From contig CALSRM010000003.1 of assembly GCA_943788755.1 (NCBI GenBank), positions 806,001 through 870,000 of the forward strand: a stretch of 64,000 nucleotides of DNA, given 5' to 3'. Source of the DNA: an uncultured Flavobacteriales bacterium (GTDB lineage Bacteria; Bacteroidota; Bacteroidia; Flavobacteriales_D; Parvicellaceae). The notes below the pieces were generated by a model. That model was given only the letters and a program-made list of their open reading frames with translations. It ran no database searches and was not told the origin of the DNA. Below are positions 1-64,000 of the stretch, piece after piece. Positions within the stretch are counted from its first letter, which is position 1, and every line of letters begins with the position of its first letter. The position numbers and the translations under genes were made by a program.

Positions 1-145
1 TAAATTTTGATTTTTAACGTAGTGAAATAGAATATTAGACTCTGATAATCATAAACTTGTAAGTGTTCTAAAATTCTCCAAAAAGTTTGAACTATCACTA
101 GCAATCTCCATTAATACCGTCCAATACCTTGATTTATAGTATTGA

Positions 146-487
146 AGTAGTGCCGCCAGTATTTGTACCTCTACGAAGGCACAGGATCATAATTCAACGC
201 GATCGAATAGAGCCAATATAAATGAGGGAGGAGGTCAAGGTCAAAGTATATTGCAACAGCCAAACAGCAAATTATCAATCTACCCCAGCCCAACATCCGA
301 CCAAATAACCATAGATATAAAGGGTTATAGCGGAGGTGTTAATGTTGCTGTGTACGACGTACAAGGAAGGTTATTAGAAACCACCCCAAACACCATTGTA
401 TCTCTTAAAAAACACGCCAAGGGAATCTATGTTCTTAAGGTAAGTTATAGCGATGTAAATGAAATGGTTAGGGTAGTGAGGGAGTAA
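146..487 (+). pseudogene. Remnant of a T9SS-exported protein (C-terminal sorting domain only)
   Basis: The frame is open from position 146, just after a stop, to the stop at 485-487. The only start-like codon before the conserved part is a TTG at 251. The translated end is a typical type A T9SS sorting domain: a YPSPTSDQITI block, a turn VYDVQGRLL, and a final KGIYVLKVSYSD segment. Before it come HNSTRSNRANI and a Gly/Gln-rich stretch, of the kind seen just ahead of such domains. There is no signal peptide and no cargo domain, so this is the 3' end of a gene whose 5' part was lost or lies in another frame. A short genuine protein is unlikely, since a sorting domain without a signal peptide has no obvious use. 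Confidence 0.55.
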
Positions 488-832
488 TTGTTTTTTAAAT
501 ATCGTATTTAGAGAACATTATTTTATTAATGTCAATTTCTTAATCGCTATTAGTTGCAAATGTTGTTCATCTAGATCGAACAGTTCTGCTTTTCTGTTTC
601 ATTAAATTGATTGGGAAACATTATTTCCAATTGTTGATTTCTTCTAGCTCCAAAACCGTAATCAAACTTTGGTCAAATTTTGCTAAACAAGATTTGAGCA
701 AAGTATTTCCGGATCCAATAGTTAGGTGACCAGTGGGTGACGCATATATTGCTTGTGAATTGCTACATGGTTTAATTATTAGCATGTAACATGCTAATAA
801 TGTTAGGTGTTAAAATAATCGCAATAAAAACA
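488..832. other. Intergenic region without a gene
   Basis: No convincing coding frame is seen in this AT-rich stretch. Its only structured feature is the inverted repeat at 775-801, listed separately, shortly before the predicted promoter of the next gene. Confidence 0.5.
775..801. repeat. Perfect 11-bp inverted repeat with 5-nt spacer
   Basis: ATTATTAGCAT at 775-785 is the exact reverse complement of ATGCTAATAAT at 791-801, with spacer GTAAC. It lies about 30 bp upstream of the predicted -33 element of the lipoprotein gene, a position suited to a dimeric transcription factor. It has no T-tract and so is not a terminator. The operator role is inference. Confidence 0.5.
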
Positions 833-862
833 TTGCAAATGTTATTTATAGTATTATTTTTG
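833..862 (+). promoter_or_regulatory. Bacteroidota-type promoter (TTG-N19-TATTTTTG)
   Basis: TTG at 833-835 and TATTTTTG at 855-862 are spaced 19 nt apart and match the known Bacteroidota -33/-7 consensus (TTTG / TAnnTTTG). The start codon of the lipoprotein gene follows 20 nt later, leaving a short leader. Confidence 0.55.
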
Positions 863-882
863 ACGAAAATTAAAAAAAAGTT

Positions 883-1848
883 ATGAAAAAGAAAATTTTC
901 TCGACTATGGCAATTGCTGCAATAGTTTTTACAGCATGTAAAAAAGAAGAGCCTGCAACTGTAGAGTTGGAAGAGGCGGTTATTACCGGTAATGTTTGGG
1001 CTGATTTAGATCAGACTAATGATATTCAAAATGGAGTATACATTGAGGGGTTAAATCCTGAGGGTGTTAGCGGAATGCAAGTTTCTGTTGAAATCGATAC
1101 TAGGGATTTAGATCACAGTCCAGATAATACTTATGACTATGAAGTAAGAACGTTTACTGCAGTTACAAATGCAGCTGGAGACTATACGTTAACACTTCCA
1201 GCTCCGGATAAGGCTTTTAATCTTTCGGTGAATATCAAATTTCAAGATATCTACACAACTAAAACTATTTTAGCTGAAGACGGATCAACCCTTTCGGAAG
1301 CAGTTGAAGTAACATTGGGCGATAAGTCAGCTTTAATTTATGCAGGTGCAACTGTTGCTCTAAAGAACGAAGCTTCTGTTAGTACTGTAAACACAAATGC
1401 TGAGAATTACGGAACGGCAACACTAAGAGGTAATATCTATGCTGACTGGAATCAAGGGGTTTTTGCAGATTGTAATACGCCTTACCCATGTCAAGAGTTA
1501 TGTGATGTTTCTTCTCCATTTTCGGGATTAACGTTAATGTGGGCTTATTATGATGGACCGCATGGTGAAGGAGAAAACATCTGGAGTCCGGTTACATTAG
1601 CTTCTGATGGTTCTTATGAAATTGTGGTTACTACAGAAGGTGTTGGTGAATCTGCTGTTGGAATTAACTTTGGCTTTGCTGATTTTATATCCACTAGAAA
1701 TGGAACGAACGTTGCTCAAACTGCAGATTCTACTTATAACTGTATCTGGAAAATAGGCGGTTTTGAGGGAGAAAGCTACGGTCCACTTGAGTCAGGAGAT
1801 ATCAAAATTTATGATGTTGACTACTCTATCTTTTACCAAGACCTTTAA
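883..1848 (+). CDS. Secreted lipoprotein, unknown function
   Basis: 321-residue protein. It begins with a short basic segment and a hydrophobic stretch ending in a lipobox (FTAC, Cys at about residue 19) followed by KKEE, so it should be lipidated and exported. The mature part seems to hold two related beta-rich segments: ITGNVWADLDQTND at about residues 35-48 and LRGNIYADWNQG at about 182-193. These resemble carboxypeptidase-regulatory or SdrD-B-like folds that start with 'G.V..D.N'. Acidic DxDxN-like stretches could bind calcium, which is inference. The next gene starts 50 bp downstream on the same strand and encodes an outer-membrane barrel, so the two are probably co-transcribed. No enzymatic motif was recognised. 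Confidence 0.7.
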   Translation: MKKKIFSTMAIAAIVFTACKKEEPATVELEEAVITGNVWADLDQTNDIQNGVYIEGLNPEGVSGMQVSVEIDTRDLDHSPDNTYDYEVRTFTAVTNAAGDYTLTLPAPDKAFNLSVNIKFQDIYTTKTILAEDGSTLSEAVEVTLGDKSALIYAGATVALKNEASVSTVNTNAENYGTATLRGNIYADWNQGVFADCNTPYPCQELCDVSSPFSGLTLMWAYYDGPHGEGENIWSPVTLASDGSYEIVVTTEGVGESAVGINFGFADFISTRNGTNVAQTADSTYNCIWKIGGFEGESYGPLESGDIKIYDVDYSIFYQDL

Positions 1849-1898
1849 TCGTTTAAGTTTTACGATTTAGATTAGTACAAATTAAAACGACTTAAAAG

Positions 1899-2825
1899 AT
1901 GAAAAAAATATTAATTATTGCCTTAGGTTTAGGTTTTGCCAGTTTGGTAAACGCCCAAACCGATGAGCAAACAGAAGAAAAAAACGTTAATCAGGGTAAT
2001 GCCCAAATTAACAATCAGATACAAAACAAAAATGGCGTAGATATTATGCCTGTTAAAGGGGAATTTGCCATTGGATTGGGAACAAACTTATCCACATTAT
2101 CAGGATTTGTTGGGAATATGTTCGGATTTACTGCAAGCAATAATTTAGGTAATAGTACCTATCTAACGAACCCTGCTTTCAATGCCGTTGCTATTTTTGG
2201 AAAATATATGACTTCGGATAATACTGCTATTAGAGGAAGTTTTCATATAATGGGAAGTGACCATGTTGAAAAATTTAACACTTTTGATGATTTGGTGAAT
2301 AGCCCAGATTCTTTAGTTAAAGATTCTAGAAGAGAGAATACTTCTTCACATCATATTTCTCTTGGTTTGGAATGGAGAAGAGGCTCATCTAGAGTACGAG
2401 GGTTTTATGGTGGAGATGCTATTTTATCTTGGTCTAATGCTCACAACCATTACAACTATGGTAATGCTATAACAGCTACAAATGTCGCTCCGACTTCATC
2501 TGTTGGTTTTTGGAATGCTGATCACGGGAGAGTTACAGAAGAGAGATTCGGTTCTGCTTTTGGGATAGGTGTTCGTGGATTTGTTGGAGTAGAGTACTTT
2601 GTTGCTCCTAAAATCTGTGTTGGAACAGAATTTGGTTGGTCAGCTATGATTAGTAACACGAGTAAATCAAAAACAACATATGAGGAATATGACTCGTTTT
2701 TGGATAATGGCGACGGGACCGTTGGAGGAGTTAGAACCACAACTATCGAAAGTTTGGGTTCTAGAACATTATCTACATCTATAGATAATTTTAATTCGCA
2801 GTTTTATTTCCACTTCTACTTCTAG
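1899..2825 (+). CDS. Outer-membrane beta-barrel protein
   Basis: 308 residues with a clear signal peptide (MKKILIIALGLGFASLVNAQ, cleavage after NA-Q). A Gln/Asn-rich linker (about 20-48) follows, then a long region of alternating hydrophobic residues with many Gly and aromatic residues, ending in FNSQFYFHFYF. That terminal aromatic beta-strand is typical of proteins inserted by the BAM complex. It resembles the OMP_b-brl type of barrel common in Bacteroidota. Its place 50 bp behind a lipoprotein gene and in front of a terminator suggests a two-gene operon acting together at the outer membrane. The transported substrate, if any, cannot be told. Confidence 0.7.
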   Translation: MKKILIIALGLGFASLVNAQTDEQTEEKNVNQGNAQINNQIQNKNGVDIMPVKGEFAIGLGTNLSTLSGFVGNMFGFTASNNLGNSTYLTNPAFNAVAIFGKYMTSDNTAIRGSFHIMGSDHVEKFNTFDDLVNSPDSLVKDSRRENTSSHHISLGLEWRRGSSRVRGFYGGDAILSWSNAHNHYNYGNAITATNVAPTSSVGFWNADHGRVTEERFGSAFGIGVRGFVGVEYFVAPKICVGTEFGWSAMISNTSKSKTTYEEYDSFLDNGDGTVGGVRTTTIESLGSRTLSTSIDNFNSQFYFHFYF

Positions 2826-2849
2826 TAGCAACTGGATTATCAATATTGA

Positions 2850-2881
2850 CCCGTCTCGGCTTTGCTGAGACGGGTTTTTTT
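2850..2881 (+). terminator. Rho-independent terminator
   Basis: CCCGTCTCGGC and GCTGAGACGGG form an 11-bp GC-rich stem (one G-T pair) with a 3-nt loop, followed by a run of eight T. It sits 25 bp after the stop of the barrel gene. Confidence 0.9.
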
Positions 2882-3056
2882 GTTCTGCTTACTCTCTTAA
2901 TCATTAGTTAGGTTCGCCTCCAAAGCGCAAGTAATAAGGATAATTGTTAACGAATAAATAAGGGAAAATTCCATGTTTATTTTAAAATAATTTGCACCAA
3001 TTATACGATTGTCAAGACTGCAATATTTATTTAACGATTCTTTCTTATTGTTTTTA

Positions 3057-4028
3057 TTAGCGGAAGTATTTTTTTAATTGCAAAAAATGTTTCTCGTATA
3101 GATGATAAGACAATGAAGCTATTAATATCAAAATAAGCAATTCCAAAACAATAGCAATCAACAAATTACTTTGGTCAATATATTTTAGGCCAAATGTAAT
3201 CACAAAGCCACTGTAAACATAAAGTCCGTAGGTGTACACACCTAGTTTTTCCATGATTGAAACGAACTTTAAATTTTGATTTTTCTTTGTGCTAAAGAAT
3301 TTTAAAGTGAGTAATATAAGTATCCCAAAGTCGATAGAAACAAGTAAGTTAAATAATGTGTCGTTTGAGCTTACAGCAAATACTAAAAGGGACGTAACAA
3401 TGAATAAAACAAGAGCAGATTTTAATGTATAAGTTTTATATTTAAAATACCAAGCCGCAGCCATGCCACTAAGGAAATTAGCAAAATGCGGAAAAATTTT
3501 CCCAAAAGTTGTTAATTCAAAATGATCAATTAAATTCATGTAACAACAGTAGATAACTAGCATTAGTAATAGAGGTATTAAGAAGTACTTTTTATACAAC
3601 GGACTAAGCAATAAAAAAAACAAATAGAATTGCTCCTCAACAGCAATTGACCATAAGAATTTTAAGGAAAATAGATGGTCACTGTTATCATAATTTGAGA
3701 GAAAAAAATAATACAAGTACTTTTTTTCAGGCAAAGTGATATCCATCCCCATGGATTTTGATAAGATTGGAAGAAGAAAAAAAGAAAAAAGTAGTACTAA
3801 GTAATACAATGGGAAAATTCGTAACATCCTCCGCATAAAGAAATTAGTTTTCGAAAACCTCCCAGTTTTATCAATCTCTGTTAACGACAAATAGGTTAGT
3901 AAAAAACTAGACAAAATGAAAAAGAAAGAAACTACCTTATAACCATAATATTCTACCCCTACAGTATGACAGATAAATAGTAGTAAAAATCCGACAAAAC
4001 GCAAACTATCTAGACCATGAAGTTTCAT
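3057..4028 (-). CDS. Acyltransferase family 3 (OafA/YrhL-like) membrane protein
   Basis: Integral membrane O-acyltransferase of the Acyl_transf_3 family, which transfers acyl (often acetyl) groups to cell-surface glycans. The signature N-terminus LDSLRFVGFLLLFICHTVG carries the family His in the first membrane helix. Also seen are FFMRRMLRIFPLYYLVLL (the RxxR-like motif) and LWSIAVEEQFYLFF (the 'WSLxVExxFYL' motif). About ten hydrophobic segments follow. I take the ATG at 4028 as the start because the upstream codons only add a basic tail before the family start. It stands alone between a terminator region and a gene-free stretch, so its glycan target is unknown. At about 323 residues it is normal for a single-domain member. 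Confidence 0.85.
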   Translation of the reverse strand: MKLHGLDSLRFVGFLLLFICHTVGVEYYGYKVVSFFFILSSFLLTYLSLTEIDKTGRFSKTNFFMRRMLRIFPLYYLVLLFSFFLLPILSKSMGMDITLPEKKYLYYFFLSNYDNSDHLFSLKFLWSIAVEEQFYLFFLLLSPLYKKYFLIPLLLMLVIYCCYMNLIDHFELTTFGKIFPHFANFLSGMAAAWYFKYKTYTLKSALVLFIVTSLLVFAVSSNDTLFNLLVSIDFGILILLTLKFFSTKKNQNLKFVSIMEKLGVYTYGLYVYSGFVITFGLKYIDQSNLLIAIVLELLILILIASLSYHLYEKHFLQLKKYFR

Positions 4029-4079
4029 TGAGTAAATTATTTTTGCTAAACCGAGTTTTATGCAGTTGTTTAATAGCAC

Positions 4080-4642
4080 TAAACTAATGAAATTTTGAAG
4101 ATGATTCTATTTACTCTAAAAAAATTAGAGATGGTAAAAACGGGGAGATTTTACATCTTTCTTATTCCTACTAATAGTTTTTAACGGTTTAAATTTTTTG
4201 TTAGTGGTGTTTTTGAATAGTTTTTTTTACAATTAATAGGGCCTGGAGATACAGCCCCTAATTATATTCTGTACCTATCTTTAAACGTGTTAAACAGCTA
4301 CCCTGCTTTCCCTCCCTCTTTGTTGCCTTTAATTTTCCTGCATCCAACTCACAATGTAAGCCTAAAATTCATCCAAAATTTACAGGTTGATGTGAATGGC
4401 TTATCTGCAAAAAAAGGGGATATATTTCATCAAACTTTGAAAGTTATTTAGGTTAAAAGCTGTTTTAACACGATTAGAATTTTCTGTTTTAAGATTATTC
4501 AATAACCCCTGGAAAAGTAAAATGATTATTAGATTGATAAAGAATTTGTTTAGTCTACAGGTGAGTGTAACCGACATTTTTCTTTTCTTCCATAACGCTT
4601 TTTAGTGTAACGCTATTTCAGGACTAGACAACAGATAATAAA
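4080..4642. other. Gene-free region
   Basis: Stop codons are frequent in all frames and I see no convincing coding sequence, tRNA or array. It holds only the spacer between the divergently read-out acyltransferase gene start and the downstream end of the Calx-beta gene. A degraded gene cannot be excluded. Confidence 0.5.
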
Positions 4643-4670
4643 AAAAGCTTGTCCCAAAGGACAAGCTTTT
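4643..4670 (-). terminator. Rho-independent terminator of the Calx-beta gene
   Basis: AAAAGCTTGTCC and GGACAAGCTTTT are perfectly complementary around a 4-nt loop. Read on the minus strand the hairpin ends in a T-run and lies about 20 bp after the stop codon at 4692. Confidence 0.85.
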
Positions 4671-4691
4671 ATGTATACATAATTACGTTGC

Positions 4692-5999
4692 CTATTCAAT
4701 AATCAGCTTTTTAGAAATTCTATCAGATTCATTAAACAATGTAACAATGTAAGTTCCTTTGCTTACATCCGTTAGGTTAATCACACCGTTTGTGGGTAAC
4801 GTATTTTTGTGCACCACCTGTCCAATAATATTCGAAATTTCAATTTTTATATTTGGATCATTTATTCCTTTAAAGGCAATGCTTCCATTGGATGTTGGAT
4901 TGGGAAACATAACAATTGATTCCAAGCTATTTTCAACGAGGCTAGTAGGTTCATTATCTGTAATAATAATTGTGGCTGTTGCATTTGAGCCAATTGTTGC
5001 TCCATTTGTTGGGTTTTGTAAGGTCAAAACGATGTTTTCGTCTCCTTCTACAATTGCATCATCAATAATTCCTAAAAAAACTGCTTGTGCTGTGGAAGAT
5101 CCTCCTGGGAAAGTTACAGTAGTTGGAGAGGTATAGGTAAAATCTCCACCAATTGTTGCGGTTGCCGAGCTTAATACAACATCAACTGAAGTTGCATTGC
5201 CATTTTCACTTAATATGGCAACATTTACAGTAACCGTTCCTACGTTTTCATTTACCGTTACAGATGCAAGATCAAAAGTAATTACCGGATTGGGTGATAC
5301 ATCATTATCCGTTATAGAAATAGTATAAGAGCTATTTCCTCCTAACAGCGTTCCACTAGTGGGATTTTCTAAATTCAAAACGATGTTCTCGAGCAGTTCA
5401 TCATCTCCATCATCAATAATAGTAAAAGTAACTGTTTGCGAAGCAGTAGAACCTGCAGGAAAAGTAACTGTAGTTGGTGATGTATAAATAAAATCGAGCC
5501 CATTTGTTGCAGTTGATGTTCCTAAAACCACTTCAACACTTGTTGCAGAAACAGGTGCATCAGAGATATTCACAGTTGCTGTAACTGTTCCGGCACTTTC
5601 GTCCACAGTTATTGCAGATTCAGCAAAATTAACGGTTGTGTTTGGACCTGTTATCAAAACAGCATCCGCTGAGAACATGACTCCATCTACGTCATTCGAA
5701 ACTTGCGAATTTAGCAATTGACCTTCATATAGCCATCCTGCACCGAAATCAAAAGTTGCCCAAAGTAAATTGTCGTTTACGATAGTTAAAGTACCAGAAA
5801 CGGGGGACAAAGTTTGTGTCCCATCAGTTAAAACGAATGTGCTGGTGGAAGCTTGCAGAAAATTCCCATTGTCCGTGGAAATTGTAATTGGTAAAACGTC
5901 ATTAAGTTGAACTTCTCCAGGCGTTGTGGACGTAATCGTTTGACCAAGTATATTCAGGCCAAAGACACAAATTACTATTGAGGTAATTATTTTTTTCAT
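4692..5999 (-). CDS. Calx-beta domain surface protein with T9SS sorting domain
   Basis: 435 residues. A signal peptide (MKKIITSIVICVFGLNILGQ) is followed by about 100 residues of unclassified beta-rich sequence. Then come two Calx-beta repeats (about 128-235 and 240-347), each with the pattern 'VTVNENVGTVTV ... TPTTVTFPAGS ... DD...E..ENI.LTL.NPT.G..G....I.ITDN'. The acidic DD/E clusters are the calcium sites of this family. The C-terminus (about 360-435) is a type A T9SS sorting domain: VMFPNPTSNGSIAF, IIGQVVHK, KGTYIVTLFNESDRISKKLIIE. The protein should therefore be exported by T9SS and attached to the surface or released. An adhesive role is inferred from the fold. Confidence 0.85.
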   Translation of the reverse strand: MKKIITSIVICVFGLNILGQTITSTTPGEVQLNDVLPITISTDNGNFLQASTSTFVLTDGTQTLSPVSGTLTIVNDNLLWATFDFGAGWLYEGQLLNSQVSNDVDGVMFSADAVLITGPNTTVNFAESAITVDESAGTVTATVNISDAPVSATSVEVVLGTSTATNGLDFIYTSPTTVTFPAGSTASQTVTFTIIDDGDDELLENIVLNLENPTSGTLLGGNSSYTISITDNDVSPNPVITFDLASVTVNENVGTVTVNVAILSENGNATSVDVVLSSATATIGGDFTYTSPTTVTFPGGSSTAQAVFLGIIDDAIVEGDENIVLTLQNPTNGATIGSNATATIIITDNEPTSLVENSLESIVMFPNPTSNGSIAFKGINDPNIKIEISNIIGQVVHKNTLPTNGVINLTDVSKGTYIVTLFNESDRISKKLIIE

Positions 6000-6113
6000 A
6001 AACTATTAGTTTTAATAAAAAATTTTAACGAGTAAATCTAATAAATAAATAAAAGAATTCCTACATAAATGTGAGCTTAACTGATAGAAAATCAGTAAAA
6101 AAGGGAATTTAAT

Positions 6114-8051
6114 CTACCTATTGGTTAATTTATTCATAAAATCAATTCTCAATTCATCTTCGTAGCATGCTCCAGACAGTCTGGCACTTACCGAAATCTC
6201 ATAAAGTAAATCCTCGTTATTTTTGTTTCGAAGTAAATAATTTTCAAAATTTGGCTCAGTATGTATTTCAATAAGAGAGTTAAATTTCTCCTTTCCAATA
6301 GCTATAATATATAACCTATAGTTTTTCGGTTCTATTTCCATTCTAATTTTGAGAATTGTGTTCAATGCTTCATCGACATTACCCATATTCAAGTTTAAGG
6401 CACTATAATTCATTAAAGTTTCAACATAACTAGGATTGATACTCAATGCCTTTTTATATTGTTCTTTTGCTAGTTCGTATTTTCCTAATGCATAATAACA
6501 GCTACCCAAATTATTTATAACATGGACATGATTTGGATTATGCAGTATAGCGTGGTTGTATTTTTCTAAAGCTTGTGCATAATTTTGTGTTCCATATAAG
6601 ATGTTCGCCTTTTTCCAAGCGATTGGAGTGGATACAGCATCGATTGTATAAAATGTTTCATTTATTTTCATCAAATCAAGTGGGTTTTTAAACATCTTGT
6701 AATCAAAGTATAACCTCTCATTTCTAATCTTAATAGATGCGACAATAATAATCCCAACTGTGGTTATTAAAGCTCCTGTTTTTAATACAACTTGTTGAGT
6801 CCTCGATATTGCCTTGGACGTATTAAATAATCCAGGTAGCAAAAACAAGAATAGCGGAATTAATAACTCTACTTTTTCCAATGGGAAGGAAAAGTTGGCA
6901 ATAAAAATAAACGCCAAAGCGCCAAACAAAAATGCACCCTTAACATTTGGGTGTATGTTAGATTTAAACATTTGCACAATGCCAACAATAAAAAAGGTAA
7001 TTAATAAAATAACCCCTAACGCCCCATTCTCCACCCCGAAATGAATAAATTCATTGTGAGCTCTCTGAAAAAAGATAATACTATTCTCGGCTTTTGTATG
7101 AATTAGTGGAGTTTGGAGTATTTCTATTTTCCAATTTCCGGATCCATGGCCCAAAACAACCTTTTCTTTCCATAATTCAATTGAGTTAGTCCAAATTCGA
7201 ATTCTCTCGTTGCCGCTTCCATGGCTTGTCGTAATTAATTCTCCTATAACAGGGATTTTATTCCTTATATGGCTGGGGATCATTACAATAACTATCCCCC
7301 CTAAAATTAGCATCCCCAATAACCCAAATGACGCTACTCTCAATTTTTTATGTACTTTCTTTAGCGAATAAAGGATTATCCCTATCGGATATATGCCAAA
7401 GAGAATAATGAAAACCGCTCGAGACATTAGCAAAACAGCAGTAATGTAAATTAATATAATTAGTGTAAAATAAAATGCTTTTAATGATCTTGATTTTGCA
7501 TAAATTACTCCCGCAAAAATTAGCGGAATTAGGAGGGTTATAAATTGAGAATATTGATTTCTATGCCCAAAGGTGAATCTATAATTATAGGATGTTTGAT
7601 GATTGTAATCACCATACAATTGAGTCAATCCTATACTAATAAGTGTATACAGGATAATCGGTAAAATAGAAAAGCTGACCACTTTTGCTATGGTTCCATA
7701 AAATGACTTTAAATTAGTGTTACAACGAACAACAGTAATAACCACTAATGGCGATAGTATGAAAGGAGTGGCCCTAACAACAGAGTCCCAAAAGTTATAT
7801 GACCAGTAACATTGGATTAGATAATTGAGTACGAACAAAAACCAGATGCTCATCCCGATTGACCAAGGAATTTTTTTTTTCCAACTAAATATGGCTAAAA
7901 CGAGCATAAAGGTGCCAATTGCGATCCATTTCGGTGTGTTTGAATAATTCTGAATAAATGGGTAATAGAGATAAATTAGAGTACTGAACAATAATACAAG
8001 GATTATCTTGGGGGATATTGTTTTTAGGTTAACCTCACTATTTTTTGTCAT
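6114..8051 (-). CDS. O-antigen ligase/polymerase-like membrane protein with C-terminal TPRs
   Basis: 645 residues. The first about 430 are hydrophobic with roughly 12 membrane helices. The central periplasmic loop contains GSGNERIRIWTNSIELW, GHGSGNW and FQRAHNEFIHFGVENGALG, which are the hallmarks of the Wzy_C family (O-antigen ligase WaaL and related polymerases). The C-terminus (about 480-590) has two to three TPR units with the typical A..P spacing, such as YALGKYELAKEQYKKALSINP. Wzy_C-TPR fusions are common in Bacteroidota and act in surface polysaccharide ligation or protein O-glycosylation; which one cannot be told. No polysaccharide genes flank it. Start ATG at 8051 precedes a Lys/Asn-rich cytoplasmic tail. 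Confidence 0.8.
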   Translation of the reverse strand: MTKNSEVNLKTISPKIILVLLFSTLIYLYYPFIQNYSNTPKWIAIGTFMLVLAIFSWKKKIPWSIGMSIWFLFVLNYLIQCYWSYNFWDSVVRATPFILSPLVVITVVRCNTNLKSFYGTIAKVVSFSILPIILYTLISIGLTQLYGDYNHQTSYNYRFTFGHRNQYSQFITLLIPLIFAGVIYAKSRSLKAFYFTLIILIYITAVLLMSRAVFIILFGIYPIGIILYSLKKVHKKLRVASFGLLGMLILGGIVIVMIPSHIRNKIPVIGELITTSHGSGNERIRIWTNSIELWKEKVVLGHGSGNWKIEILQTPLIHTKAENSIIFFQRAHNEFIHFGVENGALGVILLITFFIVGIVQMFKSNIHPNVKGAFLFGALAFIFIANFSFPLEKVELLIPLFLFLLPGLFNTSKAISRTQQVVLKTGALITTVGIIIVASIKIRNERLYFDYKMFKNPLDLMKINETFYTIDAVSTPIAWKKANILYGTQNYAQALEKYNHAILHNPNHVHVINNLGSCYYALGKYELAKEQYKKALSINPSYVETLMNYSALNLNMGNVDEALNTILKIRMEIEPKNYRLYIIAIGKEKFNSLIEIHTEPNFENYLLRNKNNEDLLYEISVSARLSGACYEDELRIDFMNKLTNR

Positions 8052-8469
8052 GGCTTAATTATGGTTATGGATTTTAGCCATTGTAGAACTCAATCTTCGC
8101 TAGCTAAAGATCGCTGTATTTTCTATAATACGAACAAGCTCATAAAGTTATGAATAAAGTTACAAAAAAGAACGGTTAGTTAAACACCAAGCCAAATGGA
8201 GTTCCAAAACAGAAGACTTATAAGAGAAATAAACAAAACAAACATCCGAAACAGCAGCAAGCAGTCATGACTAAACCAGAAAATAGGAGTTAGCCAAAAC
8301 CTAATGACTTAAAGATAGTTATTAAATTCCCAATAGATTGGCAGATCGAAGGCAGAGTGAAACATGAAGCACAATAAAGTCAAGGCTTACTTTACCGTTC
8401 ATCAATTTGGTTTTGATTTTTTACCGATTTATCTGTACATTTTACCTCTAAACCTTAAAACCAATTTTT
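8052..8469. other. Divergent intergenic region
   Basis: Lies between two divergent genes, so it should carry both promoters. I see no close TAnnTTTG match and no coding frame. An A-rich, purine-rich stretch occupies about 8150-8300. Confidence 0.4.
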
Positions 8470-11400
8470 GTGAAATATTTAATTATAACCCTATTTACTT
8501 GTTTTTCAGTCCTTAATATTTATTCCCAAAAGATAGATCGCTGGTATCAAGACGGGAAAGTTGTTTTTCAATTGAAACAGAGCGTAAAAAAACCGCTATC
8601 TGAATCCGGAAACGTGCAAACTCGGGCCTTTTCATTTTTGAAAGATGTTGAAGAATTGTTCGGAGTTCATCAGGTAATTCAACTGCATCCAGGTATTGAT
8701 GATAGGTTACTAAATAGAACGTATCAGGTCGAGTTCAGCAAGATTAATAAAGTAGAGGATTTTGTTAAATACCTGAAAAAGATAGATGATCTTCAGTATG
8801 CAGAGAAAAAAGAGTTGCATGAGAGTTTTCTAACACCTAACGATCAGTATTATTCTAATTCTTTTAATTCCGGGCAGTGGGGATTATTTCAAATTGATGC
8901 TCCTTTAGCCTGGGATATATCAACAGGCTCATCAGACATAGTTGTTGCGGTGACCGATAATGCAATTAATATTAGTCATCCAGATTTAGTTAATAAAATG
9001 GTGCCAGGTTGGGATGCTGTAGATAACGATAACGATCCTTCACCTTGCGGAGGTAACGATGGGTTTCATGGATCTCATGTTTCGGGAATCGTAGGTGCAG
9101 AAACGAATAATAATATAGGTGTTGCCTCAATTGGATATAATGTAAGTATTATGCCAGTAAAAATAGGAGATTGTAATACAGGATCGTTGACAAGTGGCTA
9201 CGATGGAATAATATGGGCTGCAGATAACGGTGCAGATGTAATTAATATGTCTTGGGGAGGAGGAGGCTCATCTAACTACGGACAGAATGTTTGTAGTTAT
9301 GCATGGAATCTTGGTTCGATTCTCATAGCTGCTGCAGGAAATGATGGCACAAATCAACAGTTTTATCCGGCAGCGTATGACGACGTTGTCTCAGTTGCCT
9401 CTACAACAAGTGGAGATGTTAAATCAAGTTTTTCACAATATGGAACATGGGTAAGTATTTCAGCTCCTGGTTCGAGTATTTTGAGTACGAATGAAGGAAG
9501 CTCATATCAAGTTACTCAAGGAACTTCAATGGCTTCCCCAATGGTAGCAGGTCTAGTGGGGCTTATGATTTCTCATGCGCCCTCGGCAACTCCTCAACAA
9601 GTTGTTAATTGTTTGCTTAGTTCATCTGAGAATATTGACGGTGCTAATTCAAATTATATCGGTCAGCTTGGTGAAGGAAGAATAAATGCATACCAGTCAT
9701 TGCTATGTATGAATCAATATACTTACGACTTAGATGTGGGTGTTTCATCTATACAGAATCCAATTGGTTCTATTTGTTCAGCAAGTGTTGATCCAGAAGT
9801 AGTTCTAACGAATTTTGGCGGAAACACTGTAACTTCGATTGATTTAGAATATCAAATAGACGCCGGTCCTGTCTCTACTTTCAATTGGACCGGTAATCTT
9901 ACCCAAGGGCAATCTGTTACTATTACGCTCCCAAGCCAAACACCTGCTGCAGGGGCTCATATGCTCACAGCTACTGCTTTAAATCCCAATGGAACAACAG
10001 ATCAAAATGCTGCTAACAATTCCGAGACATCGAATTTCACGATTGTAGCTAATGGTCAAATTGCTACCCTTACTATTCTTACAGATTGCTACGGCTCCGA
10101 AACCTCCTGGCAAATTGAGGAAGACGGCACTGGTGTTACTATGGCTTTAGGAGGTCCATATGAAGATGTTACCGGTGGAGTAACAAATGTTGAAGACGTT
10201 TGTTTGGCACCAGGATGTTATATTTTTACCATAAATGACTCTTATGGAGATGGTCTTTATGGCTCTCAATGGACCTGCAATGTTGATGGAGATTATTTCA
10301 TGGAGGACCAAACAGGAACTAACCTCTTTCAAATGACAGCGCAGAATGGCGATTTTGGTAGTCAAACAACCCATAATTTTTGTATTACATCTAACCTTTC
10401 TCTCGATGCAGGTTTGAGTGGTATTTCATATCCTTATGGAACCATTTGCGGCTCATCGATAGACCCGGTAGTTCAACTGAACAATTATGGAACATCAACA
10501 TTAACATCGGTTAATATAGTTTACGGTTATGGTGGTCCTAGCCAGACATTCACATGGACAGGCAGTCTGGCTCAGGGAGCGAGTGTCACAGTCAATTTAC
10601 CAAATATCTCGGTAGCGAGTGGTTCCTACACTTTTACTGCTTTTACTGATCTGCCGAATGGGTCTGCAGATCTGAACCTAGCCAATGATCAAAGTGATGT
10701 TGGATTTACTCTTTTTACAGGTTCAGAATCGCTGCCTTTCAGTGAAGATTTTGAGTCCAATAGTTTCAACACTAATTCATGGACGGTTACGAACCCTGAT
10801 AATGGATTAACCTGGGAGATTTTGGAGGTAGCTGGAAGTTCTCCTGGAGATAAGGCCGCAAAAATGGACCTTTATAATTATGGTAATGGATTTGAAAGAG
10901 ATGGAATGCAGACTCCGCCGTTAGATTTTTCTAATTACACAAACGTTAGTATGACTTTTGATCATGCCTTCAGAAGATACAATGTTAGTTCAGCAGATTC
11001 TTTGGTGCTTCTTGTGTCGACCGATTGCGGCAACTCCTTTGATCGAATTGCGGGTTATGCAGAAGATGGCACTGGATCATTGGCAACAGCATATACAAAT
11101 ACTGTAGAATTTATTCCAGTTGTTGGAGATTGGTGTACTGGAACTATCGGAGCAGATTGTTTTACAATTGATCTATCTGCCTATGATGGAGAGTCTTCTG
11201 TAGTTGTTCGCTTCGAAAGTTTCAACAATGGTATTGCTGGGAATAATTTATTCATAGATAACATAAATATTGATGGTACAGAGATGAATAATCCGCCAGT
11301 AGCGAACTATTCTACAGGTGGTAACTTGTGTTTAGGTGAAGACGTTAACTTTACAGACAATTCAACTGGTAGTCCGACTTCTTGGTCTTGGGACTTCGGA

Positions 11401-12942
11401 GATTTACTTGGAACAAGTAGTCAAGAGAACCCCACTTATAATTATTCTACAAGTGGAGTTTATACAGTAACTTTAACCACATCAAATGCATTTGGTAGTG
11501 ATACTTACGCTCAAACGATTACAGTCAATTCATTGCCGAGTGTTGTTGCAAGTGCTAGTTCAATGAATGTTTGTCTTGGAGATACTCTAGAATTATCTGC
11601 AACTGGTGCAGATTCATTCAACTGGGATAATGGATTGGGAAGTGTTACTAACATTACAGTTGTTCCTTCTTCAACAATTACTTATGAGGTTACAGGAACA
11701 GATGGTAATGGTTGTGTAAATGTTGATCAAGTTAGTATTGTTGTAAACGCTAACCCTACTGTTAGTGTAGCATCTACTGAAAGCCCTTCTTCCTGTAATG
11801 TGTCTGATGGTTCTATTACCATTGGCTCTGGAGGAATAGGAAACCTTGAATGGATAGGTCCTGTTTCAGGAAACGCTAGTAATGTGACCTTACCTTTTAC
11901 AGCTGGTGGTCTAGACCCCGGCGAGTATACCTTTTCTTTTACTGATGCCAACGGATGTGTTGCGCAAGATATCTTGGCTAATGTTATTGATGTTAACACT
12001 CCTAGCAAACCTATAATTAGTCAGGGAGATACCGTTAGTTTGTGTCCAGGACAGTCAGCTGACCTTACCTCTTCATATGCTTCGGGCAATACTTGGTCGA
12101 CTAATGAAACGGCTCAAACTATTTCTGTAAGCACCATAGGGAGTTATTCAGTATATTATTCTGATCTATCAGGATGTATTTCAGCTGAAGCTTTTATTGA
12201 GGTAATCGAGAGCTCTCCTTCTAGTATAGTTACAAATGGTAATGTTGCTATTTGTTTAGGTGATGATGTTATATTAACTGCTTCAGGAGCATCCAATTAT
12301 ACCTGGGACAATGGTGCAGGGGCCGGTGCAAGTGTAACAGTCTCCCCATCAGCTAATACCACTTATATAGTTACAGGAATTGATGCAAGCGGCTGCCAGG
12401 CTCAAGGAGAAGTTAGCTTAGTTGTTAATTCGCTTCCTGTTGTTACAACGGCTGCTGACTTTTCTATTTGTTATGGATCTACTGCTGGTTTATCAGCAAT
12501 AGGGGCGTCTTCTTATTCATGGGACAACAATGGCGGAACGGGTTCGAGTATATCGGTTTCTCCAACTGCGACAACAACATATATGGTGACAGGAACTGAT
12601 ATTAATGGCTGCTCAGATACAAATATGATAACAATAACAGTAAGCTCTCTTCCGATAGTTTCAATTACTCCATCTACTTTAGATACCCTATGTGTTAATG
12701 GGTCTGATCCAATTACATTATCGGGAACTCCATCAGGTGGCACTTTCACAGGTCCAGGCTTGTCAGGCAATGTATTTGATCCTGGTTTCGCAGGAGGTGT
12801 AGGCTCATATATAATAAACTATGTTTATACAGATGCGATTGGATGTGTCGGAACAAGTTCACTTGAAGCTACATTGGTCAGTTGTTTGTCACTTTCCGAG
12901 AATTTAGATGAAAGAATTGATACTTTCTCCGAATCCAAATAA
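8470..12942 (+). CDS. Large secreted S8 subtilisin-like protease with adhesin-type repeats (frame lost near the C-terminus)
   Basis: 1490 codons starting at a GTG that directly precedes a signal peptide (KYLIITLFTCFSVLNIYSQ). A propeptide region (about 20-130) leads to an S8 catalytic domain with Asp163 (VAVTD), His200 (HGSHVSG) and Ser353 (GTSMASP), in the correct order. Then come a CARDB-like module (about 417-525), a Cys-rich module, a second CARDB-like module (about 640-745), a jelly-roll-like module around SLPFSEDFESNSFNTNSW, a PKD domain (SWSWDFGD), and several Ig-like repeats of the form 'CLGD...L.A.GA..Y.WDNG...S..VSPS.TTTY.VTG.D..GC'. The frame ends in SLSENLDERID, but a sorting domain continues in the next frame at 12908-13141. 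A surplus base in AAAGAA (12911-12916) would rejoin them. Probably a surface or released protease. Confidence 0.9.
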   Translation: MKYLIITLFTCFSVLNIYSQKIDRWYQDGKVVFQLKQSVKKPLSESGNVQTRAFSFLKDVEELFGVHQVIQLHPGIDDRLLNRTYQVEFSKINKVEDFVKYLKKIDDLQYAEKKELHESFLTPNDQYYSNSFNSGQWGLFQIDAPLAWDISTGSSDIVVAVTDNAINISHPDLVNKMVPGWDAVDNDNDPSPCGGNDGFHGSHVSGIVGAETNNNIGVASIGYNVSIMPVKIGDCNTGSLTSGYDGIIWAADNGADVINMSWGGGGSSNYGQNVCSYAWNLGSILIAAAGNDGTNQQFYPAAYDDVVSVASTTSGDVKSSFSQYGTWVSISAPGSSILSTNEGSSYQVTQGTSMASPMVAGLVGLMISHAPSATPQQVVNCLLSSSENIDGANSNYIGQLGEGRINAYQSLLCMNQYTYDLDVGVSSIQNPIGSICSASVDPEVVLTNFGGNTVTSIDLEYQIDAGPVSTFNWTGNLTQGQSVTITLPSQTPAAGAHMLTATALNPNGTTDQNAANNSETSNFTIVANGQIATLTILTDCYGSETSWQIEEDGTGVTMALGGPYEDVTGGVTNVEDVCLAPGCYIFTINDSYGDGLYGSQWTCNVDGDYFMEDQTGTNLFQMTAQNGDFGSQTTHNFCITSNLSLDAGLSGISYPYGTICGSSIDPVVQLNNYGTSTLTSVNIVYGYGGPSQTFTWTGSLAQGASVTVNLPNISVASGSYTFTAFTDLPNGSADLNLANDQSDVGFTLFTGSESLPFSEDFESNSFNTNSWTVTNPDNGLTWEILEVAGSSPGDKAAKMDLYNYGNGFERDGMQTPPLDFSNYTNVSMTFDHAFRRYNVSSADSLVLLVSTDCGNSFDRIAGYAEDGTGSLATAYTNTVEFIPVVGDWCTGTIGADCFTIDLSAYDGESSVVVRFESFNNGIAGNNLFIDNINIDGTEMNNPPVANYSTGGNLCLGEDVNFTDNSTGSPTSWSWDFGDLLGTSSQENPTYNYSTSGVYTVTLTTSNAFGSDTYAQTITVNSLPSVVASASSMNVCLGDTLELSATGADSFNWDNGLGSVTNITVVPSSTITYEVTGTDGNGCVNVDQVSIVVNANPTVSVASTESPSSCNVSDGSITIGSGGIGNLEWIGPVSGNASNVTLPFTAGGLDPGEYTFSFTDANGCVAQDILANVIDVNTPSKPIISQGDTVSLCPGQSADLTSSYASGNTWSTNETAQTISVSTIGSYSVYYSDLSGCISAEAFIEVIESSPSSIVTNGNVAICLGDDVILTASGASNYTWDNGAGAGASVTVSPSANTTYIVTGIDASGCQAQGEVSLVVNSLPVVTTAADFSICYGSTAGLSAIGASSYSWDNNGGTGSSISVSPTATTTYMVTGTDINGCSDTNMITITVSSLPIVSITPSTLDTLCVNGSDPITLSGTPSGGTFTGPGLSGNVFDPGFAGGVGSYIINYVYTDAIGCVGTSSLEATLVSCLSLSENLDERIDTFSESK

Positions 12943-13141
12943 TGGTACTTTTAATGTGTCCGGCTTGAATGAAAACACAGGTTTCATGATTGTTGATGCA
13001 GCAGGAAGAGTTGTTCATCGAGGAGTTGTTCAAAAATCAAAAAACACCCAATTTTTATTGGATTTAGAAACAGGAGTGTACTTCTTGCAAGGAATTTCTG
13101 GAGATAAGCATACGGTTATTAAGTTTGTTGTGAATAACTGA
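12908..13141 (+). CDS. C-terminal T9SS sorting domain of the upstream subtilisin, in a shifted frame
   Basis: Reads LILSPNPNNGTFNVSG, IVDAAGRVVHRGVV, and ends GVYFLQGISGDKHTVIKFVVNN, a complete type A T9SS sorting domain. It overlaps the last codons of the 8470-12942 frame by 35 bp and is displaced by +1. Removing one A near 12911-12916 gives the continuous sequence SENLDERLILSPNPNNG. It is therefore almost certainly not a separate gene but the end of the protease, split by a sequencing error or a recent mutation. If the shift is real, the protease would be exported to the periplasm but could not cross the outer membrane by T9SS. Confidence 0.8.
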   Translation: MKELILSPNPNNGTFNVSGLNENTGFMIVDAAGRVVHRGVVQKSKNTQFLLDLETGVYFLQGISGDKHTVIKFVVNN

Positions 13142-13313
13142 AATTAGATTATTAGATTGGATTAACTATTATTTTTTGATGGGAAGAAGGTGAGAGGGTT
13201 TCGTTGTATCTCCTAATCACAATTAGGACAAATGATTTGAAGAAGATCTGATAATCCCCGTAAAGATTGAAGTTCTTCATTGTTATTAATTTTATTTTTT
13301 AAAAAAAGTAGGG

Positions 13314-13321
13314 TACATTTG
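13314..13321 (+). promoter_or_regulatory. Probable -7 promoter element (TACATTTG)
   Basis: Matches TAnnTTTG exactly and lies about 42 nt before the ATG at 13363, which supports that start over the earlier in-frame ATG at 13327. No good TTG is found at the expected -33 distance, so the promoter may be weak or regulated. Confidence 0.4.
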
Positions 13322-13362
13322 ATGTTGTGCGGTGTAGAAGTATAACAATAAAAAACATAAAT

Positions 13363-13911
13363 ATGAAAATGAAATTTTTAGGAGCCGTGGCATTAGCCGG
13401 ATTAGCAATGACATCGTGTTCGAAAGCAAAATTAGCTAGTAGTTTCGCAGATGAGATCTCTACAGAAGAGAGTCAAATAAACTTAGCAGAATCAGGTTAT
13501 GAGATTAATGTAGTGGAGCCGACTCAGTCATCAGCAGATGGCTATTATACTCAAGGAGTTATTGAGTACAGCAAGAACGGTGCCTTATTAGCCTCTGTAG
13601 ATTTTGGAAATGGAACTTCAGATTCACAAGCCTTAGCAAATGTTAATGGTGTTAGTTCAGGGATTGAATTAAAAAAGGATGAGGACTACTACAAGGGAAA
13701 AAAGTCTAAATACAAGAAGGTAATTGTACAGCCTATTATAAAATCAGATGAGTGTAATTTTATTGTTTCAGGAATAATAAAATATTACGAAGTTAAATCT
13801 GGTGACTGGTCGGCTACTGTAGATTTTGGAGATGGAACCTGCGATGACATTGCTATAAAGACCACTGATGATGGAAAGTACACATTCACAGTAAGTGAGT
13901 ATTTCAACTAA
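13363..13911 (+). CDS. Small secreted lipoprotein, unknown function
   Basis: 182 residues from the ATG at 13363. It has MKMKFLGAVALAGLAMTSC, a clear lipobox with Cys at about residue 19. The mature part contains two similar stretches: GVIEYSKNGALLASVDFGNGT at about 53-73 and GIIKYYEVKSGDWSATVDFGDGTCDD at about 138-163. This suggests a duplicated small beta domain, with a Lys-rich segment between. No family recognised. It is followed after 10 bp by a strong hairpin terminator and then by an ECF sigma factor gene, so it is likely its own transcription unit. It may be a regulon member or an accessory of the TonB receptor downstream, but that is only positional. Confidence 0.7.
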   Translation: MKMKFLGAVALAGLAMTSCSKAKLASSFADEISTEESQINLAESGYEINVVEPTQSSADGYYTQGVIEYSKNGALLASVDFGNGTSDSQALANVNGVSSGIELKKDEDYYKGKKSKYKKVIVQPIIKSDECNFIVSGIIKYYEVKSGDWSATVDFGDGTCDDIAIKTTDDGKYTFTVSEYFN

Positions 13912-13921
13912 TTAAATTATC

Positions 13922-13948
13922 AGCAGCACCATCAAGGGTGCTGCTTTT
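13922..13948 (+). terminator. Rho-independent terminator
   Basis: AGCAGCACC (13922-13930) pairs with GGTGCTGCT (13937-13945) around a 6-nt loop, followed by TTT. It sits just after the small lipoprotein gene and only 13 bp before the sigma factor start, so it could also act as an attenuator. Confidence 0.75.
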
Positions 13949-13960
13949 ATACTTTCCGCC

Positions 13961-14452
13961 TTGACAAAAGATCAATTCAACAGCTGTTTCAATAAATTTT
14001 TTGACCCAATAAGAAGCTTTATTTATTTCCGCTGCGGGGATCAGGAAGTGGCTACGGATATTGCCCAAGATTCCTTTATGAAAATCTGGGAAAAGAACCT
14101 CGAATACAACGAAAATCAGATTAAAGGATTATTGTACAAGATTTCCAAGGAATTATGGATATCGCAATACCGTAAACTTGATTCTGCAAGAAAATTTGAA
14201 TTAAACTTGACATACGAAGAAGAAAGTATTACTCCAGAGGATCTTTTGGAGTATGACGAATTAAGAGTTAAATATGAAGAAGTTTTATCCATTCTTCCGG
14301 AAAACCAAAGAGAAGTGTTTTTAATGAGTAGAATGGAAGACTTGACTTATAAAGAAATAGCCGATCGTTTAGATATTAGTGTAAAGGCCATAGAAAAGAG
14401 AATGAGTTTAGCATTGCGCACTCTTCGTAAAGAATTGAAATATGGAAAATAA
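13961..14452 (+). CDS. ECF RNA polymerase sigma factor (FecI-type)
   Basis: 163 residues, starting at a TTG. Region 2 (about 5-70) has FIYFRCGDQEVATDIAQDSFMKIWEK, the core-binding and -10 recognition helix. Region 4 (about 105-160) has LPENQREVFLMSRMEDLTYKEIADRLDISVKAIEKRMSLA, a helix-turn-helix for the -35 region (cited here in parts: LTYKEIADRL is the recognition motif). The next gene, a FecR anti-sigma factor, overlaps its end by 11 bp, and a TonB receptor follows. This is the standard cell-surface signalling unit of Bacteroidota, in which a ligand at the receptor releases the sigma factor through FecR. The TTG start is kept because no ATG lies in frame before region 2. Confidence 0.9.
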   Translation: MTKDQFNSCFNKFFDPIRSFIYFRCGDQEVATDIAQDSFMKIWEKNLEYNENQIKGLLYKISKELWISQYRKLDSARKFELNLTYEEESITPEDLLEYDELRVKYEEVLSILPENQREVFLMSRMEDLTYKEIADRLDISVKAIEKRMSLALRTLRKELKYGK

Positions 14453-15323
14453 AAACTTACATAACGAATTTTATGAAGAAAAGGAGAAAGACTTTTTTTC
14501 TAAAGTAAAGGTTGGTTTCTCCAAAAGCAAGGAAGATGTTTGGAGTAAAATGGAGGTTAAGTTAAACAATACAACTGAAGTTGAATCAAAGCAATTAAGA
14601 AAACAAACGAAAGTGATTTCTGTTAATTGGAAACGTTATTCAATCGCGGCATCAATTGCAATATTGTTTGGATTAGTGGGATTTATGAAATTTTACACCG
14701 TTGAATTTAATTCTGTTAATGGAGGTACACTATCCTTAATATTGCCAGACAATTCTAAGGTTCTTTTAAATGGTGAAAGTTCAATCCAATATAATCCATA
14801 CTGGTGGAGTTTTAATCGTCAGTTAAGTTTTGAAGGAGAAGCATTTTTTGAAGTAGAAAAAGGAAGTGAATTCACTGTTTTTTCTAAAAATGGTACCACA
14901 CAGGTTTTAGGCACCTCATTTAATATCTTGGCAGAAGATGGTATTTATGAAGTTTTTTGTAAAACAGGTAAGGTGAAGGTATCAGGAGGTATTGACTTCA
15001 AAGTTATCTTTCCAGGCACATTGGCAGTGTTGTCGTCAACCGGTAAAATTGAGATTTCTGAAGATGTTAAGGGAGAGGAAATATTGGCATGGAGAACGAA
15101 TGAGTTTATTTTCAATACAACTCCTTTGAGAAAAGTAATCCGTGAATTAGAAAGACATTATAACGTTACAATTATAGCTTCTAATTTGAATTTGAAAGAA
15201 ATGCGGTTTAGTGGGTCATTGAGCAGAGAAGCTTCTCTAACTGAAGTTTTGGAATCCGTTTGTTTTAGTTTTAATTTGCATATAGAAAAATCAGGTGACA
15301 ATATCTATACGGTTTCAGATTAG
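14442..15323 (+). CDS. FecR-family anti-sigma factor (with DUF4974)
   Basis: 293 residues. The N-terminal cytoplasmic part (about 1-65) is charged and contains FSKSKEDVWSKMEVKL, of the kind that binds the sigma factor. One membrane helix follows at about 68-84 (YSIAASIAILFGLVGFMKF). The periplasmic FecR domain (about 90-195) has LSLILPDNSKVLLNGESSI and REL-like FEGEAFFEVEKGS motifs. The C-terminal DUF4974 (about 215-290) has TPLRKVIRELERHYNVTI and FSGSLSREASLTEVLESV. It overlaps the sigma gene and abuts the receptor gene (TAG/GTG overlap of 1 bp), which fixes the operon. It should hold the sigma factor inactive until signalled. Confidence 0.92.
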   Translation: MENKNLHNEFYEEKEKDFFSKVKVGFSKSKEDVWSKMEVKLNNTTEVESKQLRKQTKVISVNWKRYSIAASIAILFGLVGFMKFYTVEFNSVNGGTLSLILPDNSKVLLNGESSIQYNPYWWSFNRQLSFEGEAFFEVEKGSEFTVFSKNGTTQVLGTSFNILAEDGIYEVFCKTGKVKVSGGIDFKVIFPGTLAVLSSTGKIEISEDVKGEEILAWRTNEFIFNTTPLRKVIRELERHYNVTIIASNLNLKEMRFSGSLSREASLTEVLESVCFSFNLHIEKSGDNIYTVSD

Positions 15324-17773
15324 TGAGGATTAAACATAACATCATAGTCCTTTGGTTGGGGGTTTTGTGCAATACAATAATTGGACAGGAGGTAAAATTA
15401 ACCTATCAGAACCTTTCTTTAAATGACGTCTTATTAAATTTAAGTGAGCAATATGATACACAAGTTTCAATTAATGCATCTGCAGCTAATAATTGCCTAA
15501 TAACAATTGATAAAGCCTTTGAGAATCTCTCTGAGGCTTTTTTGTATTTGGCAAATCATTGTAAGCTAGAAGTTCGGAAATTAGGAGGTGTTTATTCGTT
15601 TCGAGAGGTTTCATCTGCTGTCGAAGATTCGATTATACCAAGAAAGAAGAATGTGTATTTGTTTCAGGGAGTTGTAACAGATGTGAGCACTTCAGAACCA
15701 TTGCCTTTCGCCACATTGAAAATAGGAAGTCAAATATTGACCAGTAATGAGAATGGGTATTTTAGTTATAAATCGAACCAATCAAAACAAACAATTCGGC
15801 TGAAATATTTAGGGTATTATGAAAAGGATACAGCGCTAAATTTTGGAAGTGATTTGAAGATACTACTCCAGAGTTCAGTAATGAAATTAAAAGAGGTTGA
15901 AGTTAATTATAAACCTGTTTATTATGCGAGTACAGGTGGTGCTGTTGGAGAAATACAATTGAATGATATTGCATCTAATTTAGTGCCCGGTAACGGTAGC
16001 AACTTAATATTTAACACATTACGATTGTATCCTGGGGTTTCTGCTTCAGGCGAGTCAACTTCGGATTACATTATTTGGGGATCATATCCTGGTGAAAATA
16101 ATATTGTATTTGACGGAGTAACCTTATTTCACAGTCGAGGAATTAATGATGGAATAGGACGTGTAAACCCATTAATAATTAAAAATATTGAGGTTTATAA
16201 AGGCGCGTACAATGTGGATGTGGCAGACGGTGTAGGTGGTGCGGTACATATTAATGGAAAAAAAGGAAGTATTGACACTGCACAATTAGAACTTTCCGTA
16301 AACAATCAAATTACGGGGGTTTATACCAACCTTCCTTTCAAAAAGTTATCGTCTAATCTTCAGATTGCTGGACGATACTCATATTACCAATTAATGGAGG
16401 ATTTGTTAAAAACGAAAAGTAATGATAAATATTTTTATCCGAAATACAACTTTGGCGATTATAACATAAAACTCAATACACATTTTAATAATAACGATCA
16501 ACTACAGTTTAGCCTTCTCGGAAGTTCAGACAACTATTATGAATCTTTAGTCAAAGAAAAAGACGGATATTTTCAAGAGTTAAAGATAAGCTCAAAGCAA
16601 ACAGGAGGGGCATTTCGGTATAATAGAATGTGGAAGAAAGGGGGGATAACTTCTTTTCAATTGTCTAATAGTTTCTATACTACGGAATACACGTCTGAAA
16701 GTGAATTTCCTACATTTTTTGGTAGTTTATCTTCGGACAGTGTAAATAATTTTATCACCAAGAGTGCTCTACAAATGACCCATCAATTTCCTGTGTCTAA
16801 ATGGTATAATATGTTAACGGGCCTTGCGTACATTCAAAATGACTATCAACTTTCTATAAAGAATGACAGTGTGTTTTTAAACCAAGCTGATAATAGTTTA
16901 GAGCGTTGGTCTTCTTTTGTGAAAAATAACTTTCAATTAGGCCGGCTAACGCTCCAGCCAGGATTGAAATTAGACGTTGAATTATCAGGGTTACAACCTT
17001 TTCTACAACCTAGAATTAATGGTAAATATAACTTAAATCAATATTGGAATGTTAAGTTTGGTTCTGGGGTGTATCGTCAATATATTTCAAAATCATTGCT
17101 GACAGACAACTTTGGTCAGCGGACTTTTTTCTGGCAGACGAACAACAGTGTAACCGCTCCATCCACCAATGGAATTCATAATGCCTTGTCCATTTCGTAT
17201 GGGTCTAATGCCCTTGAATTAACCATAGAAGGGTTTTTTAAAACCACATCGAATATCAATAGGTATTTTATGATTGATAGTCTAAGTGGATTGTTTCATT
17301 CGGTAGGCGAATCTAAATCTTACGGAATAGACTTATTATTAAAAAGAAAATTTAGAACACATGAATTACTTTTGGCGTATTCACTTGGGAAAGTTGAAGA
17401 GAGGTTTGAACAAAACTCTAATCAGGATTTTACGCATGCTCCTCAAGATCAAAGACATGAAATAAAATTAAATCTCCTTTTTCGCTTCAATAAACTTAAA
17501 CTTTCTCTTAATCAAGTATACGGTTCTGGATTTAATAATGGTGCGGAGGGACTCTATTTTAAAGGAAGAGAACCTTACTCTCGTTTCGATTTAGGGATGG
17601 AATATGACCTTGTCTCTCGTAAAGTTGATATTGATTTAGGAGTTTCAGTACTCAACCTTTTTAGCGCACAAAACGTTAGATTAAATCAGTTTTCAAGTTT
17701 TCCTGATGGCTCAATTACTTATGTATCGGGGGTTCCGTTTACGCCAAGTTTAAATTTATTGGTTCGGTTTTAA
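15323..17773 (+). CDS. TonB-dependent receptor with N-terminal STN signalling domain
   Basis: 816 residues from a GTG overlapping the FecR stop codon. A signal peptide (ends NTIIGQ) is followed by a secretin/TonB short N-terminal (STN) domain at about 23-95, needed to talk to FecR. Next are a carboxypeptidase-regulatory-like domain (about 112-190, 'FQGVVTDVSTSEPLPFATLKI'-type start), a plug domain (about 225-310; VFDGVTLFH, IEVYKGAYNVDVADGVGGAVHI) and a 22-strand-type barrel ending in PFTPSLNLLVRF, a terminal aromatic strand. The FecI-FecR-STN receptor order implies substrate-induced expression. The substrate (siderophore, vitamin or glycan) cannot be read from the sequence; there is no SusD partner, which argues against a glycan. 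Confidence 0.9.
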   Translation: MRIKHNIIVLWLGVLCNTIIGQEVKLTYQNLSLNDVLLNLSEQYDTQVSINASAANNCLITIDKAFENLSEAFLYLANHCKLEVRKLGGVYSFREVSSAVEDSIIPRKKNVYLFQGVVTDVSTSEPLPFATLKIGSQILTSNENGYFSYKSNQSKQTIRLKYLGYYEKDTALNFGSDLKILLQSSVMKLKEVEVNYKPVYYASTGGAVGEIQLNDIASNLVPGNGSNLIFNTLRLYPGVSASGESTSDYIIWGSYPGENNIVFDGVTLFHSRGINDGIGRVNPLIIKNIEVYKGAYNVDVADGVGGAVHINGKKGSIDTAQLELSVNNQITGVYTNLPFKKLSSNLQIAGRYSYYQLMEDLLKTKSNDKYFYPKYNFGDYNIKLNTHFNNNDQLQFSLLGSSDNYYESLVKEKDGYFQELKISSKQTGGAFRYNRMWKKGGITSFQLSNSFYTTEYTSESEFPTFFGSLSSDSVNNFITKSALQMTHQFPVSKWYNMLTGLAYIQNDYQLSIKNDSVFLNQADNSLERWSSFVKNNFQLGRLTLQPGLKLDVELSGLQPFLQPRINGKYNLNQYWNVKFGSGVYRQYISKSLLTDNFGQRTFFWQTNNSVTAPSTNGIHNALSISYGSNALELTIEGFFKTTSNINRYFMIDSLSGLFHSVGESKSYGIDLLLKRKFRTHELLLAYSLGKVEERFEQNSNQDFTHAPQDQRHEIKLNLLFRFNKLKLSLNQVYGSGFNNGAEGLYFKGREPYSRFDLGMEYDLVSRKVDIDLGVSVLNLFSAQNVRLNQFSSFPDGSITYVSGVPFTPSLNLLVRF

Positions 17774-17865
17774 TCGTTGTATTATCGAGACAATACGTAA
17801 GTCGCAAATAGCTATTTACTTTAGCTTTTGTTGTAAACCGTTTTTAATTGTAAATGTTGATTTAA

Positions 17866-18057
17866 TTACTTCAAAGCATATCCTAACTCTATTCCGAGAC
17901 CATGTATGCCTACTTTAGCTCTAAAAATAAATCCTCCGTTACTTTTTTGATACCGATATCCTAAATCAAAATGAGGAAGTGGCCTAAACTCAGAGTTGCT
18001 GTAAAAACCTAGAAAAGCTCCTCCACCAATCTCAATATGATTGGGGTTAGGGAGCAA
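17866..18057 (-). pseudogene. C-terminal fragment of an outer-membrane barrel protein
   Basis: 63 codons ending in FIFRAKVGIHGLGIELGYALK, the pattern of a terminal beta-hairpin of a small barrel. The beginning LLPNPNHIEIGGGAFLGFYS looks like the middle of such a protein. The frame stays open upstream for about 15 more codons but shows no signal peptide or convincing start. An opposite-strand frame of different character begins at the same place. I read this as the 3' end of a truncated gene at a rearrangement junction. Confidence 0.4.
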
Positions 18058-18354
18058 ATCATGGATTACGATGGTGGCAATAGAGAAACTATAACTGAAA
18101 GAGTAGGTACATTTGAAGATGTTACATCAAAGCTAGAAAAAGCACCCTACGTTACTGAGTGGGATGATGCTAAAGCTCTTCAGGACAAGAAGAAGAAACC
18201 TAAATTCCAAAAGTCTACATCCGAAGACATTGAAAATACTAAAGACTACATATCTCAAATTAATGACTCAGGGTTCTTGAATGAAATTACTTCACAAGAG
18301 ATTCTTAAGAAATACATTGTTAGGTTTTTGTTATTTCTTTTTCCTTACTGCTGA
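18037..18354 (+). CDS. Short charged ORF, possible gene fragment
   Basis: 105 codons, of which the last about 90 (from MDYDGGNRETITERVG) look coding: strongly charged, Lys/Asp/Glu-rich and presumably helical (KKKKPKFQKSTSEDIENTKDY). The last ten residues are hydrophobic and may be out of the original frame. No Shine-Dalgarno-like sequence is clear. It lies between a barrel fragment on the other strand and a large hairpin repeat. I do not recognise the family. A fragment of a larger cytoplasmic protein is as likely as a small gene. Confidence 0.35.
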   Translation: MIGVREQIMDYDGGNRETITERVGTFEDVTSKLEKAPYVTEWDDAKALQDKKKKPKFQKSTSEDIENTKDYISQINDSGFLNEITSQEILKKYIVRFLLFLFPYC

Positions 18355-18368
18355 TAGCGTTGGCAAGA

Positions 18369-18437
18369 CATACTTTTTGCAATTTTGGCTTGTCTAGTGG
18401 CTTGCGCAGTGGCTTGAGCGAATTGCAAATGTGTATG
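18369..18437. repeat. Long imperfect hairpin repeat on the left flank of the biosynthetic operon
   Basis: Arm CATACTTTTTGCAAT (18369-18383) pairs with ATTGCAAATGTGTATG (18422-18437) with one bulge. The loop contains three GGCTTG-type units (TGGCTTG, GGCTTGCGC, GGCTTGAGC). GCGTTGGCAAG immediately precedes the left arm. The element begins beside the stop of the operon's last gene. A related hairpin with the shared word CAAATGTG occurs at 26182-26243 on the other flank. Its architecture recalls long attC-like or mobile intergenic repeats of Bacteroidota, but I could not find matching core heptamers for it. Confidence 0.65.
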
Positions 18438-18440
18438 GCT

Positions 18441-19103
18441 TTAGCTTGGGTTTTTCAGATGTTTAATTCCAAATTCATTTTGCAATAAATTATTGATTTC
18501 GGTTGAACCCAGTTTTCTCTCTGTTTTTTCGGTTTCATTATATATTCGTAGTATATCTCCTTTGATAAAATAAAAGGAATCCTCTTTTAATATTGAAAAA
18601 CGTAAACTATTATGAAAGGGATAAATGGAGGTGTCTTTATATCGATTGGCTATATCACTTAAAATAGTTGACTCTGATTTTGTTTTTTTTGGTAGGACAA
18701 TCATTTGTTTATATAAATCCTTCTCTTTTCGGAAAATAACAAGTTCATTTTTAGTTATTTCAGTTTTGAAGCTCATGCCATAAACAGAATATTCAAGCGG
18801 CCTAAATTCAGGAATTAGTTTTACCGATGGCCAACCAGAACCAATGTCAATAAAATATTTTTTATCCTCAATGACAATAGACAACATTCTATGGCACTCT
18901 AAATTATTAACAAATGATGAGTGTAAATTTGTTTGAATGTCATACTCTTTAAGCACTTCTTTAAAGTGAAGTACTTTGTCAGAGCATGTTCCTCCCAGCC
19001 CTAAATCCTTATTTTTAACTTTATTGAGCATAAATATATTATGAAACGGAACAGTCTTAAACTCTTTTAATAAAAGGGATTCTATTTGAAGAATTAAATT
19101 CAT
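18441..19103 (-). CDS. Arylamine N-acetyltransferase-like acyltransferase
   Basis: 220 residues. It shows the Cys-His-Asp catalytic triad of the NAT family: Cys40 in GLGGTCSDK, His71 in ECHRMLSIVI, Asp86 in YFIDIGSGWP. The His-Asp distance of 15 residues equals that of typical NATs. It is shorter than usual (about 270-280), and the N-terminal helical part is reduced. Members of this fold transfer acyl groups from CoA or from carrier proteins to amines, including in amide-forming steps of natural-product pathways. It is the last gene of a nine-gene operon and overlaps the asparagine-synthetase-like gene by 4 bp. The family call is firm on motif grounds; the substrate is unknown. Confidence 0.75.
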   Translation of the reverse strand: MNLILQIESLLLKEFKTVPFHNIFMLNKVKNKDLGLGGTCSDKVLHFKEVLKEYDIQTNLHSSFVNNLECHRMLSIVIEDKKYFIDIGSGWPSVKLIPEFRPLEYSVYGMSFKTEITKNELVIFRKEKDLYKQMIVLPKKTKSESTILSDIANRYKDTSIYPFHNSLRFSILKEDSFYFIKGDILRIYNETEKTERKLGSTEINNLLQNEFGIKHLKNPS

Positions 19104-20530
19104 TTGTGGTTTATTCCTCTTTTAGTTATTGCTTTATCAAAAACTGGATATTTATGATAGTAGTCATTGTCAGCAGTGTTTTTATCAAAAAACTTACACC
19201 AAATTTCTTTAAGCGTTTCTCTTTCTGTCTTATTGTCTTTTGTTAGGTATTCAACAACTAATTTTCTTATACCTGAACCCACATCAAAAGATGTTTTTTG
19301 TCTTTCTATTATTTCTTGTGGTAGATCAGAAGTAAATAGGTTTCTTAAAATTTGTTTGTCTTTCAAGTCTTTCAATGGCAAATCTTTAGAGATAGCGTAT
19401 ACTTCTTTATCTAAAAATGGACATCTAATTTCAATAGTATTTGCCATCGATGATAAATCTAGTCTTCTTAATTCTGTGTAATGAAGATTTTTTAGTAAAA
19501 TAACACTCTTTTCTCGCGCTTCGGAAATATCATTAGATATTTTATAACCACAAAAAAACTCATCTGCTCCTTCTCCAGAAATTACAACTTTTAATTTGTC
19601 ATTTTTTGCAGATTTTGATAATAGGTAAGTCGCTAACCCATTACTTATAATTGAAGGGTTGTAACTTTCTGTATGGTAAACTACTTGTTCGATTAATTTG
19701 CCAATTTCTTCTTTATTAGGTAACGGAATATATTTTATTTGATTTTCTATTTGCAGATGGTTAATTAGAAGTTTTACAAAACCAATATCTTGATTTTCTC
19801 TATTACCTAATGTATAATAAATCGCATCTTTGGAGTGTTTCGAGAGGATTGAGGCAATGATAGAACTATCGAGACCACCACTTAGAAAAACACCAACCTT
19901 TTCATCATTTAGAGGGATTCTCTTCAATGTAGAATATATAATTGATTTTTTTAAAGAAGACTTCTTTACAAGAGGAAAGGAATGTTTTTTTAATGAAACA
20001 ACTTTCTGATTAATAATTTCCGAAAAACCTTTAGGAATAAACTCAAATAATTGAATTTTATCAAATGATTTAAGTTCGCTAGAAAGAAATTCTATTTTTT
20101 CGGTATTGCCATGAAATAATGGCTTTTTACCTATATAATCTCGTATCGTAAAAATCTTATTTGTTTCATTATTGTATATGATACCAGAGTAAAACCCATC
20201 AAGAACATTTATAATATCAGCACCAATAATTTTGTACAATGGTAGGATAATTTCAATATCAGATGTAGAATGTAGTGCTATACCATATTCTTTTGCGAGT
20301 GCAATAGAATTGAAAATTTCACCATTAAATGCTCCAACTAAATATTCAAATTCAAACGGTTGCATTCCATTTTCAGTTTTATCGTTTATTACTAAACGAT
20401 TAAAACCTAAAGAAAATAAATAAGAATTATATATTTTCGAATTATCCAGTCCTCTGTGTTTAATTCGAGATAAAGCATCTAAACAGTCTGATTCTTTATG
20501 ATTACCGATAATTGCAACTATGCCACACAT
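19100..20530 (-). CDS. Asparagine synthetase-like amidotransferase
   Basis: 476 residues, a class II glutamine amidotransferase fused to an ATP-pyrophosphatase. Cys2 (MCGIVAIIG) is the glutaminase nucleophile. RIKHRGLDN, NRLVIND and GAFNGEIFN are the conserved N-terminal blocks. FLSGGLDSSIIASIL at about 212-226 is the PP-loop, and VISGEGADEFFCGY is the second ATP-binding block. It is shorter than housekeeping AsnB (about 550), mainly at the C-terminus. Such homologues often act in secondary metabolism or glycan amidation, activating a carboxylate as acyl-AMP and forming an amide. It abuts the M20-like gene (no gap) and overlaps the NAT-like gene, so all three are likely one functional module. 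Confidence 0.88.
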   Translation of the reverse strand: MCGIVAIIGNHKESDCLDALSRIKHRGLDNSKIYNSYLFSLGFNRLVINDKTENGMQPFEFEYLVGAFNGEIFNSIALAKEYGIALHSTSDIEIILPLYKIIGADIINVLDGFYSGIIYNNETNKIFTIRDYIGKKPLFHGNTEKIEFLSSELKSFDKIQLFEFIPKGFSEIINQKVVSLKKHSFPLVKKSSLKKSIIYSTLKRIPLNDEKVGVFLSGGLDSSIIASILSKHSKDAIYYTLGNRENQDIGFVKLLINHLQIENQIKYIPLPNKEEIGKLIEQVVYHTESYNPSIISNGLATYLLSKSAKNDKLKVVISGEGADEFFCGYKISNDISEAREKSVILLKNLHYTELRRLDLSSMANTIEIRCPFLDKEVYAISKDLPLKDLKDKQILRNLFTSDLPQEIIERQKTSFDVGSGIRKLVVEYLTKDNKTERETLKEIWCKFFDKNTADNDYYHKYPVFDKAITKRGINHK

Positions 20531-21331
20531 TTATATTTCAGTTTTATTTATCCATTTTATGAATTTTTTAAAAATATCATTATGCTTTACTAAATTTACA
20601 ACACTCAAACTTTCGTTAGCTCGATGAATATTACTTGAGCTGTCATTAGGTCCAAACCCTACGTAATAAGCATTTTTTGGGATATTAGTTAGGAAAGGAC
20701 ATTTAGTGAATTTACTTAAGGATCTGTTAGCGTAAATTGCTTTACCTTCATAAATAGAATTATTCATTTCATCAATGAAATCGGGCTTACTTGTTGTTTC
20801 AGGTAAATGAAATATCACTGGAACATTATTTTGATAAACACCTGTTTCTTCCACATATATCTTTGAATTAAATTCTTTAATGTGTTTTGGGATTACTTCA
20901 AATGGCGTTTTTCCAGCAACCTCTTCTTCTCCTTGTATAATCCATAAGATATTTGGTAACTCTTCGTTATTGTTTTGTAATTCAATCAGTGAGAATATAC
21001 GACTTATTAAGATACCTTTATTATCAGCTATTCCTCTTGCATAATATCGCCCATTTTTTTCAATGAGTTCAAAAGGGTCTGTGTCCCATTTATCTGCTTT
21101 ATGTATTTTTTCTACATCATAATGAGCGTATAATGTTACTTTTTTAGTAGAATTTTGATTAGTATATTTTGCTATTATTACAGGTTGATTGTATGAACTA
21201 TTTCCTTCAATAGAGATACTAAATCCTATCGATTTTAATAAATCGATTACTAATTCAATTCCTTGAATATTAGATGATTCATCATTGGCAATTGTTTTAA
21301 TTGCAATGATTTTTTTTAGTGCATTAATCAT
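20531..21331 (-). CDS. M20-family metallohydrolase-like protein, reduced
   Basis: 266 residues. Zinc ligands of the M20 family are in place: His70 and Asp72 in YAHYDVE, Asp103 in GIADNKG, Glu135-Glu136 in IIQGEEE, an acidic pair at 161-162, and His236 in NIHRANES. It is much shorter than the usual 350-450 residues because the dimerisation ('lid') domain is missing. It should be an amidohydrolase, deacylase or peptidase acting on a small amide. In this operon, beside amide-forming enzymes, it may trim or deprotect an intermediate. Overlaps its upstream neighbour by 8 bp. Confidence 0.8.
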   Translation of the reverse strand: MINALKKIIAIKTIANDESSNIQGIELVIDLLKSIGFSISIEGNSSYNQPVIIAKYTNQNSTKKVTLYAHYDVEKIHKADKWDTDPFELIEKNGRYYARGIADNKGILISRIFSLIELQNNNEELPNILWIIQGEEEVAGKTPFEVIPKHIKEFNSKIYVEETGVYQNNVPVIFHLPETTSKPDFIDEMNNSIYEGKAIYANRSLSKFTKCPFLTNIPKNAYYVGFGPNDSSSNIHRANESLSVVNLVKHNDIFKKFIKWINKTEI

Positions 21332-21938
21332 TCTTGTTTATTTCAATTATTAATCTTAATTCATTTTTCCACCCTTCAGGTAAATAAAAACCTAAGGGTG
21401 TAATAAGTCCATTGTCTAACCTTCTTACATCTTGTGCATATACTTCATTTCTTGTATATTTTTTAAAAAAATCAAGGATTTCGTTTGCGGAATCAAAATC
21501 TATAGCCTCTTCCTTACCATAATCATCAAAAGGAATTGAGTGTATCCAAGTAGCGTTATTCTTTGAAACTCGATACATTTCTTCTACAGCTTTTTGCGGA
21601 AATAATGAATGGTCAAGCGAGTGGTGTGTGTAAACTATAGTAAAGGTATTATCAGAAAAAGGCAGATTATGCATGTCTGCCTCAGTAATGAAATCAGCTC
21701 TAGGGTAGATGTCAATAGCTTGAATATTTGTATAGCCTAATTGTTTAAAAGCTTCAACTTCAATGCCATATCTAGATCCAATACATAGTATTTTTGCTTT
21801 CGTTTTTTCCTGTATATTTACTTTTGATATTATGTCAATATGTTTTGAAAATAGCTTCAATTCGTATAATCGACCTACTTCTTTCCATTGCTTTTTTTTA
21901 TAGTCTTCATAACTATTTATAGGGATTAGTTGTTTCAT
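21324..21938 (-). CDS. Class I SAM-dependent methyltransferase
   Basis: 204 residues with the Rossmann methyltransferase pattern: motif I as ILCIGSRYGIEVEAF (about 51-65), an acidic residue after beta2 in IQAIDIYP, then ADMHNLPFSDNTFTIVYTHHSLDH (in parts: LPFSDNTF and HHSLDH), and RVSKNNATW. This is the Methyltransf_11 type. The motif I glycines are fewer than usual (GSRYG). Target atom unknown. Overlaps both neighbours (8 bp and 4 bp), so it is translationally coupled within the operon. Confidence 0.8.
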   Translation of the reverse strand: MKQLIPINSYEDYKKKQWKEVGRLYELKLFSKHIDIISKVNIQEKTKAKILCIGSRYGIEVEAFKQLGYTNIQAIDIYPRADFITEADMHNLPFSDNTFTIVYTHHSLDHSLFPQKAVEEMYRVSKNNATWIHSIPFDDYGKEEAIDFDSANEILDFFKKYTRNEVYAQDVRRLDNGLITPLGFYLPEGWKNELRLIIEINKND

Positions 21939-22642
21939 ATTTCTGGTATTATTACGATTATTGTATGCTTAGGTAATTCGATATTATTTAAGACCTTGTC
22001 TATTGATTCGATAGTAGATTCTACTATTTTTTCATCTTTCCAAGATACCTTATATGCAAAGATTACTCTGGTTTTAGGGGAATAATAAACAGTAATAAGT
22101 TTCTTAATGAGGTACCAATCTCTATAAGACTGATATAAAACTAAATTTGGTTTTGATGAGAATGTTTTTGCTAATTCTTTGTTATCAAATTGGTTTATAT
22201 CGCGAAGCCTTTCAATACTTGTAACAAAAACATTTTGACTATTTGTAAAAGAAGTAAGATCTATTTTTGAAATCGCACAAATTGCATTTAATGCACTTAT
22301 GCCTGGTATGACTTCGTATTTATAATTTGACTGTTCAAAATGGGTTACATATTCACTTAATGTAAATTGTTCTAAATACTGTCCAGAATAAAAAGAGGAA
22401 TCTCCTGGCATCAATAATGCAATGCCTTTATTGCTTGAATATGCAGTTTCAATAATAGATAGAACTTTTTGATTGTTTATTTTTCCTGTAAACAATTTTT
22501 TGTTTTTAAATAAGGACTTGAAATCTTCCCCTATCATTTCACCAATATAAATTCCTATCTCAGCTGCTTCAATAACTTTAAGAGCCTTCAACGTTAGGTA
22601 ACCAGTATCTCCACCTGGACCAATTCCTATTATATAGATCAT
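21935..22642 (-). CDS. Tetrapyrrole-methylase-fold SAM methyltransferase (CobM/CbiF-like)
   Basis: 235 residues. GIGPGGDTGYLTLKALKVIEAA at the N-terminus (GIGPG, then LTLKAL) is the SAM-binding opening of the tetrapyrrole methylase superfamily. LMPGDSSFYSGQ and YEVIPGISALNA are its next two conserved blocks. FAYKVSWKDEKIVESTI near the C-terminus closely follows the precorrin-4 C11-methyltransferase pattern ('YKASWPDEK'). No cobalamin gene is nearby, so it probably methylates a different substrate in this pathway. The same fold was recruited for peptide-backbone N-methylation in borosins, but resemblance here is to CobM/CbiF. Confidence 0.82.
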   Translation of the reverse strand: MIYIIGIGPGGDTGYLTLKALKVIEAAEIGIYIGEMIGEDFKSLFKNKKLFTGKINNQKVLSIIETAYSSNKGIALLMPGDSSFYSGQYLEQFTLSEYVTHFEQSNYKYEVIPGISALNAICAISKIDLTSFTNSQNVFVTSIERLRDINQFDNKELAKTFSSKPNLVLYQSYRDWYLIKKLITVYYSPKTRVIFAYKVSWKDEKIVESTIESIDKVLNNIELPKHTIIVIIPEI

Positions 22643-23619
22643 ATATCCAACGCTCTTATTTCATAAATATCCCCAAGTCTTTCAAATGTATATTCTGTAA
22701 GCAATTCCCCTTTATTATTCAATAGATAAATAGAGGGGGTGTTAGAATATCTTTTGTCATTTTCAAAACAAATATCACTACCGCCCACAAAAACAAAAGT
22801 AGGAGTAACCAACAAGCCTCTCAGTAATTTTTCGGCCTCGTAAATAACCTTATTATTTTTTACTAATTTTTTATTGTTGCTATCACAATAGATTTGTTCA
22901 TCCATATTATTAATATAAATATTATGAGCTGAATGCGCATTAAGAGAAACTACATCGTGTTTTTCTGTTTCTAAATCATAGACTATTAAGTCACTCATTT
23001 TTCCAGTTCTCATTGTAAAATTATGAGCAATAGAATACAATTTGTTCTTATTAGCAAATATTGAGTTCAGATGACTATGAGAGTTCAACTTTAGCTCTAT
23101 TGATTTACAATTTTCTATTCTTAATGGTTTATTTGATTTATGAATTTCACAAAAGGGTATGCTTAATATTTGGTTATAACCAGTGTGTGGAAATGTCAAA
23201 TTACCTTTTATGCTATCTATCTGGTGTAATTCACTAGGTATACCAAATAACGCTATTTTTAAATCGACAAGTTCTCCATTACTAATTTTAGAATAGTATA
23301 TTTCTGATATTCTTTCATTTATTGGGAATTCTCTATTTCCATTAGTGCCAAGTCGCGCAAAATACCAATATTCCTTATGTTTAGTGATTCCGTAAAATTT
23401 ACCTTTTAATAGTTGTTTATGAATATTGTTAACTGTGTCTAAAACAAAAATTCCTTTTGACGTAGAAAAAATGATTGAAAAGTTAAGTTGTTTTCCTTTC
23501 ATTTTAAAGTTTAAATCCCTTTCAGAGTATAGAATTTCTTTGTAATTAGCAATCTGTTGATTACTTTTCTTCCTCTGGCGATTCGAAACTTCGATTGTAT
23601 GTTTAAAAACGGTGTTCAT
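22639..23619 (-). CDS. Beta-propeller-like protein (DUF4915/TIGR03032-like)
   Basis: 326 residues without signal peptide or membrane helix. It contains repeated short beta-strand units with residues such as HSHLNSIFANKNKLYSIAHN, NAHSAHNIYINNM and LLRGLLVTPTFVFVGGSDI. These recall the TIGR03032/DUF4915 family found with glycan- and metabolite-modifying genes. It may be a sugar- or substrate-binding propeller, but no catalytic motif is evident. It overlaps the CobM-like gene by 4 bp and is 2 bp from the deacetylase gene. The family call is from memory of sequence style and moderate. Confidence 0.5.
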   Translation of the reverse strand: MNTVFKHTIEVSNRQRKKSNQQIANYKEILYSERDLNFKMKGKQLNFSIIFSTSKGIFVLDTVNNIHKQLLKGKFYGITKHKEYWYFARLGTNGNREFPINERISEIYYSKISNGELVDLKIALFGIPSELHQIDSIKGNLTFPHTGYNQILSIPFCEIHKSNKPLRIENCKSIELKLNSHSHLNSIFANKNKLYSIAHNFTMRTGKMSDLIVYDLETEKHDVVSLNAHSAHNIYINNMDEQIYCDSNNKKLVKNNKVIYEAEKLLRGLLVTPTFVFVGGSDICFENDKRYSNTPSIYLLNNKGELLTEYTFERLGDIYEIRALDI

Positions 23620-23621
23620 TA

Positions 23622-24422
23622 TTAATAAATCATGTTTTCTGTAATGAATTTACGTTCTAGTTCAAAATTTCCATAATCTGTAAGTTTTTTTGACTTTATA
23701 GCGCACGCATATTTTATGTTTTTATTCTTCAAAATTTCAACTATATTAGAGTTGTATTGTCCATCTGTATAAGCATAAGATTCTATTTCAATACCAATCT
23801 CAAATAAAGCTTGTTTTGTTTGTTGGATATCTTGACAGATGCCCTCAGTGCTAAGTTTTGTATATAAGTCATGATACATTGAATGCCCACCAATTTCGTG
23901 ACCTAAACTACTTAAGTCTTGTAATTGATTTATGGACATATAAGAAACGTTATTTCTTAAATTATTACTATTTAGAAGAGTTTTTATAAATTCTTCTTGT
24001 TGAGTGATAGAATAACGTAAAAAAATAATTTTTTGTTTTCCTGTAATCCAATCATCTTTTTTATCTAACGTTATGTTCTCATTTACATAGTGGTAATAAT
24101 AATCTAATGGTGCAATTTTACGTTCTTTACAGTAACCTATTACAGGATAAAAAGTTGCTTTGATGTTATACTTCTCTAAAATAGGTTTGGCATACAAATA
24201 ATTATCAGTATAGCCATCATCAAAAGTTAGCGCAACTTGACTTGTGTTTGGTGCATCATCAAGGTTTGATATAGTTTTAAAAGAGTAATCATTTCTTAGG
24301 TATTCGAGTATTAACTTTTCTAGTCTTTCTTGCGAAATTAACGTACCTCTAATAAAATAAGCATCATTGAAGTCTATTTTAGATTTAGGTAATACTCTAT
24401 GAAACATTAATATCTCAATCAT
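23622..24422 (-). CDS. Polysaccharide deacetylase (NodB homology) family protein
   Basis: 266 residues. Motif 1 VALTFDDGYTDN supplies the catalytic base and metal Asp. Motif 2 GGHSMYHDL supplies the two metal-binding His. SYAYTDGQYN is in the position of motif 3, with Arg replaced (usual form RxPY/PxG). There is no signal peptide, so it is cytoplasmic, unlike peptidoglycan deacetylases; it probably removes an N-acetyl group from a small glycosylated or amide intermediate. It overlaps the LOG-like gene by 8 bp. A glycosyltransferase-like gene starts the operon, which fits a GlcNAc-transfer-then-deacetylation step. That pathway order is inference. Confidence 0.8.
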   Translation of the reverse strand: MIEILMFHRVLPKSKIDFNDAYFIRGTLISQERLEKLILEYLRNDYSFKTISNLDDAPNTSQVALTFDDGYTDNYLYAKPILEKYNIKATFYPVIGYCKERKIAPLDYYYHYVNENITLDKKDDWITGKQKIIFLRYSITQQEEFIKTLLNSNNLRNNVSYMSINQLQDLSSLGHEIGGHSMYHDLYTKLSTEGICQDIQQTKQALFEIGIEIESYAYTDGQYNSNIVEILKNKNIKYACAIKSKKLTDYGNFELERKFITENMIY

Positions 24423-24912
24423 TAAATATCAATTTAGAAAGTTCTTCTAATGATTTAAAACCAATAAGTAATCCGTCTTTTCTATTATCTAAATTTTGAT
24501 TGGCAAGTTTTTTACTCCACCCTTCTGTTCCTGTATAGCAAAATACTTTTTTCCCAAATTGCCAAGCATAACTAATTTCATTTAAAGTACCTGCTCCTCC
24601 ACCTAAAGCAATTAAAATATCTGATGACGAAACAATTACGGAGTTTCGAGCAAAACCAATTCCAGTTGGGATTATAACATCTAAGTACTTATTTGCCTTC
24701 TCTTTATTATCAAATGGAAGAATACCAACAGTTTTACTGAGTATATTTTTGCTGTCCTTAACACCTCTTGAAACGGCTTCCATAGTTCCTTGCATTCCAC
24801 CATTTACAATTGTGATCCCTTTCTTACCCAGCAGTAAACCAAGGTTATATGCAAACTCATACAACTCATTAGAACATTGACTTTTATTTGAACCTATGAT
24901 ACCAATTTGCAT
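24415..24912 (-). CDS. LOG/TIGR00725-like nucleotide-binding protein
   Basis: 165 residues of Rossmann type with IGIIGSNKS, GGMQGTMEAVSRG and ALGGGAGTLNEISYAW, the GGGxGTxxE motif of the LOG (cytokinin riboside phosphoribohydrolase)/DprA-related superfamily. The block VIIPTGIGFARNSVIV is characteristic of the TIGR00725 subgroup. LOG enzymes cleave nucleoside 5'-monophosphates to free base and ribose phosphate, so a nucleotide may be a substrate or by-product in this pathway. That link is inference. Overlaps the glycosyltransferase-like gene by 19 bp. Confidence 0.78.
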   Translation of the reverse strand: MQIGIIGSNKSQCSNELYEFAYNLGLLLGKKGITIVNGGMQGTMEAVSRGVKDSKNILSKTVGILPFDNKEKANKYLDVIIPTGIGFARNSVIVSSSDILIALGGGAGTLNEISYAWQFGKKVFCYTGTEGWSKKLANQNLDNRKDGLLIGFKSLEELSKLIFND

Positions 24913-26153
24913 AACTGTAATTTTAAATTTTCTTGTTTTAGTGAAAACTTTTTAAACTCACTGATAAAGTGACTTCTATCAAAAGAATTGATTTGAATGT
25001 CTAATTCTATTAATCTATCTATTTCGTTTTTAAATTCATTCTTGTTCATGTTTTCATATAATAATTCTAAGATGTTTTTAATGTGTTTCTGATAAAAAAG
25101 TAAACGGTTTGTAAATTCAGTTTCTCCTTTGTATAAATATGAAACAAGTAAAGCACCAATCATATCTGAAAAATATTTTTCAGAACTATTTTCAATTGAG
25201 GAATAGTTAAAAGTCCTGTTGTGTACAAGACTAAAAAAGGAAACATCTCTTATTTGAAATCCTACTTCGGTTAATAAATGAGAATGTATCATGTCGCTTC
25301 TTCTGGCTGGTATGTTATTACTTTCTGAAAATCCCAAATGAGGTATATGAAAAATTTCAGGATTGAAAACAATAAAATTCCCACCTCTTAAAAGTTTTGA
25401 TCTTGTGAATTCTGGAACACTACTTATATTGTTATTGAAAGAAATTTTAGTAATTGGTTTTCCAATAAGTATATTTTTCACAATAGAAATTCTGTTATCA
25501 GTATTTGATAGAAAAATAGAATAGTTCTTGTCAGAATTATTCTGATTGTAATAATCGTGAAATTCGGACTGTACTTTAGTTTTTTTAGGCATGTACTCTC
25601 CTTTAAAAAAAACATTTAATTGACTTTCGCAATAGAGTAGCGACGGTATCGGTGGCGCATAAGTTGAAGGTGAAATAATTGCATCAATATTTTCATTCTG
25701 GTGATACAAATTTACAATTTCAGAAAAATAATTAGTTGAATAATTGACAGTATGTTTATTGTTTCTTAATTCACTTCTGCCAAAAAGCATATCATCATCT
25801 ACTTGCCAGATAATGGAATCTTTAAACGTTTCAAAGTTCTCAATAATAAAAAATTGTTGTTGTATTCTTGCTCTTTGTATGCTGTCAATTCTTGTAGAAC
25901 AATTTGCTTTACTAAAAAAATTAGAATACTTTTTTTCTAATTCTTGGATTTCAAAAAGGTTAATTACTTCAATGTTTAATGGTAAACGTTCTAATTTGCT
26001 CTCTATATTTTGTTTGAATGTCTTATCAAATATTACAATCGATAATATGTAGTTTTTGTTATTGTCAAAAGAATATGATTTTATGATACTTTCAATTATG
26101 TTATTCGTATTTTTTTCATTTTTTGTTGAAAATATGATATTTATTTTTGTCAT
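24894..26153 (-). CDS. Glycosyltransferase-like protein (GT-A type), first gene of the operon
   Basis: 419 residues starting with a beta-strand (KINIIFSTKNE) and holding WQVDDDML at about 117-124, a DxD-like metal/UDP-sugar motif in the right context (interrogated 'D-D-D' after a hydrophobic strand). IDAIISPSTYAPP and LRGGNFIVFNPEIF further down fit an acceptor-binding half. The C-terminal 100 residues are Asn/Lys/Glu-rich and helical. No membrane segment. It is the promoter-proximal gene, 110 bp after the reverse-transcriptase remnant; the spacer holds a hairpin repeat. I would call it a sugar transferase with moderate confidence. Confidence 0.55.
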   Translation of the reverse strand: MTKINIIFSTKNEKNTNNIIESIIKSYSFDNNKNYILSIVIFDKTFKQNIESKLERLPLNIEVINLFEIQELEKKYSNFFSKANCSTRIDSIQRARIQQQFFIIENFETFKDSIIWQVDDDMLFGRSELRNNKHTVNYSTNYFSEIVNLYHQNENIDAIISPSTYAPPIPSLLYCESQLNVFFKGEYMPKKTKVQSEFHDYYNQNNSDKNYSIFLSNTDNRISIVKNILIGKPITKISFNNNISSVPEFTRSKLLRGGNFIVFNPEIFHIPHLGFSESNNIPARRSDMIHSHLLTEVGFQIRDVSFFSLVHNRTFNYSSIENSSEKYFSDMIGALLVSYLYKGETEFTNRLLFYQKHIKNILELLYENMNKNEFKNEIDRLIELDIQINSFDRSHFISEFKKFSLKQENLKLQLCKLVS

Positions 26154-26181
26154 TCTTCTTCATTTGAGATAGGTGGCAAAG

Positions 26182-26243
26182 AATTGCTCTTTTGGTTTTT
26201 TCCGTTTTTGCTTTGAATTTTGGCAAAAACCAAATGTGCAATT
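26182..26243. repeat. Long imperfect hairpin repeat on the right flank of the biosynthetic operon
   Basis: AATTGCTCTTTTGGTTTTT (26182-26200) pairs with AAAAACCAAATGTGCAATT (26225-26243) at 16 of 19 positions, with a 24-nt loop containing TTTTGGC. GTGCGGTTGGC follows. It lies between the operon start and the stop of the RT remnant and shares CAAATGTG with the repeat at 18369-18437. Together they bracket the nine-gene operon. Confidence 0.65.
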
Positions 26244-26261
26244 TGTGCGGTTGGCTTTTTT

Positions 26262-26930
26262 TTAATGAAACTCAACGTTTGCTTTTCTTCTTAGGCTTTT
26301 TTTGAGTACAAATTTAGCCATTCCGTCACTAAAGTAAAGATAATTAAACCACCAACCTGATAAGCCTGTTTTATTCTTAAAAATCATTTTTTTACGAATA
26401 TTAAACGATTGGTAATGTTTCATTATCCCTAAATAGGAATTTAAACTGCTCAACAGGGCTTCTTGTTCCGTTTTTGTGGGTTTTTGGTTTTGTACTATTT
26501 GGTTTTGCTTACTAATGGCAGTAAAAAAATTACCTCTGGTACGGTTGGCGATGTATATTCGGTTTGGTAAAGTTACAGCTCCAATAAATTTAACGCCTTT
26601 TTTATAATGTTGTAAATGCATTTTCTTTGGATGCAGGGTAAGTTGTAAATTTGAACGCAAGAAGTTTGAAAGTTGATGAATTAGACTTTTCAAATATTCT
26701 TTGTTTGTGTGTACAATTACAAAATCATCTACATACCTGCCGTAATATTTTAGGTTTAATTCTGATTTTACATAATGGTATAAAGTATTCATATAAAAAT
26801 TAGCAAATAGTTGACTTGTTAAATTACCAATGGGTAAACCACAATTTAGCGGACTATGAAACAAGCTTTTGTTGTTGGGTAAACCGTTCCAATTACTACG
26901 CATACCTTTAATGATGCAGTTTAGGTTTTT
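26262..26930 (-). pseudogene. 5'-truncated reverse transcriptase, DGR type
   Basis: The C-terminal about 220 residues of a reverse transcriptase. GLPIGNLTSQ carries the (I/V/L)GxxxSQ motif typical of diversity-generating retroelement RTs (group II introns and retrons differ here). YGRYVDDFVIV at about 54-64 (from the ATG at 26903) is the catalytic YxDD box. LHPKKMHLQHYKKGVKFIGAV is the following thumb-proximal block. The frame is open seven to nine codons upstream of the ATG (reading NLNCIIKG), which also fits DGR RTs, and then stops where the flavin oxidase gene ends. The whole finger domain is missing, so it cannot be active. No template repeat or Avd-like gene is adjacent. Confidence 0.8.
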
Positions 26931-28045
26931 TTATGTTCAGTATTAAGTAAAATCTCATCAACAGCTTTTTTAGCTGATCGAGCAGCGGTGTGAACTGACA
27001 CCCAACTTTCACCATCTGTATATTCACCACCGGCAAAATACACTTTGTTTTTTATGGATTCGCTTAATGTCCGTACCTCTTTCCAATCCGCGTGATCTGT
27101 AAGATAACCACCTCTTATGAACGGTTCCTTATTCCAATTCTGACTGATGTGCTTTTTGTAATTACTGGTTGCATGATTTGAAAATAGGTTGTCGAGTTCT
27201 TCTAAAACGACATCCCTTAGTTGACTTTTAGATAGGGAGTTATATTTGTCGACACTATTCCCTACGGAAAACAATCCTATGATGTTCTTATCGCTATCCT
27301 GTCCGAATGATGCATCGTAAAAAATCTTTTGTTGGGTCTTTGAATTCTCGATAATTTTTTCAAATCCTGAATCATAGAAGCTGTTTGAGAATTCAAAGAA
27401 AGCTTTGAATCCATCCCAAATAAGTGCATTTTTAATGACGCTTTGCTTGTCTTTGGATAAACCTGGGGTAAACTCAATGTCACCAGCTTGAAGAATCTTT
27501 AATGGAACACTCACAATTACCTTGTCAGCAAGTTTCAGTCCTTGGCTAGTTGAAACACTAATCTTTTCTTCCGAATAATTGATGGAGTGAACAATCGAAT
27601 TGAATACTATTTTGTCCAAAATGCTAGGAACAATGTATTTTTCATAGAAATTGAACCAAGATGAATTGACAAACTTGTAGTCGGGTGAGTCCTTTATAGT
27701 TTTGATATCCAATTGAACTGAGTCATCATTCAAAATTTCTGAAAATATTTCACCCTTTGTTTCTATCCATTCCGCCCCCAATGGTATTGGGAACTCTGCA
27801 AAATCCGTGTTGATTTTCATTCTTCCACCGAAATCTGAAGAAGCTTCAAGGATTTCAAAATCAATTCCCAATTGGTCAAGTAGGTAGCCAGCTGATAGCC
27901 CACCAGCTCCAGCCCCAATAATTATTACCTTTCCTTCGAACTTACTACTTATATGATTTATTAGACTACTTGTAACACAAGAAGTGTGAAAAGGGACAAT
28001 AATTCCCAATAAGCCACAAATTTTTATAAACTCTTTTCTAGTCAT
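26921..28045 (-). CDS. FAD-dependent amine oxidase-like protein (cassette 5)
   Basis: 374 residues of the flavin monoamine oxidase family. VIIIGAGAGGLSAGYLL at about 40-56 is the dinucleotide-binding motif. FEILEASSDFGGRM has the Glu contacting ribose and the family GGR. YFAGGEYTDGESWVSVHTAARSAK is the C-terminal FAD block (in parts: FAGGEYTDG and SVHTAARSA). The N-terminus MTRKEFIKICGLLGI resembles a Tat signal (with RK for RR) and is followed by a possible lipobox (FHTSC, Cys23), so the enzyme may be exported as a folded flavoprotein. It is short for the family (about 450). Its stop lies inside the open frame of the truncated RT. It begins just after a GTTATAT core-like site at 28058-28064. 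Confidence 0.85.
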   Translation of the reverse strand: MTRKEFIKICGLLGIIVPFHTSCVTSSLINHISSKFEGKVIIIGAGAGGLSAGYLLDQLGIDFEILEASSDFGGRMKINTDFAEFPIPLGAEWIETKGEIFSEILNDDSVQLDIKTIKDSPDYKFVNSSWFNFYEKYIVPSILDKIVFNSIVHSINYSEEKISVSTSQGLKLADKVIVSVPLKILQAGDIEFTPGLSKDKQSVIKNALIWDGFKAFFEFSNSFYDSGFEKIIENSKTQQKIFYDASFGQDSDKNIIGLFSVGNSVDKYNSLSKSQLRDVVLEELDNLFSNHATSNYKKHISQNWNKEPFIRGGYLTDHADWKEVRTLSESIKNKVYFAGGEYTDGESWVSVHTAARSAKKAVDEILLNTEHKKT

Positions 28046-28057
28046 GGTGGTCGTTGT

Positions 28058-28109
28058 ATATAACGATGCGGCTAAAATACGTTTTAATGCGGTTTAGGTT
28101 TTGTTAGCA
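28058..28109 (-). repeat. attC-like element E (end of cassette 4, start of cassette 5)
   Basis: Read on the minus strand it opens with TGCTAAC (28103-28109), has short inner arms TTTAG/CTAAA reversed around a 16-nt loop, and closes with CGTTATAT (core at 28058-28064). TGCTAAC is the reverse complement of the start of cassette 4 (GTTGGCA) at 6 of 7 positions. It overlaps the last codons of the GAF gene. This is the weakest of the five elements. Confidence 0.5.
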
Positions 28110-29308
28110 ACTTTTATATTGACAGTGCTAAAATTCAACCTTATTTTTTCATCTATAATGTCAACCGTAATAGTGGGGTGTTCAGTAACAATTAGATTAT
28201 TTAAATCATTTATTACCGTTTCCCTTGAGCTTTGGGTCAGATCTTTTGCGGAGAAAATCAACTCGATAAATCCTTCGTGCTCTTTCGTATCAAGACTAAT
28301 TCCATTTTTTGACTCTGATTTTCCAAGTTCTGAGGAAATTATCAATAGACAATTCGTGATTATGGCAATAGCTAGATTCCCCTTTGTATATATCTTAGGG
28401 TCTGATTCGAAATCAGGTAGAGGAAAACCACCTATTAATTTTGTTGCATTTCGAGAAAGGTCTTGAGCTGAAATAACTATTTCAGACAGGTTAGTAGATT
28501 CGATATTCATTACTATCTGTTCCAGAGCATCTACGCAATCTATACTATCGTTTACTGCGAATTCTGTCTCCTGGAGAAGATCTTCATTCAATTGGTTTGC
28601 TTTTATAGCAGCTTCAAGTGAAAGTCCTATTGCTTCAGAATATTTTAATTCATTTGAAATCAAATAGTTAGCATGATTTAGAAAAGTCCGAATGGTGGTT
28701 TCTGCTGAATAGCTTGATTTTGTGATATCTTGAATTGACTTTAATGAGTTGGATAATTCGGAAAGTGCTGGCTTTAAGGCAGATTCAGTAAGATCTAGTC
28801 TTGTCTGCCTACGATTTTTTGTGATTACTTCAAGTCGCTTATTTACGAGCTTCGCTAGGTTGTTCAGACTAGTATGTTCTTCTTTTGAAAAGCCTCTTTT
28901 TTTAGTATCAAGGACACAAAGGGAACCCATCACATTTTCTTTAACCATTATTGGAACCCCTAAATACGATTGAATGTTGTACTCCTTAACAAAGTGCTGC
29001 GGTATCCTTGGATCATCAGACGCATCGTTAACTTCAAAAGTTTCTCCATCTCGAACCACGAATTGACAAAATGAGACGTCACGATGTGTCCCTCTTGCAG
29101 AAGCAAGAACCGGAGGTAGCCCTATGTGGGCCTTGAAAAATTGTACTTGGTCCAAGACAAGACTAACCAGGGCAATAGGGCTATCAAGCTCTGCTGCGGC
29201 CTTTTTGACAATTTCTTGAAGCTCGGAATCATTAGTTTCTGCTAATAATTCCTTGGTGAAGAGGTCAAACCTTTCATTTGAATCTCCTAAAACATCAATT
29301 CTATCCAT
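28094..29308 (-). CDS. GAF-domain sensor protein (cassette 4)
   Basis: 404 residues, no signal peptide, cytoplasmic. A GAF domain occupies about 20-160: IALVSLVLDQVQFFKAHIGLP, SFCQFVVRDGETFEVNDASDDPR and YLGVPIMVKENVMGSLCVLD are typical of bacterial light, redox or small-molecule-binding GAFs. The C-terminal 230 residues are mainly helical, with LALSNSLKS-like repeats, and may be a dimerisation or degenerate HisKA-type module. The end (FIELIFSAKDL, TVDIIDEKIRLNFSTVNI) is beta-rich, reminiscent of an HATPase-like fold, but I see no His box or N/G boxes. It stands alone between two attC-like elements, so it is a one-gene cassette. Confidence 0.75.
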   Translation of the reverse strand: MDRIDVLGDSNERFDLFTKELLAETNDSELQEIVKKAAAELDSPIALVSLVLDQVQFFKAHIGLPPVLASARGTHRDVSFCQFVVRDGETFEVNDASDDPRIPQHFVKEYNIQSYLGVPIMVKENVMGSLCVLDTKKRGFSKEEHTSLNNLAKLVNKRLEVITKNRRQTRLDLTESALKPALSELSNSLKSIQDITKSSYSAETTIRTFLNHANYLISNELKYSEAIGLSLEAAIKANQLNEDLLQETEFAVNDSIDCVDALEQIVMNIESTNLSEIVISAQDLSRNATKLIGGFPLPDFESDPKIYTKGNLAIAIITNCLLIISSELGKSESKNGISLDTKEHEGFIELIFSAKDLTQSSRETVINDLNNLIVTEHPTITVDIIDEKIRLNFSTVNIKVANKT

Positions 29309-29327
29309 TTTTCATTTTTTTTATTGC

Positions 29328-29381
29328 TGCCAACGTTTAGTATAAAGCGGTCGTTTTAATGCCGCTTATACATTGTTGTAA
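29328..29381 (-). repeat. attC-like element D (end of cassette 3, start of cassette 4)
   Basis: On the minus strand: TTACAAC (29375-29381), inner arms GTATAAGCGG / CCGCTTTATAC with one unpaired A, then ACGTTGGCA (core GTTGGCA at 29328-29334). TTACAAC is the exact reverse complement of GTTGTAA, the first seven bases of cassette 3 (30504-30510); identity extends to 8 nt. The extra-helical base in one arm is a known feature of attC sites. Confidence 0.75.
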
Positions 29382-29385
29382 GTAG

Positions 29386-30450
29386 TTATCTTTTAATTAA
29401 CTTGTAGGTTGTATGATTGTTATTGTTTAGAATGGTCAAATAGTATATTCCTGATTTTGTTTCTGGTGTTTTTATACTTCCTGAACATTTTCCTTCAGTA
29501 ATATTTCGACCTAAAAAGTCATAAATGATGAAGTATTCATCACCAAGTAGATTCTCAACAAAAATTTCATCTGAAAATGGATTCGGGTAAATTTTATACC
29601 CTTTTTCGAAAAGGGTCTCTTCAATACTTGTCATAGAAGTACAGGAACTAACATCAATTTCGCTGTATAAATTTGAGTCTTGGTTTGGGTCTTCGACCGT
29701 GTTAGCCATCATTGAAATTTTAACAATTTCATCACTTGTAGAAAAACAAAGTTGGTGAAAGTTGTCGTTGTCATTTATATCTGCTATCGAAATAGGAACA
29801 TGCGGAATTAGAACTCCTGAACTATCAGAATAACCAATATAGTATTGAAACAAGTCAGATTCTGTATCACCACTTATATAAGGTGTAATGCCTCCATCCC
29901 AGGCAACTTGAATCGTTTGTATTCCTGAATTACATTCATTCAGATTGCCATCAATTCTTTGGGCAAAGAATAAACTTGGTCCATCAGCAAGCGGAATAAC
30001 ATTCGTGGTTGTGATTCCGTTAAGATTTATGATTGCTGAACAAGCGGACTCTCCGGATAAAGTGTCAGTTGTAAATAAATCCCCTACAACTCTAACTTCA
30101 ACAGGTGGATTGGTAACAGCGGTACCAAATTCACCTAACAGAAGCACAGTTCGATTTTCTCCGTTTTCATTAGCTGGAGCTAAAACAGCACACATTGGGA
30201 TGTGTATATTTCCAAGGCTATCTACAACTTCAAAATCAGATTCTGACAAGGTGGATACATCTATTGGAAACATAAAATTCACAGGCATTCCATCTAACTG
30301 GCTTCCTGGTGTACCACACAATAAACTTGGTAGTCCATTATCCAGTCCAAAAAAAGCCGATACAAGAGTATCTTGTGATTTGGCATTTAAAACAAAAGTT
30401 AAAATTGTTATTGCTGAAAATAAGATTTTTCTTCCCATACTTTTTTTCAT
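29386..30450 (-). CDS. Secreted protein with T9SS sorting domain (cassette 3)
   Basis: 354 residues. The signal peptide (KILFSAITILTFVLNAKSQ) is preceded by a short basic start. The middle (about 30-270) is beta-rich without a family I recognise; it contains SDFEVVDSLGNIHIPMCAVL and an Asp/Asn-rich segment IADINDNDNFHQLCF. Four Cys could form disulfides. The C-terminal 75 residues are a type A T9SS sorting domain: YKIYPNPFSDEIFVENL, YDFLGRNI, SGIYYLTILNNNNHTTYKLIKR. It is a one-gene cassette between attC-like elements C and D, and so was probably acquired. Confidence 0.8.
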   Translation of the reverse strand: MKKSMGRKILFSAITILTFVLNAKSQDTLVSAFFGLDNGLPSLLCGTPGSQLDGMPVNFMFPIDVSTLSESDFEVVDSLGNIHIPMCAVLAPANENGENRTVLLLGEFGTAVTNPPVEVRVVGDLFTTDTLSGESACSAIINLNGITTTNVIPLADGPSLFFAQRIDGNLNECNSGIQTIQVAWDGGITPYISGDTESDLFQYYIGYSDSSGVLIPHVPISIADINDNDNFHQLCFSTSDEIVKISMMANTVEDPNQDSNLYSEIDVSSCTSMTSIEETLFEKGYKIYPNPFSDEIFVENLLGDEYFIIYDFLGRNITEGKCSGSIKTPETKSGIYYLTILNNNNHTTYKLIKR

Positions 30451-30503
30451 CTATTAATCTATTTTTAAGATTAGACTCTTTTTATCAGGTTTGGTTTAAT
30501 TGC

Positions 30504-30576
30504 TTACAACGTTTGGCTAAGGTAAGTAAATTGGTTTGGTAGGTTAGGTTATTTTCCTTAGCAGCTGTTACCCAAC
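30504..30576 (-). repeat. attC-like element C (end of cassette 2, start of cassette 3)
   Basis: On the minus strand: GGGTAAC (30567-30573; with flanks GTTGGGTAAC), inner arms GCTAAGG / CCTTAGC (perfect 7 bp, 30556-30562 and 30516-30522), then ACGTTGTAA (core GTTGTAA at 30504-30510). The opening decamer is the exact reverse complement of the start of cassette 2 at 32568-32577. Confidence 0.8.
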
Positions 30577-30621
30577 GTTATCCTTTTTTTAACATCCGTT
30601 GCGTTGAAGCTTGTTAAATTA

Positions 30622-31989
30622 TTAAAAAGCTCTAATTGCCCTCAATGCACCTCCAGTAAAATTTTTACCTGTACCATTTTGAGCTCCGGTAGATAGAATT
30701 ACGGTATATGCACTTGAAATATTTAACTCTGAAGAAGACCAGTATCTAACAGACAAAAAACCAACATAGCCAGGAAAACTGAGGTTATTATAGATTTCCT
30801 TTAGTTCATCAAAACTTGGCAAATACCAATCAAAATATCCATTTAAAACCAAATCGTCACAATTTTTAGCTGCTGTGTTACTGGCACCGCTTGTGTTTAT
30901 AATTGTAGTTGTATTTGCTCGACCAGAGCCTATTGTTTGATCAGAAGCACCTGTAAGTATTGTGGTGCTACCCCAAACCCCACCTGTAGAAATGTCATTC
31001 GGACTTACCACTAAACCTGTTGCAGAAGCTGAATCTATATAAAATATGTATCCTCCTTGAAATACTTTTCCGTAAAACTCAGCTACATTGTGATTCGCTA
31101 AAATAGTTGAAATAGGTACTTCATTATCCAGGTTTTGTTGCAAAGATACGCTGCTATTGTATGCTGGTAAGCCAGTAATGGAATTAATTACAGAATCTAA
31201 ATATAATGTTGTTACAAAGCCCATATTGGAAATATCTGTTGAATCTAGTTGGGTGTCTGTATTGTCTAAGTAGGGCGATAAATCAATTGTAGTAGCTGTA
31301 CCGTTACTAGTAATGGTTAAGTTGTTGCCAGCTAATTGTAAATCTTGTATTTCGTTAGTTACTGAACCATCTACTTCTGTTGTAATTCCACCCGCAACAT
31401 AGCCTAAGTTAGCAATGTCTGTTGAATCTAGTTGGGTGTCTGTATTGTCTAAGTAGGGCGATAAATCAATTGTGGTAGCTGTACCGTTACTGGTAATGGT
31501 TAAGTTGTTACCAGCTAATTGTAAATCTTGTATTTCGTTAGTTACAGAACCATCTACTTCTGTGAACGAAACACCACCAATAATGCTATCTGCGGTATTA
31601 GCATGTAAAGCATAAGGCACACTCATTAGCTGACTTGTCCCAGTTATGGTATAAATAGTACCTCCTGTTGGGTCGGTTTCTGTTTTAATAAAGTAAGGTC
31701 CGTTACTCCAATCTATAGTATTAAACATACCTGAAACTAATGTTCCAGAACCTATTTCTATACTGACCAATCCATTAATGTTGGTGTTTGGTGTTTGTGT
31801 TTCTACATAAACTGCTGTACCGCTTGCACTACCTTGTAATATACTTATCTGCATACCTACACCTGTAGTAGTTACTAAGGCATTTCCTGCATCTCTTACT
31901 ACTGCTTGGTAGCTCAGTTTTTCTGGTACCTGAGCAAAGGCACTAGCTGTTAGTGTTACTGCTGTAAGTAAGGTGTATAGTTTTTTCAT
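30622..31989 (-). CDS. Surface protein with tail-fibre-like repeats and C-type-lectin-like (DUF1566-type) C-terminus (cassette 2)
   Basis: 455 residues. Signal peptide (ends ASAFAQ); an N-terminal beta domain beginning PEKLSYQAVVRDAGNALV, widespread in Bacteroidota fibre-like proteins; two near-identical repeats of about 48 residues (TEVDGSVTNEIQDLQLAG ... DNTDTQLDSTDI); and a C-terminal domain (about 310-455) with YFDWYLPSFDELKEIYNNL, YWSSSE and final ALRAIRAF. That end is the DUF1566/Lcl C-type-lectin-like fold, a frequent scaffold of DGR variable proteins. Here the last 50 codons are AT-rich and show no NNC-codon bias, so no sign of adenine mutagenesis. It has no T9SS domain of its own, but the gene in front of it does. 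Same architecture as the protein at 54331-55797. Confidence 0.8.
   Translation of the reverse strand: MKKLYTLLTAVTLTASAFAQVPEKLSYQAVVRDAGNALVTTTGVGMQISILQGSASGTAVYVETQTPNTNINGLVSIEIGSGTLVSGMFNTIDWSNGPYFIKTETDPTGGTIYTITGTSQLMSVPYALHANTADSIIGGVSFTEVDGSVTNEIQDLQLAGNNLTITSNGTATTIDLSPYLDNTDTQLDSTDIANLGYVAGGITTEVDGSVTNEIQDLQLAGNNLTITSNGTATTIDLSPYLDNTDTQLDSTDISNMGFVTTLYLDSVINSITGLPAYNSSVSLQQNLDNEVPISTILANHNVAEFYGKVFQGGYIFYIDSASATGLVVSPNDISTGGVWGSTTILTGASDQTIGSGRANTTTIINTSGASNTAAKNCDDLVLNGYFDWYLPSFDELKEIYNNLSFPGYVGFLSVRYWSSSELNISSAYTVILSTGAQNGTGKNFTGGALRAIRAF
31235..31563 (-). repeat. Two 146-bp direct repeats inside the fibre-like gene
   Basis: 31235-31380 and 31418-31563 have the same length and differ at only four positions by my alignment, with a 37-bp spacer. 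They encode the two TEVDGSVTNEIQ...DSTDI units. Such recent tandem copies allow length change by slippage or recombination. Confidence 0.9.
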
Positions 31990-32040
31990 AATGGTTTAAT
32001 TTTTAATGAATCTAAATTTGTTGACACAATGTGGCTTGTA

Positions 32041-32511
32041 TTACTGCTTTATTACTTTAAATGTTTTTACGCTTTGGTTGTTTCTTGTAATATTTAAAAA
32101 GAAAATTCCTTTTGATAATGCTTCCATATTTATAGTAGTATTACTTGTCATTATTCTTTTGTTTTCAATTACCTTTCCTTGTAGGTCTATTAGTTGAAAA
32201 TTTAAATTTTCTAAGGCTTCACTTTCTACTTTTAACTGCAAGTTGTTAGCTGTAGGATTAGGGTAAACACTCAATTCTAAACTAATCGTTGTTTCGTTTA
32301 CGCCTGTGGTTACAGAAATTTCGTAGGGCTGTTGCACTCCTTGTGCAACTGAGCCATTGCTTCCTGTATTTGTAGTATAGAATGCTTGTCCAACAGTGTA
32401 GCTCGATGAGCCTCCTGCTCCTGTAGCATCACCACCTGCGGCTGGTACTGTTTCTTGGGCGCTTAGTCCAAACGTACAAATCAGTGCAACTAAAATTGTT
32501 AAAGTTCTCAT
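32041..32511 (-). CDS. Small secreted protein with T9SS sorting domain (cassette 2)
   Basis: 156 residues. Signal peptide (ends FGLSAQ), then about 50 residues rich in Gly, Ser and Thr (AAGGDATGAGGSSSYTVGQ), then a type A sorting domain from about 78: LSVYPNPTANNLQLKV, LIDLQGKVIENKRI, KGIFFLNITRNNQSVKTFKVIKQ. It has almost no cargo of its own. It precedes the lectin-like gene by 51 bp in the same direction. The same arrangement is found at 53841-55797, where the homologous small protein again precedes a lectin-like protein. A role as anchor or export partner of the fibre protein is my inference. Confidence 0.8.
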   Translation of the reverse strand: MRTLTILVALICTFGLSAQETVPAAGGDATGAGGSSSYTVGQAFYTTNTGSNGSVAQGVQQPYEISVTTGVNETTISLELSVYPNPTANNLQLKVESEALENLNFQLIDLQGKVIENKRIMTSNTTINMEALSKGIFFLNITRNNQSVKTFKVIKQ

Positions 32512-32567
32512 ATATAGGATTTAATAGATTACGAAAATACGCATATTTATTTCTTTGGTTTTTCTAT

Positions 32568-32703
32568 GTTGGGTAACGGTAAATTGTATGAGTAGTGGCA
32601 GATTGCGTGGTAGTTTCCTGTCAAACCGCTATGCAGTTTGAGCGGGCTACAAACCTTGATATTTTCCACATTACCTGCCATTACTTATACAAAATGTTGT
32701 GCG
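32568..32703 (-). repeat. attC-like element B (end of cassette 1, start of cassette 2)
   Basis: On the minus strand: CGCACAAC (32696-32703), long inner arms GTATAAGTAATGGCAG / CTGCCACTACTCATAC (14 of 16 paired; 32675-32690 and 32586-32601), an about 70-nt loop with its own CCGCT/AGCGG hairpin, then CCGTTACCC (core GTTACCC at 32571-32577). CGCACAAC is the exact reverse complement of the start of cassette 1. At about 135 nt it is of the size of long attC sites such as Vibrio VCRs. It overlaps the 3' end of the SGNH-like gene. Confidence 0.8.
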
Positions 32704-33531
32704 TTCGTGCTTTTTTATTTTTTCTCCAATAAATTCTAAAACTTGTTTAGCCCCATAGCAATTCAAATGGGTTAAATCATGCATTACCTGTTTCTCCGAA
32801 TTCAGATACAATGAATCCAATTTAATACAATTTGCTTCAATACGAATTTTCTCAAAAAATACATCTGTTTGATTTTTTATAGGAGAATTGTTTTCTATCC
32901 CGTTTAATAATTTGTGATAAGGAAAATCAATTAAATAAATTTTACATCTTTTGCTTTTCAACTGCTTGATACCTTCGATGTATAAATTTTGTTTATCGTT
33001 CAAATATGACGGAACTGTTTTGTAAATGTTTTCAAAAAGTTCAATTGGCTCTCCTATAGTGATACTATCAGCATAATCATACATTGTTGTATTTGATAAA
33101 AATAGTCTTGTGGGTCTTTTATTCTTTCTTAATATTTGAAAAATTTCACTCCAAGAGTAATTATTGTTTAAAAGGGATTTTAGAGCATATAGTGAAATAC
33201 CACTTCTGTTTCTATCCATTTCTTTTCTTCTTAATTGAACAGGTTTAGAAATTGCTATTAAAACTTCCGAATTTTCAGGCACTTTTTCTACAAAGACAAG
33301 AAAATCATAAACACCTGCTCCATGTCTGGCAGTTGTGTGTATTTCTTTACCTGTTTTATTTTTTAATTCTTTTAAATCAATTCCTTGATATGTTTGAGAA
33401 TCTCCCCAAATAAACAAAGAATCTTCTGCTTTGGGGGAGTTGAAGAATAAATCAACAGAAATATATAATACTAAATATATTAATGGTATCAATATTAAAA
33501 AAAGTAATGTTTTATATATAAATCTAAGCAT
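32671..33531 (-). CDS. SGNH/AlgJ-like protein paired with an MBOAT acyltransferase (cassette 1)
   Basis: 286 residues with an N-terminal membrane anchor (YKTLLFLILIPLIYLVLYISV). The SGNH pattern is seen as FIWGDSQT (catalytic Ser block, about 40-47) and HDLTHLNCYGAKQVL (catalytic Asp/His block near the C-terminus). Proteins of this type are encoded beside MBOAT O-acyltransferases and finish acyl transfer to extracellular glycans (AlgI/AlgJ/AlgX logic). It starts 3 bp after the MBOAT gene. Its 3' end runs into attC-like element B. Confidence 0.7.
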   Translation of the reverse strand: MLRFIYKTLLFLILIPLIYLVLYISVDLFFNSPKAEDSLFIWGDSQTYQGIDLKELKNKTGKEIHTTARHGAGVYDFLVFVEKVPENSEVLIAISKPVQLRRKEMDRNRSGISLYALKSLLNNNYSWSEIFQILRKNKRPTRLFLSNTTMYDYADSITIGEPIELFENIYKTVPSYLNDKQNLYIEGIKQLKSKRCKIYLIDFPYHKLLNGIENNSPIKNQTDVFFEKIRIEANCIKLDSLYLNSEKQVMHDLTHLNCYGAKQVLEFIGEKIKKHERTTFCISNGR

Positions 33532-33534
33532 AGT

Positions 33535-33825
33535 TTAAAATTGAAAATAAATGAATTGTTGTTCTTTCCCACCAAACCAAAAAATTGCAATGATAATAGC
33601 ATAATACATTGCATATCTAAAAGGACGTTTCCATTTTAGACCTATAACGGAAATTGCGTATTGACCTTCTCTTCCAAACCATTCAACTAAGACAAAAATC
33701 ATAATTAATAAAATTGTATTCCTTGGTCGGATTTCTGGTATTGTAAAAAGTGAACTGGAAAATATTTCAGTGATGTAATTAACTGCATGTCCAATATTTT
33801 CAGCCCTGAAAAAATATCCAAGCAA
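33535..33825 (-). CDS. C-terminal part of the MBOAT acyltransferase, shifted frame
   Basis: 96 codons: FFRAENIGHAVNYITEIFSSS followed by two membrane helices. 'FxWxFFRAxN' is a conserved MBOAT joint, and its first half (FAWIFF) lies at the end of the neighbouring frame. The two frames overlap at an A6 run (33809-33814; T6 on the coding strand). With five T the protein reads through as FAWIFFRAEN. So this is the missing end of the gene at 33800-34972 rather than a separate protein. Confidence 0.8.
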   Translation of the reverse strand: MLGYFFRAENIGHAVNYITEIFSSSLFTIPEIRPRNTILLIMIFVLVEWFGREGQYAISVIGLKWKRPFRYAMYYAIIIAIFWFGGKEQQFIYFQF

Positions 33826-34972
33826 ATACTGTTAATCCAAATGTCAGTAACATCAATGATAGCTCCTTAATACTCGGAAGTAACTTACCTTGAGCAACGG
33901 TTTCTAAATTATTTCGGTTGTTATTTGTCAATAATAGCGGCAAGAAATAAATCGCATTCAATGCACCCCAAACAATAAATGTCCAATTCGCACCGTGCCA
34001 AAATCCGCTGATAATAAAAATGACAAATGTATTTCTGACTTTCATCCAAGTTCCTCCGCGACTTCCACCTAATGGGATATAAAGGTAATCCCTAAACCAA
34101 GTTGAAAGTGAAATATGCCAACGTCTCCAAAATTCCGCAATATCTCTTGAAAAATAAGGAAAGTTGAAGTTCCGCATTAGGTCAAAGCCAAAAAGCCTGG
34201 AAGTTCCAATGGCAATGTCGGAATAACCTGAAAAGTCTCCATAAATTTGGAAGGTAAAAAACAATGCTCCTAAAACAAGAGTACTTCCGTTCATATCTGC
34301 TGAGTTATTAAAAATCTGATTTGCAAACTCAGCGCAATTGTCAGCAATTACTATTTTCTTAAATAAACCCCAAAGAATTTGTCGCATTCCGTCAACTGCT
34401 TTTGAGTAGTCAAAAGTCCGTTTTGAGTAAAACTGAGGGAGTAAATGTGTAGCCCTTTCAATTGGCCCTGCAACCAATTGTGGAAAGAAACTTACAAAAG
34501 CAGAAAAAGCAATAAAGTCATTTGTCGGTTCAAGTTTTCGTTTGTAAACGTCAATCGTGTAACTCAAAGTTTGGAAGGTATAAAAGCTAATACCAACAGG
34601 TAGAATTATATTCAAGGAATTGGCTTGAATATCTTGTCCGAAAAATGAAAAGGCAGTTATGAAATTGTCTACGAAAAAGTTGTAATATTTAAAGAATCCC
34701 AAGAATCCAAGATTTACCAATATACTTGTCCATAAAAGGGTTTTACGTTTTATTTTGTTTTCTTCAATTTTGAGTTTTCTTCCTATCGTATAGTCAACAA
34801 TTGTGCTGAAAAAAATCAAGGATAAAAATCTCCAGTCCCACCACCCATAAAAAACATAACTTGCAGTAACAATCAGCAAGTTTTGGAGTCTCAAATCTTT
34901 ATTTGTCACGAACCAATAAAGTATAAAAACTATCGGTAAAAAAAATGCAAAATCTATTGAATTAAAAAGCAT
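33800..34972 (-). CDS. MBOAT-family O-acyltransferase (AlgI/DltB-like), frame broken near the end (cassette 1)
   Basis: 390 codons with about nine membrane helices. FYGWWDWRFLSLIFFSTIVDY, FPQLVAGPIERATHLLPQF, GDFSGYSDIAIGTSRLFG, PYFSRDIAEFWRRWHISLSTWFRDYLYIPLGGSRGG and ISGFWHGANWTFIVWG (each cited in part) are textbook AlgI/MBOAT blocks, including the invariant His of GFWHGANW. It should acylate an exported polysaccharide or cell-wall glycan together with the SGNH-like partner. The frame stops after FAWIFFQG because of the T6 run at 33809-33814; with the rest at 33535-33825 the length is the usual about 480. Just upstream is the cassette start core at 35030-35036. Confidence 0.9.
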   Translation of the reverse strand: MLFNSIDFAFFLPIVFILYWFVTNKDLRLQNLLIVTASYVFYGWWDWRFLSLIFFSTIVDYTIGRKLKIEENKIKRKTLLWTSILVNLGFLGFFKYYNFFVDNFITAFSFFGQDIQANSLNIILPVGISFYTFQTLSYTIDVYKRKLEPTNDFIAFSAFVSFFPQLVAGPIERATHLLPQFYSKRTFDYSKAVDGMRQILWGLFKKIVIADNCAEFANQIFNNSADMNGSTLVLGALFFTFQIYGDFSGYSDIAIGTSRLFGFDLMRNFNFPYFSRDIAEFWRRWHISLSTWFRDYLYIPLGGSRGGTWMKVRNTFVIFIISGFWHGANWTFIVWGALNAIYFLPLLLTNNNRNNLETVAQGKLLPSIKELSLMLLTFGLTVFAWIFFQG

Positions 34973-35029
34973 TTATTTCTTGTCTATTAATCGTTTATTA
35001 CTTGCATTATGGTTCATTCTTTGCATGCC

Positions 35030-35077
35030 GCACAACGTAGTGCTAAAACACATATGTGTTTTATCCTACTATGGTGC
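35030..35077 (-). repeat. Palindromic element A next to the recombinase: candidate attI or first attC-like site
   Basis: A perfect 18-nt palindrome (AAAACACAT/ATGTGTTTT, 35045-35062) is flanked by GTAG/CTAC and by GCAC/GTGC arms. On the minus strand it closes with ACGTTGTGCG (core GTTGTGC at 35030-35036), the start of cassette 1. Its other end (TTGCACC) has no partner that I can find near the recombinase start. It lies 30 bp after the recombinase stop codon, where the primary insertion site of a same-direction integron would be expected. Confidence 0.7.
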
Positions 35078-35106
35078 AATCTAATTAAAAACCTTCAAAA
35101 ACACTA

Positions 35107-35574
35107 TCACTCGTTTTTACTGTTTTTAATGTTGTCAAACGGACTTTTTATTTTGGCAAAATCAGATTTAGAAACGTGCGTGTAAATCATGGTTGTTTCT
35201 GTTGATGTATGACCTAAAAGCTCTTGAATATACCGTATATCTACTCCTTGTTCTAGCAAGTGAGTAGCGAAAGAATGTCTTAGCATGTGCGGAGTAACTG
35301 TTTTCATGATTTGTGCATTTTTTGCAGCAGTCTTAACAATGTTCCCGACACTGGTGCCTGAGTATTGAGTTCTACTTGGGCTTTCAATTATCCAATAACT
35401 TGGCACTTCGTCTTTTAGATACTTTATTAAATCCGGTTTTATATTTTCAGCTAAAAGGGTTATGCGGTCTTTCTTTCCTTTGCCATTCCTAATATATATT
35501 AAGTTTTGATCTAAGTCAACATCAGTAATTTTTAAATTTAACAGTTCGCTTCTGCGTAAACCAGCTGAATACAA
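35107..35574 (-). CDS. Tyrosine recombinase, C-terminal catalytic part (split gene)
   Basis: 155 codons from a non-ATG codon inside the gene. Catalytic residues: Arg in SAGLRRSELL, Lys in NGKGKKDRITLL, HxxR in TPHMLRHSFATHLL, His in LLGHTSTETT and Tyr in MIYTHVSK. The ending KIKSPFDNI is like that of XerC/D and integron integrases. Between GKGKKDR and TPHMLRH there are only about 56 residues, so the extra patch that marks IntI is absent. The N-terminal half lies in other frames upstream (35662-36225, plus KLPKTLSKEEVLAMIESCRQS in between). One base is missing near 35596-35602 and one is extra near 35667-35672; with both corrected a protein of about 372 residues results. Confidence 0.85.
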   Translation of the reverse strand: MYSAGLRRSELLNLKITDVDLDQNLIYIRNGKGKKDRITLLAENIKPDLIKYLKDEVPSYWIIESPSRTQYSGTSVGNIVKTAAKNAQIMKTVTPHMLRHSFATHLLEQGVDIRYIQELLGHTSTETTMIYTHVSKSDFAKIKSPFDNIKNSKNE

Positions 35575-35661
35575 TAACTCAATTATTAATCGATGCTTAA
35601 TGATTGTCGACAGCTTTCTATCATAGCTAAAACCTCTTCCTTGCTCAAAGTCTTCGGAAGC

Positions 35662-36225
35662 TTATACTCCTTTCCTTGGTCGCTCTATATAGTACGTTTT
35701 TCTCTCACCTCCTTTTACTTTTTCAAAGTAAAACTTGATGGCATTTATTGCTTGGTTCTGGGTTGATATAGCCACCTTCCTTTTAGTCACCAAATAATCT
35801 TGATACTCCTTTATGTCATCTTCAGTTACGGTATCCACGTCTTGTCCTTTTAAAAAGTTTAAAAAATCCTGAAACATAGAAGTATATGTAATGTAGGTGT
35901 TTTTACTATATCTCCTGCGTATAAGCATTGCCTTATACTCCGCGGGTATTGGATACGATTCTTCCTTTAATGAGGGTTTCTTTAATATTTTGGGCTGATC
36001 CTTATTAAATACCGCTCGTGCATTTACATAGGCTACTCCCCTAAATGCAGCATATATTAGCTTTAAGTTTTCCTTATTGTTTTTTAAAGTCCAACATGAG
36101 TTGCTTCTATTCCATCTCGATTGCATGCCTTCGCATACTGCATCAAATTGTTTATTGCTATTAAAATGAATGCAAAAAAGGTGTTGCTCTTCATGATAAG
36201 ATTTTGTGATAATAACTTCTTCCAT
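35662..36225 (-). CDS. Tyrosine recombinase, N-terminal part (split gene)
   Basis: 188 codons from the ATG at 36225 (MEEVIITKSYHEEQ). The first about 80 residues form an additional small domain (HFNSNKQFDAVCEGMQSRW, CWTLKNNKENLKLIYAAFRG) that I know from Bacteroidota recombinases of this type. The SAM-like core-binding domain follows (about 100-185; RRRYSKNTYITYTSMFQDFLNF, YQDYLVTKRKVAISTQNQAINAIKFYFEKV, cited in parts). It ends ERPRKGV; with one G fewer it would read RPRKEYKLPKTLSKEE and run into the next segment. It is the enzyme most likely to move the neighbouring cassettes. Whether the shifts are real or assembly errors decides whether the system is alive. Confidence 0.85.
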   Translation of the reverse strand: MEEVIITKSYHEEQHLFCIHFNSNKQFDAVCEGMQSRWNRSNSCWTLKNNKENLKLIYAAFRGVAYVNARAVFNKDQPKILKKPSLKEESYPIPAEYKAMLIRRRYSKNTYITYTSMFQDFLNFLKGQDVDTVTEDDIKEYQDYLVTKRKVAISTQNQAINAIKFYFEKVKGGERKTYYIERPRKGV

Positions 36226-36347
36226 GTGCTTTTTTTTGCAAATGGAAGAGTAATAATTTAGACTAGTCGGTAACAAACGACTAATATTCGGATATAATCG
36301 TTTAAAAATGGTTAACTGGTTTTATCCAGTATAATTAGGGGGCTAAA

Positions 36348-36845
36348 CTACACTGTTTTCACTCCGTGCATTTTTGCTAACCAACCCAAATGTCCAATAT
36401 GTGTTCCTTCGTGACGAATGCAGTGTTGAATTGCTCCACGAACATCGGTAATCATTGCAAACTCCATTTTGGATGGAGCGTCAAGTTGCTCATCGGTTAA
36501 AGCTGCAATATGGCGCATCGTATTTTCATGTACTTCCTTAAATATATCCCAAATATCTTTATAGTCTGGATATTCTTCTTTCGCTGGCGGTTTAATACCA
36601 ATTCCAAATAAGGGTGCCCAACTAAATTTTAAGCTTTTTCCACCTGTTAAATAGGTGCCTAAAAAATTCTCAGAATTGGCTAGGTGGCCTATTTCCCATA
36701 TCACAGGGTTAAATTTTTTTCGGTCAACTTCAAATTCTTTATATACGTCAACTTCTTTTAGCATAGATAAATACCACTTTGTAAATTCTCTTGTGCTATC
36801 CAGCATTTCTGCCAATACCTGTGCTTCTGTTTTTATTGCTTTCAT
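36348..36845 (-). CDS. DinB-family protein
   Basis: 165 residues forming the four-helix DinB/YfiT-type fold. The three metal-binding His are visible: VIWEIGHLANSEN, and RHEGTHIGHLGWL near the C-terminus with two more. Members are metal-dependent thiol transferases or of unknown role, cytoplasmic. It is followed upstream by a small conserved protein in the same direction, possibly co-transcribed. It marks the return to ordinary chromosome after the recombinase. Confidence 0.82.
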   Translation of the reverse strand: MKAIKTEAQVLAEMLDSTREFTKWYLSMLKEVDVYKEFEVDRKKFNPVIWEIGHLANSENFLGTYLTGGKSLKFSWAPLFGIGIKPPAKEEYPDYKDIWDIFKEVHENTMRHIAALTDEQLDAPSKMEFAMITDVRGAIQHCIRHEGTHIGHLGWLAKMHGVKTV

Positions 36846-36873
36846 TCCTGTTTATTTTTAGAAGTTACTCACG

Positions 36874-37347
36874 CTAATTTAATTCCTCCAATAGCAAACC
36901 AAAATCATATTGCAAATCTTCATGTAAGGAAGATACCGTTTTTCGGATGGAAACGAGTTGCCGCTGATAAAGATTAACCAGGGCGGTGTTTCTTGATATT
37001 GAAGGGCTAAATGAATTTAGCTTACTACAATAGTAAATAAGTAGCTCAACTTCTGTTTCTTTATTTTTAGAATATCGAATATGTTTTTTAATATTTCGTA
37101 AGATCTTTCGCATACTCTTTTTGATAAAGTAGTAGCTGCTTGTATTGATTTCTGAAAACTGTTCGTCTACCTCTTCTTTAATGCTTTGTATAAAAGATGC
37201 TTCGTCATCTGCCTCGAACAATAAATACGTCAGTAACTCTTTGTTCTCTTTTTTAAATTTGGCAAGATGTAAACACAAATGCAATAATTCTGGTTGCGTT
37301 TTGCTTGTTAAATCTTTTTTTATTTCACTAACCTTAACAGCTTTCAT
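36874..37347 (-). CDS. Conserved-looking helical protein, unknown function
   Basis: 157 residues, all helical by composition, basic and Lys/Leu/Ser-rich, without signal or membrane segment. Blocks: KTQPELLHLCLHLAKFKKENKELLTYLLFEADDE, SSYYFIKKSMRKILRNIKKHIRYSKNKE (in parts). Proteins of this kind recur in Bacteroidota genomes, but I know no function. It lies 28 bp upstream of the DinB gene on the same strand and divergent from purD. Confidence 0.65.
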   Translation of the reverse strand: MKAVKVSEIKKDLTSKTQPELLHLCLHLAKFKKENKELLTYLLFEADDEASFIQSIKEEVDEQFSEINTSSYYFIKKSMRKILRNIKKHIRYSKNKETEVELLIYYCSKLNSFSPSISRNTALVNLYQRQLVSIRKTVSSLHEDLQYDFGLLLEELN

Positions 37348-37573
37348 TCGGGGTTAATTTTTGTGTTTACGAACATAATGTGTAAGTCTAAAATAAATGG
37401 GAAAAGGTGACATGCTAAATCATAATTTTATCCTTTCATCAAATATAATGAATTATAATTTTAGCGCTTAAAGTTGTCTTTTAGTCTCTTCTGTTAAAAG
37501 AGTTTCATGCTTGTTAATAACAATCTGTTAAACAAGGCAAGGAACTTTGTTTCTTTGTCAAAAAGCAAAGGAA

Positions 37574-38875
37574 ATGAATGTACTTATTATTGGTTCAGGC
37601 GGCAGAGAACATGCAATTGCATGGAAATTGGCGCAAAGTTCACGAATGGAAGATCTTTATATCGCTCCGGGGAATGCTGGAACAAGTGAAGTTGGAATCA
37701 ACGTAGATATTTCACCTTTAGATTTCAAGAAAATGGCAAGTTTTGCATTAGAGAAAAATGTAAAAATTATTGTTGTTGGTCCCGAAGCCCCATTAGTTGC
37801 TGGAATTCACGATTATTTTGAAGGAAGAGAGGATTTAGCTGGAATTTCTATAATTGGACCAAAAAAGGAAGGTGCTCAATTAGAAGGGAGTAAAGATTTC
37901 TCCAAAAAATTCATGAAGAAGTTCAATATTCCCACGGCGAAATATTTTACGGTTACACCGGATAATCTAGATGAGGGCGTTGCACATCTAGACAAAATGG
38001 TTGCTCCATATGTACTAAAAGCAGATGGCTTAGCAGGAGGAAAAGGAGTGTTGATATTAGACGACTTAGCACTTGCCAAAAAAGAATTGAAGAGCATGGT
38101 AAAAGATGCGAAATTTGGTGAAGCTAGTTCTAAAGTGGTGATTGAACAATTTCTTCACGGAATAGAAGTAAGCATTTTTGTTATCACAGATGGAAAATCT
38201 TACAAGATTTTGCCAGCGGCTAAAGATTACAAGCGAATAGGAGAAGGAGATACCGGATTAAACACCGGAGGAATGGGGGCTGTTTCACCTGTTCCGTTTG
38301 CGAATAGAGAATTTATTGACAAAGTAGATAACCAGGTTATTATTCCTACGATAAAAGGTCTAAGAGCCGAAGGCATTGATTATTCTGGCTTTATTTTCTT
38401 TGGTATTATTAATGTAAAAGGAGACCCTTATGTTATTGAATACAATTGTCGATTGGGAGATCCGGAAACAGAAGTGGTAATGCCCCGATTAAAGTCCGAT
38501 TTATTAGAGCTCTTCGATGGAATTGCATCGGGTACTTTGTCTGAAAGAGATGTTCATTTTGATCCAAGAACTGCTGCTACTGTAATGGTAGTTGCTGATG
38601 GATATCCTGAGAAATATGAAAAGGGAGCCCAAATTACAGGATTTGAGAATGTGCTTAAAAGTGTTCCTTTTCATGCAGGAACGACCGAAACAAAAGAAGG
38701 TGTTGTTACGAATGGCGGAAGAGTTCTTGCCGTAACTTCATTTGGGAAAGATATTGAGTCAGCACTAAAAAACTCTTATGAGTCGATAGAAGAATTGAGT
38801 TTTCAAGGAATGAACTTCAGAAAGGACATAGGCTTTGATTTAATCAAAAAGCCAAAAGAAGTACTAAAAAAGTAG
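37574..38875 (+). CDS. purD: Phosphoribosylamine-glycine ligase (GAR synthetase)
   Basis: 433 residues from the ATG at 37574; the upstream in-frame ATG at 37547 would add nine residues not typical of the family, and AAAGGA precedes the chosen start. Second step of de novo purine synthesis: ATP-dependent joining of phosphoribosylamine and glycine. N-terminal MNVLIIGSGGREHAIAWKL, then FSKKFMKKFNIPTAKY, and the ATP-grasp blocks VLKADGLAGGKGVLI and GGMGAVSPVPF, YNCRLGDPETEVVMPRL (cited in parts). Length normal. It is followed by a convergent small membrane protein gene and, a little further, by purQ. Confidence 0.95.
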   Translation: MNVLIIGSGGREHAIAWKLAQSSRMEDLYIAPGNAGTSEVGINVDISPLDFKKMASFALEKNVKIIVVGPEAPLVAGIHDYFEGREDLAGISIIGPKKEGAQLEGSKDFSKKFMKKFNIPTAKYFTVTPDNLDEGVAHLDKMVAPYVLKADGLAGGKGVLILDDLALAKKELKSMVKDAKFGEASSKVVIEQFLHGIEVSIFVITDGKSYKILPAAKDYKRIGEGDTGLNTGGMGAVSPVPFANREFIDKVDNQVIIPTIKGLRAEGIDYSGFIFFGIINVKGDPYVIEYNCRLGDPETEVVMPRLKSDLLELFDGIASGTLSERDVHFDPRTAATVMVVADGYPEKYEKGAQITGFENVLKSVPFHAGTTETKEGVVTNGGRVLAVTSFGKDIESALKNSYESIEELSFQGMNFRKDIGFDLIKKPKEVLKK

Positions 38876-38880
38876 ATGAA

Positions 38881-39066
38881 TTATTTTATTTGATCAGGAT
38901 TAGCTTCTGCCTCAGCATTATATTTCATTTGCCATTTAACCCAATAAGTAAATGCAACAACTGCAAAAAAGCAAAACGCGTAGTTGGGTAAGTTCTCCAA
39001 GTTTTCAAGAACATTCTGAAAGAACCAATACATTGTTTTTGCTAAAGGGAATACTAACCAATCCAT
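38881..39066 (-). CDS. Small membrane protein (DUF6341-like)
   Basis: 61 residues from the ATG at 39066. One membrane helix (YAFCFFAVVAFTYWVKW) is followed by a charged tail (QMKYNAEAEANPDQIK). In flavobacteria a small protein of just this shape (DUF6341) is encoded next to a DUF6427 membrane protein and near purD, which is the arrangement here. The earlier ATG at 39108 is less likely because it would add a stretch overlapping the promoter region of the divergent gene. Confidence 0.65.
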   Translation of the reverse strand: MDWLVFPLAKTMYWFFQNVLENLENLPNYAFCFFAVVAFTYWVKWQMKYNAEAEANPDQIK

Positions 39067-39172
39067 AGTAATAATTTTAAATCTGTTCCAAAAGTATAAA
39101 ATATCCACAATAATTCAGGTGTTTAATAAGATCTTTTATAAAAAGATGAACAAATAAGATATTTTTGTAGGA

Positions 39173-40150
39173 GTGATTTTAAAATTTTATAAATCTGACA
39201 ATTTAACGGGGTTGGTTCTGTTGCCAGTTATGGCTTTATTTTTTTGGCTGCCTGGATTACTTAATCCCAATCCTATGGATTTTTCAGGCGCTTCACCCTT
39301 GTTTCAATGGGTGTTAAATTTAGGAAGCCCTTTTTTTTCAACCGCAATAGCGTTGCTTATTATTGTGATTTCAGGACTAATATTAAATGATGTTATAAAC
39401 AAAAATCAAATTTTTAATAGGAATACTTTTTTACCTGCACTATTATATTTGATGTTTATGAGCGCAATAAAGGAGCATCAGGTATTAAGCCCGATAGTTA
39501 TTTCTAACTTATTTTGGATTCTTGCCTTTAAGCGATTGTTTAATATATATAGCCAAGCCCCGTGTAAAAAAGAAGTCTTTGACGCTACGGTTCTTATGTT
39601 GTTTGGGGGGCTGTTTTATTTTCCATCTATATTAATGGTAGCATTGGTTTGGATAGCATTAAAAATATTTAGACCTTTTGTTTGGAGAGAATGGGTTCTT
39701 CCATTTTTCGCATTTACTATTTTTGGGTTGTATTGGATTGTGGCTTTAGTTTGGGGAAGCATGCTTAATAATTGGTTGAGTTACTTTACGTTTGATACTG
39801 AGCAATATTCTTCTATAAATATAGCTATTTCATGGCCCTACTATATCCTATTAGGAGTTGTATTTGTTTTAGTTATTTTTTCGGGATACAACATGTCCCG
39901 CCAGTATAAAGCTAGTTCATTACGTTTTCGAAAAATTATTTTCTTTTTTTTGTTTATTCTGTTTCTATCAATTACAATTGTATCTCTCGTTAAGCACTTT
40001 TCAAATGAAAATATATATGTATTGGTTGGAGCAGTGCCTTTAAGTTTGCTAATTACTTTCTATTTCAATTATGCAAAAAAGGAATGGTTGTCTCAATTGT
40101 TTTTTTACGCGATGTTTATTTCAATTCTTGTGAATATCTATCTTTATTAG
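39173..40150 (+). CDS. Polytopic membrane protein (DUF6427-like)
   Basis: 325 residues with about nine membrane helices, starting at a GTG. N-terminus ILKFYKSDNLTGLVLL, then helices with FWLPGLLNPNP and FRPFVWREWVLPFFAF, a block that in this family sits between helices 6 and 7. Conserved in Flavobacteriales beside DUF6341; function unknown, possibly envelope-related. TATTTTTG at 39160-39167 would be a good -7 element but leaves almost no leader, so either the mRNA is leaderless or the match is chance. Confidence 0.75.
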   Translation: MILKFYKSDNLTGLVLLPVMALFFWLPGLLNPNPMDFSGASPLFQWVLNLGSPFFSTAIALLIIVISGLILNDVINKNQIFNRNTFLPALLYLMFMSAIKEHQVLSPIVISNLFWILAFKRLFNIYSQAPCKKEVFDATVLMLFGGLFYFPSILMVALVWIALKIFRPFVWREWVLPFFAFTIFGLYWIVALVWGSMLNNWLSYFTFDTEQYSSINIAISWPYYILLGVVFVLVIFSGYNMSRQYKASSLRFRKIIFFFLFILFLSITIVSLVKHFSNENIYVLVGAVPLSLLITFYFNYAKKEWLSQLFFYAMFISILVNIYLY

Positions 40151-40173
40151 CGTATAACTTTTCCTTTTCGTTG

Positions 40174-40203
40174 TTGAATATTTTTATTATTAAAGTAACT
40201 TTG
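40174..40203 (+). promoter_or_regulatory. Bacteroidota-type promoter of purQ (TTG-N19-TAACTTTG)
   Basis: TTG at 40174-40176 and TAACTTTG at 40196-40203 with 19 nt between, 23 nt before the purQ ATG. Confidence 0.6.
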
Positions 40204-40226
40204 TAGCTCATTAAAAGACAAGAAAA

Positions 40227-40919
40227 ATGAAATTTGGTGTAATCACTTTCCCGGGCTCGAATTGTGATCAAGACATGATCTATGTTCTTAAAGATATTTT
40301 AGGACAAGAAGTTGAAGAACTATGGCACAAAGACACAGACCTAAAAGGGTGTGATGCGATTGTTTTGCCAGGAGGATTTTCTTATGGAGATTATTTGCGT
40401 TCTGGCGCAATTGCAAGATTTTCACCTGTTATGACTGCTGTAATTGCGCATGCAAATAAAGGGGGATTTGTGCTTGGAGTATGCAATGGTTTTCAAATTC
40501 TTTGTGAAAGTGGTTTGTTGCCCGGAGCGCTACTTCATAATAATAATCAGAAATTCATTTGTAAAAATGTTTATTTAAAACCTGAGTCGAATTCAGCAAA
40601 ATTAACTGAACATTTAGATCAAAACAAGGCGTATAAAATTCCAATTGCTCATGGTGAAGGAAGGTTTCATGCAAGCGATGCTGTAATGAAAGAATTGAAC
40701 GATAACGATCAAGTTCTTTTTAGATATTGTGATGCTAAAGGGGATGTAAACGCTGATTCTAATCCAAATGGAGCTTTGGAAAATATAGCGGGTATAACAA
40801 ATAAGGCTAAAAATGTTTTTGGAATGATGCCGCACCCAGAAAGAGCTGCAGATGCTAAATTAAGCAATGTAGATGGAAAAGCTATATTTGAATCCTGGCT
40901 GGGTCTAGTCAATGCCTAA
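40227..40919 (+). CDS. purQ: Phosphoribosylformylglycinamidine synthase, glutaminase subunit
   Basis: 230 residues, class I glutamine amidotransferase supplying ammonia for FGAM synthesis in the purine pathway. FPGSNCDQD at the N-terminus and PGGFSYGDYLRSG are PurQ hallmarks. Cys86 in GVCNGFQ is the nucleophile, and MPHPERA holds the catalytic His-Glu. Separate PurQ implies the three-subunit PurS/L/Q enzyme rather than the large fused PurL, with the partners outside this window. Single gene with its own promoter. Confidence 0.95.
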   Translation: MKFGVITFPGSNCDQDMIYVLKDILGQEVEELWHKDTDLKGCDAIVLPGGFSYGDYLRSGAIARFSPVMTAVIAHANKGGFVLGVCNGFQILCESGLLPGALLHNNNQKFICKNVYLKPESNSAKLTEHLDQNKAYKIPIAHGEGRFHASDAVMKELNDNDQVLFRYCDAKGDVNADSNPNGALENIAGITNKAKNVFGMMPHPERAADAKLSNVDGKAIFESWLGLVNA

Positions 40920-40985
40920 ACTTGTATTTGTTTAAATAAGTATTTGGTTATATTTAACAACATTTATTACTTAATTTAGGCTCGT

Positions 40986-43382
40986 ATGGTCAACAAAATT
41001 CTAGTTTTAGTTTTATGCTTGTTATCATTAGCATCTTTTGGGCAACAAACCATTAAGGGAAAAGTAGTAGATAAAGAATCTCAGTTTCCATTGCCAGGAG
41101 TGACCGTGATGGTTACTACGGTTGATCCAATTATTGGGGCAGTAACAGACTTGGATGGAAATTATAAATTGAAAAACATTCCAATTGGAAGACATTCCGT
41201 AAGAGTTTCTTATGTCGGTTACACCCAGCAAGACCTTATTACTGTTGTAACTTCAGGTAAAGAGGTTATACTAAACGTTAGTATTGAGGAGTCTGCAGAA
41301 GTGTTAGATGCTGTGCAAATAGTAGCGGGTTCGGATCATAAGGTAAACAACGACATGGCGCTTGTTAGTGCACGTGTTTTTTCAGTTGAAGAAACCGAAA
41401 GATATGCTGGAAGTAGAGGAGATCCTGCTCGAATGGTATCAAATTTTGCTGGAGTAGGAGGGGCAGATGATAGTCGTAATGACATTGTTATTCGAGGTAA
41501 TTCTCCTTTAGGTGTCGTGTATCGCGTTGAAGGAGTTGATATTCCCAATCCAAATCATTTTGCAATTTCAGGTACTTCGGGAGGTCCCACAAGCATGCTC
41601 AACAATAAGTTAATGGCAAACAGTGATTTTTTCACAGGAGCATTTCCGGCCGAATATGGCAATAGTACTTCGGGTATTTTTGATTTAAAGTTAAGGGCAG
41701 GAAATAATGAGAAACGCGAATGGACAGCGCAGTTTGGTGTTTTAGGTGCAGAATTAATGGCAGAAGGTCCTTTCAAAAAAGGAAAATCTGCTTCCTACCT
41801 ATTCATGTATAGGTATTCTACGCTTGGAATGTTTCAAGCTGCAGGTATTGACGTAGGAACAAATGCATTGCCGCAATATCAAGATCTATCTTTCAAAATG
41901 AATTTTCCTTTCAAAAAAGGAGGGAATCTTGCTTTATGGGGTATCGGCGGTAATAGTGGGATTGATATTCTTATAAGCGATCAAAAAGATACCTCGGAAA
42001 TTGATTTATACGGCCAAAATGATCGAGATCAATACTTTAGTACGGGAATGGCAATAGGCGGATTAACTTACACAAAGCCACTGAATGAAAAAACCTTTGT
42101 AAAAACAACATTAGGAGGGTCTTATGAAAGACAGTCAACAAAGCATGATTTAATTTATAGACACGTTAATCCCGCAAATGGCGAATTTGTTCAAGACAGT
42201 ATACTTTCCAATTATATGGGGTACCAGTTCAATACATCTAAATTTACTAGTTCTACATATCTCAATAGAAAGTTTGGAAAAAAGGATGTTCTAAAAATTG
42301 GTTATAATGCTGATTATTATATAGCTGATTTGAGTGATAGTATAACAGAAAATGACACCCTTCCTGGTGTTTACAGGACCAGGTGGAATGCGAATCAAGC
42401 ATTTATGTTGATACAGTCGTATATTCAATGGAAGCATAAGTTTTCAGATGATTTTATATTTACTGTCGGTCTGCATAATCAAAGCTTTTCACTTAGTAAT
42501 AGTCACTCTTGGGCACAACCAAGAGCAGGGCTCAAATGGATAGTAAACGATAAAAACTCTCTTAGTTTAGGTGTTGGAAGGCATTCACAAACATTACCTG
42601 TATACACCTATTTTTACCAGTTAGAAGGAAATACCGAAGCGCACAATAAAGGGATGGATTATATGAAAAGTAATCATGCGGTACTAGGGTATTCTCGAAA
42701 AATAGCTAAAAATGTATCGGGGAAAATCGAAACCTATTATCAGGACTTATCCAATATTCCGGTTGAACTCAATCCTTCGTCATTTTCATTAATTAATCAA
42801 GGAAGTGGATTTAGCCGATTTTTCCCAGATTCTCTAAAGAATACTGGAACAGGATATAATTATGGGATTGAGTTTACTTTAGAAAAATACTATAGTAGTA
42901 ATTGGCACATGTTATTGACGGGGGCAGTATATAATTCTCGTTATGAAGGCAGTGATGGTATTGAAAGAAATACAAGCTTTAATGGGGGATATGCTGCAAA
43001 TATATTAGCCGGAAGAGAATTTAAATTTAACGAAAAGACCTCATTGGGTCTAGGCGCAAAAGTGACTGTAGCTGGAGGCAAGCGATATGGTACAGTAAAT
43101 GATTCAGCTTCAACTGCGCAGCAGGAAATTATCTTTATAGACGAAGGGTTTAATGAGTTGCAATTTGAAGATTATTTTAGAGCAGATTTTAAGTTATCTT
43201 ATAAGTACAATGCAAAAAAAGTAACACATGAATTTTCGCTTGACATTGTTAATCTTTTGGGTACAAAAAACATATTAAACTTGACTTATGCTCCGGTTCC
43301 TGGAGATCCTACAGCCAGTCCAATTCGTAAGAATTATCAGTTAGGTTTTTTGCCAATATTCTTTTACAGGCTTGACTTTTAA
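40986..43382 (+). CDS. TonB-dependent receptor with carboxypeptidase-regulatory-like domain
   Basis: 798 residues. Signal peptide (LVLCLLSLASFGQ); carboxypeptidase-regulatory-like domain (about 20-105; IKGKVVDKESQFPLPGVTV, DLDGNYKLKNIPIG); plug (about 120-225; DIVIRGNSPLGVVYRVEGVDIPNP, FFTGAFPAEYGNSTSGIFDLKL in parts); then a barrel ending YQLGFLPIFFYRLDF. No STN domain, so no FecR signalling. No SusD gene follows. Proteins of this type take up metals or peptides or have structural roles. It shares a bidirectional terminator with the convergent SPFH gene. Confidence 0.88.
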   Translation: MVNKILVLVLCLLSLASFGQQTIKGKVVDKESQFPLPGVTVMVTTVDPIIGAVTDLDGNYKLKNIPIGRHSVRVSYVGYTQQDLITVVTSGKEVILNVSIEESAEVLDAVQIVAGSDHKVNNDMALVSARVFSVEETERYAGSRGDPARMVSNFAGVGGADDSRNDIVIRGNSPLGVVYRVEGVDIPNPNHFAISGTSGGPTSMLNNKLMANSDFFTGAFPAEYGNSTSGIFDLKLRAGNNEKREWTAQFGVLGAELMAEGPFKKGKSASYLFMYRYSTLGMFQAAGIDVGTNALPQYQDLSFKMNFPFKKGGNLALWGIGGNSGIDILISDQKDTSEIDLYGQNDRDQYFSTGMAIGGLTYTKPLNEKTFVKTTLGGSYERQSTKHDLIYRHVNPANGEFVQDSILSNYMGYQFNTSKFTSSTYLNRKFGKKDVLKIGYNADYYIADLSDSITENDTLPGVYRTRWNANQAFMLIQSYIQWKHKFSDDFIFTVGLHNQSFSLSNSHSWAQPRAGLKWIVNDKNSLSLGVGRHSQTLPVYTYFYQLEGNTEAHNKGMDYMKSNHAVLGYSRKIAKNVSGKIETYYQDLSNIPVELNPSSFSLINQGSGFSRFFPDSLKNTGTGYNYGIEFTLEKYYSSNWHMLLTGAVYNSRYEGSDGIERNTSFNGGYAANILAGREFKFNEKTSLGLGAKVTVAGGKRYGTVNDSASTAQQEIIFIDEGFNELQFEDYFRADFKLSYKYNAKKVTHEFSLDIVNLLGTKNILNLTYAPVPGDPTASPIRKNYQLGFLPIFFYRLDF

Positions 43383-43418
43383 ATTATCAGAGGGCAATAT
43401 TCTTTTACAGAAAATAAA

Positions 43419-43448
43419 AAAGCAACCTTACCAAGGTAAGATTGCTTT
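43419..43448. terminator. Bidirectional terminator between convergent genes
   Basis: AAAGCAACCTTACC and GGTAAGATTGCTTT pair over 14 positions with one mismatch around AA; A-rich on the left and T-rich on the right, so usable on both strands. It lies between the TonB receptor and the SPFH gene ends. Confidence 0.85.
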
Positions 43449-43473
43449 AGGCTTAAGTAAATTAAGTTTATTG

Positions 43474-43837
43474 TTATTGTTTCAAAATAGAAATTGCATT
43501 ATCACCGAAAACATTACCTGTTCCATAAGGAGAACCTTTGCCATCCCAACTTTCCCATTTTTTTAATTCAATGTATTGTGGGTTTTTACTAATTTGTTCA
43601 GCCTCCAAAGAAATAGCTTCTGCTTTAAATCGTGCAGAAACAACCAAAGAAGAATCTCCTCTTGCTTTCTCAATTCTTGCATTAGCTAAGTACTCTTCTT
43701 CTTTTTGCTTTTCCTTAGCCGTCTGATTTCTTTGCTTTTGCGTTTCTTTATTTGTAATCTCAATAGCAATGTTTTGAGGTAAATTAATGTCTGCAATTTC
43801 TACGAAATCTAAAGCAACATAATTCGAGTCAAAATCA
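43474..43837 (-). CDS. C-terminal half of the SPFH protein, shifted frame
   Basis: On the minus strand, one frame from the stop of the gene at 43838, the sequence reads SDFDSNYVALDFVEIADINLP, then a coiled-coil stretch (NKETQKQRNQTAKEKQKEEE, ARIEKARGDSSLVV) and ends FGDNAISILKQ. This is the continuation of the SPFH domain and its C-terminal helix. It has no start of its own. One surplus A at 43840-43843 (TTT on the plus strand) separates it from the N-terminal half. Confidence 0.8.
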
Positions 43838-44314
43838 CTATTTAGATATTGCCTCTATTTCTTGCTCTAAAATTTCACGTTTAGTAGAGTATGCTTCAAC
43901 ATAGGTATACCTTCCAATAACGTCTTTTATTGCACCTTTTGCTTTTTTATCAATAAACGATTCGGCAAATCCTTTTCCATGCTTTAAGTGAAGTAAGGCT
44001 GTTTTACCCTTAACTGCATGGTAGTTTACCGCAATAACAACACCTATATCGGTACCGTTTTTGTCCATTACTTGCGAATCGTAATTTCTACTTTGCACAA
44101 GTACATTGTAGGTGATTATTTCATTCCAGGGCGCAATAAACTGCGTTCCTTCATTGTAAGAAATATCCGTTTCTACTCCTTTTCCATAAGGTCTATATAT
44201 AAATCCTTCTTCTCCTGGATCAACATCTTGCCATGACATGAAAAAGATTATACCCGCTACAATTCCAACACCTGCCAGAACTACCCATTTTAATTCAATT
44301 TTTAATTCTTCCAT
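43838..44314 (-). CDS. SPFH/prohibitin-type membrane protein, N-terminal half (split gene)
   Basis: 158 codons: one membrane helix near the N-terminus (WVVLAGVGIVAGIIFFMSW), then DPGEEGFIYRPYGKGVETD, GTQFIAPWNEIITYNVLVQ and MDKNGTDIGVVIAVNYHAV, which are SPFH-domain blocks of the prohibitin/HflK type. Such proteins form large membrane rings and modulate membrane proteases. The frame ends early at EQEIEAISK; correcting one base at 43840-43843 adds about 118 residues (43474-43837), giving the expected length of about 278. Confidence 0.88.
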   Translation of the reverse strand: MEELKIELKWVVLAGVGIVAGIIFFMSWQDVDPGEEGFIYRPYGKGVETDISYNEGTQFIAPWNEIITYNVLVQSRNYDSQVMDKNGTDIGVVIAVNYHAVKGKTALLHLKHGKGFAESFIDKKAKGAIKDVIGRYTYVEAYSTKREILEQEIEAISK

Positions 44315-44391
44315 TATTTTTCTTTTTTTCTTAATATCATTTTGTTAACGGCATAATAAATAACAATTGCATCAAGGCTAAAAATGCAATT

Positions 44392-44502
44392 TTAATCACG
44401 GGAGGACCTTTCGAATCCATATTTAAGCGTGATTAATACCATAAAGGCAATAAGCAAAACGCCTAAAATAACTCTAAGTTTGTCATATGCAGTCAACTTC
44501 AT
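44392..44502 (-). CDS. Possible small single-helix membrane protein
   Basis: 36 codons: MKLTAYDKLRVIL, then LGVLLIAFMVLITL (membrane helix) and a short basic tail. A second short frame (MDSKGPPVIKIAFLALMQ...) overlaps it. It fills the spacer before the SPFH gene and reads in the same direction. A poor Shine-Dalgarno context makes it tentative. Confidence 0.35.
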   Translation of the reverse strand: MKLTAYDKLRVILGVLLIAFMVLITLKYGFERSSRD

Positions 44503-44624
44503 GAAGTCTTTTTTTTGCAAATATAGTTTGTATATAAAGCTTATCCTATAAAATATTAGAAGCTTTAATTATTAGACGATTACAAAATATATTGTAATTG
44601 ACTGTTAATTAGTATGTAAAACCT

Positions 44625-45257
44625 CTATTTTAAAGTAGTGCTTGTTTCGTCTATTGCTGAAAATTTGTATTTTTTTTCCTTTAGTTTGTCAATGATAAAT
44701 GGAAGTGCTTGTAACATTTTATTGCCACATTTATTATTGTCATGTAAAACGATAATGGAACCTGGCTCTATTGAATTGACAGTGTTGGAGACAATTTTTT
44801 CTACATTATTTTTTGGAGAAAAGTCACCGGGAAGAACATCCCATAGAATAATTTTAGTTTGTGGATTTAATAAATTTACTTGGCTTCGTTTAATTTTTCC
44901 ATACGGCGGTCGAAATAAATTAGATTTTATAATTGCTTCTCCTTTTCGAACATCTTCTAGGTACTGTTCGTTTTTTGTTGTCCATCCTTTTAAGTGAGAA
45001 TACGAATGATTTCCAACTGCGTGCCCTTCATCTATAATTTTCTTGAATATTTCAGGATTTTTTTCAACTTGCTTTCCCAAGCAAAAAAAGGTTGCCTTAA
45101 TGTTGTGCTTCTTGAGGATGTCTAGCGTATGATTAGTAATTAGTGGAGTAGGCCCATCGTCAAAGGTTAAAAATATCTCTTTAACGTTGTTCGGAATACT
45201 CCAAATCGCTTTCTTATTAAAAGCTCGAGCTATTTTTGGTGTTTTTACAAAATACAT
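44625..45257 (-). CDS. Polysaccharide deacetylase (NodB) family protein
   Basis: 210 residues from the ATG at 45257. An earlier in-frame start would lie in the terminator and end of the upstream gene, so I reject it. IFLTFDDGPTP (motif 1), GNHSYSHLKGW (motif 2, HSxxH), LFRPPYGKIK (motif 3, RxPYG), ILWDVLPGDF (motif 4) and IVLHDNN (motif 5) are all complete: a full CE4 active site. Likely substrates are peptidoglycan or chitin-type oligosaccharides. No signal peptide is obvious. Confidence 0.9.
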   Translation of the reverse strand: MYFVKTPKIARAFNKKAIWSIPNNVKEIFLTFDDGPTPLITNHTLDILKKHNIKATFFCLGKQVEKNPEIFKKIIDEGHAVGNHSYSHLKGWTTKNEQYLEDVRKGEAIIKSNLFRPPYGKIKRSQVNLLNPQTKIILWDVLPGDFSPKNNVEKIVSNTVNSIEPGSIIVLHDNNKCGNKMLQALPFIIDKLKEKKYKFSAIDETSTTLK

Positions 45258-45263
45258 TTTCAA

Positions 45264-45294
45264 AAAAAAGGAGAGATATAATCTCTCCTTTTTT
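45264..45294 (-). terminator. Rho-independent terminator of the DUF2723 gene
   Basis: AAAAAAGGAGAGAT and ATCTCTCCTTTTTT form a perfect 14-bp stem with a 3-nt loop, five bases after the stop codon at 45299 on the minus strand. It separates that gene from the deacetylase. Confidence 0.9.
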
Positions 45295-45298
45295 AATT

Positions 45299-48200
45299 TT
45301 ATTGTTTCATCCAGCAATATTGTGCTAATACAGCGGGAAACCTCTGTGGATTGCTAAAAAAGGCTTGTTTCGTATAACCTTTTTGCAAAAATATTTGTTT
45401 AGAGTTTGTTAATGTTTCGCTATATCCAGTTTCAGCAAGCACACCTTGGTTCGTAAAGAAAGTGTTTGTTGCGTCTGAAGCAATCATAGCTTCTTGGGCT
45501 AATCCTCCAATTGATGCTTGCCTTAACATTTCTAAATTGTTTAATGATCGACCCCATTCAGTCCAAACTTTATCAAAGAAGTGTTCGTTCAAACTTTGGT
45601 AGTGATCAATTTTTTCTAGTTCAAGTAAAGCTAATTTTTTACCCAATGCATCTCCCTTCTCTTTCGCGCCTGCATCATAATAGTTCCCAACTAAGTAAAA
45701 ACAAATATCATCTGGAGCTACTTGATTATTTTCAATCGGCATTATTTCGAAAGTTTTATCCAAAATGGCAATTGCTTTTTCATTTTGACCTTCACTAATA
45801 AGTGCATCGCTCAACTTCATCATTTGCATACGTAAATTCTGCACCATTCTTAAAGTATAGTAATCAACTAAAACACCTGCTTCTTCCATATTTCCCCATA
45901 AAAATGAGCTATCTGAGTCATTCATAACAAGGTCATACATTTTTTCTGTATTGGTTCCTCCACCACTACCAAATAGAATAGGTGTTAATTTGTAAGTTAC
46001 GCCCTCAGCTTGCATGTATTTTGCAATACCTTTGTTGGCCCCAATTCCACCTAAACTAGCAAAATTGATGGGGCGATCCCATTTGTAATTTGCTAGGATA
46101 TCCAACACTGCTAAATCTGCTTTATAAAGAGCCCCTCCACTTAAATTCCATTTAATAGTGTCTTCCATTAAGTGCGCTTGCTCTTGTGTTACAATACCGT
46201 TTGCAAGCGCAGCTTCTTTATCAACAGGAATATAAACACCTCTAAAATCGATATATGATTCTCGGTTACACATCCCTGGGAATGTTTTTAAGTGTTGGTC
46301 ATTCATAATAAAATTAATCGCTTCTTTTGCAGAATAATATTTCCCTTTTTTAGATGGGCTTTCATCAAAAATCACAAAATCACGTGTTCCATTTCTATAG
46401 TCAAACTCATTTAAAGTAATCGGCAGTGGATCGGAATCCCAAGCTTTACGTTTCATTTGGTTGATATGCCAATCCGTGCTTAAAAGGCTCATGTTTGCAA
46501 CGCGTACATCTGTTCGTACACCTTCTACATCCTGAATATACCATAATGGGAATGTATCATTGTCTCCATTTGTAAACAGCATTGCGTTTTTATCACATGA
46601 GGCTAAATAGTTGTAAGCAAAATCTCTTGCCGTAGATCGATTCGATCGGTCATGATCGTCCCAGTTTTGGTAAATTAAAATGAATGGAACTACCAGGCAC
46701 ATCCCGGCAGATAATGCGGCATGCGCCAGGTTATTTTTAATAGCATCTCCAATTAAGATCATAGTAGCATGCAGGGCTAAAGCAATAGCCGACATGTAAA
46801 AAATAGTATAGGAAAAAGCATGATTTACGATAGTAGAATCTGCACTAAAAGCTGTCTCTAAGCCATAGAGAACAACTCCAGCACCTAAGCTATACGCAGC
46901 AACCATTCCTAAGTCTTTCCATTGCATGTTTCTCGCGGCATCAAATAACGCATAAACACCAATACCTATCCAAAATGCAAAAGCATAAAAAGAAGCAGCA
47001 TAGGCGTAATCTCTTTCTCTGGGCTCGTTTGGTTTTTGATTAAGGAAAACAACAATTGCTAGGCCTGTTAATAGGAATAATAATAGAATAACAAACCAGT
47101 CTTTAGGGCTCTTAACTATATGAAAGATAAATCCAATTAGCGCGAGTATTAAAGGTAGCAAATAGTACTTATTATATCCTTTGTTTAGCCGCTGTATTGT
47201 AGGTAAGTTTTCTTGCGTTCCTAATCTTTGGTTGTCAATAAAATCGACACCACTTAACCAGTTCCCGTCTAAGATTTCACTTCCTGGACCAGTTAAACCA
47301 TATCCTTGGGTATCATTTTGTCGACCTGCAAAATTCCAAAGGAAGTACCGTACGTACATCCAGTTAATTTGGTAGTCCTTAAAGAATGAAATGTTTTCGC
47401 CCATTGTAGGTTTATATAAACCGTCTTTTTCAAGCCCTGCAGCTTCTTTTTCGTATCCAGCTTCCAATAATCTTTGATACTCTTGGCTTCTGGTTGTCAT
47501 GCCTGGAACTTGACCGAAGTATCTATAGCTAGGAGGAAGAGGGTTGTTGATGTCTCCTTCATAACCGCACCAAACTCTGTATTTAGATCCTTCACCTTGT
47601 CTATACATTCTTGGAAAAAGCGTCATAAACTGCTTTTCGTATGTTTTTTCTCCTTTCGGTCTATGTGCAAATGTGTTTATATATTTTTCACCAACTTCAC
47701 TTCCAAACTGAATGCTTAAATCAATACCGCTAGCAGTAAGCTGCTCGTTTGCTGCGGCAACCCTCTTTTGGTAGTCTTCCAATTCAAACATATTCATGAA
47801 TGATTGTTCGCCTCCAATTATTGTAATAACATTTTTTCCGGGGTTTTTAGTACTTGGGACAACAGTTGCATTTAATCCTAAATTACTAATCAATTCGTTA
47901 ATTTTAACAGCGTTATTAGCAACTGTTTCAAAACGCGAATTCATACCTTCTAGGGTATAAACTTTCATGTTTGAGACTTTAGCGGGTAGCAAATCACTAG
48001 CGTCACAGGATCCTTTTTGAGGAGTGTTCCAATATTGGCCGTAAAGAACAGGCCATGTCCCATATTGATCACGATTTAGATAAGATACAAGTGCCGATAA
48101 TGTTTCTGGGTTGTTTTCATCCAGTGGCGGATTTGCATTTGAACGAACAACAATCATTGTAAATGAAGAGTATCCTATGAGTAAAACCGAAAATGAAAGA

Positions 48201-49099
48201 ATTAACGTATTCCACATTGCTTTTTGTTTCTTCGCAGTATAATAGATCCCATATGCCAATCCTCCAGCAAGCAAAGCAATAAAGAAGAATGCTCCGGTAT
48301 TAAATGGCATACCTAAAGAGTTTACGAATAAACGCTCAAAAGAGTCCGCAATAGAAGGAAGTTTTGGTATGATAACAGCTTGAACCACTCCCAGAGTTAC
48401 AATAGAAATAACTCCTGCAGTTAAAAAAGTTTTGACGTTGAATTCATATTTTTTGAAATAAATAACAAAAGCAATTGCAGGAATAGCAAGTAAATTCAAC
48501 AAGTGAACCCCAATGGATAGGCCAATCATATAAGCAATAAAGATTATCCATCGATTTGGATTTCCTCTTCTTTTGTCTGGATCGACATTGTTAAATACGT
48601 CAACTTCAACTTCCCATTTTAAAATAGCCCAAAAAACAATCGCTGTGAAGAAAGATGACATCGCATATACTTCACCCTCAACTGCAGAGAACCAAAATGA
48701 ATCGGTAAATGCATAAGCCAAGGCTCCTACAAACCCAGTTCCCATTATTGCAACAATATGTCCATTGTCAAGTAAACTAGTTCCTTTTTTTGCTAGTTTT
48801 TTAGCAAACATGGTTAAACTCCAAAACATAAATAATACGGTAGCTGAACTAGATAAGGCAGACATAACATTAACCATGTATGCCGCATTTTCAGGGCTTG
48901 AAAATGCAGAGAAGAGTCGTCCTAGCATCATAAAAAAAGGTGCTCCCGGTGGGTGACCTACCTCTAGTTTATTAGCAGTAGTTATATATTCACCACAATC
49001 CCAAAGGCTTGTAGTTTCTTCGGTGGTAAGTAAATAAACGATGGTCGCAATTAGAAAAACTACCCATCCGGTTATAATATTTATTTTTTTATAGCTCAT
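45299..49099 (-). CDS. DUF2723 giant membrane protein (protein O-mannosyltransferase-like)
   Basis: 1266 residues from the ATG at 49099 (MSYKKINIITGWVVFLIATIVY...; the upstream 28 codons in frame look non-coding). The N-terminal DUF2723 region has TTEETTSLWDCGEYITTANKLEVGHPPGAPFF (key parts: SLWDCGEY and HPPGAPFF), the acidic loop of GT-C-type transferases. About 14 membrane helices follow, with a large soluble insert at about 370-610 and a soluble C-terminal half with DNDTFPLWYIQDVEGVRTDVRVANMSLL and TPR-like ends. Common and single-copy in Bacteroidota; thought to glycosylate exported proteins. Presence as an ordinary core gene fits the flanking purine genes. Confidence 0.85.
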   Translation of the reverse strand: MSYKKINIITGWVVFLIATIVYLLTTEETTSLWDCGEYITTANKLEVGHPPGAPFFMMLGRLFSAFSSPENAAYMVNVMSALSSSATVLFMFWSLTMFAKKLAKKGTSLLDNGHIVAIMGTGFVGALAYAFTDSFWFSAVEGEVYAMSSFFTAIVFWAILKWEVEVDVFNNVDPDKRRGNPNRWIIFIAYMIGLSIGVHLLNLLAIPAIAFVIYFKKYEFNVKTFLTAGVISIVTLGVVQAVIIPKLPSIADSFERLFVNSLGMPFNTGAFFFIALLAGGLAYGIYYTAKKQKAMWNTLILSFSVLLIGYSSFTMIVVRSNANPPLDENNPETLSALVSYLNRDQYGTWPVLYGQYWNTPQKGSCDASDLLPAKVSNMKVYTLEGMNSRFETVANNAVKINELISNLGLNATVVPSTKNPGKNVITIIGGEQSFMNMFELEDYQKRVAAANEQLTASGIDLSIQFGSEVGEKYINTFAHRPKGEKTYEKQFMTLFPRMYRQGEGSKYRVWCGYEGDINNPLPPSYRYFGQVPGMTTRSQEYQRLLEAGYEKEAAGLEKDGLYKPTMGENISFFKDYQINWMYVRYFLWNFAGRQNDTQGYGLTGPGSEILDGNWLSGVDFIDNQRLGTQENLPTIQRLNKGYNKYYLLPLILALIGFIFHIVKSPKDWFVILLLFLLTGLAIVVFLNQKPNEPRERDYAYAASFYAFAFWIGIGVYALFDAARNMQWKDLGMVAAYSLGAGVVLYGLETAFSADSTIVNHAFSYTIFYMSAIALALHATMILIGDAIKNNLAHAALSAGMCLVVPFILIYQNWDDHDRSNRSTARDFAYNYLASCDKNAMLFTNGDNDTFPLWYIQDVEGVRTDVRVANMSLLSTDWHINQMKRKAWDSDPLPITLNEFDYRNGTRDFVIFDESPSKKGKYYSAKEAINFIMNDQHLKTFPGMCNRESYIDFRGVYIPVDKEAALANGIVTQEQAHLMEDTIKWNLSGGALYKADLAVLDILANYKWDRPINFASLGGIGANKGIAKYMQAEGVTYKLTPILFGSGGGTNTEKMYDLVMNDSDSSFLWGNMEEAGVLVDYYTLRMVQNLRMQMMKLSDALISEGQNEKAIAILDKTFEIMPIENNQVAPDDICFYLVGNYYDAGAKEKGDALGKKLALLELEKIDHYQSLNEHFFDKVWTEWGRSLNNLEMLRQASIGGLAQEAMIASDATNTFFTNQGVLAETGYSETLTNSKQIFLQKGYTKQAFFSNPQRFPAVLAQYCWMKQ

Positions 49100-49380
49100 T
49101 ATAAATACTTTATTAGGGTGCGAATTTAAAAAAATTAATGCTTTAATAGGTGTAAAAATGAATCTACCCGTATTATTTAGCATTAATTAGTGTTTTATGT
49201 TAAAAAATAGAAAATTATTTGAGTTTAGTTTCTATTAGTTTGTCCCGGTGTTTATAGGATGTTTGCGAGAATTCTGCAGCGCCCGGTAAATAATAAAGAA
49301 ACCTTTCCCCCCTTATTATGAATTTTGTACGTCTACATAATTGAAAGACAAACTTTCAACATTTAATTAAATTAAAAACG

Positions 49381-50808
49381 ATGAAAAAAATTACTACTTT
49401 AATGATTGCTTTACTTGCTGGAATTACCAGTTGGGCACAATGTTCTGCTGATTTTTACTCTTACAACAACGGCAACAACAATGATGTGGCTTTTTATGCT
49501 GTTGATTCTAATCAAACAGGAACATACACATGGGATATGGGAGACAGCACTGTCATGACAACAATCACTGGTGAGGCCTTCCATACATATGGATCACCTG
49601 GATTATATTTTGCTTGTTTAACTTTTGATGGTTCAGGTGCTTGGGCAGGATGTACTATTACTTCTTGTGATTCTGTTTTTGTTGGAAATACACCTCCACC
49701 TCCAACATGTGACGCATCATTTGGGATATCAAACTCTCAAGGCTCTATGAATGTAAATTTGTATGCTTATGACTCTACTCAAACAGGGTCCTATGTTTGG
49801 AGTATGGGAGATGGGTCTGAAGTTACATCAACTAACGGTTTCGGTGTTTATTCTTATGCATCGAATGGAACTTATTCTGTATGTTGTACTTTTGATGATG
49901 GAATGGGTTGTGCGGATACTTATTGTGATTCTGTAGTTATTGGAAATACACCTCCACCTTCTTCATGTTCTGCAGATTTTTACTCTTACAACAACGGCAA
50001 CAGCAATGATGTGGCTTTTTATGCTGTTGATTCTAATCAAACAGGAACATACACATGGGACATGGGAGACAATACGCTAATGACAACAACCACTGGTGAG
50101 GCCTTCTATACATATGGATCACCTGGATTATATTTTGCTTGTTTAACTTTTGATGATGGGATGGGTTGTACGGATACTTATTGTGATTCTGTTTTTGTTG
50201 GAAATACACCTCCACCTTCTTCATGTTCTGCAGGTTTTTACTGGTGGCAAGCTTATGATTCTATCAATAATTCATTTTCAAGTAATGTTTATTTAGTAAA
50301 CATGGCAACTGGTGCTAACTTAACGTATTCTTGGAGTTTTGGTGATGGAAATACTTCTTCGCAACAATACCCAACGCATACTTATGCTCAAATAGGAAGT
50401 TATGGTATTTGTTTATCTATAGATAATGGAAACGGTTGTACCGATACTTTTTGCGATACAATTTCTGTTGTAGTTAAGTCAAGTGGGTTTACATTAAATG
50501 TAATAAGTGAAAGTGAAGTAGCGTCTGTTGGAATTGAAAATGAAGAGGTGATTGGCCTTACATCTTTATACCCGAATCCTGTAAATGAGTCGGCAACATT
50601 AGAATTTAACGCTACTCAAAATACAAATGTTGACGTAACAATTATCGATATTTCTGGAAAGCAAGTAAATAACTTTTCTACGAATATTAATTCGGGAAAT
50701 AATAAAATTGCAGTTGGAACTTCTGATTTAGCGAACGGATACTATATGTTGAATATCAGCTCTAAAGATGGTGGTTTGACAAAAACAATTCGATTTGCAA
50801 AGCAATAA
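49381..50808 (+). CDS. PKD-repeat surface protein with T9SS sorting domain
   Basis: 475 residues. Signal peptide (ends ITSWAQ). Four tandem PKD-like repeats of about 90 residues follow; each has TYTWDMGD or TYSWSFGDG, then YTYGSPGLYFACLTFDDG and CDSVFVGNTPPP linkers. The first and third repeats are almost identical over 60 residues, which shows recent duplication. The C-terminal 75 residues are a type A sorting domain: SLYPNPVNESATLEF, IIDISGKQVNNF, ANGYYMLNISSKDGG. Exported by T9SS; probably an adhesin or matrix protein. A terminator follows at 50847. Confidence 0.88.
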   Translation: MKKITTLMIALLAGITSWAQCSADFYSYNNGNNNDVAFYAVDSNQTGTYTWDMGDSTVMTTITGEAFHTYGSPGLYFACLTFDGSGAWAGCTITSCDSVFVGNTPPPPTCDASFGISNSQGSMNVNLYAYDSTQTGSYVWSMGDGSEVTSTNGFGVYSYASNGTYSVCCTFDDGMGCADTYCDSVVIGNTPPPSSCSADFYSYNNGNSNDVAFYAVDSNQTGTYTWDMGDNTLMTTTTGEAFYTYGSPGLYFACLTFDDGMGCTDTYCDSVFVGNTPPPSSCSAGFYWWQAYDSINNSFSSNVYLVNMATGANLTYSWSFGDGNTSSQQYPTHTYAQIGSYGICLSIDNGNGCTDTFCDTISVVVKSSGFTLNVISESEVASVGIENEEVIGLTSLYPNPVNESATLEFNATQNTNVDVTIIDISGKQVNNFSTNINSGNNKIAVGTSDLANGYYMLNISSKDGGLTKTIRFAKQ

Positions 50809-50846
50809 GATGGCTTATATAGCTTAATTTTGAAAGAGTGAAATAT

Positions 50847-50892
50847 AAACTACACTCGGGGATAATATTCTTGAGTGTAGTTTCATTTTTTT
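50847..50892 (+). terminator. Rho-independent terminator
   Basis: AAACTACACTC (50847-50857) pairs perfectly with GAGTGTAGTTT (50873-50883) around a 15-nt loop, followed by CA and a long T-run. It ends the PKD gene just before the sigma factor start. Confidence 0.88.
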
Positions 50893-50895
50893 TTA

Positions 50896-51453
50896 GTGAA
50901 AGTAAGCGAAATATTAATAAAGCGAATAGTAAAACAAGACCGTAAAGCACAAATGGAGCTTTATCGAATTTGCTTTAGCCTACTAATGAGTGTTGCTTAT
51001 CGATATAAAAAAAATGAAGAAGATGCGTCAGCTTTATCAAACGAAGCATTTTTGAAAATTCTAACAAACATTGAAAAATATAATTCCAATAGCCCTTTTG
51101 AATCTTGGATAAGAAGAATTGCAATTAATACAGCAATTGATGACTACCGAAAGAATAAAAAAAGAGAAGAGATGTTTGAGACTGAGGATAATTTCGAAGA
51201 CTTAAAGGAAGTTACTTACAATGAAGTTGATGATACAATTGAAGCGGAAGAGTTAAACAACATGATACTAGCACTTCCAAAAGCAACAAGGGTTGTTTTT
51301 AATTTATTTGCTGTAGATGGGTATTCTCACAAAGAAATAACGGAAGAATTGGGAATAGGACTAGAAACCTCAAAATGGCACATGAAGGAGGCTAGAAAAA
51401 GATTAAAAGCGTTACTAATAAAAAGAGAAGAATTAAATGGAGTCAAAAAATAA
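50896..51453 (+). CDS. ECF RNA polymerase sigma factor
   Basis: 185 residues from a GTG (VSEILIKRIVKQDRKAQMELY). Region 2 has SNEAFLKILTNIEKYNSNSPFESWIRRIAINTAIDDYRKNKKR (parts: FESWIRRIAINTAIDDYRK, a strong ECF signature). Region 4 has LPKATRVVFNLFAVDGYSHKEITEELGIGLETSKWHMKEARKRLK (part: YSHKEITEELGI). The next gene overlaps by 17 bp and starts like an anti-sigma factor. The target regulon is unknown. Confidence 0.9.
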   Translation: MKVSEILIKRIVKQDRKAQMELYRICFSLLMSVAYRYKKNEEDASALSNEAFLKILTNIEKYNSNSPFESWIRRIAINTAIDDYRKNKKREEMFETEDNFEDLKEVTYNEVDDTIEAEELNNMILALPKATRVVFNLFAVDGYSHKEITEELGIGLETSKWHMKEARKRLKALLIKREELNGVKK

Positions 51454-52255
51454 CATAGATAAGTTATTTAAAGACAAACTGGGCAACAGGGAGTTTGACA
51501 TCAAAGAAAGTTTTTTAGCTGACCTTGAAGGGAAGTTGGATGCGCAAAAGCCAAAAAAGAAATTGTGGCGGATGTTTTTCTATGCACTCATAGCGTTAGT
51601 TGGAGTTTCGTTTTTTGCATATTATTTAGCGACCAATAATGTGAAGGATACTATTGACTCTAAAATCTCCATGGAGGATAGTAAGCAAAATGTAGTTTCA
51701 AATAAGGTTAAAAATACGGAGATTGAAGGTGTAGAGACTGAATCTGCAGAGAATATAGTTGATCTAGATACTAAAATATCCCAAAAAGAACAGCTAAAAA
51801 TTGACACTTACACTGCCAAAGAAACTGCAACTGATAGAATTAATACAGAGCTTCAACAAGAAGTAAGTAAAGAGCTGCCAGACAATACTAGTAATAATAA
51901 GAACGCGACAAAGAAAACAAAGGCTTTAAATAACAAGGAGGAACCATCTATCTCCAGAAACGGAGAGTCAAAGGCATCTTCGGTTAATAATTTAGAAAAG
52001 AATGTTACTGTAGCTTCCGATAGTCAAACCGAGGTCAAAGAAGAAACGGGGAATTCCATTAGGCCTTTTGAAAAAGTTAACGAACCAGATCTAGCGGTAA
52101 AAGAGATGAATTCAAACAATACCAAAGCTTCAAATCGTGAAATTGAAATGGTTATTGAGAAAAATGAGCCCATCTCGTTAACTGAAAAAAACTTAACTGA
52201 GACAGAAAATGAAACTTTACTTCCAGTTGATTTAGATCACTGCGGACACAAATAG
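51437..52255 (+). CDS. Anti-sigma-like N-terminal part of an anti-sigma/outer-membrane barrel protein (split gene)
   Basis: 272 codons. Short cytoplasmic part (KLFKDKLGNREFDIKESFLADLEGKL), one membrane helix (RMFFYALIALVGVSFFAYYLA), then a long acidic, Ser/Thr/Asn-rich, disordered periplasmic region. In Bacteroidota such proteins follow ECF sigma genes and end in an outer-membrane-type barrel. Here the barrel is found further on in other frames (52548-53423), with similar disordered sequence in between (52273-52572). At least three single-base shifts are needed to join them. I read the three pieces as one gene of about 660 codons. Confidence 0.75.
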   Translation: MESKNNIDKLFKDKLGNREFDIKESFLADLEGKLDAQKPKKKLWRMFFYALIALVGVSFFAYYLATNNVKDTIDSKISMEDSKQNVVSNKVKNTEIEGVETESAENIVDLDTKISQKEQLKIDTYTAKETATDRINTELQQEVSKELPDNTSNNKNATKKTKALNNKEEPSISRNGESKASSVNNLEKNVTVASDSQTEVKEETGNSIRPFEKVNEPDLAVKEMNSNNTKASNREIEMVIEKNEPISLTEKNLTETENETLLPVDLDHCGHK

Positions 52256-52272
52256 TTCGTCGGTAGTCTTAA

Positions 52273-52572
52273 ATGATAATACACAAAGAGGTCGTGGCTT
52301 CAAACAAAGAATCTATTGAAGATTCAATAAGCATAAAAGAATATACCAATATAGATCCAATCGCTTCTTTGGATTCAGTTGTGATAGATAAAGAAATTAC
52401 GCAAATCGTTTCTGATACTATTATGCAGGGTAGTTTGGCAAATGAGAATGAAGTAACAACGGGAGATTTAGGTACAAACACAACCGAAAAGGAAATTATA
52501 AGCGAAAATGATGCTGTCCCGAATGAAGAAATAATAGATCCACAATCTTGGCTGTTGATTCTATTGTTATAG
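52273..52572 (+). CDS. Middle, disordered segment of the anti-sigma/barrel protein, shifted frame
   Basis: 99 codons, acidic and repetitive (SLDSVVIDKEITQIVSDTI, NEVTTGDLGTNTTEKEI). It resembles the beginning of the next piece (VDSIVIDSLALEKEISEEFSDTL), which shows internal repeats. The initial ATG directly follows a stop, and the end (WLLILLL) is out of the natural frame. Not an independent gene in my view. Confidence 0.6.
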   Translation: MIIHKEVVASNKESIEDSISIKEYTNIDPIASLDSVVIDKEITQIVSDTIMQGSLANENEVTTGDLGTNTTEKEIISENDAVPNEEIIDPQSWLLILLL

Positions 52573-53423
52573 ATAGTTTGGCGCTGGAAAAAGAAATTTC
52601 GGAGGAGTTTTCCGACACGTTGACTAAGGATGATTCTCTTGCAAATAAGGTGGTTTTAACTCCTGAAGATGCAACGTTTAAAAAATGGACCTTTTCCGTA
52701 TTTGGAGGCCCGTCTCTGATAAATAAAAAGATAACTGGTGTCTCATCGGACGCTTACCTGACAAAAAGAAATGACGAAGAAGCTAATATCGTCTCAATGT
52801 CTTATGGGTTAAGAATGAATTATAATTTTAATGAAAAAATTAATTTTTCACTAGGGGCAAATAGTTTGACCTATGGAGAAGATGTTAATTATTCTACGAT
52901 TTACGATACTGAAACAAGTATGAGTTCCGTTTCAAAAGATAGTTCTTATTTAGATTATATATACACCGCATATCAAGATTCTAATGGAGGGTGGGACACT
53001 ATATTAACAACTATTGTTGTCGATACAACCTTTATGGTAGATACAACCATAATTAATATTAACGCAACTGATTATGCAGGAAAAAATAGATTTACCTATT
53101 TGCAAATCCCTATCATGTTTGGATATAAATTTACATTTAATAAGCTAAGTGTAAATGTAAGACTTGGCGGTTCTTATGGAATCTTGTTAAAGAATTCGGG
53201 AAGTTATGTCGACAATAACGTGAGTAATATTGAACTTCCAAATCTTAGAAAAACCATGATTAATATGGTCGCTTCTACAACGATAGCTTACCAGCTGAAA
53301 AAGATGAATGTGTTTATAGAACCTAAATTTCGATTGAATAGTGGGTCAATAATAACACATCCGGAATTCCAGCAACGTTACACTTCTATCGGCTGTAACT
53401 TCGGACTGTCATTTGATTTTTAA
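52548..53423 (+). CDS. Outer-membrane barrel C-terminal part of the anti-sigma/barrel protein, shifted frame
   Basis: 291 codons from a TTG. A short disordered start is followed from about residue 48 by a beta-barrel-type domain: KWTFSVFGGPSLINKK, SYGLRMNYNFNEKINFSLGANSLTYGED, YLQIPIMFGYKFTFNKLSVNVRLGGSYG (in parts) and final SIGCNFGLSFDF. This is the OMP_b-brl type used at the end of anti-sigma-like fusions. It follows without a ribosome-binding site, which supports the split-gene reading. Confidence 0.7.
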   Translation: MAVDSIVIDSLALEKEISEEFSDTLTKDDSLANKVVLTPEDATFKKWTFSVFGGPSLINKKITGVSSDAYLTKRNDEEANIVSMSYGLRMNYNFNEKINFSLGANSLTYGEDVNYSTIYDTETSMSSVSKDSSYLDYIYTAYQDSNGGWDTILTTIVVDTTFMVDTTIININATDYAGKNRFTYLQIPIMFGYKFTFNKLSVNVRLGGSYGILLKNSGSYVDNNVSNIELPNLRKTMINMVASTTIAYQLKKMNVFIEPKFRLNSGSIITHPEFQQRYTSIGCNFGLSFDF

Positions 53424-53463
53424 AGATTGCAGTGTATTTTATACATTTTTTTACTATCCATAG

Positions 53464-53493
53464 TTTGATTTTTAAAAAGGAGCTTTATATTTG
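53464..53493 (+). promoter_or_regulatory. Promoter of tRNA-Gln (TTTG-N18-TATATTTG)
   Basis: TTTG at 53464-53467 and TATATTTG at 53486-53493, the full Bacteroidota consensus, 18 bp before the tRNA. Confidence 0.75.
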
Positions 53494-53511
53494 CACCCTC
53501 TTAGAGAAAAT

Positions 53512-53583
53512 TGTCCCATGGTGTAACTGGCAACACGTCTGTTTTTGGTACAGAAGAGTCCAGGTTCGAGCCCTGGTGGGACA
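53512..53583 (+). tRNA. tRNA-Gln (anticodon UUG)
   Basis: 72 nt. Acceptor stem TGTCCCA/TGGGACA, D-arm with GTGTAACTGGCAAC, anticodon stem TCTGT/ACAGA with loop TTTTGGT (anticodon TTG), T-arm CCAGG TTCGAGC CCTGG. CCA is not encoded (ACT follows), as is common in this phylum. A promoter precedes and a hairpin terminator follows. Confidence 0.95.
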
Positions 53584-53598
53584 ACTAGAGAAATGACT

Positions 53599-53637
53599 AA
53601 ACCTTTTGTTATTCAATTAGATAGCAAGAGGTTTTTT
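53599..53637 (+). terminator. Terminator after the tRNA
   Basis: AAACCTTTTG and CAAGAGGTTT pair (one G-T) around a 16-nt loop, followed by TTTTT. Confidence 0.7.
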
Positions 53638-53840
53638 TGTGTCGTTGTCGGAATGGTTGTCGGTTTTGTGATTCAACACACTCCGCCTTACCCCACTTCC
53701 TTCTCCATTTAGATTTCTCCTACTTCCAAGATGTAGCTCGAGAGAATAGGCAAATGAATAGTAGTTCAAGATATTTTAATTGTAAATATACGTATTGGAT
53801 TGAAATATTATTAACTTGCCTTAGATTAAGCTATTAACTT

Positions 53841-54323
53841 ATGAAAAAACTACTACTACTCTTATTTATTGGAATTGTTGGAATTGGTAATGCGCAGACC
53901 ATAGAGAATGTTACTTTCAGTTCTGCTGCCTCGAGTGACGATAGCTTTCAGCCTGTGATGGGAACACCTTATGGTGCTAGTTTAAGTGGCGCAGGAGGTT
54001 CATTAGAAGTTAGTGCTTCGTATGGCGAGAGCAACTATGAGGAGAGTTCGCTGTCTGCAGAAGAACTATCCATTCAAAGTAATATTCGTGTATTCCCTAA
54101 TCCTACCACTTATATGGTAAATGTAGATTTGAGTCAACTCACTCAGGGGGATTATCAGCTTTATTTAGTGGATTTACAAGGTAAAGTGATTTACCAACAA
54201 ACTACTACCGAAAAAAGTATTGAATTAGATATGCGCAATTATTCAACAGGTTCTTATGTGCTGAAAGTGCAAACTAAAGGAACCCAGCAACTAGACACCT
54301 TTCAAATTATTAAAACAAAATAA
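53841..54323 (+). CDS. Small secreted protein with T9SS sorting domain, partner of the variable lectin gene
   Basis: 160 residues. Signal peptide (ends IGNAQ), about 60 residues rich in Ser, Gly and Ala (SGAGGSLEVSASYGE), then a type A sorting domain: IRVFPNPTTYMVNVDL, LYLVDLQGKVIYQQTT, TGSYVLKVQTKGTQQLDTFQIIKTK. It resembles the small protein at 32041-32511 in size, layout and in the LVDLQGKVI block. It ends 7 bp before the lectin-like gene, so the two are co-translated. Export or anchoring partner is inference. Confidence 0.82.
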   Translation: MKKLLLLLFIGIVGIGNAQTIENVTFSSAASSDDSFQPVMGTPYGASLSGAGGSLEVSASYGESNYEESSLSAEELSIQSNIRVFPNPTTYMVNVDLSQLTQGDYQLYLVDLQGKVIYQQTTTEKSIELDMRNYSTGSYVLKVQTKGTQQLDTFQIIKTK

Positions 54324-54330
54324 ATTAAAT

Positions 54331-55797
54331 ATGAAAAATATACTTTCCTTATTATTAATAGCAGTTCTTTCAATAAGTGCTATAGGTCAAACCAACATTC
54401 CTCAACTGGTAAGTTTTAGTGCCGTAGTAAGAGATGGAAATAATCAACCATTGGTTAATACTGCTGTTAGCATACGTTTAACATTTAGAGAAGGTGGTCA
54501 GACAGGACCTTTGGTATATTGTGCATTGCACCAAACTACCACTAATCAAAACGGCTTTATGAGTTTACAGCTCAACCGTGATGTTTTAGGAATAGGGTGT
54601 AATGGCGCTCCAAGCACCGCTTTTGAAAACATAGCTTGGGACAATGGCGATTTTTGGATGGAAGTAGAATACCAAACAGCGCCTACCCAACCTTTTGAAA
54701 ATTTGGGTCAGTTAGAATTAGCAAGTTCCTTTTATGCATTTGCAGCAGGAACAGCAGAAAGTATTTCTGGAATGGAATTAACTGGAGCAAGTAATGGAGA
54801 TGTCTTAACCTATAACATTACCTCTGGGCAATGGGAACCTATGCCTTCGGGTGGAGGTGGATTTAGTGGGGATTACAATGATTTAACCAATCAACCAACT
54901 ATACCTACAAATACAAGTGATTTAACAAATAATTCTGGGTTTATTACCAACCCTGATGACGCTGACGCAGATGCTACCAATGAGTTACAAGATTGGACCA
55001 ATTTACCAAATATACCTGCTGATTTTTCGGACAATATAGATGACGTTGATGACGCTGATGCAGATGCTACCAATGAGCTGCAAACTTTATCCGTTTCTGC
55101 AACAGGAGATACTTTATACCTACAAAATGGAGGTTTTGTAATCATTCCAGGAATCAGTGTGGCAAATTCATCAGGTGGAGGAGGCGGAAGCCCAGTATAT
55201 TGTAACGGTTCTCCAACTACCATAGTAGATGTAACCAACCCAACAACTGGAGCAATATGGATGGACCGTAATTTGGGAGCTACGCAAGCAGCTACAAGCA
55301 GCACCGATGTGGATGCTTATGGCGATTTGTACCAATGGGGTAGGTTTAGTGATGGACACCAGTGTCGCACCTCAGCAACTAACCCAACGCTAAGCAGCAC
55401 AGACCAACCTGCTCATGGTGATTTTATAACCGTAAATTCAGGTAATTACGATTGGCGCAGCCCACAAAACGACAATTTATGGCAAGGCGTAAATGGTATA
55501 AACAATCCATGTCCAAGTGGCTACCGTTTACCTACAGAAGCAGAGTTAGACGCAGAGCATTTAAGCTGGAGCAGTGACAATTCAGCTGGTGCTATAGCCT
55601 CAGCCCTTAAATTGCCCATGGCGGGCCGCCGCGACTTCAGCCTTGGTTCGCTCAGCAATGTCGGTGCCATCGGCTTCTATTGGAGCAGTACGGTTAGTGG
55701 CGCTAACGCGCGCTTCCTCTTCTTCAGCAGCAGCGATGCCGGCATGAACTTCTACAACCGAGCGTACGGGTTCTCTGTGCGTTGCCTCAAGGATTGA
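54331..55797 (+). CDS. Fibre-like protein with C-type-lectin-like (FISUMP) end; probable DGR variable protein
   Basis: 488 residues. Signal peptide (ends SAIGQ), N-terminal domain QLVSFSAVVRDGNNQPLVN, a tail-fibre-like linker (FSGDYNDLTNQPTIP, DADADATNELQ twice), a Gly-rich hinge, then a C-type-lectin-like domain of the 'Fibrobacter succinogenes paralogous' kind: WMDRNLGA, YGDLYQWGRFSDGHQCR, CPSGYRLPTEAELDAE, FYWSSTVSGANARFL and final YGFSVRCLKD. This end is a classic DGR target scaffold. The last about 60 codons are GC-rich and full of NNC codons, unlike the rest of the gene. No T9SS domain of its own. Same two-gene layout as cassette 2. Confidence 0.85.
   Translation: MKNILSLLLIAVLSISAIGQTNIPQLVSFSAVVRDGNNQPLVNTAVSIRLTFREGGQTGPLVYCALHQTTTNQNGFMSLQLNRDVLGIGCNGAPSTAFENIAWDNGDFWMEVEYQTAPTQPFENLGQLELASSFYAFAAGTAESISGMELTGASNGDVLTYNITSGQWEPMPSGGGGFSGDYNDLTNQPTIPTNTSDLTNNSGFITNPDDADADATNELQDWTNLPNIPADFSDNIDDVDDADADATNELQTLSVSATGDTLYLQNGGFVIIPGISVANSSGGGGGSPVYCNGSPTTIVDVTNPTTGAIWMDRNLGATQAATSSTDVDAYGDLYQWGRFSDGHQCRTSATNPTLSSTDQPAHGDFITVNSGNYDWRSPQNDNLWQGVNGINNPCPSGYRLPTEAELDAEHLSWSSDNSAGAIASALKLPMAGRRDFSLGSLSNVGAIGFYWSSTVSGANARFLFFSSSDAGMNFYNRAYGFSVRCLKD
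55615..55797 (+). other. Putative DGR variable region (VR) and initiation site
   Basis: By my count bases 55621-55740 are about 62 percent G+C, in a gene and region well below 45. Codons run gac, ttc, agc, ggt, gcc, atc, ggc, ttc ... ttc, ctc, ttc, ttc, agc, agc, agc ... gcc, ggc, atg, aac, ttc, tac, aac. This is the pattern expected when AAC codons of a template repeat are randomised at adenines: the third-position C is kept while positions 1 and 2 vary. The final invariant part (ttctctgtgcgttgcctcaag) would be the initiation region. No matching template repeat was seen in the window. Confidence 0.65.
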
Positions 55798-55860
55798 CAC
55801 TTTTACCCTGAGCGAAGCCGAAGGGTTGATTAGCGAAGCGATTTGATAATTTGACACTTT

Positions 55861-55888
55861 AACTCTTTGTCCCGTAGGGCATAGAGTT
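55861..55888 (+). other. Hairpin downstream of the variable region
   Basis: AACTCT/AGAGTT outer stem and TG-CCC/GGG-CA inner stem around GTA, 64 bp after the stop codon. In known DGRs a hairpin or cruciform just downstream of VR promotes retrohoming; this or the next hairpin could have that part. It has no T-run, so it is not a terminator. Confidence 0.45.
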
Positions 55889-55897
55889 TACTAAATA

Positions 55898-55920
55898 ACC
55901 CGCGTAGCGGGTCGGTTTTT
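55898..55920 (+). terminator. Hairpin with T-run (terminator, or DGR cruciform)
   Basis: ACCCGC/GCGGGT, a perfect 6-bp GC stem with a GTA loop, then CGG and five T. Most simply the terminator of the variable gene pair. Confidence 0.65.
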
Positions 55921-56225
55921 GTTATGTAGGTTTATCGCTACCGTATCGCATTTAGTATCTCGTGTATTGATAGTTTGTCAGCTTGGTTAAGTTCCCCAAC
56001 TAGTTGTATAAACCTTTGGCTCGCTTTTTTCGAATACTTTAGACGCTACTTCGTTTTAATTCTCAAATTATTGCTTAACCAAAGCAACTTTTTTAAATTT
56101 ACTCGTTTAAGCATTGTTAATGACTCGTAAAACCTATATTATTCTTTCTCTCTAATATGGTTGGTGGTCAGATCTAATTTAGAATATTTAAATGGTTTAG
56201 TTTCTCAACTAGCTATTCGGAAATT

Positions 56226-59200
56226 ATGAAGACACGTATCCCTTTGGCACCCTTTTATTTTTAATTATTAGTGGGAGTTCATATTCTCAAGATTTTACTG
56301 TGAATAGTATTGTGGATTCACCTGATGCCATTCCCGGAGATGGAATCTGCGACGATGGATCGGGAGTTTGTTCTCTTCGTGCTGCTGTAATGGAATCTAA
56401 TGCATTGGGGGGAAATCATATCATTAATGTTCCTGCTGGAACATTCACGTTAACAATCCCAGGGGCAAATGAGGATATTTCTGGCACAGGTGATTTAGAC
56501 GTGAATTCAAATATTACTTTGATTGGAGACTCACCACTAACTACTATAATAAATGCTGACAGCTTGGATAGGGTTTTTCATATTCAAAGTGGCGCATTGT
56601 TGAGTGCTTCACAACTAAAACTTACTGAAGGTTATGTCAGCCTTTCTTATGGAGGAGGGATTTTGAATGAGGGATCTTTAGAGCTTAATTATTGTGAAAT
56701 TGTTGGGAATATTGCGAATGCAATTGATGAGGTTCCCGGTGTTTCTGGAGGTTTTGGTGGTGGTTTAGCAAATCTGGGAAGTGCCATTATATCGAACTGT
56801 ACTTTTAATTCAAATAATGCGATTGGTTCAGAAGGATCAAGGGCTGTGACTGGTGGCGGTGGTGGTGGAAGTTCTCCAGGCTTCGGTGGAGCCATTTACA
56901 ATCACAATACAGGGGATTTACAAATTACAAATTCAACGATTTCTGGAAATAAGGCAATAGGAGGAATGGCCTCAAGAGGGGCTACGAATGGTGGTTCTTT
57001 TGGTTCTCCAGGAAGCCCAGGGGCTGGGCCATTTTTTGGTGCTGGTGGCGCAACGAATGGAGCAGGAGGAAATGCGACTGGTGATTATTCTGGCGGAGGC
57101 GGAGGCGGAAGTAACTCATCACCAGGGGGTGTAGGTGGTAATGGTGAATATGGTGCTGGTGCTGGTGCTGGCGGAGCTTCTGCTGCCTCAGGAAATGCTG
57201 CTGCTTCTGGAGTACCAGGATTTGGAGGAGGAGAGGGAAGCCAGTCTTGTTGTTCAGCTGTTGGTGGAGGTGGAGGTGGAGCAGGATTTGGAGGTGGGAT
57301 ATTCAACAATGGAGGAACAACTTCGTTACTTAACGTGACTGTCGCTTTTAACTTTGCATTGGGAGGAAATGGTCGCACTGGGCAAGGAGGATATGCCGGA
57401 CGCGGTCTTCAGGGAATCGGATTAGGAGCTGGTATTTTTAATCGAAGCGGTACCATAGACCTCAGTAATACGTTGATTGCTAATAATATTTCGAATGTGG
57501 CAGACAACTTAAATGAACCAATCGCAGTAACCTACGAAGACCTATACGGAACTTTTGAATCTTCTGATGGTTCTAATTTGGTTTTCAACCCAGGAGCTGG
57601 ATCGGTGCTTGGAGGAAATACTGCAGGAAATGTCTTAGGAATAGATCCGTTGTTGTTTCCTTTAGCCAATAATGGGGGGGGTACATCTACTCATGCTTTG
57701 TCATTATGTCCTGCAAGTCCAGCAATAGATGCGGCTAATGCTGCAGTCGCTCCGATTTTGGACCAAAGGGATTTTCCCAGAATAGGAGCCCCAGATATTG
57801 GTGCATACGAAGGAGCACTATCTGATATTCCAATCGATTACATTCTAATGGATCCATGTGAATTATCCTTAAATGGGAGTATCACAATTACCCCACAAAG
57901 TGATCCCATGTATACGTTTACTTGGGATGCCGCAGCCGGAAATCAAACGGATTCAATTGCAACAGGATTAGGTGCTGGTTTTTACATGGTGAGTATTACA
58001 GATGGAAACGGCTGTTCGAAGGACACCACTTTTGAGTTAATTGATTTACCTGCTATTGCAACGGTAGAAAATTTAATTGTATGCACAGGAGGAGATTATA
58101 CTTACCCTGATGGTTTTGTTTCTTCAAATATTACCGCAGACGAAAGCCATGTTTCTGTTTTAATTACTCTTTCAGGCTGTGATAGCACTATCACAACGAA
58201 CCTCACTGTTAATAGTGTTATTACGAATACAGTAAATATCAATGTTTGCGAAAACCTTACGACAACTTATCCAGATGGGTCAACTGCGGTAATTACAGCA
58301 AGTACTTCTCAAACAAGCAGCTTAACTTCAGTGGGGGGTTGTGATTCATTGGTTGTTACGAATGTTACTATGCTTCCAATTGTTACAACAACGGTAAATA
58401 TTGGTGTGTGTAATAATGAAACAGTAACATATCCAGATGGTTCAACCGCTGTTATTACAGCAAATACCTCTCAAACTAGCACTTTGACTTCAATCGATGG
58501 TTGTGATTCATTGGTTGTTACGAATGTTACTATGCTTCCAATTGTTTCAACAACGGTAAATATTGATGTGTGTAATAATGAAACAGTAACATATCCCGAT
58601 GGTTCAACCGCTGTTATTACAGCAAATACTTCTCAAACCAGCACTTTGATTTCAATCGATGGGTGTGATTCATTGGTTGTGACGAATGTTACTATGCTTC
58701 CATTGCCTGATGCTGGGGGCGATGCAATTGAGGCAATGTGCAGTGCAGATCCCCCCATAGATTTAATTACTTTTTTATCCGGTACACCGGATGCTTTAGG
58801 AACTTGGTCCTCTGTATTTAACTCTGGAACTGACTTTTTTAATCCAGCAATTGATCCAGCCGGAACATACACGTATACTGTAACAAACAGTTGTGGAACG
58901 AGCACAACAGATGTGATTGTTACCATTTCAGCAGATCCAAATCCTGGAACCGATGGAGCAATAACGCTGTGTGATAGTGATGCTTCAGTTGATTTATTTA
59001 ATTTACTTAGTGGAAATCCTGATGTCGGAGGAGTATGGTCACCAGCCCTTTCTTCTGGCTCTGGAGTTTATAACCCAGCCCTTGATGCCGGTGGAGCTTA
59101 CACTTATTCGATAACAACTTCTTGTGGAACCTTCTCTTCTATTGTTGATGTAACGCTGAATTTAACTGCTGATGCTACTTTTAGTTATTCATCGGATGAA

Positions 59201-60136
59201 TTTTGTTTGAATGAAGGAAATCCAATAGCTTCTTTCGATGTTGCCACTGGGGGTGTTTTTACTATTTCTTCGGGAGGAGTTATCGATGCTACAAATGGAA
59301 CTATTGATATAGCTGGTTCTGGAGTCGGAACGTTCGGTATAACCTATAGCACATCCGGACCTTGCCCTGATGTTTTTGTTTTAACAATCACTATTCTTGA
59401 TGTAATCGACCCTACAATAACCCTTGTCGGTCCATTCTGTTCTTATGATGCTCCTGTTATCTTGCAGGCTTCTCAATCTGGAGGGATCTGGTCAGGAACA
59501 GGAGTTAATCCAGTAACGGGTGAGTTTAATCCTTCATTAGCAGCCTCTGGTTTAAATGATATAACTTACACAATTAATGGCTCTTGCATTGCTTTTAGCA
59601 CTGCTCAAATGGAAGTAATACCGGCGCCTATTGTTAGTACAATATCAGATACAATAATTCTGAATGGTAACTCTGTAAATCTAATCACGACAGGAAACGC
59701 GAGTGCCTATAATTGGACCTCGGGAACCACCCTAACTTGCGATGATTGCCAAAGTCCAATAGCCACTCCTGATGTTACCACTACTTATACGGTTAGTGTT
59801 GAAGAAAATGGTTGTCTTGCCAGTGCTGCAGTAACGGTTACCATTGATTATGAAATAGTCATTTATGTTCCCAATGCCTTCACTCCAGATGGAGATGGAA
59901 AGAACGATGTTTTCACCCCTATCATCGCGGACATTGACCCAGATCAATATAAATTTTTGATTTTTAATAGGTGGGGAGAATTAATTTTCGAATCCCAACA
60001 CCCTTCTCAAGGTTGGGATGGATATCATAACGGCATGCTCGCTCCGGACGGAGCTTACGTATGGAAAATATCTTGCAAAGAGGTTTCTACCATTGATACG
60101 CATGAATATATGGGACATGTAACATTAATTAAGTAA
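56226..60136 (+). CDS. Giant surface protein: CSLREA and beta-helix, Gly-rich insert, repeats, gliding-type C-terminal domain
   Basis: About 1300 residues; the uninterrupted frame starts at 56300. With one C added to CCC at 56240-56242 the frame extends to the ATG at 56226 and supplies a signal peptide (MKTRIPFGTLLF..., ending SYSQ). Then come a CSLREA-type start (GVCSLRAAVMESNA), a right-handed beta-helix with GGGI and N-cap residues, an exceptional Gly/Ala/Ser-rich insert at about 185-330, a choice-of-anchor Q block (ANNGGGTSTHAL, SPAIDAANAA, FPRIGAPDIGAYEG), SprB-like repeats, three near-identical units around VCNNETVTYPDGSTAVI, and a type B C-terminal domain (YVPNAFTPDGDGKNDVFTP, FNRWGELIFES, GWDG, APDGAYVWKI) as in gliding adhesins. 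Confidence 0.88.
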
Positions 60137-60428
60137 GTCTATCATTGTTCTTCTTTCCTTTTTGGTCATATTCTTCCTGGTTTGTCCATCTGTACAGTGG
60201 AAATTACCACCTGAATTATGTTTTATTCCTTTTCAGAATATTATTTTTACCGGATACCAGGGTAAATGTTTAATTATCAAATTGTTGTTTATTCTTGGCA
60301 ACCTTTTTAAATGTTATTCGTTTTCTCGGATAAATTAAGAATTATTTAATTTAAAAAATGTGTACTTTTCTTTTGTGAAGACGGTAGATGTTTATTTTAA
60401 CTATATGCCTCAATTAAATCTCCATGTC

Positions 60429-60755
60429 ATGAAAATTATTATTTCTTTAATGATGCTAATTCCGTCCACATTCTCTTTTGCTCAGAGCTGGACTCCTCAG
60501 CAAATGAAAATTTTGAACAAATTTAATCTCTCAGAAGACGATCATCGCGGTGTGGTCTTTACGGAAGGAAACGATTGTGATAAACATTTTGAAAATACTG
60601 TTTCTGCGTTACTTGATTATTTTCAACCAAAAATAAGACAAGATCTTATTTATTTTTGTGTTCAAGGAGAGATTAAAAAAGAATATTTAGGCAAGCGTAT
60701 GGGATTAAGGGAGTTAGTAAGTATTTATATCGAAGAAAAGGAGAATAAGCATTAA
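60429..60755 (+). CDS. Small exported protein, unknown function
   Basis: 108 residues from the ATG at 60429, which starts the signal peptide (MKIIISLMMLIPSTFSFAQ); the earlier in-frame ATG at 60360 would mask it. The mature part is about 89 residues, helical and charged: SWTPQQMKILNKFNLSEDD, FTEGNDCDKHFENTVSALLDYF, two Cys. No family recognised. It lies between two giant T9SS cargo genes, all on the plus strand, and 11 bp before the next. Could be a periplasmic helper of these surface proteins. Confidence 0.6.
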   Translation: MKIIISLMMLIPSTFSFAQSWTPQQMKILNKFNLSEDDHRGVVFTEGNDCDKHFENTVSALLDYFQPKIRQDLIYFCVQGEIKKEYLGKRMGLRELVSIYIEEKENKH

Positions 60756-60766
60756 TTTTTAAAACC

Positions 60767-63700
60767 ATGATAAAGACTACGTATTGTTTCATTCTATTTT
60801 TATTTCTTTTATTTGGTTTAAATCCAACATATTTGTGGGCTCAGCCACCTGGAGGGACTCCAAACGCAACTAGTTTAGATTGCGGCGTGACAGACGAATT
60901 TTCATTAGGCGCAAATGGCTTTTCGGGTGATAACCCTACTACCTCTGCGGGGTCTTGTGGCCAATGTTGCTATCAGGGATCAGATCTTGATGGTGATGGT
61001 GACCAAGACGTTACATTTTCTGTTGAGAATACGGTCTGGTATGAGTATTGTAACACTTCGGGAACTGCTGTAACTATCGATATTATCGTTCTAGAGGTAG
61101 ATGGGGGAGGGTCTTGCAATGTTCAAGGTGCGGTATTTGTTGGGCCATCTGGAGATGCTGGCGTAATTGATTGTGGTAATTCTGAGTTTGATGAATATGG
61201 AAGTAGTCCAGGAGGAAATGCAAATGGATTTAGTTTTACTGTTGATGTTCCGGACGGAGAGTGTGCATTTATGATGATTGATGGTTATGGGGGAGCAACA
61301 TGTGGTGCACTTACTATTGAGATTCCTTGTCCAATTAACTGCACCCCTCCTACTGTTATGACAGCTGCGGCTCCTGCAATATGTGAAGGGGAGTCGTCTG
61401 CAATAAATGCTACAGTTTCTGGAGGTATTGTTTTTGGAAGCACCACGTATTCATGGTCTCCAACAACAGCCTTAAGTTGTGCAGATTGTGAAGACCCAAC
61501 AGCATCACCAGCATCAACGACAACATATACACTTACAGCTTGTAATGATGGGATAGGAAATTCTTGTTGCGCTACAGTTGATGTACTTGTAGATGTAACA
61601 CCACTTTTTGTACCTGATGCAGGGGCAGACATTACTGCATGCCAAGGGAGTTCTATAACAATTGGAGGAAACCCAACTGGACCTTCTGGGTCGACGTATT
61701 CATGGGCTGAAACAGGTAGTAATAATGGAATGGCAATTTCTGGATCATCCACGGTGGCCAATCCAACAGTAGATATAGATGCCGGAGCGAGCGGAAGTGG
61801 AACTTATACTGTTACCGTAACAAATGGAGCCTGTATATTTACGGATGAAGTTATTATAACCGTAGGTGTCTTATCTGTAGACGCGGGTGCAGATGTTTTC
61901 TTATGTGAAGGAACAACGGGATCAATTGGTGGTGCACCAACCGCTCCAGCTGGAGCAACATATTCATGGTCAGAAACAGTAGCGAATGGAGATATAGCAA
62001 TTTCAGGACCTTCGAATGTAGCAAACCCAACGGTTGATGCGAGTTTAGGAGGATCAGGATCCGCAACATATGAGGTAACGGCTACATTAAGTGGTTGTGT
62101 TAATACCGACATTGTCGTAGTAACAATTGACCAACTTCCAACGACACCTACTGCGGTTGCGAGTCCGGCAAGCATTTGCCCAGGTATTAGCTCTACCTTA
62201 ACTGCTTCTGGTGGAGATGGTTCAGGAACTTACACATGGTTAGATGGACCTGGAGGGGCAAGTATAGGAACAACAGATGCTTTGGTAGTTTCGCCATCAG
62301 TCACTACAACATATTATCTAACTTCTACAGATGCAGTAACGGGCTGCGTGAGTCTTGAAGGGTCTGTTACGGTTACCGTTACGCCTGCACCAGTTGCTGA
62401 TGCGGGAAGTGACATTACTATATGTGAGGGTGATTTTTCATTGACAGGATCTATATTAAATACCGGTGCTTGTGGCACTCAAGTTTGGAATATTATATCA
62501 GGAACAGGGACTTTTTCTGATGCTACAGGTTTAAACCCAACATTTACACCGACTGCAGGGCCAGGAACGTATGAATTCGAATTAGTTCCATGTGATCCCC
62601 CAGGGGGATGTACATCCGTGAATGACAATGTAATAGTAACTATTTCGCCAGCTCCAACAGTAGTTGCAACTACACAGTCAACAGAGCTGTGTTTAGGGTT
62701 GTTAACAAACTTAGATGCAGCAGTATCCGGGGGTACACCAACACCGCCTACTATTATAACGGAGTCTTTTACCTCTGGATTAGTGGAGCAAGCAATTCCA
62801 AATAATGATTGTGTCACAGGTTCAACTATAGGTATTCCTGTTTCTGGTGTAGGTGATCCATTGGTAGGAGCCACAACAGTAACAATTTGCGTTGATGTTG
62901 ATTTAAATAAGGTTCAAGACATTTCGATTGTGGTTTGTGCACCAGGAGGTTCCCCTTGTGTTACCCTAGTGCCGGACGCTGGACTGCCAAATGGGAATAA
63001 CTTCATTTCGACTTGTTTTAGTTTTGATGGGGCAAACATGACAACTGGAAATGCACCGTATACAGGTACGTGGATTCCAGTAGCTCCTGCAACCATGGCT
63101 GACCTGGACGGTGCTCAAACCAATGGAACTTGGACAATGACAGTATTTGATTGTGCGGGTGGAGGCTCTGGTGAGTTTGACTCATGGGATATTACCTTTG
63201 ACACTCCAGTTGCTGTGGATGCTTATACTTACAGTTGGAGTCCAGATACGCAACTTGACGATGGAACGATTCAAGCACCTACCTTTTTATCTTCTGGTTT
63301 AACAGCACCTTCTACTGAATGTCTAGCCGTAACTGTAACAGATGATATAGGATGTACTGCTACTGATCAAGTTTGTATTGATATTATCGACGTTCCTGCA
63401 CCATTTGTTCTTACCAATGATCAAGTTTGCGCAGACCCATTTACCTTCTCTGGTCCGGCACTTGGATTGGGCGAAACTGGATTATGGTCAGTTGTTAGTG
63501 GAACAGGAACTTTTGTTGATGATGCTGATCCAGTAACAGACGTTTCTGGTTTAACTCTTGGCGATAATATATTTGAATGGGCAATAACAAATTCTTGTGG
63601 TTCGACATCAAGTCAAATTACGGTTACATTATTGGCACCTCCAACTACGCCTGTTGTTACCAACAATGGGCCAATCTGTTCAGCGGAAGACGCTATATTT

Positions 63701-64000
63701 ACAATTACCGGTGATAATGGCGATGACGTGACGTATAACCTTGGAGTTGGCAGTGTCACTGTTACTTTAACAGGGGGTAATGCTACTGTTACGGTTTCAG
63801 GAGCGACATTGGATCAAACATTAACTTTAGAATCGGTAGATGACGGGAATTGTACAGCACCGCTTACCGAATCTGTAACGATCACAGTGACAGCATTGCC
63901 TGCCGATCCAATTATTTCAACGGGCGCAGCAACGTGTACTGCTGACGGTACAGCGACGATTGATAACTACGATGGTACATTCACCTACGTCTTCACTCCA
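60767..64000 (+). CDS. Giant surface protein with Ig/PKD-like repeats and a P-domain, runs off the window
   Basis: Open from the ATG at 60767 through the last base of the window (1078 codons, no stop). Signal peptide (ends TYLWAQ). The first module, rich in Cys, has SCGQCCYQGSDLDGDGDQDVTF and is like the opening of SprB-like proteins. Then come several repeats of the type 'ICEG......TYSW.........NPTVDA......TYTVT...GC', and a proprotein-convertase P-domain-like block at about codons 665-815 (VCVDVDLNKVQDISIVVCAPGG; NGTWTMTVFDCAGGGSGEFDSWDITF). More Ig-like repeats follow. The end, presumably with a T9SS domain, lies outside. Confidence 0.85.
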   Translation, partial: MIKTTYCFILFLFLLFGLNPTYLWAQPPGGTPNATSLDCGVTDEFSLGANGFSGDNPTTSAGSCGQCCYQGSDLDGDGDQDVTFSVENTVWYEYCNTSGTAVTIDIIVLEVDGGGSCNVQGAVFVGPSGDAGVIDCGNSEFDEYGSSPGGNANGFSFTVDVPDGECAFMMIDGYGGATCGALTIEIPCPINCTPPTVMTAAAPAICEGESSAINATVSGGIVFGSTTYSWSPTTALSCADCEDPTASPASTTTYTLTACNDGIGNSCCATVDVLVDVTPLFVPDAGADITACQGSSITIGGNPTGPSGSTYSWAETGSNNGMAISGSSTVANPTVDIDAGASGSGTYTVTVTNGACIFTDEVIITVGVLSVDAGADVFLCEGTTGSIGGAPTAPAGATYSWSETVANGDIAISGPSNVANPTVDASLGGSGSATYEVTATLSGCVNTDIVVVTIDQLPTTPTAVASPASICPGISSTLTASGGDGSGTYTWLDGPGGASIGTTDALVVSPSVTTTYYLTSTDAVTGCVSLEGSVTVTVTPAPVADAGSDITICEGDFSLTGSILNTGACGTQVWNIISGTGTFSDATGLNPTFTPTAGPGTYEFELVPCDPPGGCTSVNDNVIVTISPAPTVVATTQSTELCLGLLTNLDAAVSGGTPTPPTIITESFTSGLVEQAIPNNDCVTGSTIGIPVSGVGDPLVGATTVTICVDVDLNKVQDISIVVCAPGGSPCVTLVPDAGLPNGNNFISTCFSFDGANMTTGNAPYTGTWIPVAPATMADLDGAQTNGTWTMTVFDCAGGGSGEFDSWDITFDTPVAVDAYTYSWSPDTQLDDGTIQAPTFLSSGLTAPSTECLAVTVTDDIGCTATDQVCIDIIDVPAPFVLTNDQVCADPFTFSGPALGLGETGLWSVVSGTGTFVDDADPVTDVSGLTLGDNIFEWAITNSCGSTSSQITVTLLAPPTTPVVTNNGPICSAEDAIFTITGDNGDDVTYNLGVGSVTVTLTGGNATVTVSGATLDQTLTLESVDDGNCTAPLTESVTITVTALPADPIISTGAATCTADGTATIDNYDGTFTYVFTP

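Follow-up and report, generated by a model that had tools for sequence, protein, structure and literature searches.

A horizontally acquired nine-gene operon as a candidate biosynthetic member of an apparently undescribed AsnB-NAT-glycosyltransferase cluster family

Organization of the operon

Do nine closely packed genes of dissimilar assignment in an uncultured Flavobacteriales bacterium (Parvicellaceae) form one pathway, and what would that pathway make? The genes lie in the window analyzed here, a stretch of 64,000 nucleotides from contig CALSRM010000003.1, in which a sequence-only reading had claimed a nine-gene operon of overlapping or abutting genes. All nine ORFs and their junctions were found on the minus strand, running from 26153 to 18441 in window coordinates (Table 1). 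Neighboring genes overlap by 19 nt (GT/LOG), 8 nt (LOG/NodB and methyltransferase/M20), or 4 nt (propeller/CobM, CobM/methyltransferase, and AsnB/NAT), the M20/AsnB junction measures 0 nt, and a gap of 2 nt separates NodB from the "propeller" gene. Family scans bore out the proposed LOG-like, NodB, tetrapyrrole methylase, class I methyltransferase, M20, asparagine synthase with GATase, and NAT assignments, and the glycosyltransferase-like assignment of the first gene stood on a modeled GT-A fold with an invariant DxD. The label "propeller-like" did not hold: this protein has no Pfam, PDB, or genome relative, and its single-sequence AF2 model (pLDDT 34, strands only) was too poor for use. Homology of this orphan to the DUF4915-like proteins of three sister clusters (L021, L033, and L034) was rejected at an hhalign probability of 2%.

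Table 1. Features of the operon and its edges in window coordinates.
Feature	Coordinates	Strand	Evidence
GT-A-fold sugar enzyme, 419 aa, first gene, family core	24894..26153	-	HMM, AF2 model, DxD
LOG-like / SLOG cluster 4 protein, 165 aa, front end	24415..24912	-	PF18306, TIGR00725
NodB-type polysaccharide deacetylase, 266 aa, accessory	23622..24422	-	PF01522
Orphan protein, 326 aa, earlier called propeller-like	22639..23619	-	no Pfam, PDB or genome relative
CobM/CbiF-like tetrapyrrole-methylase-family methyltransferase, 235 aa	21935..22642	-	PF00590
Class I SAM methyltransferase, 204 aa, accessory	21324..21938	-	PF08241
Reduced M20 metallohydrolase, 266 aa, front end	20531..21331	-	PF01546
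AsnB-like glutamine-dependent amidotransferase, 476 aa, core	19100..20530	-	PF00733 + GATase_7
NAT-like acyltransferase, 220 aa, last gene, core	18441..19103	-	PF00797
Reverse transcriptase remnant beside operon start, outside pathway	26262..26903	-	RVT_1
Imperfect stem-loop downstream of operon, weak	18350..18445		z -1.5 vs shuffles
Imperfect stem-loop upstream of operon, weak	26165..26265		z -2.5 vs shuffles

Acquisition of the operon

The operon has a GC content of 28.5%, compared with 36.2% around it, and occurs in one of the 39 family genomes, none of the 38 others compared carrying it. In a congener the flanks are arranged differently and the operon is missing from the site. These observations agree with an earlier suggestion of transfer as a block and support horizontal acquisition of the operon in that form. 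Gene debris was also present at the operon edge, as had been noted, in the form of an N-terminally truncated reverse transcriptase that covers only positions 107 to 202 of the 205 in the RVT_1 profile. The flanking "hairpin repeats" of the same reading were reduced to one imperfect stem-loop per side. When these were folded as DNA and compared with shuffled sequence the folds were weak, and only short partial genome matches were obtained, to one of the two; the stem-loops are therefore unconvincing as transfer ends, and transfer via flanking hairpins was rejected. Viral carriage was likewise rejected, the AsnB scan of viral contigs having returned generic relatives only (about 25-31% identity). 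No relatives were found in the CobM-like and NAT scans of viral contigs, and tblastn of plasmids with the orphan protein and with the GT returned nothing.

A cluster family with a constant core and two front ends

We found 28 related clusters in Bacteroidota, Gammaproteobacteria, Myxococcota, and marine archaea; the family is rare and its distribution sporadic. Across the 29 loci of the presence table, the constant core consists of the AsnB-like amidotransferase, the NAT-like acyltransferase, and the GT-A-fold sugar enzyme. This core is joined by one of two front ends: GTP cyclohydrolase II (RibA) with a NADAR N-glycosidase at 20 loci, or the reduced M20 hydrolase, usually with the LOG-like protein, at 8 loci including the window (L126 carries LOG-M20, and L016 has M20 without LOG). 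The two were never found together in one cluster. Several fused genes occur in the family (AsnB-NAT, AsnB-NAT-GT2-GT, and RibA-NADAR-kinase-like), and the RibA and NADAR domains of the sister clusters exceed the Pfam cut-offs with their motifs conserved. Most relatives carry GT2 and kinase-like domains that the window operon lacks, several clusters contain NDP-sugar epimerases, and no transporter is encoded in any cluster core or in the window operon.

The nine genes do not recur as a single set. What recurs is the GT-A/AsnB/NAT core with either RibA-NADAR or M20 (mostly with LOG); NodB relatives occur in three sister clusters (L017, L021, and L034), and the CobM-like, class I methyltransferase, and orphan genes are confined to the window. 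Because a large part of the set nevertheless recurs as clusters elsewhere, the orthologues cannot be called scattered. The three genes without counterparts in relatives would fit a chance run of unrelated, separately acting genes gathered by transfer, but the overlapping junctions and the recurrence of the same core at 29 loci across several phyla, with fusions among core genes, contradict chance, and we consider that explanation exceedingly improbable.

On the AsnB tree, the type of front end requires four changes, at least three of which are forced by well-supported branches. Since the front end has been switched at least three times, we conclude that the RibA-NADAR and M20 (mostly with LOG) front ends probably do equivalent work, although the exchange could instead reflect different products with common tailoring.

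Core and accessory enzymes

At the level of sequence motifs, the core enzymes keep their catalytic residues intact. The AsnB-like protein matched PF00733 (157 bits) and GATase_7, with both domains, an N-terminal Cys2, and the SGGLDSS loop present, and showed 41-59% full-length identity to 26 genome loci. It shares with asparagine synthetase B the full-length GATase plus synthetase architecture but fell below the asparagine synthase equivalog TIGR01536 (246 bits; cut-off 267.1) and PRK09431 (256.5; cut-off 499), and identity within the AsnB-like subgroup is ∼46% across phyla, compared with ∼30% to ordinary plasmid AsnB. The NAT-like protein scored 27.4 bits against PF00797, above the curated cut-off of 22.8, and its Cys40, His71, and Asp86 are invariant in 19 sequences, their equivalence to the triad being judged by motif order.

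The first gene has no Pfam match, and its domain was found by HMM in all clusters except truncated pieces. Invariant residues include the DxD (Asp119/Asp121), Arg256-Gly257, Arg284-Arg285, and Asp287. An AF2 model built on 16 relatives (pLDDT 68) matched GT-A enzymes with Z scores of 13-15, and the protein thus probably adopts this fold. The best structural match was MtdL (Z 15.4, rmsd 4.0, 265 residues), the GT75 NDP-pyranose mutase of the A201A nucleoside antibiotic pathway, and because of it membership of GT75 was considered. MtdL shares a DDD motif, but it has no sequence match to the window GT, its autoglycosylated Arg159 has no clear counterpart among the invariant residues, and other GT-A enzymes score close to it, at Z 13-14.

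Of the front-end proteins, the LOG-like one matched PF18306 (134 bits) and TIGR00725 (139.8 bits; cut-off 106.9) and fell below the cut-off of the LOG phosphoribohydrolase equivalog NF058542 (43.1 bits; cut-off 300). Its GGGAGT..E and RN motifs, corresponding to the GGxGT..E and Arg motifs of LOG, are conserved in seven clusters, and it is likely to be a nucleotide N-glycosidase. The M20 protein (PF01546, 66 bits) is indeed reduced, as had been proposed (266 aa), yet retains each of its conserved motifs (H, D, E-E, E/D, and H). It is 58-61% identical to the M20 proteins of Bacteroidota clusters and 37% identical to that of L021, and the motifs HYD, ADNKG, GEEEV, EETG, and NIH are conserved in eight sequences. 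Among the accessory proteins, NodB scored 69 bits against PF01522, and the class I methyltransferase scored 41 bits against PF08241, above the cut-off.

The CobM-like protein scored 97.5 bits against PF00590 and 111.4 bits against TIGR01465, below the precorrin-4 equivalog cut-off of 259.65. The genome, which is 97% complete, encodes just one further PF00590 protein, and this resembles RsmI; we therefore do not count the CobM-like protein as a B12 enzyme, and a cobalamin pathway was rejected.

The AsnB, NAT-like, and CobM-like proteins could also be read as a ribosomal-peptide system of the lasso or borosin type, with AsnB and the NAT-like protein acting together and the CobM-like protein serving as a peptide N-methylase. 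Lasso cyclases are homologous to AsnB, lasso proteases belong to a Cys-His-Asp fold family common with NAT, and borosin methylases fall in the tetrapyrrole methylase superfamily. The overlapping operons, however, leave no space for a precursor gene, the lasso cyclase model NF033535 gave 56.6 bits against a cut-off of 525, the NAT-like protein exceeds the PF00797 cut-off, and the CobM-like gene is missing from every relative, all of which makes a peptide product very unlikely.

Proposed pathway

We consider it an even call whether the operon, taken as a whole, encodes a cytosolic biosynthetic pathway, gained by horizontal transfer, that belongs to an apparently undescribed cluster family with two interchangeable front ends. 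RibA-COG3236 cleaves early riboflavin intermediates (PMC5312566), and the same two-domain enzyme, a RibA-COG3236 (NADAR) fusion, occurs in the 20 sister clusters. Because of this known chemistry, the building block is likely, we infer, to be a ribose-stripped aminopyrimidine that would then be acylated, amidated, and glycosylated. RibA and NADAR would convert GTP to an aminopyrimidine freed of ribose-5-phosphate; in the window operon, which carries LOG-M20 instead, LOG, whose family likewise consists of nucleotide N-glycosidases, would fill the NADAR part and the M20 metallohydrolase a deformylating or amide-cleaving part, the two front ends presumably yielding equivalent building blocks. NAT would place an acyl group on an aromatic amine, AsnB would amidate a carboxylate with glutamine-derived nitrogen, the GT would add a sugar, and NodB and the two methyltransferases may decorate the product, for which we predict a glycosylated N-acyl aminopyrimidine or pseudonucleoside. 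Since the operon lacks a transporter, this product may act inside its producer.

The setting differs from that in Vibrio cholerae, where RibA-COG3236 lies in the rib operon and is described as removing excess early intermediates (PMC5312566), whereas the fusions of this family lie in AsnB-NAT-GT clusters. The sister clusters also resemble the toxoflavin (tox) and pseudoiodinine (psd) operons, in which a GTP cyclohydrolase II homologue is accompanied by methyltransferases and a WD40 protein and toxic heterocycles are made (psd: PMC9911603), in that they likewise start from GTP cyclohydrolase II. Unlike those systems, the window operon lacks GTP cyclohydrolase II, RibD, and any sulfatase-modifying-factor protein, and AsnB, NAT, LOG, M20, and GT are unreported in tox and psd. 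The genome's only PF00925 gene lies on contig C1, outside the operon.

Alternatively, the genes could serve to make or alter a surface glycan, either capsule or O-antigen, with GTs attaching amidated, acylated, and deacetylated sugars. Glycan loci often include amidotransferases and deacetylases, and the GT-A domain, GT2, NodB, and the NDP-sugar epimerases would suit such a role; yet no cluster core encodes a flippase, polymerase, ligase, or transporter, glycan building has no use for RibA-NADAR or LOG, arylamines are the substrates of NAT-type acyltransferases, and the clusters, which are short and mobile, lie outside glycan loci. We regard a glycan product as unlikely.

Possible relation to anti-phage defense

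Equally unlikely in our estimation is that the family provides anti-phage defense, its product working inside the cell, as an antimetabolite or a nucleotide-like signal, to halt phage replication. Such a role would agree with the sporadic distribution and the lack of transporters, and defense genes of seven kinds lie near 7 of the 19 loci with flanks, which we treat only as a lead: HsdR and McrBC (L036), SspB/SspC (L021), DruH (L027), mad6 and HerA (L022), AbiEii and TIR (L011), HsdM and PDC-S26 (L126), and an Orf5/HEC-06-type gene (L031). Against it, these neighbors were chosen by eye with an assumed background (p = 0.002 at 10% and 0.07 at 20%), mobile genes of any kind collect in such islands, the window has no recognized defense neighbor, and four loci (L018, L026, L015, and L016) have ordinary neighbors. 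With PADLOC 2.0, only NADAR matched among the core proteins, and weakly (PDC-M42C), the NodB, methyltransferase, and window AsnB proteins lying outside the scan.

The fuller form of this idea is a longer shot still: the AsnB-NAT-GT clusters would constitute a new class of chemical anti-phage defense in bacteria and archaea, converting GTP or a related nucleotide via RibA-NADAR or LOG-M20 to a glycosylated acyl-aminopyrimidine antimetabolite, and their RibA-NADAR fusions would be committed biosynthetic enzymes rather than damage control.

Significance

The proposal that the pathway was unassigned is consistent with the literature search and the defense models, which gave no match; the literature searched held nothing relevant on GTP cyclohydrolase II with NADAR, AsnB, and NAT, or with defense islands, and the cluster family is apparently new to description. 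Its outline provides a pathway family with testable logic: because unrelated front ends have been swapped on a single core three times or more, the chemistry of GTP cyclohydrolase II and the N-glycosidase predicts that of LOG and M20. The sister clusters provide a minimal four-gene version suited to direct expression and analysis, such as the RibA-NADAR cluster of Pseudoalteromonas donghaensis, and RibA-NADAR fusions gain a second context beyond riboflavin operons.

Gene organization and identities in the operon

The nine minus-strand genes overlap by 4–19 nt or are separated by at most 2 nt, in agreement with the sequence-only reading that all of them overlap or abut. Seven of the nine gene names given there were confirmed by family scans: LOG-like (TIGR00725), NodB deacetylase, tetrapyrrole methylase (CobM-like), class I methyltransferase, M20, AsnB-like with a glutaminase domain, and NAT-like. 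The fold of the "propeller-like" orphan is unproven, and the glycosyltransferase (GT) name of the first gene, which gave no match in a Pfam scan, holds for the fold by structure model. The model, built with 16 relatives (pLDDT 68, pTM 0.74), clearly shows the GT-A fold, and its DxD motif is invariant, but the reaction is not settled because the best solved match, the GT75 mutase MtdL (Z 15.4), is accompanied by many GT-A enzymes at Z 13–14. The CobM-like protein scored far under the CobM cut-off, and the one other tetrapyrrole methylase in the genome reads as RsmI. Most likely, the CobM-like protein is a methyltransferase that has been recruited to a different substrate.

Features in the window and at related loci (L numbers)
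Location	Feature	Remark
26153–18441	Nine-gene operon	Minus strand
14917–17771	TonB-receptor gene	
26262–26903	Reverse transcriptase (RT), N-terminally truncated	Group II intron/DGR-like C-terminal half; adjoins operon start
26921–28045	Amine oxidase gene	Beside operon
28322–29327	GAF gene	
30622–31989	Protein with Lcl_C-like (DUF1566) C-terminus	Match below Pfam cut-off
31214–31563	Two 167-nt direct repeats	Within the preceding gene; RT remnant nearby
58218–58703 and 49440–50242	Tandem 162-nt repeats and cluster of 160–258-nt spaced repeats	Coding-like sequence
L010:14018–15025	RibA-NADAR fusion outside riboflavin operons, within AsnB-NAT-GT cluster	Also at 19 further loci, marine archaeal MAGs included
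L015:8176–9102	Transposase-like ORF (read by eye) between epimerase and M20 genes	DUF1152 gene there in sister clusters
L017:506–1756	HipA-type protein directly adjoining cluster	Pfam
L013:6012–7274	HipA-type protein directly adjoining cluster	By similarity to that of L017

Related clusters

When the nine proteins were joined together and searched against plasmids by tblastn, a Pseudoalteromonas donghaensis plasmid was found to carry adjacent AsnB and NAT relatives. Their neighbours on it are a fusion of GTP cyclohydrolase II with NADAR and a large protein that contains GT2 and is related to the window GT in its C-terminal part. An AsnB alignment search of the genome collection gave 26 full-length relatives, with hosts ranging from Flavobacteriales through Vibrio, Psychrobacter, Shewanella, and Sandaracinus to a Poseidoniales archaeon (MAG contig labels may err), and the NAT profile added L126; in several cases the relative is a MAG contig with cut ends. 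Across 29 loci, AsnB and a GT domain were always present (the latter by HMM in L021), and NAT was missing from one cut contig. RibA plus NADAR headed 20 loci and M20 eight, seven of these with LOG; the two heads never occurred together in the 29, and the short contig L033 had neither. DUF4915-like proteins were encoded in L021, L033, and L034, and sugar epimerases in several loci. The nine genes had been proposed as a unit; AsnB, NAT, and GT do recur, as in some loci do LOG, M20, and NodB (the last in L017, L021, and L034), but the CobM-like, class I methyltransferase, and orphan genes had no counterpart in any relative. No description of this family was found in the open-licence literature.

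Residues C40, H71, and D86 of NAT were invariant across 19 sequences; the HYD, ADNKG, GEEEV, EETG, and NIH motifs of M20 were retained in eight, RN and GGGAGT..E of LOG in seven, and HSSC and DCDC in RibA. The window operon looks functional rather than decayed.

Distribution and genomic context

Relevant to the proposed transfer of the operon as a block, its GC content is 28.5%, versus 36.2% for the remaining window. By NAT profile searches of sampled genomes, the operon occurred in a single genome among the 39 from its family and in two among 395 across Bacteroidota; among 369 of the class of Vibrio furnissii, the match was strong in the centre genome only and weak in two others. In the congener G386, the TonB-receptor and GAF genes are ∼240 bases apart, and the operon is absent from the interval. 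The amine oxidase gene there (L135) is inverted and beyond the GAF gene; the site is therefore rearranged rather than cleanly empty. The gene debris claimed at the operon edge is the truncated RT, but the claimed flanking hairpin repeats amount to weak stem-loops. Lcl_C-like domains can serve as diversity-generating retroelement targets.

Defence genes of differing kinds lay within ∼10 kb of 7 of the 19 loci with useful flanks (type I R with McrBC; SspB/SspC; DruH; mad6/HerA; AbiEii with TIR; type I M with PDC-S26; and an Orf5/HEC-06-type protein), giving p 0.002 at an assumed background of 10% and p 0.07 at 20%. Because these neighbours were chosen by eye, the background was assumed, and closely related Psychrobacter account for 5 of the 19 loci, we regard the association as a lead rather than a finding. 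The cluster core was absent from the PADLOC models, save for a weak NADAR match.

Head exchange and proposed chemistry

On a tree of 25 AsnB sequences, head type required four changes; well-supported branches make at least three of these unavoidable. The RibA-NADAR clusters of a Tenacibaculum and a Bacteroidales MAG nested within LOG-M20 Bacteroidota, and the Arsukibacterium LOG-M20 cluster grouped with gammaproteobacterial RibA-NADAR clusters. Fusions also link cluster parts: AsnB-NAT in L011–L015, AsnB-NAT-GT2-GT in L014, and RibA-NADAR-kinase-like in L013 and L014 (weak Pkinase matches only). On the basis of these repeated changes and fusions, the two heads are probably equivalent.

The chemistry of RibA and NADAR (COG3236) is known from riboflavin work (PMC5312566). 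Here, they would release an aminopyrimidine from ribose-5-phosphate. Since LOG proteins cleave N-ribosidic bonds in nucleotide 5′-phosphates and M20 enzymes are metal-dependent amidohydrolases, LOG-M20 would be a natural counterpart of RibA-NADAR. NAT may then acylate an aromatic amine, AsnB amidate a carboxylate, and GT add a sugar, with NodB and the two methyltransferases providing decoration. The psd operon, likened to tox by its authors, encodes an antimicrobial pathway from GTP cyclohydrolase II and includes methyltransferases and a WD40 protein (PMC9911603); it provides a precedent that antimicrobial pathways starting at GTP cyclohydrolase II exist.

Follow-up and report, generated by a model that had tools for sequence, protein, structure and literature searches.

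Remains of an inactivated DGR in a predicted integron cassette array of a Flavobacteriales bacterium

Introduction

The described systems closest to the locus reported here are Avd-type DGRs, such as those of Bordetella phage BPP-1 (mtd-avd-TR-brt) and Bacteroides phage F4, and chromosomal integrons. DGR reverse transcriptase (RT) genes truncated by insertion or mutation were recorded in the DiGReF survey, where they were read as inactivation; the same paper speculates that DGRs 'might even co-opt' the integron system, with no attC sites shown (PMC3521204). Group II introns have also been associated with integrons (PMC7923331). No description of a DGR as an integron cassette was found in the literature searched (most subscription journals lie outside it), and eleven papers in that literature name both DGR and integron, including one in which attC serves as a species marker. 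DGRs as integron cassettes appear to be undescribed, and this novelty is provisional.

Here we analysed a DGR remnant in a 64,000-nucleotide stretch of DNA (the window) from an uncultured Flavobacteriales bacterium. The element resembles the Avd-type DGRs of BPP-1 and F4 in its (I)GNLTSQ and YxDD motifs and, through its relatives, in the target-Avd-TR-RT order, a bAvd Pfam match and adenine-specific differences between template repeat (TR) and variable region (VR). It differs from them in having no Avd, TR or N-terminal half of the RT, and in being bacterial, with a T9SS-secreted Lcl_C-type target, an extra T9SS-tail gene ahead of it and an integron array. Unlike the truncated RTs of the DiGReF survey (PMC3521204), the cut in the window sits in an attC, and integron cassettes fill the missing part. 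The array shares with chromosomal integrons an integrase, an attI-like site, attC sites and cassette starts after G^TT that are complementary to R''; in contrast to them, the cassette series begins on the 3' side of the integrase gene, the integrase has no IntI-specific insertion, and a DGR target pair or a whole DGR is found among the cassettes. The likeness to PMC7923331 lies in a retroelement associated with attC arrays; the elements there are introns, whereas the retroelement of the present locus is cargo between attC sites.

The reverse transcriptase half and its relatives

The feature under study is the following.

26265 to 26930, minus strand: C-terminal half of a DGR RT (motif 4 GLPIGNLTSQ, YVDD and thumb), delimited by RVT_1 and the alignment to the RT of locus L007

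It comprises an ORF at 26262-26903 whose frame stays open to 26930 (222 codons, 0 stops; GLPIGNLTSQ and YVDD present). The Pfam RVT_1 match (E=2e-12) spans only the second half of the profile, positions 107-202 of 205. The closest comparison was provided by an intact DGR with a 67% identical RT in Flavobacteriales MAG DT_38 (JABSPQ010000183.1; L007), which is arranged as follows.

493 to 981: small T9SS-tail gene
1010 to 2017: target with VR
2074 to 2418: bAvd (Pfam PF22296, E=1e-21)
between bAvd and RT: TR
2749 to 3990: RT

The 413-aa RT of L007 aligns with the RT half from residue 197 (approximately residues 197-402 of ~413) at 67-68% identity with E=1e-91, a similarity that, judged from the alignment, is far beyond chance. 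Residues 1-196, which include motifs 1-3 as well as the first catalytic Asp (its motif being placed from the L007 sequence), are missing from the window RT, so that the remnant, far from a catalytically competent full-length RT of a DGR, would be unable to polymerise because the motif of the first catalytic Asp is lost. The initial annotation had recognised a DGR-type RT without its first half from IGNLTSQ and YVDD, and both points held. The phylogeny that it had proposed as a check nests the fragment among Flavobacteriales DGR RTs and sets it apart from this order's group II intron RTs, and the group II intron profile TIGR04416 gave 56.7 bits against a cut-off of 300, with no support for a group II intron or retron RT. 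By motif and tree placement, the RT half is a member of the DGR clade ((I/V/L)GxxxSQ motif 4 and YxDD). A viral origin was rejected, with 0 relatives in IMG/VR and phage DGR RTs at most 43% identical.

When 399 genomes of the order were scanned, 30 gave RT matches, which range from full-length relatives of this RT to weak hits that include group II introns. Intact members of the family are ordered as small T9SS-tail (Por) gene, target with VR, Avd, TR and RT. In ten of the loci examined, TR/VR pairs mismatch almost solely at TR adenines (for example 35/35 in L047, 27/27 in L050 and 25/26 in L045), suggesting that the relatives are working DGRs. RTs of this type are absent from three genomes of the same genus. 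A further DGR RT relic of ~30 codons lies within a contig of genome G245 (L127:1435-1524).

Searches of the organism's own genome (a 3.17-Mb, 97%-complete assembly) returned no second RT, either with the RVT_1 profile or at E<=1, and zero matches at E<=1 to the L007 Avd, a query that recovers Avd in 13 related loci by tblastn. Neither the N-terminal half of the RT (residues 1-196) nor a TR of either DGR type, nor a TR remnant, was found genome-wide, in agreement with the earlier remark that no TR or Avd is adjacent. Eight close intact RTs share 81 residues without exception, and the RT half departs from them at 6 of these, compared with 0-11% for the intact RTs in a leave-one-out control; thus the decay looks recent, and the frame without a stop points to an early stage of it.

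Directly past the RT half, at 26182-26243, lies a 22-nt inverted repeat (86%), possibly a terminator; this palindrome was tried as an attC and rejected, since its end is not GTT and the attC model gives no match. Beyond it, a tightly packed nine-gene operon on the minus strand (18441-26153; 28.5% GC versus ~35% around) holds genes that by eye are asparagine-synthase-like, M20 peptidase-like, methyltransferase-like, tetrapyrrole-methylase-like, deacetylase-like and N-acetyltransferase-like, and it looks like a small-molecule pathway.

Candidate target of the RT half

Three target-related features and one from elsewhere in the window are listed below.

30622 to ~30750, minus strand: putative frozen VR, approximately the last 130 nt of the target, from YWSSS
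30622 to 31989, minus strand: DGR-type target gene with Lcl_C-like C-terminal domain, named by homology to DGR targets with verified VRs
32041 to 32511, minus strand: small T9SS-tail (Por_Secre_tail) gene, which precedes the target in intact relatives
54331 to 55797: orphan target of the other DGR type, VR at ~55620-55797

The target at 30622-31989 lies 3.7 kb upstream of the RT half on the same strand and belongs to a family that fits such an RT (tblastn map), and the window holds the T9SS-tail gene, target and RT half in the order of intact DGRs on one strand. Its arrangement and family make it the likely partner of the RT half. An adenine test of this target against related TRs, its own TR being gone, gave a best p=0.018, uncorrected.

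The initial annotation had instead tied the remnant to the variable gene at 54-56 kb, at a distance of 28 kb (27.4 kb as measured). The last 177 nt of that gene mismatch the TR of L050 (genome G273) at 31/59 TR adenines and 14/118 other bases (p=1e-8), and by this bias they are a genuine DGR-type VR. The L050-type RT is only 46% identical to that of L007, and no TR matching the gene was found in its own genome. Because its VR matches the TR of this other DGR type, the gene at 54-56 kb is a further orphan target rather than the partner of the remnant, and the link between the two did not stand. Two further loci of the same genome (L052:4251-4598 and L053:3140-4378) hold genes related to this target with similar ends, one of them broken. 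Several VR-bearing targets whose differences from the TR of the intact G287 DGR are biased towards adenines, and which otherwise match it, occur in sister genomes at G002:C5:164975 and 186339 and at G003:C4:85345, 86790 and 236691, and an RT of the G287 DGR kind was not found in the G002 and G003 genomes; the sequence at G002:C5:186339 was considered as a TR and rejected, being another VR and not A-rich.

The surrounding integron cassette array

Where intact relatives have Avd, TR and the N-terminal half of the RT, the window has three unrelated genes (T9SS-tail protein, GAF and amine oxidase) with attC sites between them. The parts of the array, all on the minus strand, are listed below.

26914 to 26933: amine-oxidase/RT junction, left arm of the amine-oxidase attC AAACCTAAACTGCAT fused to RT codons AACTGCATCATTAAAGG, with shared word AACTGCAT
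26921 to 28045: flavin amine oxidase gene (cassette)
28057 to 28110: attC of the GAF cassette, junction G^TT at 28064
28094 to 29308: GAF-domain protein gene (cassette)
29327 to 29382: attC of the T9SS-tail-protein cassette, junction G^TT at 29334
29386 to 30450: secreted T9SS-tail protein gene (cassette)
30503 to 30574: attC closing the Por+target cassette, R'' GTTGGGTAAC, junction G^TT at 30510
32570 to 32703: long attC-like hairpin of the first cassette, R'' CGCACAAC, next junction G^TT at 32577
32671 to 34972: first cassette, MBOAT O-acyltransferase-like (frameshift near the 3' end) and SGNH-like genes, named from sequence
34973 to 35041: attI-like site, junction G^TT at 35036
35107 to 36276: XerC/D-like 'integron' tyrosine integrase with two frameshifts

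Intergenic gaps in the window resemble elements that recur across the genus, and 16 such sites share the R''-L''-loop-L'-R' plan of an attC, with 85% of cells paired and 9 pairs changed on both sides, compared with 1-4 in slid controls. A covariance model trained on these 16 sites places three of its ~6 genome-wide matches in the window (30503-30574, 29327-29382 and 28057-28110), exactly between the intruding genes, although three training sites came from the window and these matches are thus partly by construction. The model also picks sister-array sites outside the training set (49.7, 48.8 and 40.9 bits).

A rule independent of the model is that the first bases of a cassette after G^TT pair with R'' of its own attC. 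This pairing was observed at 8/8 positions for the first cassette, counted from the attI-like site, at 10/10 for Por+target (GTTACCCAAC / GTTGGGTAAC), at 8 consecutive bases for the T9SS-tail cassette and at 7/10 (9/10 counting wobble) for the GAF cassette; the amine-oxidase cassette pairs poorly with its own degenerate R''. Judged by this rule, the Por+target pair is an integron cassette in itself.

Copies of the attI-like block that adjoins the integrase, located elsewhere in the genus, are conserved up to ACGTT and unrelated beyond. This block, together with ~60 bp of the integrase 3' end (35034-35170; L082-L089), is repeated across genomes of the genus without the remaining integrase, as if attI units had spread in the genus.

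The integrase gene is intact in sister genome G003 (393 aa; L078:10881-12062), to which its two parts are 98-100% identical. The G003 protein scores 237 bits with NF040815 ('tyrosine recombinase/integron integrase'), above the cut-off of 220, and 228.7 bits with TIGR02249 (IntI), below the cut-off of 265, with the match split in two and the middle stretch of IntI missing; it is not of the IntI type that carries the IntI-specific insertion. Both the G003 and the window integrase have an N-terminal extension of ~115 aa, and array finders that require IntI may miss arrays with an integrase of this type. In G003, the first cassettes of the same integron (L078:12302-13937) code for an HTH protein together with a C5 DNA-methyltransferase-like protein and may form a defence module. 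The frameshifted stretches of the window at 33532-33799 (MBOAT-like) and 35574-35662 (integrase) may be true decay or long-read indel errors. With its tyrosine integrase, attI-like site and cassettes, the locus is, on sequence grounds, an integron cassette array, its mobility being predicted.

Truncated and intact DGRs in other genomes

Sister species G002 carries a DGR remnant of its own (L111/L130; G002:C10, 4024-6012), which keeps the T9SS-tail gene, a target with VR and the first ~30 residues of Avd. An internal deletion extends from about Avd residue 30 to the last RT codons, so its break lies elsewhere than in the window, and the loss of the Avd C-terminal part, TR and RT in G002 is independent of the window case. 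Its VR is changed at 25/57 TR adenines and 9/89 other bases (p=4e-6).

Within a verified array, the G002 remnant forms a cassette in reverse orientation, with its start at G^TTATAACC next to the RT end. The attC of this cassette lies above the T9SS-tail gene, and its R'' is GGTTATAAC, giving 10/10 pairing with one further base. The next two G002 cassettes also fit the rule (GTTCTCTAC / GTAGAGAAC and GTTGTGTGT / ACACACAAC). For the ends of the G002 DGR alone, a run of at least 9 arose in 31 of 2000 shuffles, so that the strength lies in consecutive cassettes jointly fitting the rule.

A common terminus at the RT end, GTTATAAC(C/A)AA...GAAAAT(T/C)ACCAACTGTG, is found in four genomes from two families (G002, G385, G190 and G341), with unrelated sequence outside it. 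An attC whose R'' is GGTTATAAC (23 bits with the model) lies above the T9SS-tail gene of the intact G287 DGR, and the sole attC of the 3.8-Mb G291 genome, a strong one, lies ~90 bp upstream of an intact DGR. Three intact or candidate cases were rejected as proven cassettes: in G287 the attC is on the Por side, and the contig stops before the RT-side end, making the next cassette unprovable; in G291 no closing attC with a matching R'' was found; and in G385 an attC-like hairpin abuts the RT end but its R'' mismatches the start of the preceding cassette. No attC lies near L048, L116 and other DGRs of the family, and integron carriage of DGRs is thus not general. On balance, we lean towards the view that Flavobacteriales DGRs travel as integron cassettes, both whole (reverse-oriented, with ends GTTATAACC ... 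GGTTATAAC) and as lone targets, which would be captured, shuffled and lost through attC recombination.

Discussion

The RT is broken within the half-attC of the amine-oxidase cassette, of which the left arm survives, and the break coincides with an 8-nt word common to both sides. The last letters of the amine-oxidase ORF are ...AAAAAAACCTAAACTGCAT, the attC left arm, and the RT resumes with ...AACTGCATCATTAAAGG, where intact relatives read the codons NCIIKG. Three sister species have amine-oxidase homologues with 81-82% identity, and in two of these species a degenerate attC-like sequence stands at the 3' end.

We consider it probable (roughly 0.72) that the feature represents the remains of a dead Avd-type DGR in a chromosomal integron cassette array, with target and RT half derived from one DGR and the target persisting as an ordinary cassette-borne surface-protein gene with a frozen VR. 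Under this reading, target and RT half would be parts of one former DGR that mutated its own surface-protein gene. The integron integrase may then have inserted cassettes at the attC behind the target, and a later microhomology deletion at AACTGCAT, from the attC of the last cassette to about RT codon 197, would have taken Avd, TR and the N-terminal half of the RT in a single step; cassette entry first and deletion second is the simplest reading of the order of events. The target would be left frozen after this loss, because mutagenic retrohoming is impossible once the TR and the first catalytic Asp are gone. The remnant is real and dead, and it lies in an integron array, so the frame of the initial annotation, in which the DGR died when the cassette array changed and its target froze, is largely right in outline, the break falling in the array and inside the attC of a cassette; its partner gene is wrong.

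It is conceivable that the RT half and the Por+target pair belonged to separate DGRs of one family, the target cassette having been acquired alone through the integron and the RT half being the rest of the other element. Having an attC of its own, the complete Por+target cassette could move alone, and sister genomes hold several lone VR-bearing targets and no RT. However, strand, order and family are all as in intact DGRs, and the RT half has no second Por, Avd or target beside it; we regard this origin as unlikely, though it deserves more weight than any other alternative.

A dispersed DGR, put forward as one option in the initial annotation, is very unlikely; in that case the 30.6-kb or 54-kb gene would still be diversified by an RT and TR active at another place in the genome. 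Remote targets are known for DGRs, and 2-3% of the genome is unseen, but the search for a complete RT and template repeat in the assembly came back empty on both, as it did for Avd, and the three genomes of the same genus have no such RT either. A plain deletion or insertion, with the hairpins as terminators or other repeats and no integron, is strongly disfavoured: the attC sites are short and degenerate and single-sequence folding gives modest z-scores, yet covariation, recurrence across the genus, GTT boundaries and the start/R'' rule in two genomes all stand against it. Finally, an assembly chimera at the amine-oxidase/RT junction, which the apparent assembly indels (integrase and MBOAT frameshifts) might suggest, as long-read metagenome assemblies often contain indels, is highly improbable given the large contig (1.95 Mb), a common stretch of ~8-10 nt that is too short to mislead an assembler, and the RT-free truncated DGRs in a sister species.

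The interest of this locus lies in its integron link. Integrons rearrange entire genes, and DGRs alter individual sites within a single gene; if the reading proposed here is true, a DGR remnant and target carried as cassettes would link two of the best-known variation-making systems of bacteria. The intact DGRs with attC ends and the intact integrase in a sister species offer objects for a test. Cassette carriage would then give DGRs a concrete means of passing between families and offer a route by which targets are parted from their mutator and frozen, and it would combine targeted hypermutation with cassette shuffling.

Follow-up and report, generated by a model that had tools for sequence, protein, structure and literature searches.

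The end of a lectin-like gene at 54331-55797 of the window (the whole 64,000-nucleotide stretch analysed, from an uncultured Flavobacteriales bacterium) differs from its relatives almost only at template adenines. That this gene is a target of a diversity-generating retroelement (DGR) is strongly supported by two sequence comparisons, one among the variable regions (VRs) of its own genome and one of each VR with template repeats (TRs) from other genomes. The best explanation as a whole is probably that a secreted lectin-like target was written by a DGR and diversified in trans, and that the cassette has decayed in this assembly. At least four targets, this gene among them, are spread across the genome. 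The gene would be an orphaned or remote target, either because its cassette recently decayed or because an intact one is absent from the assembly.

Adenine-confined variation at a lectin-like gene end

The features of the window on which the argument draws are as follows.
53841-54323, + strand: partner protein of 160 aa, signal-like at its N-terminus, with a C-terminal sorting domain of T9SS type A (PF18962, E=1.1e-12; TIGR04183, E=4e-10)
54331-55797, + strand: predicted DGR target gene, an open reading frame of 488 aa with a C-terminal FISUMP / C-type-lectin-like domain (Pfam/NCBIfam)
55627-55772, + strand: VR, from the first to the last template-adenine base that differs from the template consensus, with 28 adenine-site substitutions
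55773-55797, + strand: constant 3' end of the VR, TCTGTGCGTTGCCTCAAGGATTGA, near-identical across all VRs and TRs of the family
55805-55826, 55829-55850, 55861-55888 and 55898-55912, + strand: four hairpins 3' of the stop codon, with a T-run after the last
26262-26930, − strand: remnant of a DGR-type reverse transcriptase (RT), 222 codons of the C-terminal half with motifs IGNLTSQ and YVDD, the 5' half missing

The layout of the gene end is that of a VR, with a lectin-like domain at the 3' end of the gene, a constant end running up to the stop codon and stem-loops behind it. A sequence-only reading of this DNA had proposed that the last codons form a DGR variable region, and the adenine-confined differences described below bear this out. 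Its variable end exists, although the adenine substitutions span 55627-55772 rather than the 55615-55797 it had given. The abrupt rise in GC that it reported was confirmed (0.575 at 55600-55799 versus 0.29-0.49 across the preceding kilobases), as were the hairpins after the stop, which fold better than shuffled sequences (z=−2.6, folded as DNA). Sequence related to these hairpins also lies 3' of VRs in L002, L003, L004, L007, L057 and L032. The constant end occupies the position of an IMH-like element, a putative role carried over from the Bordetella phage BPP-1 DGR; the roles of stem-loop and IMH have been summarised (PMC12875486).

The protein starts with a hydrophobic, signal-like N-terminus, in agreement with the signal peptide proposed earlier. 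Its C-terminus matches FISUMP/Fib_succ_major in Pfam (E=2e-7) and TIGR02145 (E=4e-7), both below the curated cut-offs. FISUMP domains have been described as DGR targets in human microbiomes (PMC4159848), as the sequence-only reading had noted. The C-terminal 200 residues were modelled (mean pLDDT 74) and the model compared with structures of the C-type-lectin fold (VIA). The Legionella Lcl C-terminal domain gave Z 6.7, and the DGR variable proteins Mtd and TvpA gave Z 5.8 and 5.4, all moderate values below 8; a Foldseek search with the domain model returned no significant match. The modelled C-terminus likely adopts a C-type-lectin fold.

Related copies were sought with 211 bases of the gene end in the 3.17-Mb assembly, which is 97.4% complete. 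Three further VRs were found: L002 at C3:1204667 (85% identical to the window), L003 at C4:60196 (84%) and L004 at C3:363730 (80%). The genome thus holds four VRs, the window included, at 80-100% identity, together with a diverged fifth match at C3:39220, and the sister species G003 holds one copy, L007. All VR copies found in these two genomes are ends of lectin-like genes, with no template among them. Frameshifts in L002-L004 are not to be over-read because the assembly contains other indels, such as the broken frames at 51437-53423. There, what appears to be a single gene with an outer-membrane-protein-like domain at its end is split over three open reading frames, by assembly frameshift errors or as a pseudogene. 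Some 255 bp before the partner and target genes, at 53512-53585, lies a tRNA-Gln (TTG) gene.

The strongest evidence comes from counting differences over the 129 columns at which three real TRs, all from other genomes, agree (51 adenine and 78 other). The window VR differs from this consensus at 24 of the 51 adenines and at one of the 78 other bases (p=6e-11). That sole non-adenine difference is common to all VRs of the genus and probably belonged to their own template. The same contrast was seen for L002 (27/51 versus 1/78) and L004 (23/51 versus 1/78). L003 differs at 22 of 50 adenines and seven of 78 other bases, the six further non-adenine differences showing drift or assembly error at that locus. 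When the four VRs of the genome were compared with each other, 38 of the 51 adenine columns were variable, versus six of the 78 others (p=2e-15). The bias is not an effect of codon position, since at positions 1 and 2 alone 39/53 adenine and 9/60 other columns vary. Adenine-site changes across the four VRs lead to G (58), T (40) and C (8). The adenines of the YWSST core are unchanged, which is attributed to selection.

Cassettes in other genomes and remnants in this one

Neither a VR query nor an AAC-rich query of the inferred template detected a TR in the 97.4%-complete assembly; the latter found the known VR sites and one weak 18-base match. The sequence-only reading had predicted an AAC-rich copy somewhere in the genome, and the outcome that it had set against itself, the lack of such a copy, is what the search returned. 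Two related genomes (97% and 94% complete) gave no TR-like match and no RT N-terminus. Templates were found farther afield. A pattern scan of public genomes recovered 31 stretches with the TATTGGAGCAG core, mostly in Bacteroidota, and four of these (L031, L034, L035 and L054) have AAC-rich TR-like copies. Two more TRs, L077 and L078, come from the same order, adjoin RT and Avd genes and are 86% identical to the inferred template. An example of an AAC-rich TR sequence is GGCAACCGCAACAACAGCAATGGTTCGCTCAACAATGTCGG. Viral, phage and plasmid sequences were searched as a source of the VR, and this source was rejected when no match was found.

Intact cassettes have the order VR, MutS-domain-like accessory, RT, bAvd and TR in L057, L035 and L077, the last from the same order as the window genome. 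The best PDB match of the cassette RT is 8ub7, and the cassette Avd matches the PHROG "Avd protein of DGR". At the TR position of the otherwise intact L057 cassette (737-930, − strand), the first half is AAC-rich and the second half VR-like; this mixed repeat reflects either a chimeric assembly or retrohoming into the template itself. The L028 and L035 contigs carry a Bacteroidota-type DGR under a MAG labelled Bifidobacterium breve, a record that looks mislabelled or contaminated.

Other genomes hold less of the cassette. In G067 (L031), a C-terminal piece of Avd stands between the VR and the TR, the TR adjoins a thioredoxin-like gene, and no RT match was found in that genome. A homologue 72-73% identical to this thioredoxin-like gene lies directly after the VR and hairpins at L003 and at L007 in G003, with the same junction in both. 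A thioredoxin-like gene directly follows the TR in two distant genomes (L031 and L054), and at L003 and L007, which have no cassette, it comes after the VR. The simplest reading of this synteny is that the cassette may have been deleted repeatedly across these genomes.

Two fragments of cassette genes were found in the window genome. One is the 37-residue N-terminus of a MutS-like accessory, which follows the paralogous VR L004 at C3:363.7 kb. The other is the RT remnant, which is the only RVT_1 match in the genome, lies 29 kb from the target gene, begins mid-protein and abuts an oxidoreductase-like gene. The aligned part corresponds to residues 196-378 in the L057 RT and 209-413 in the L034 RT, and the remnant is 50-51% identical to the RTs of TR-bearing cassettes. 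The 97.4%-complete assembly yielded no full-length DGR RT, and a protein query found no Avd. No close viral relatives of the RT were found, phage and plasmid RTs being at most about 43% identical. In a phylogenetic tree, the remnant groups with the L034 RT and not with RTs of the MutS-like-type cassettes, with modest support (83/82), and may therefore belong to a second, also broken DGR. The remnant may thus come from a different DGR than the one that wrote the window VR.

Two candidates for additional DGR parts were rejected. The RT of G001 (L011/L012) has TSPVMSN instead of the SQ motif, a retron-like look and no TR nearby. Close to the RT remnant, an Lcl_C protein (30622-31989) was considered as a further target; on inspection its A+T-rich end has no run of NNC codons.

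Probable decay of the cassette, or a possible intact one beyond the assembly

In the favoured account, the C-terminal ~50 codons of a secreted C-type-lectin-like protein would owe their sequence to mutagenic retrohoming, with an AAC-rich DGR template as the source. Diversification would have occurred in trans, because the cassette remnants lie elsewhere in the genome. The cassette itself would have decayed, leaving the MutS-like fragment beside the C3:363.7 kb VR and half an RT; the TR, Avd and the RT N-terminus were not found. The window VR has no private non-adenine changes, which suggests that the last retrohoming into it was recent. Counting against decay, the assembly is 97.4% complete, and an intact cassette could sit in the missing part.

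A tentative alternative, less probable but to be taken seriously, is that the living organism has an intact, active DGR whose RT, Avd and TR lie in the missing 2-3%, on a plasmid that was not binned or in other population members, and that acts on the window VR in trans. The lack of private non-adenine changes extends to the L002 and L004 VRs, in keeping with this alternative. The orthologous loci L003 and G003 also favour it, their VRs differing by 15% and their flanks by 3.5-4.1%, with 17 of the 27 VR differences at template adenines. The faster change of the VR than of its flanks also speaks for the favoured account. The junction without the cassette is common to both loci, so any diversification later than the split would have required an RT acting in trans. 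Further, the G003 VR consensus lacks bases at seven columns, all of them template-adenine columns. Between L003 and G003, six gap events fall in the 161 bp of the VR and 14 in ~3.3 kb of flank, a roughly ninefold higher density in the VR. These gaps were read, as indirect evidence, as failures of the consensus where reads disagree, pointing to population variation, while collapse of unassembled paralogues would give the same pattern. Gaps on template-adenine columns may be a general mark of hypervariable sites in assembled metagenomes. Against an intact DGR stand the negative searches of the two related genomes, the lack of any viral, phage or plasmid relative of the VR, and the accessory-gene remnant, which indicates that at least one cassette is really broken.

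It is improbable that old adenine-site variation of one paralogue was reshuffled by gene conversion, with no recent retrohoming. Conversion is possible in itself, since the copies are close paralogues and long stretches of the window and L002 flanks show 92-100% identity. However, the bases at the adenine columns are combined differently in every VR, often with three or four different bases in one column, and conversion alone creates no such combinations. Ordinary divergence of paralogues under diversifying selection, with no DGR, fits the mostly non-synonymous variation in a binding-type domain but is hardly credible, as it is already contradicted by the adenine counts, by near-fixed non-adenine bases at codon positions 1 and 2, and by the matching AAC-rich templates that adjoin RT and Avd genes in related genomes.

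Proposed surface display and relation to known DGRs

The sequence-only reading had placed a sorting-domain partner beside the target, and the gene at 53841-54323 fits that description, ending 7 bp before the target ATG. The Pfam and NCBIfam searches found no sorting domain on the target's own C-terminus; it is carried by this separate upstream protein. Short T9SS-domain proteins lie ahead of the targets at the window, L002 and L003. An ORF before the L004 target has a similar tail at its end, and in L025 and L028 targets again come after similar proteins. A pair of the same design lies on the − strand at 30622-31989 and 32041-32511, in which a T9SS-domain protein stands before a secreted protein of the YQAVVRD type, whose end is Lcl_C lectin-like and has no DGR-like codons. 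As this type of partner also precedes a non-DGR paralogue, it is not DGR-specific; it is a feature of a class of surface protein, not of DGRs. The small upstream protein probably serves to bring the target, which has the VR at its own C-terminus, to the surface, and putative display by this route is plausible. A full-text literature search found no paper linking a T9SS partner to the export of a protein with a VR at its C-terminus. If the partner is required, it would explain how a VR-ended protein reaches the surface by a pathway that reads C-terminal signals. It is a long shot that these flavobacteria keep a hypervariable family of surface lectins that goes on diversifying in trans after loss of the neighbouring cassette, displayed through a separate T9SS partner because the VR occupies the C-terminus.

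DGRs with FISUMP/DUF1566 targets (PMC4159848) resemble this system in their C-terminal Fib_succ_major-type target domain and adenine-confined VR; here, in contrast, the TR and a complete RT were not found in the genome, and the host is an environmental flavobacterium. The DiGReF survey (PMC3521204) described DGRs with more than one VR whose targets lie hundreds of kb off, as well as truncated RTs and a second RT that was strongly mutated. The paralogous VRs hundreds of kb apart and the degenerate RT gene are alike in the window genome, but the DiGReF systems keep at least one working RT/TR set and none was found here. The BPP-1 DGR, with its Mtd target, shares A-to-N template mutagenesis, a C-terminal VR with a lectin fold (a likely one here) and a stem-loop after the VR. 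In BPP-1, TR, Avd and RT lie next to the target, whereas the window genome has scattered remnants only, and intact relatives add a MutS-like accessory, unlike BPP-1. Since FISUMP targets, remote VRs and truncated RTs have all been described, the window gene is another case of a kind already known, here in a decayed or remote form. Two leads are new: the T9SS sorting partner is encoded separately, and single-base consensus gaps lie on template adenines.

Together, these genomes offer a sequence-level view of cassette decay, with intact cassettes in some Bacteroidota, a TR without an RT in one genome and scattered fragments here. A large DGR survey stated that its own mining misses remote targets (PMC8144416), and because RT-centred surveys report that such targets escape them, VR-based searches would find more. 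DGR targets are recognisable, and their template largely inferable, even where the retroelement is broken or absent.
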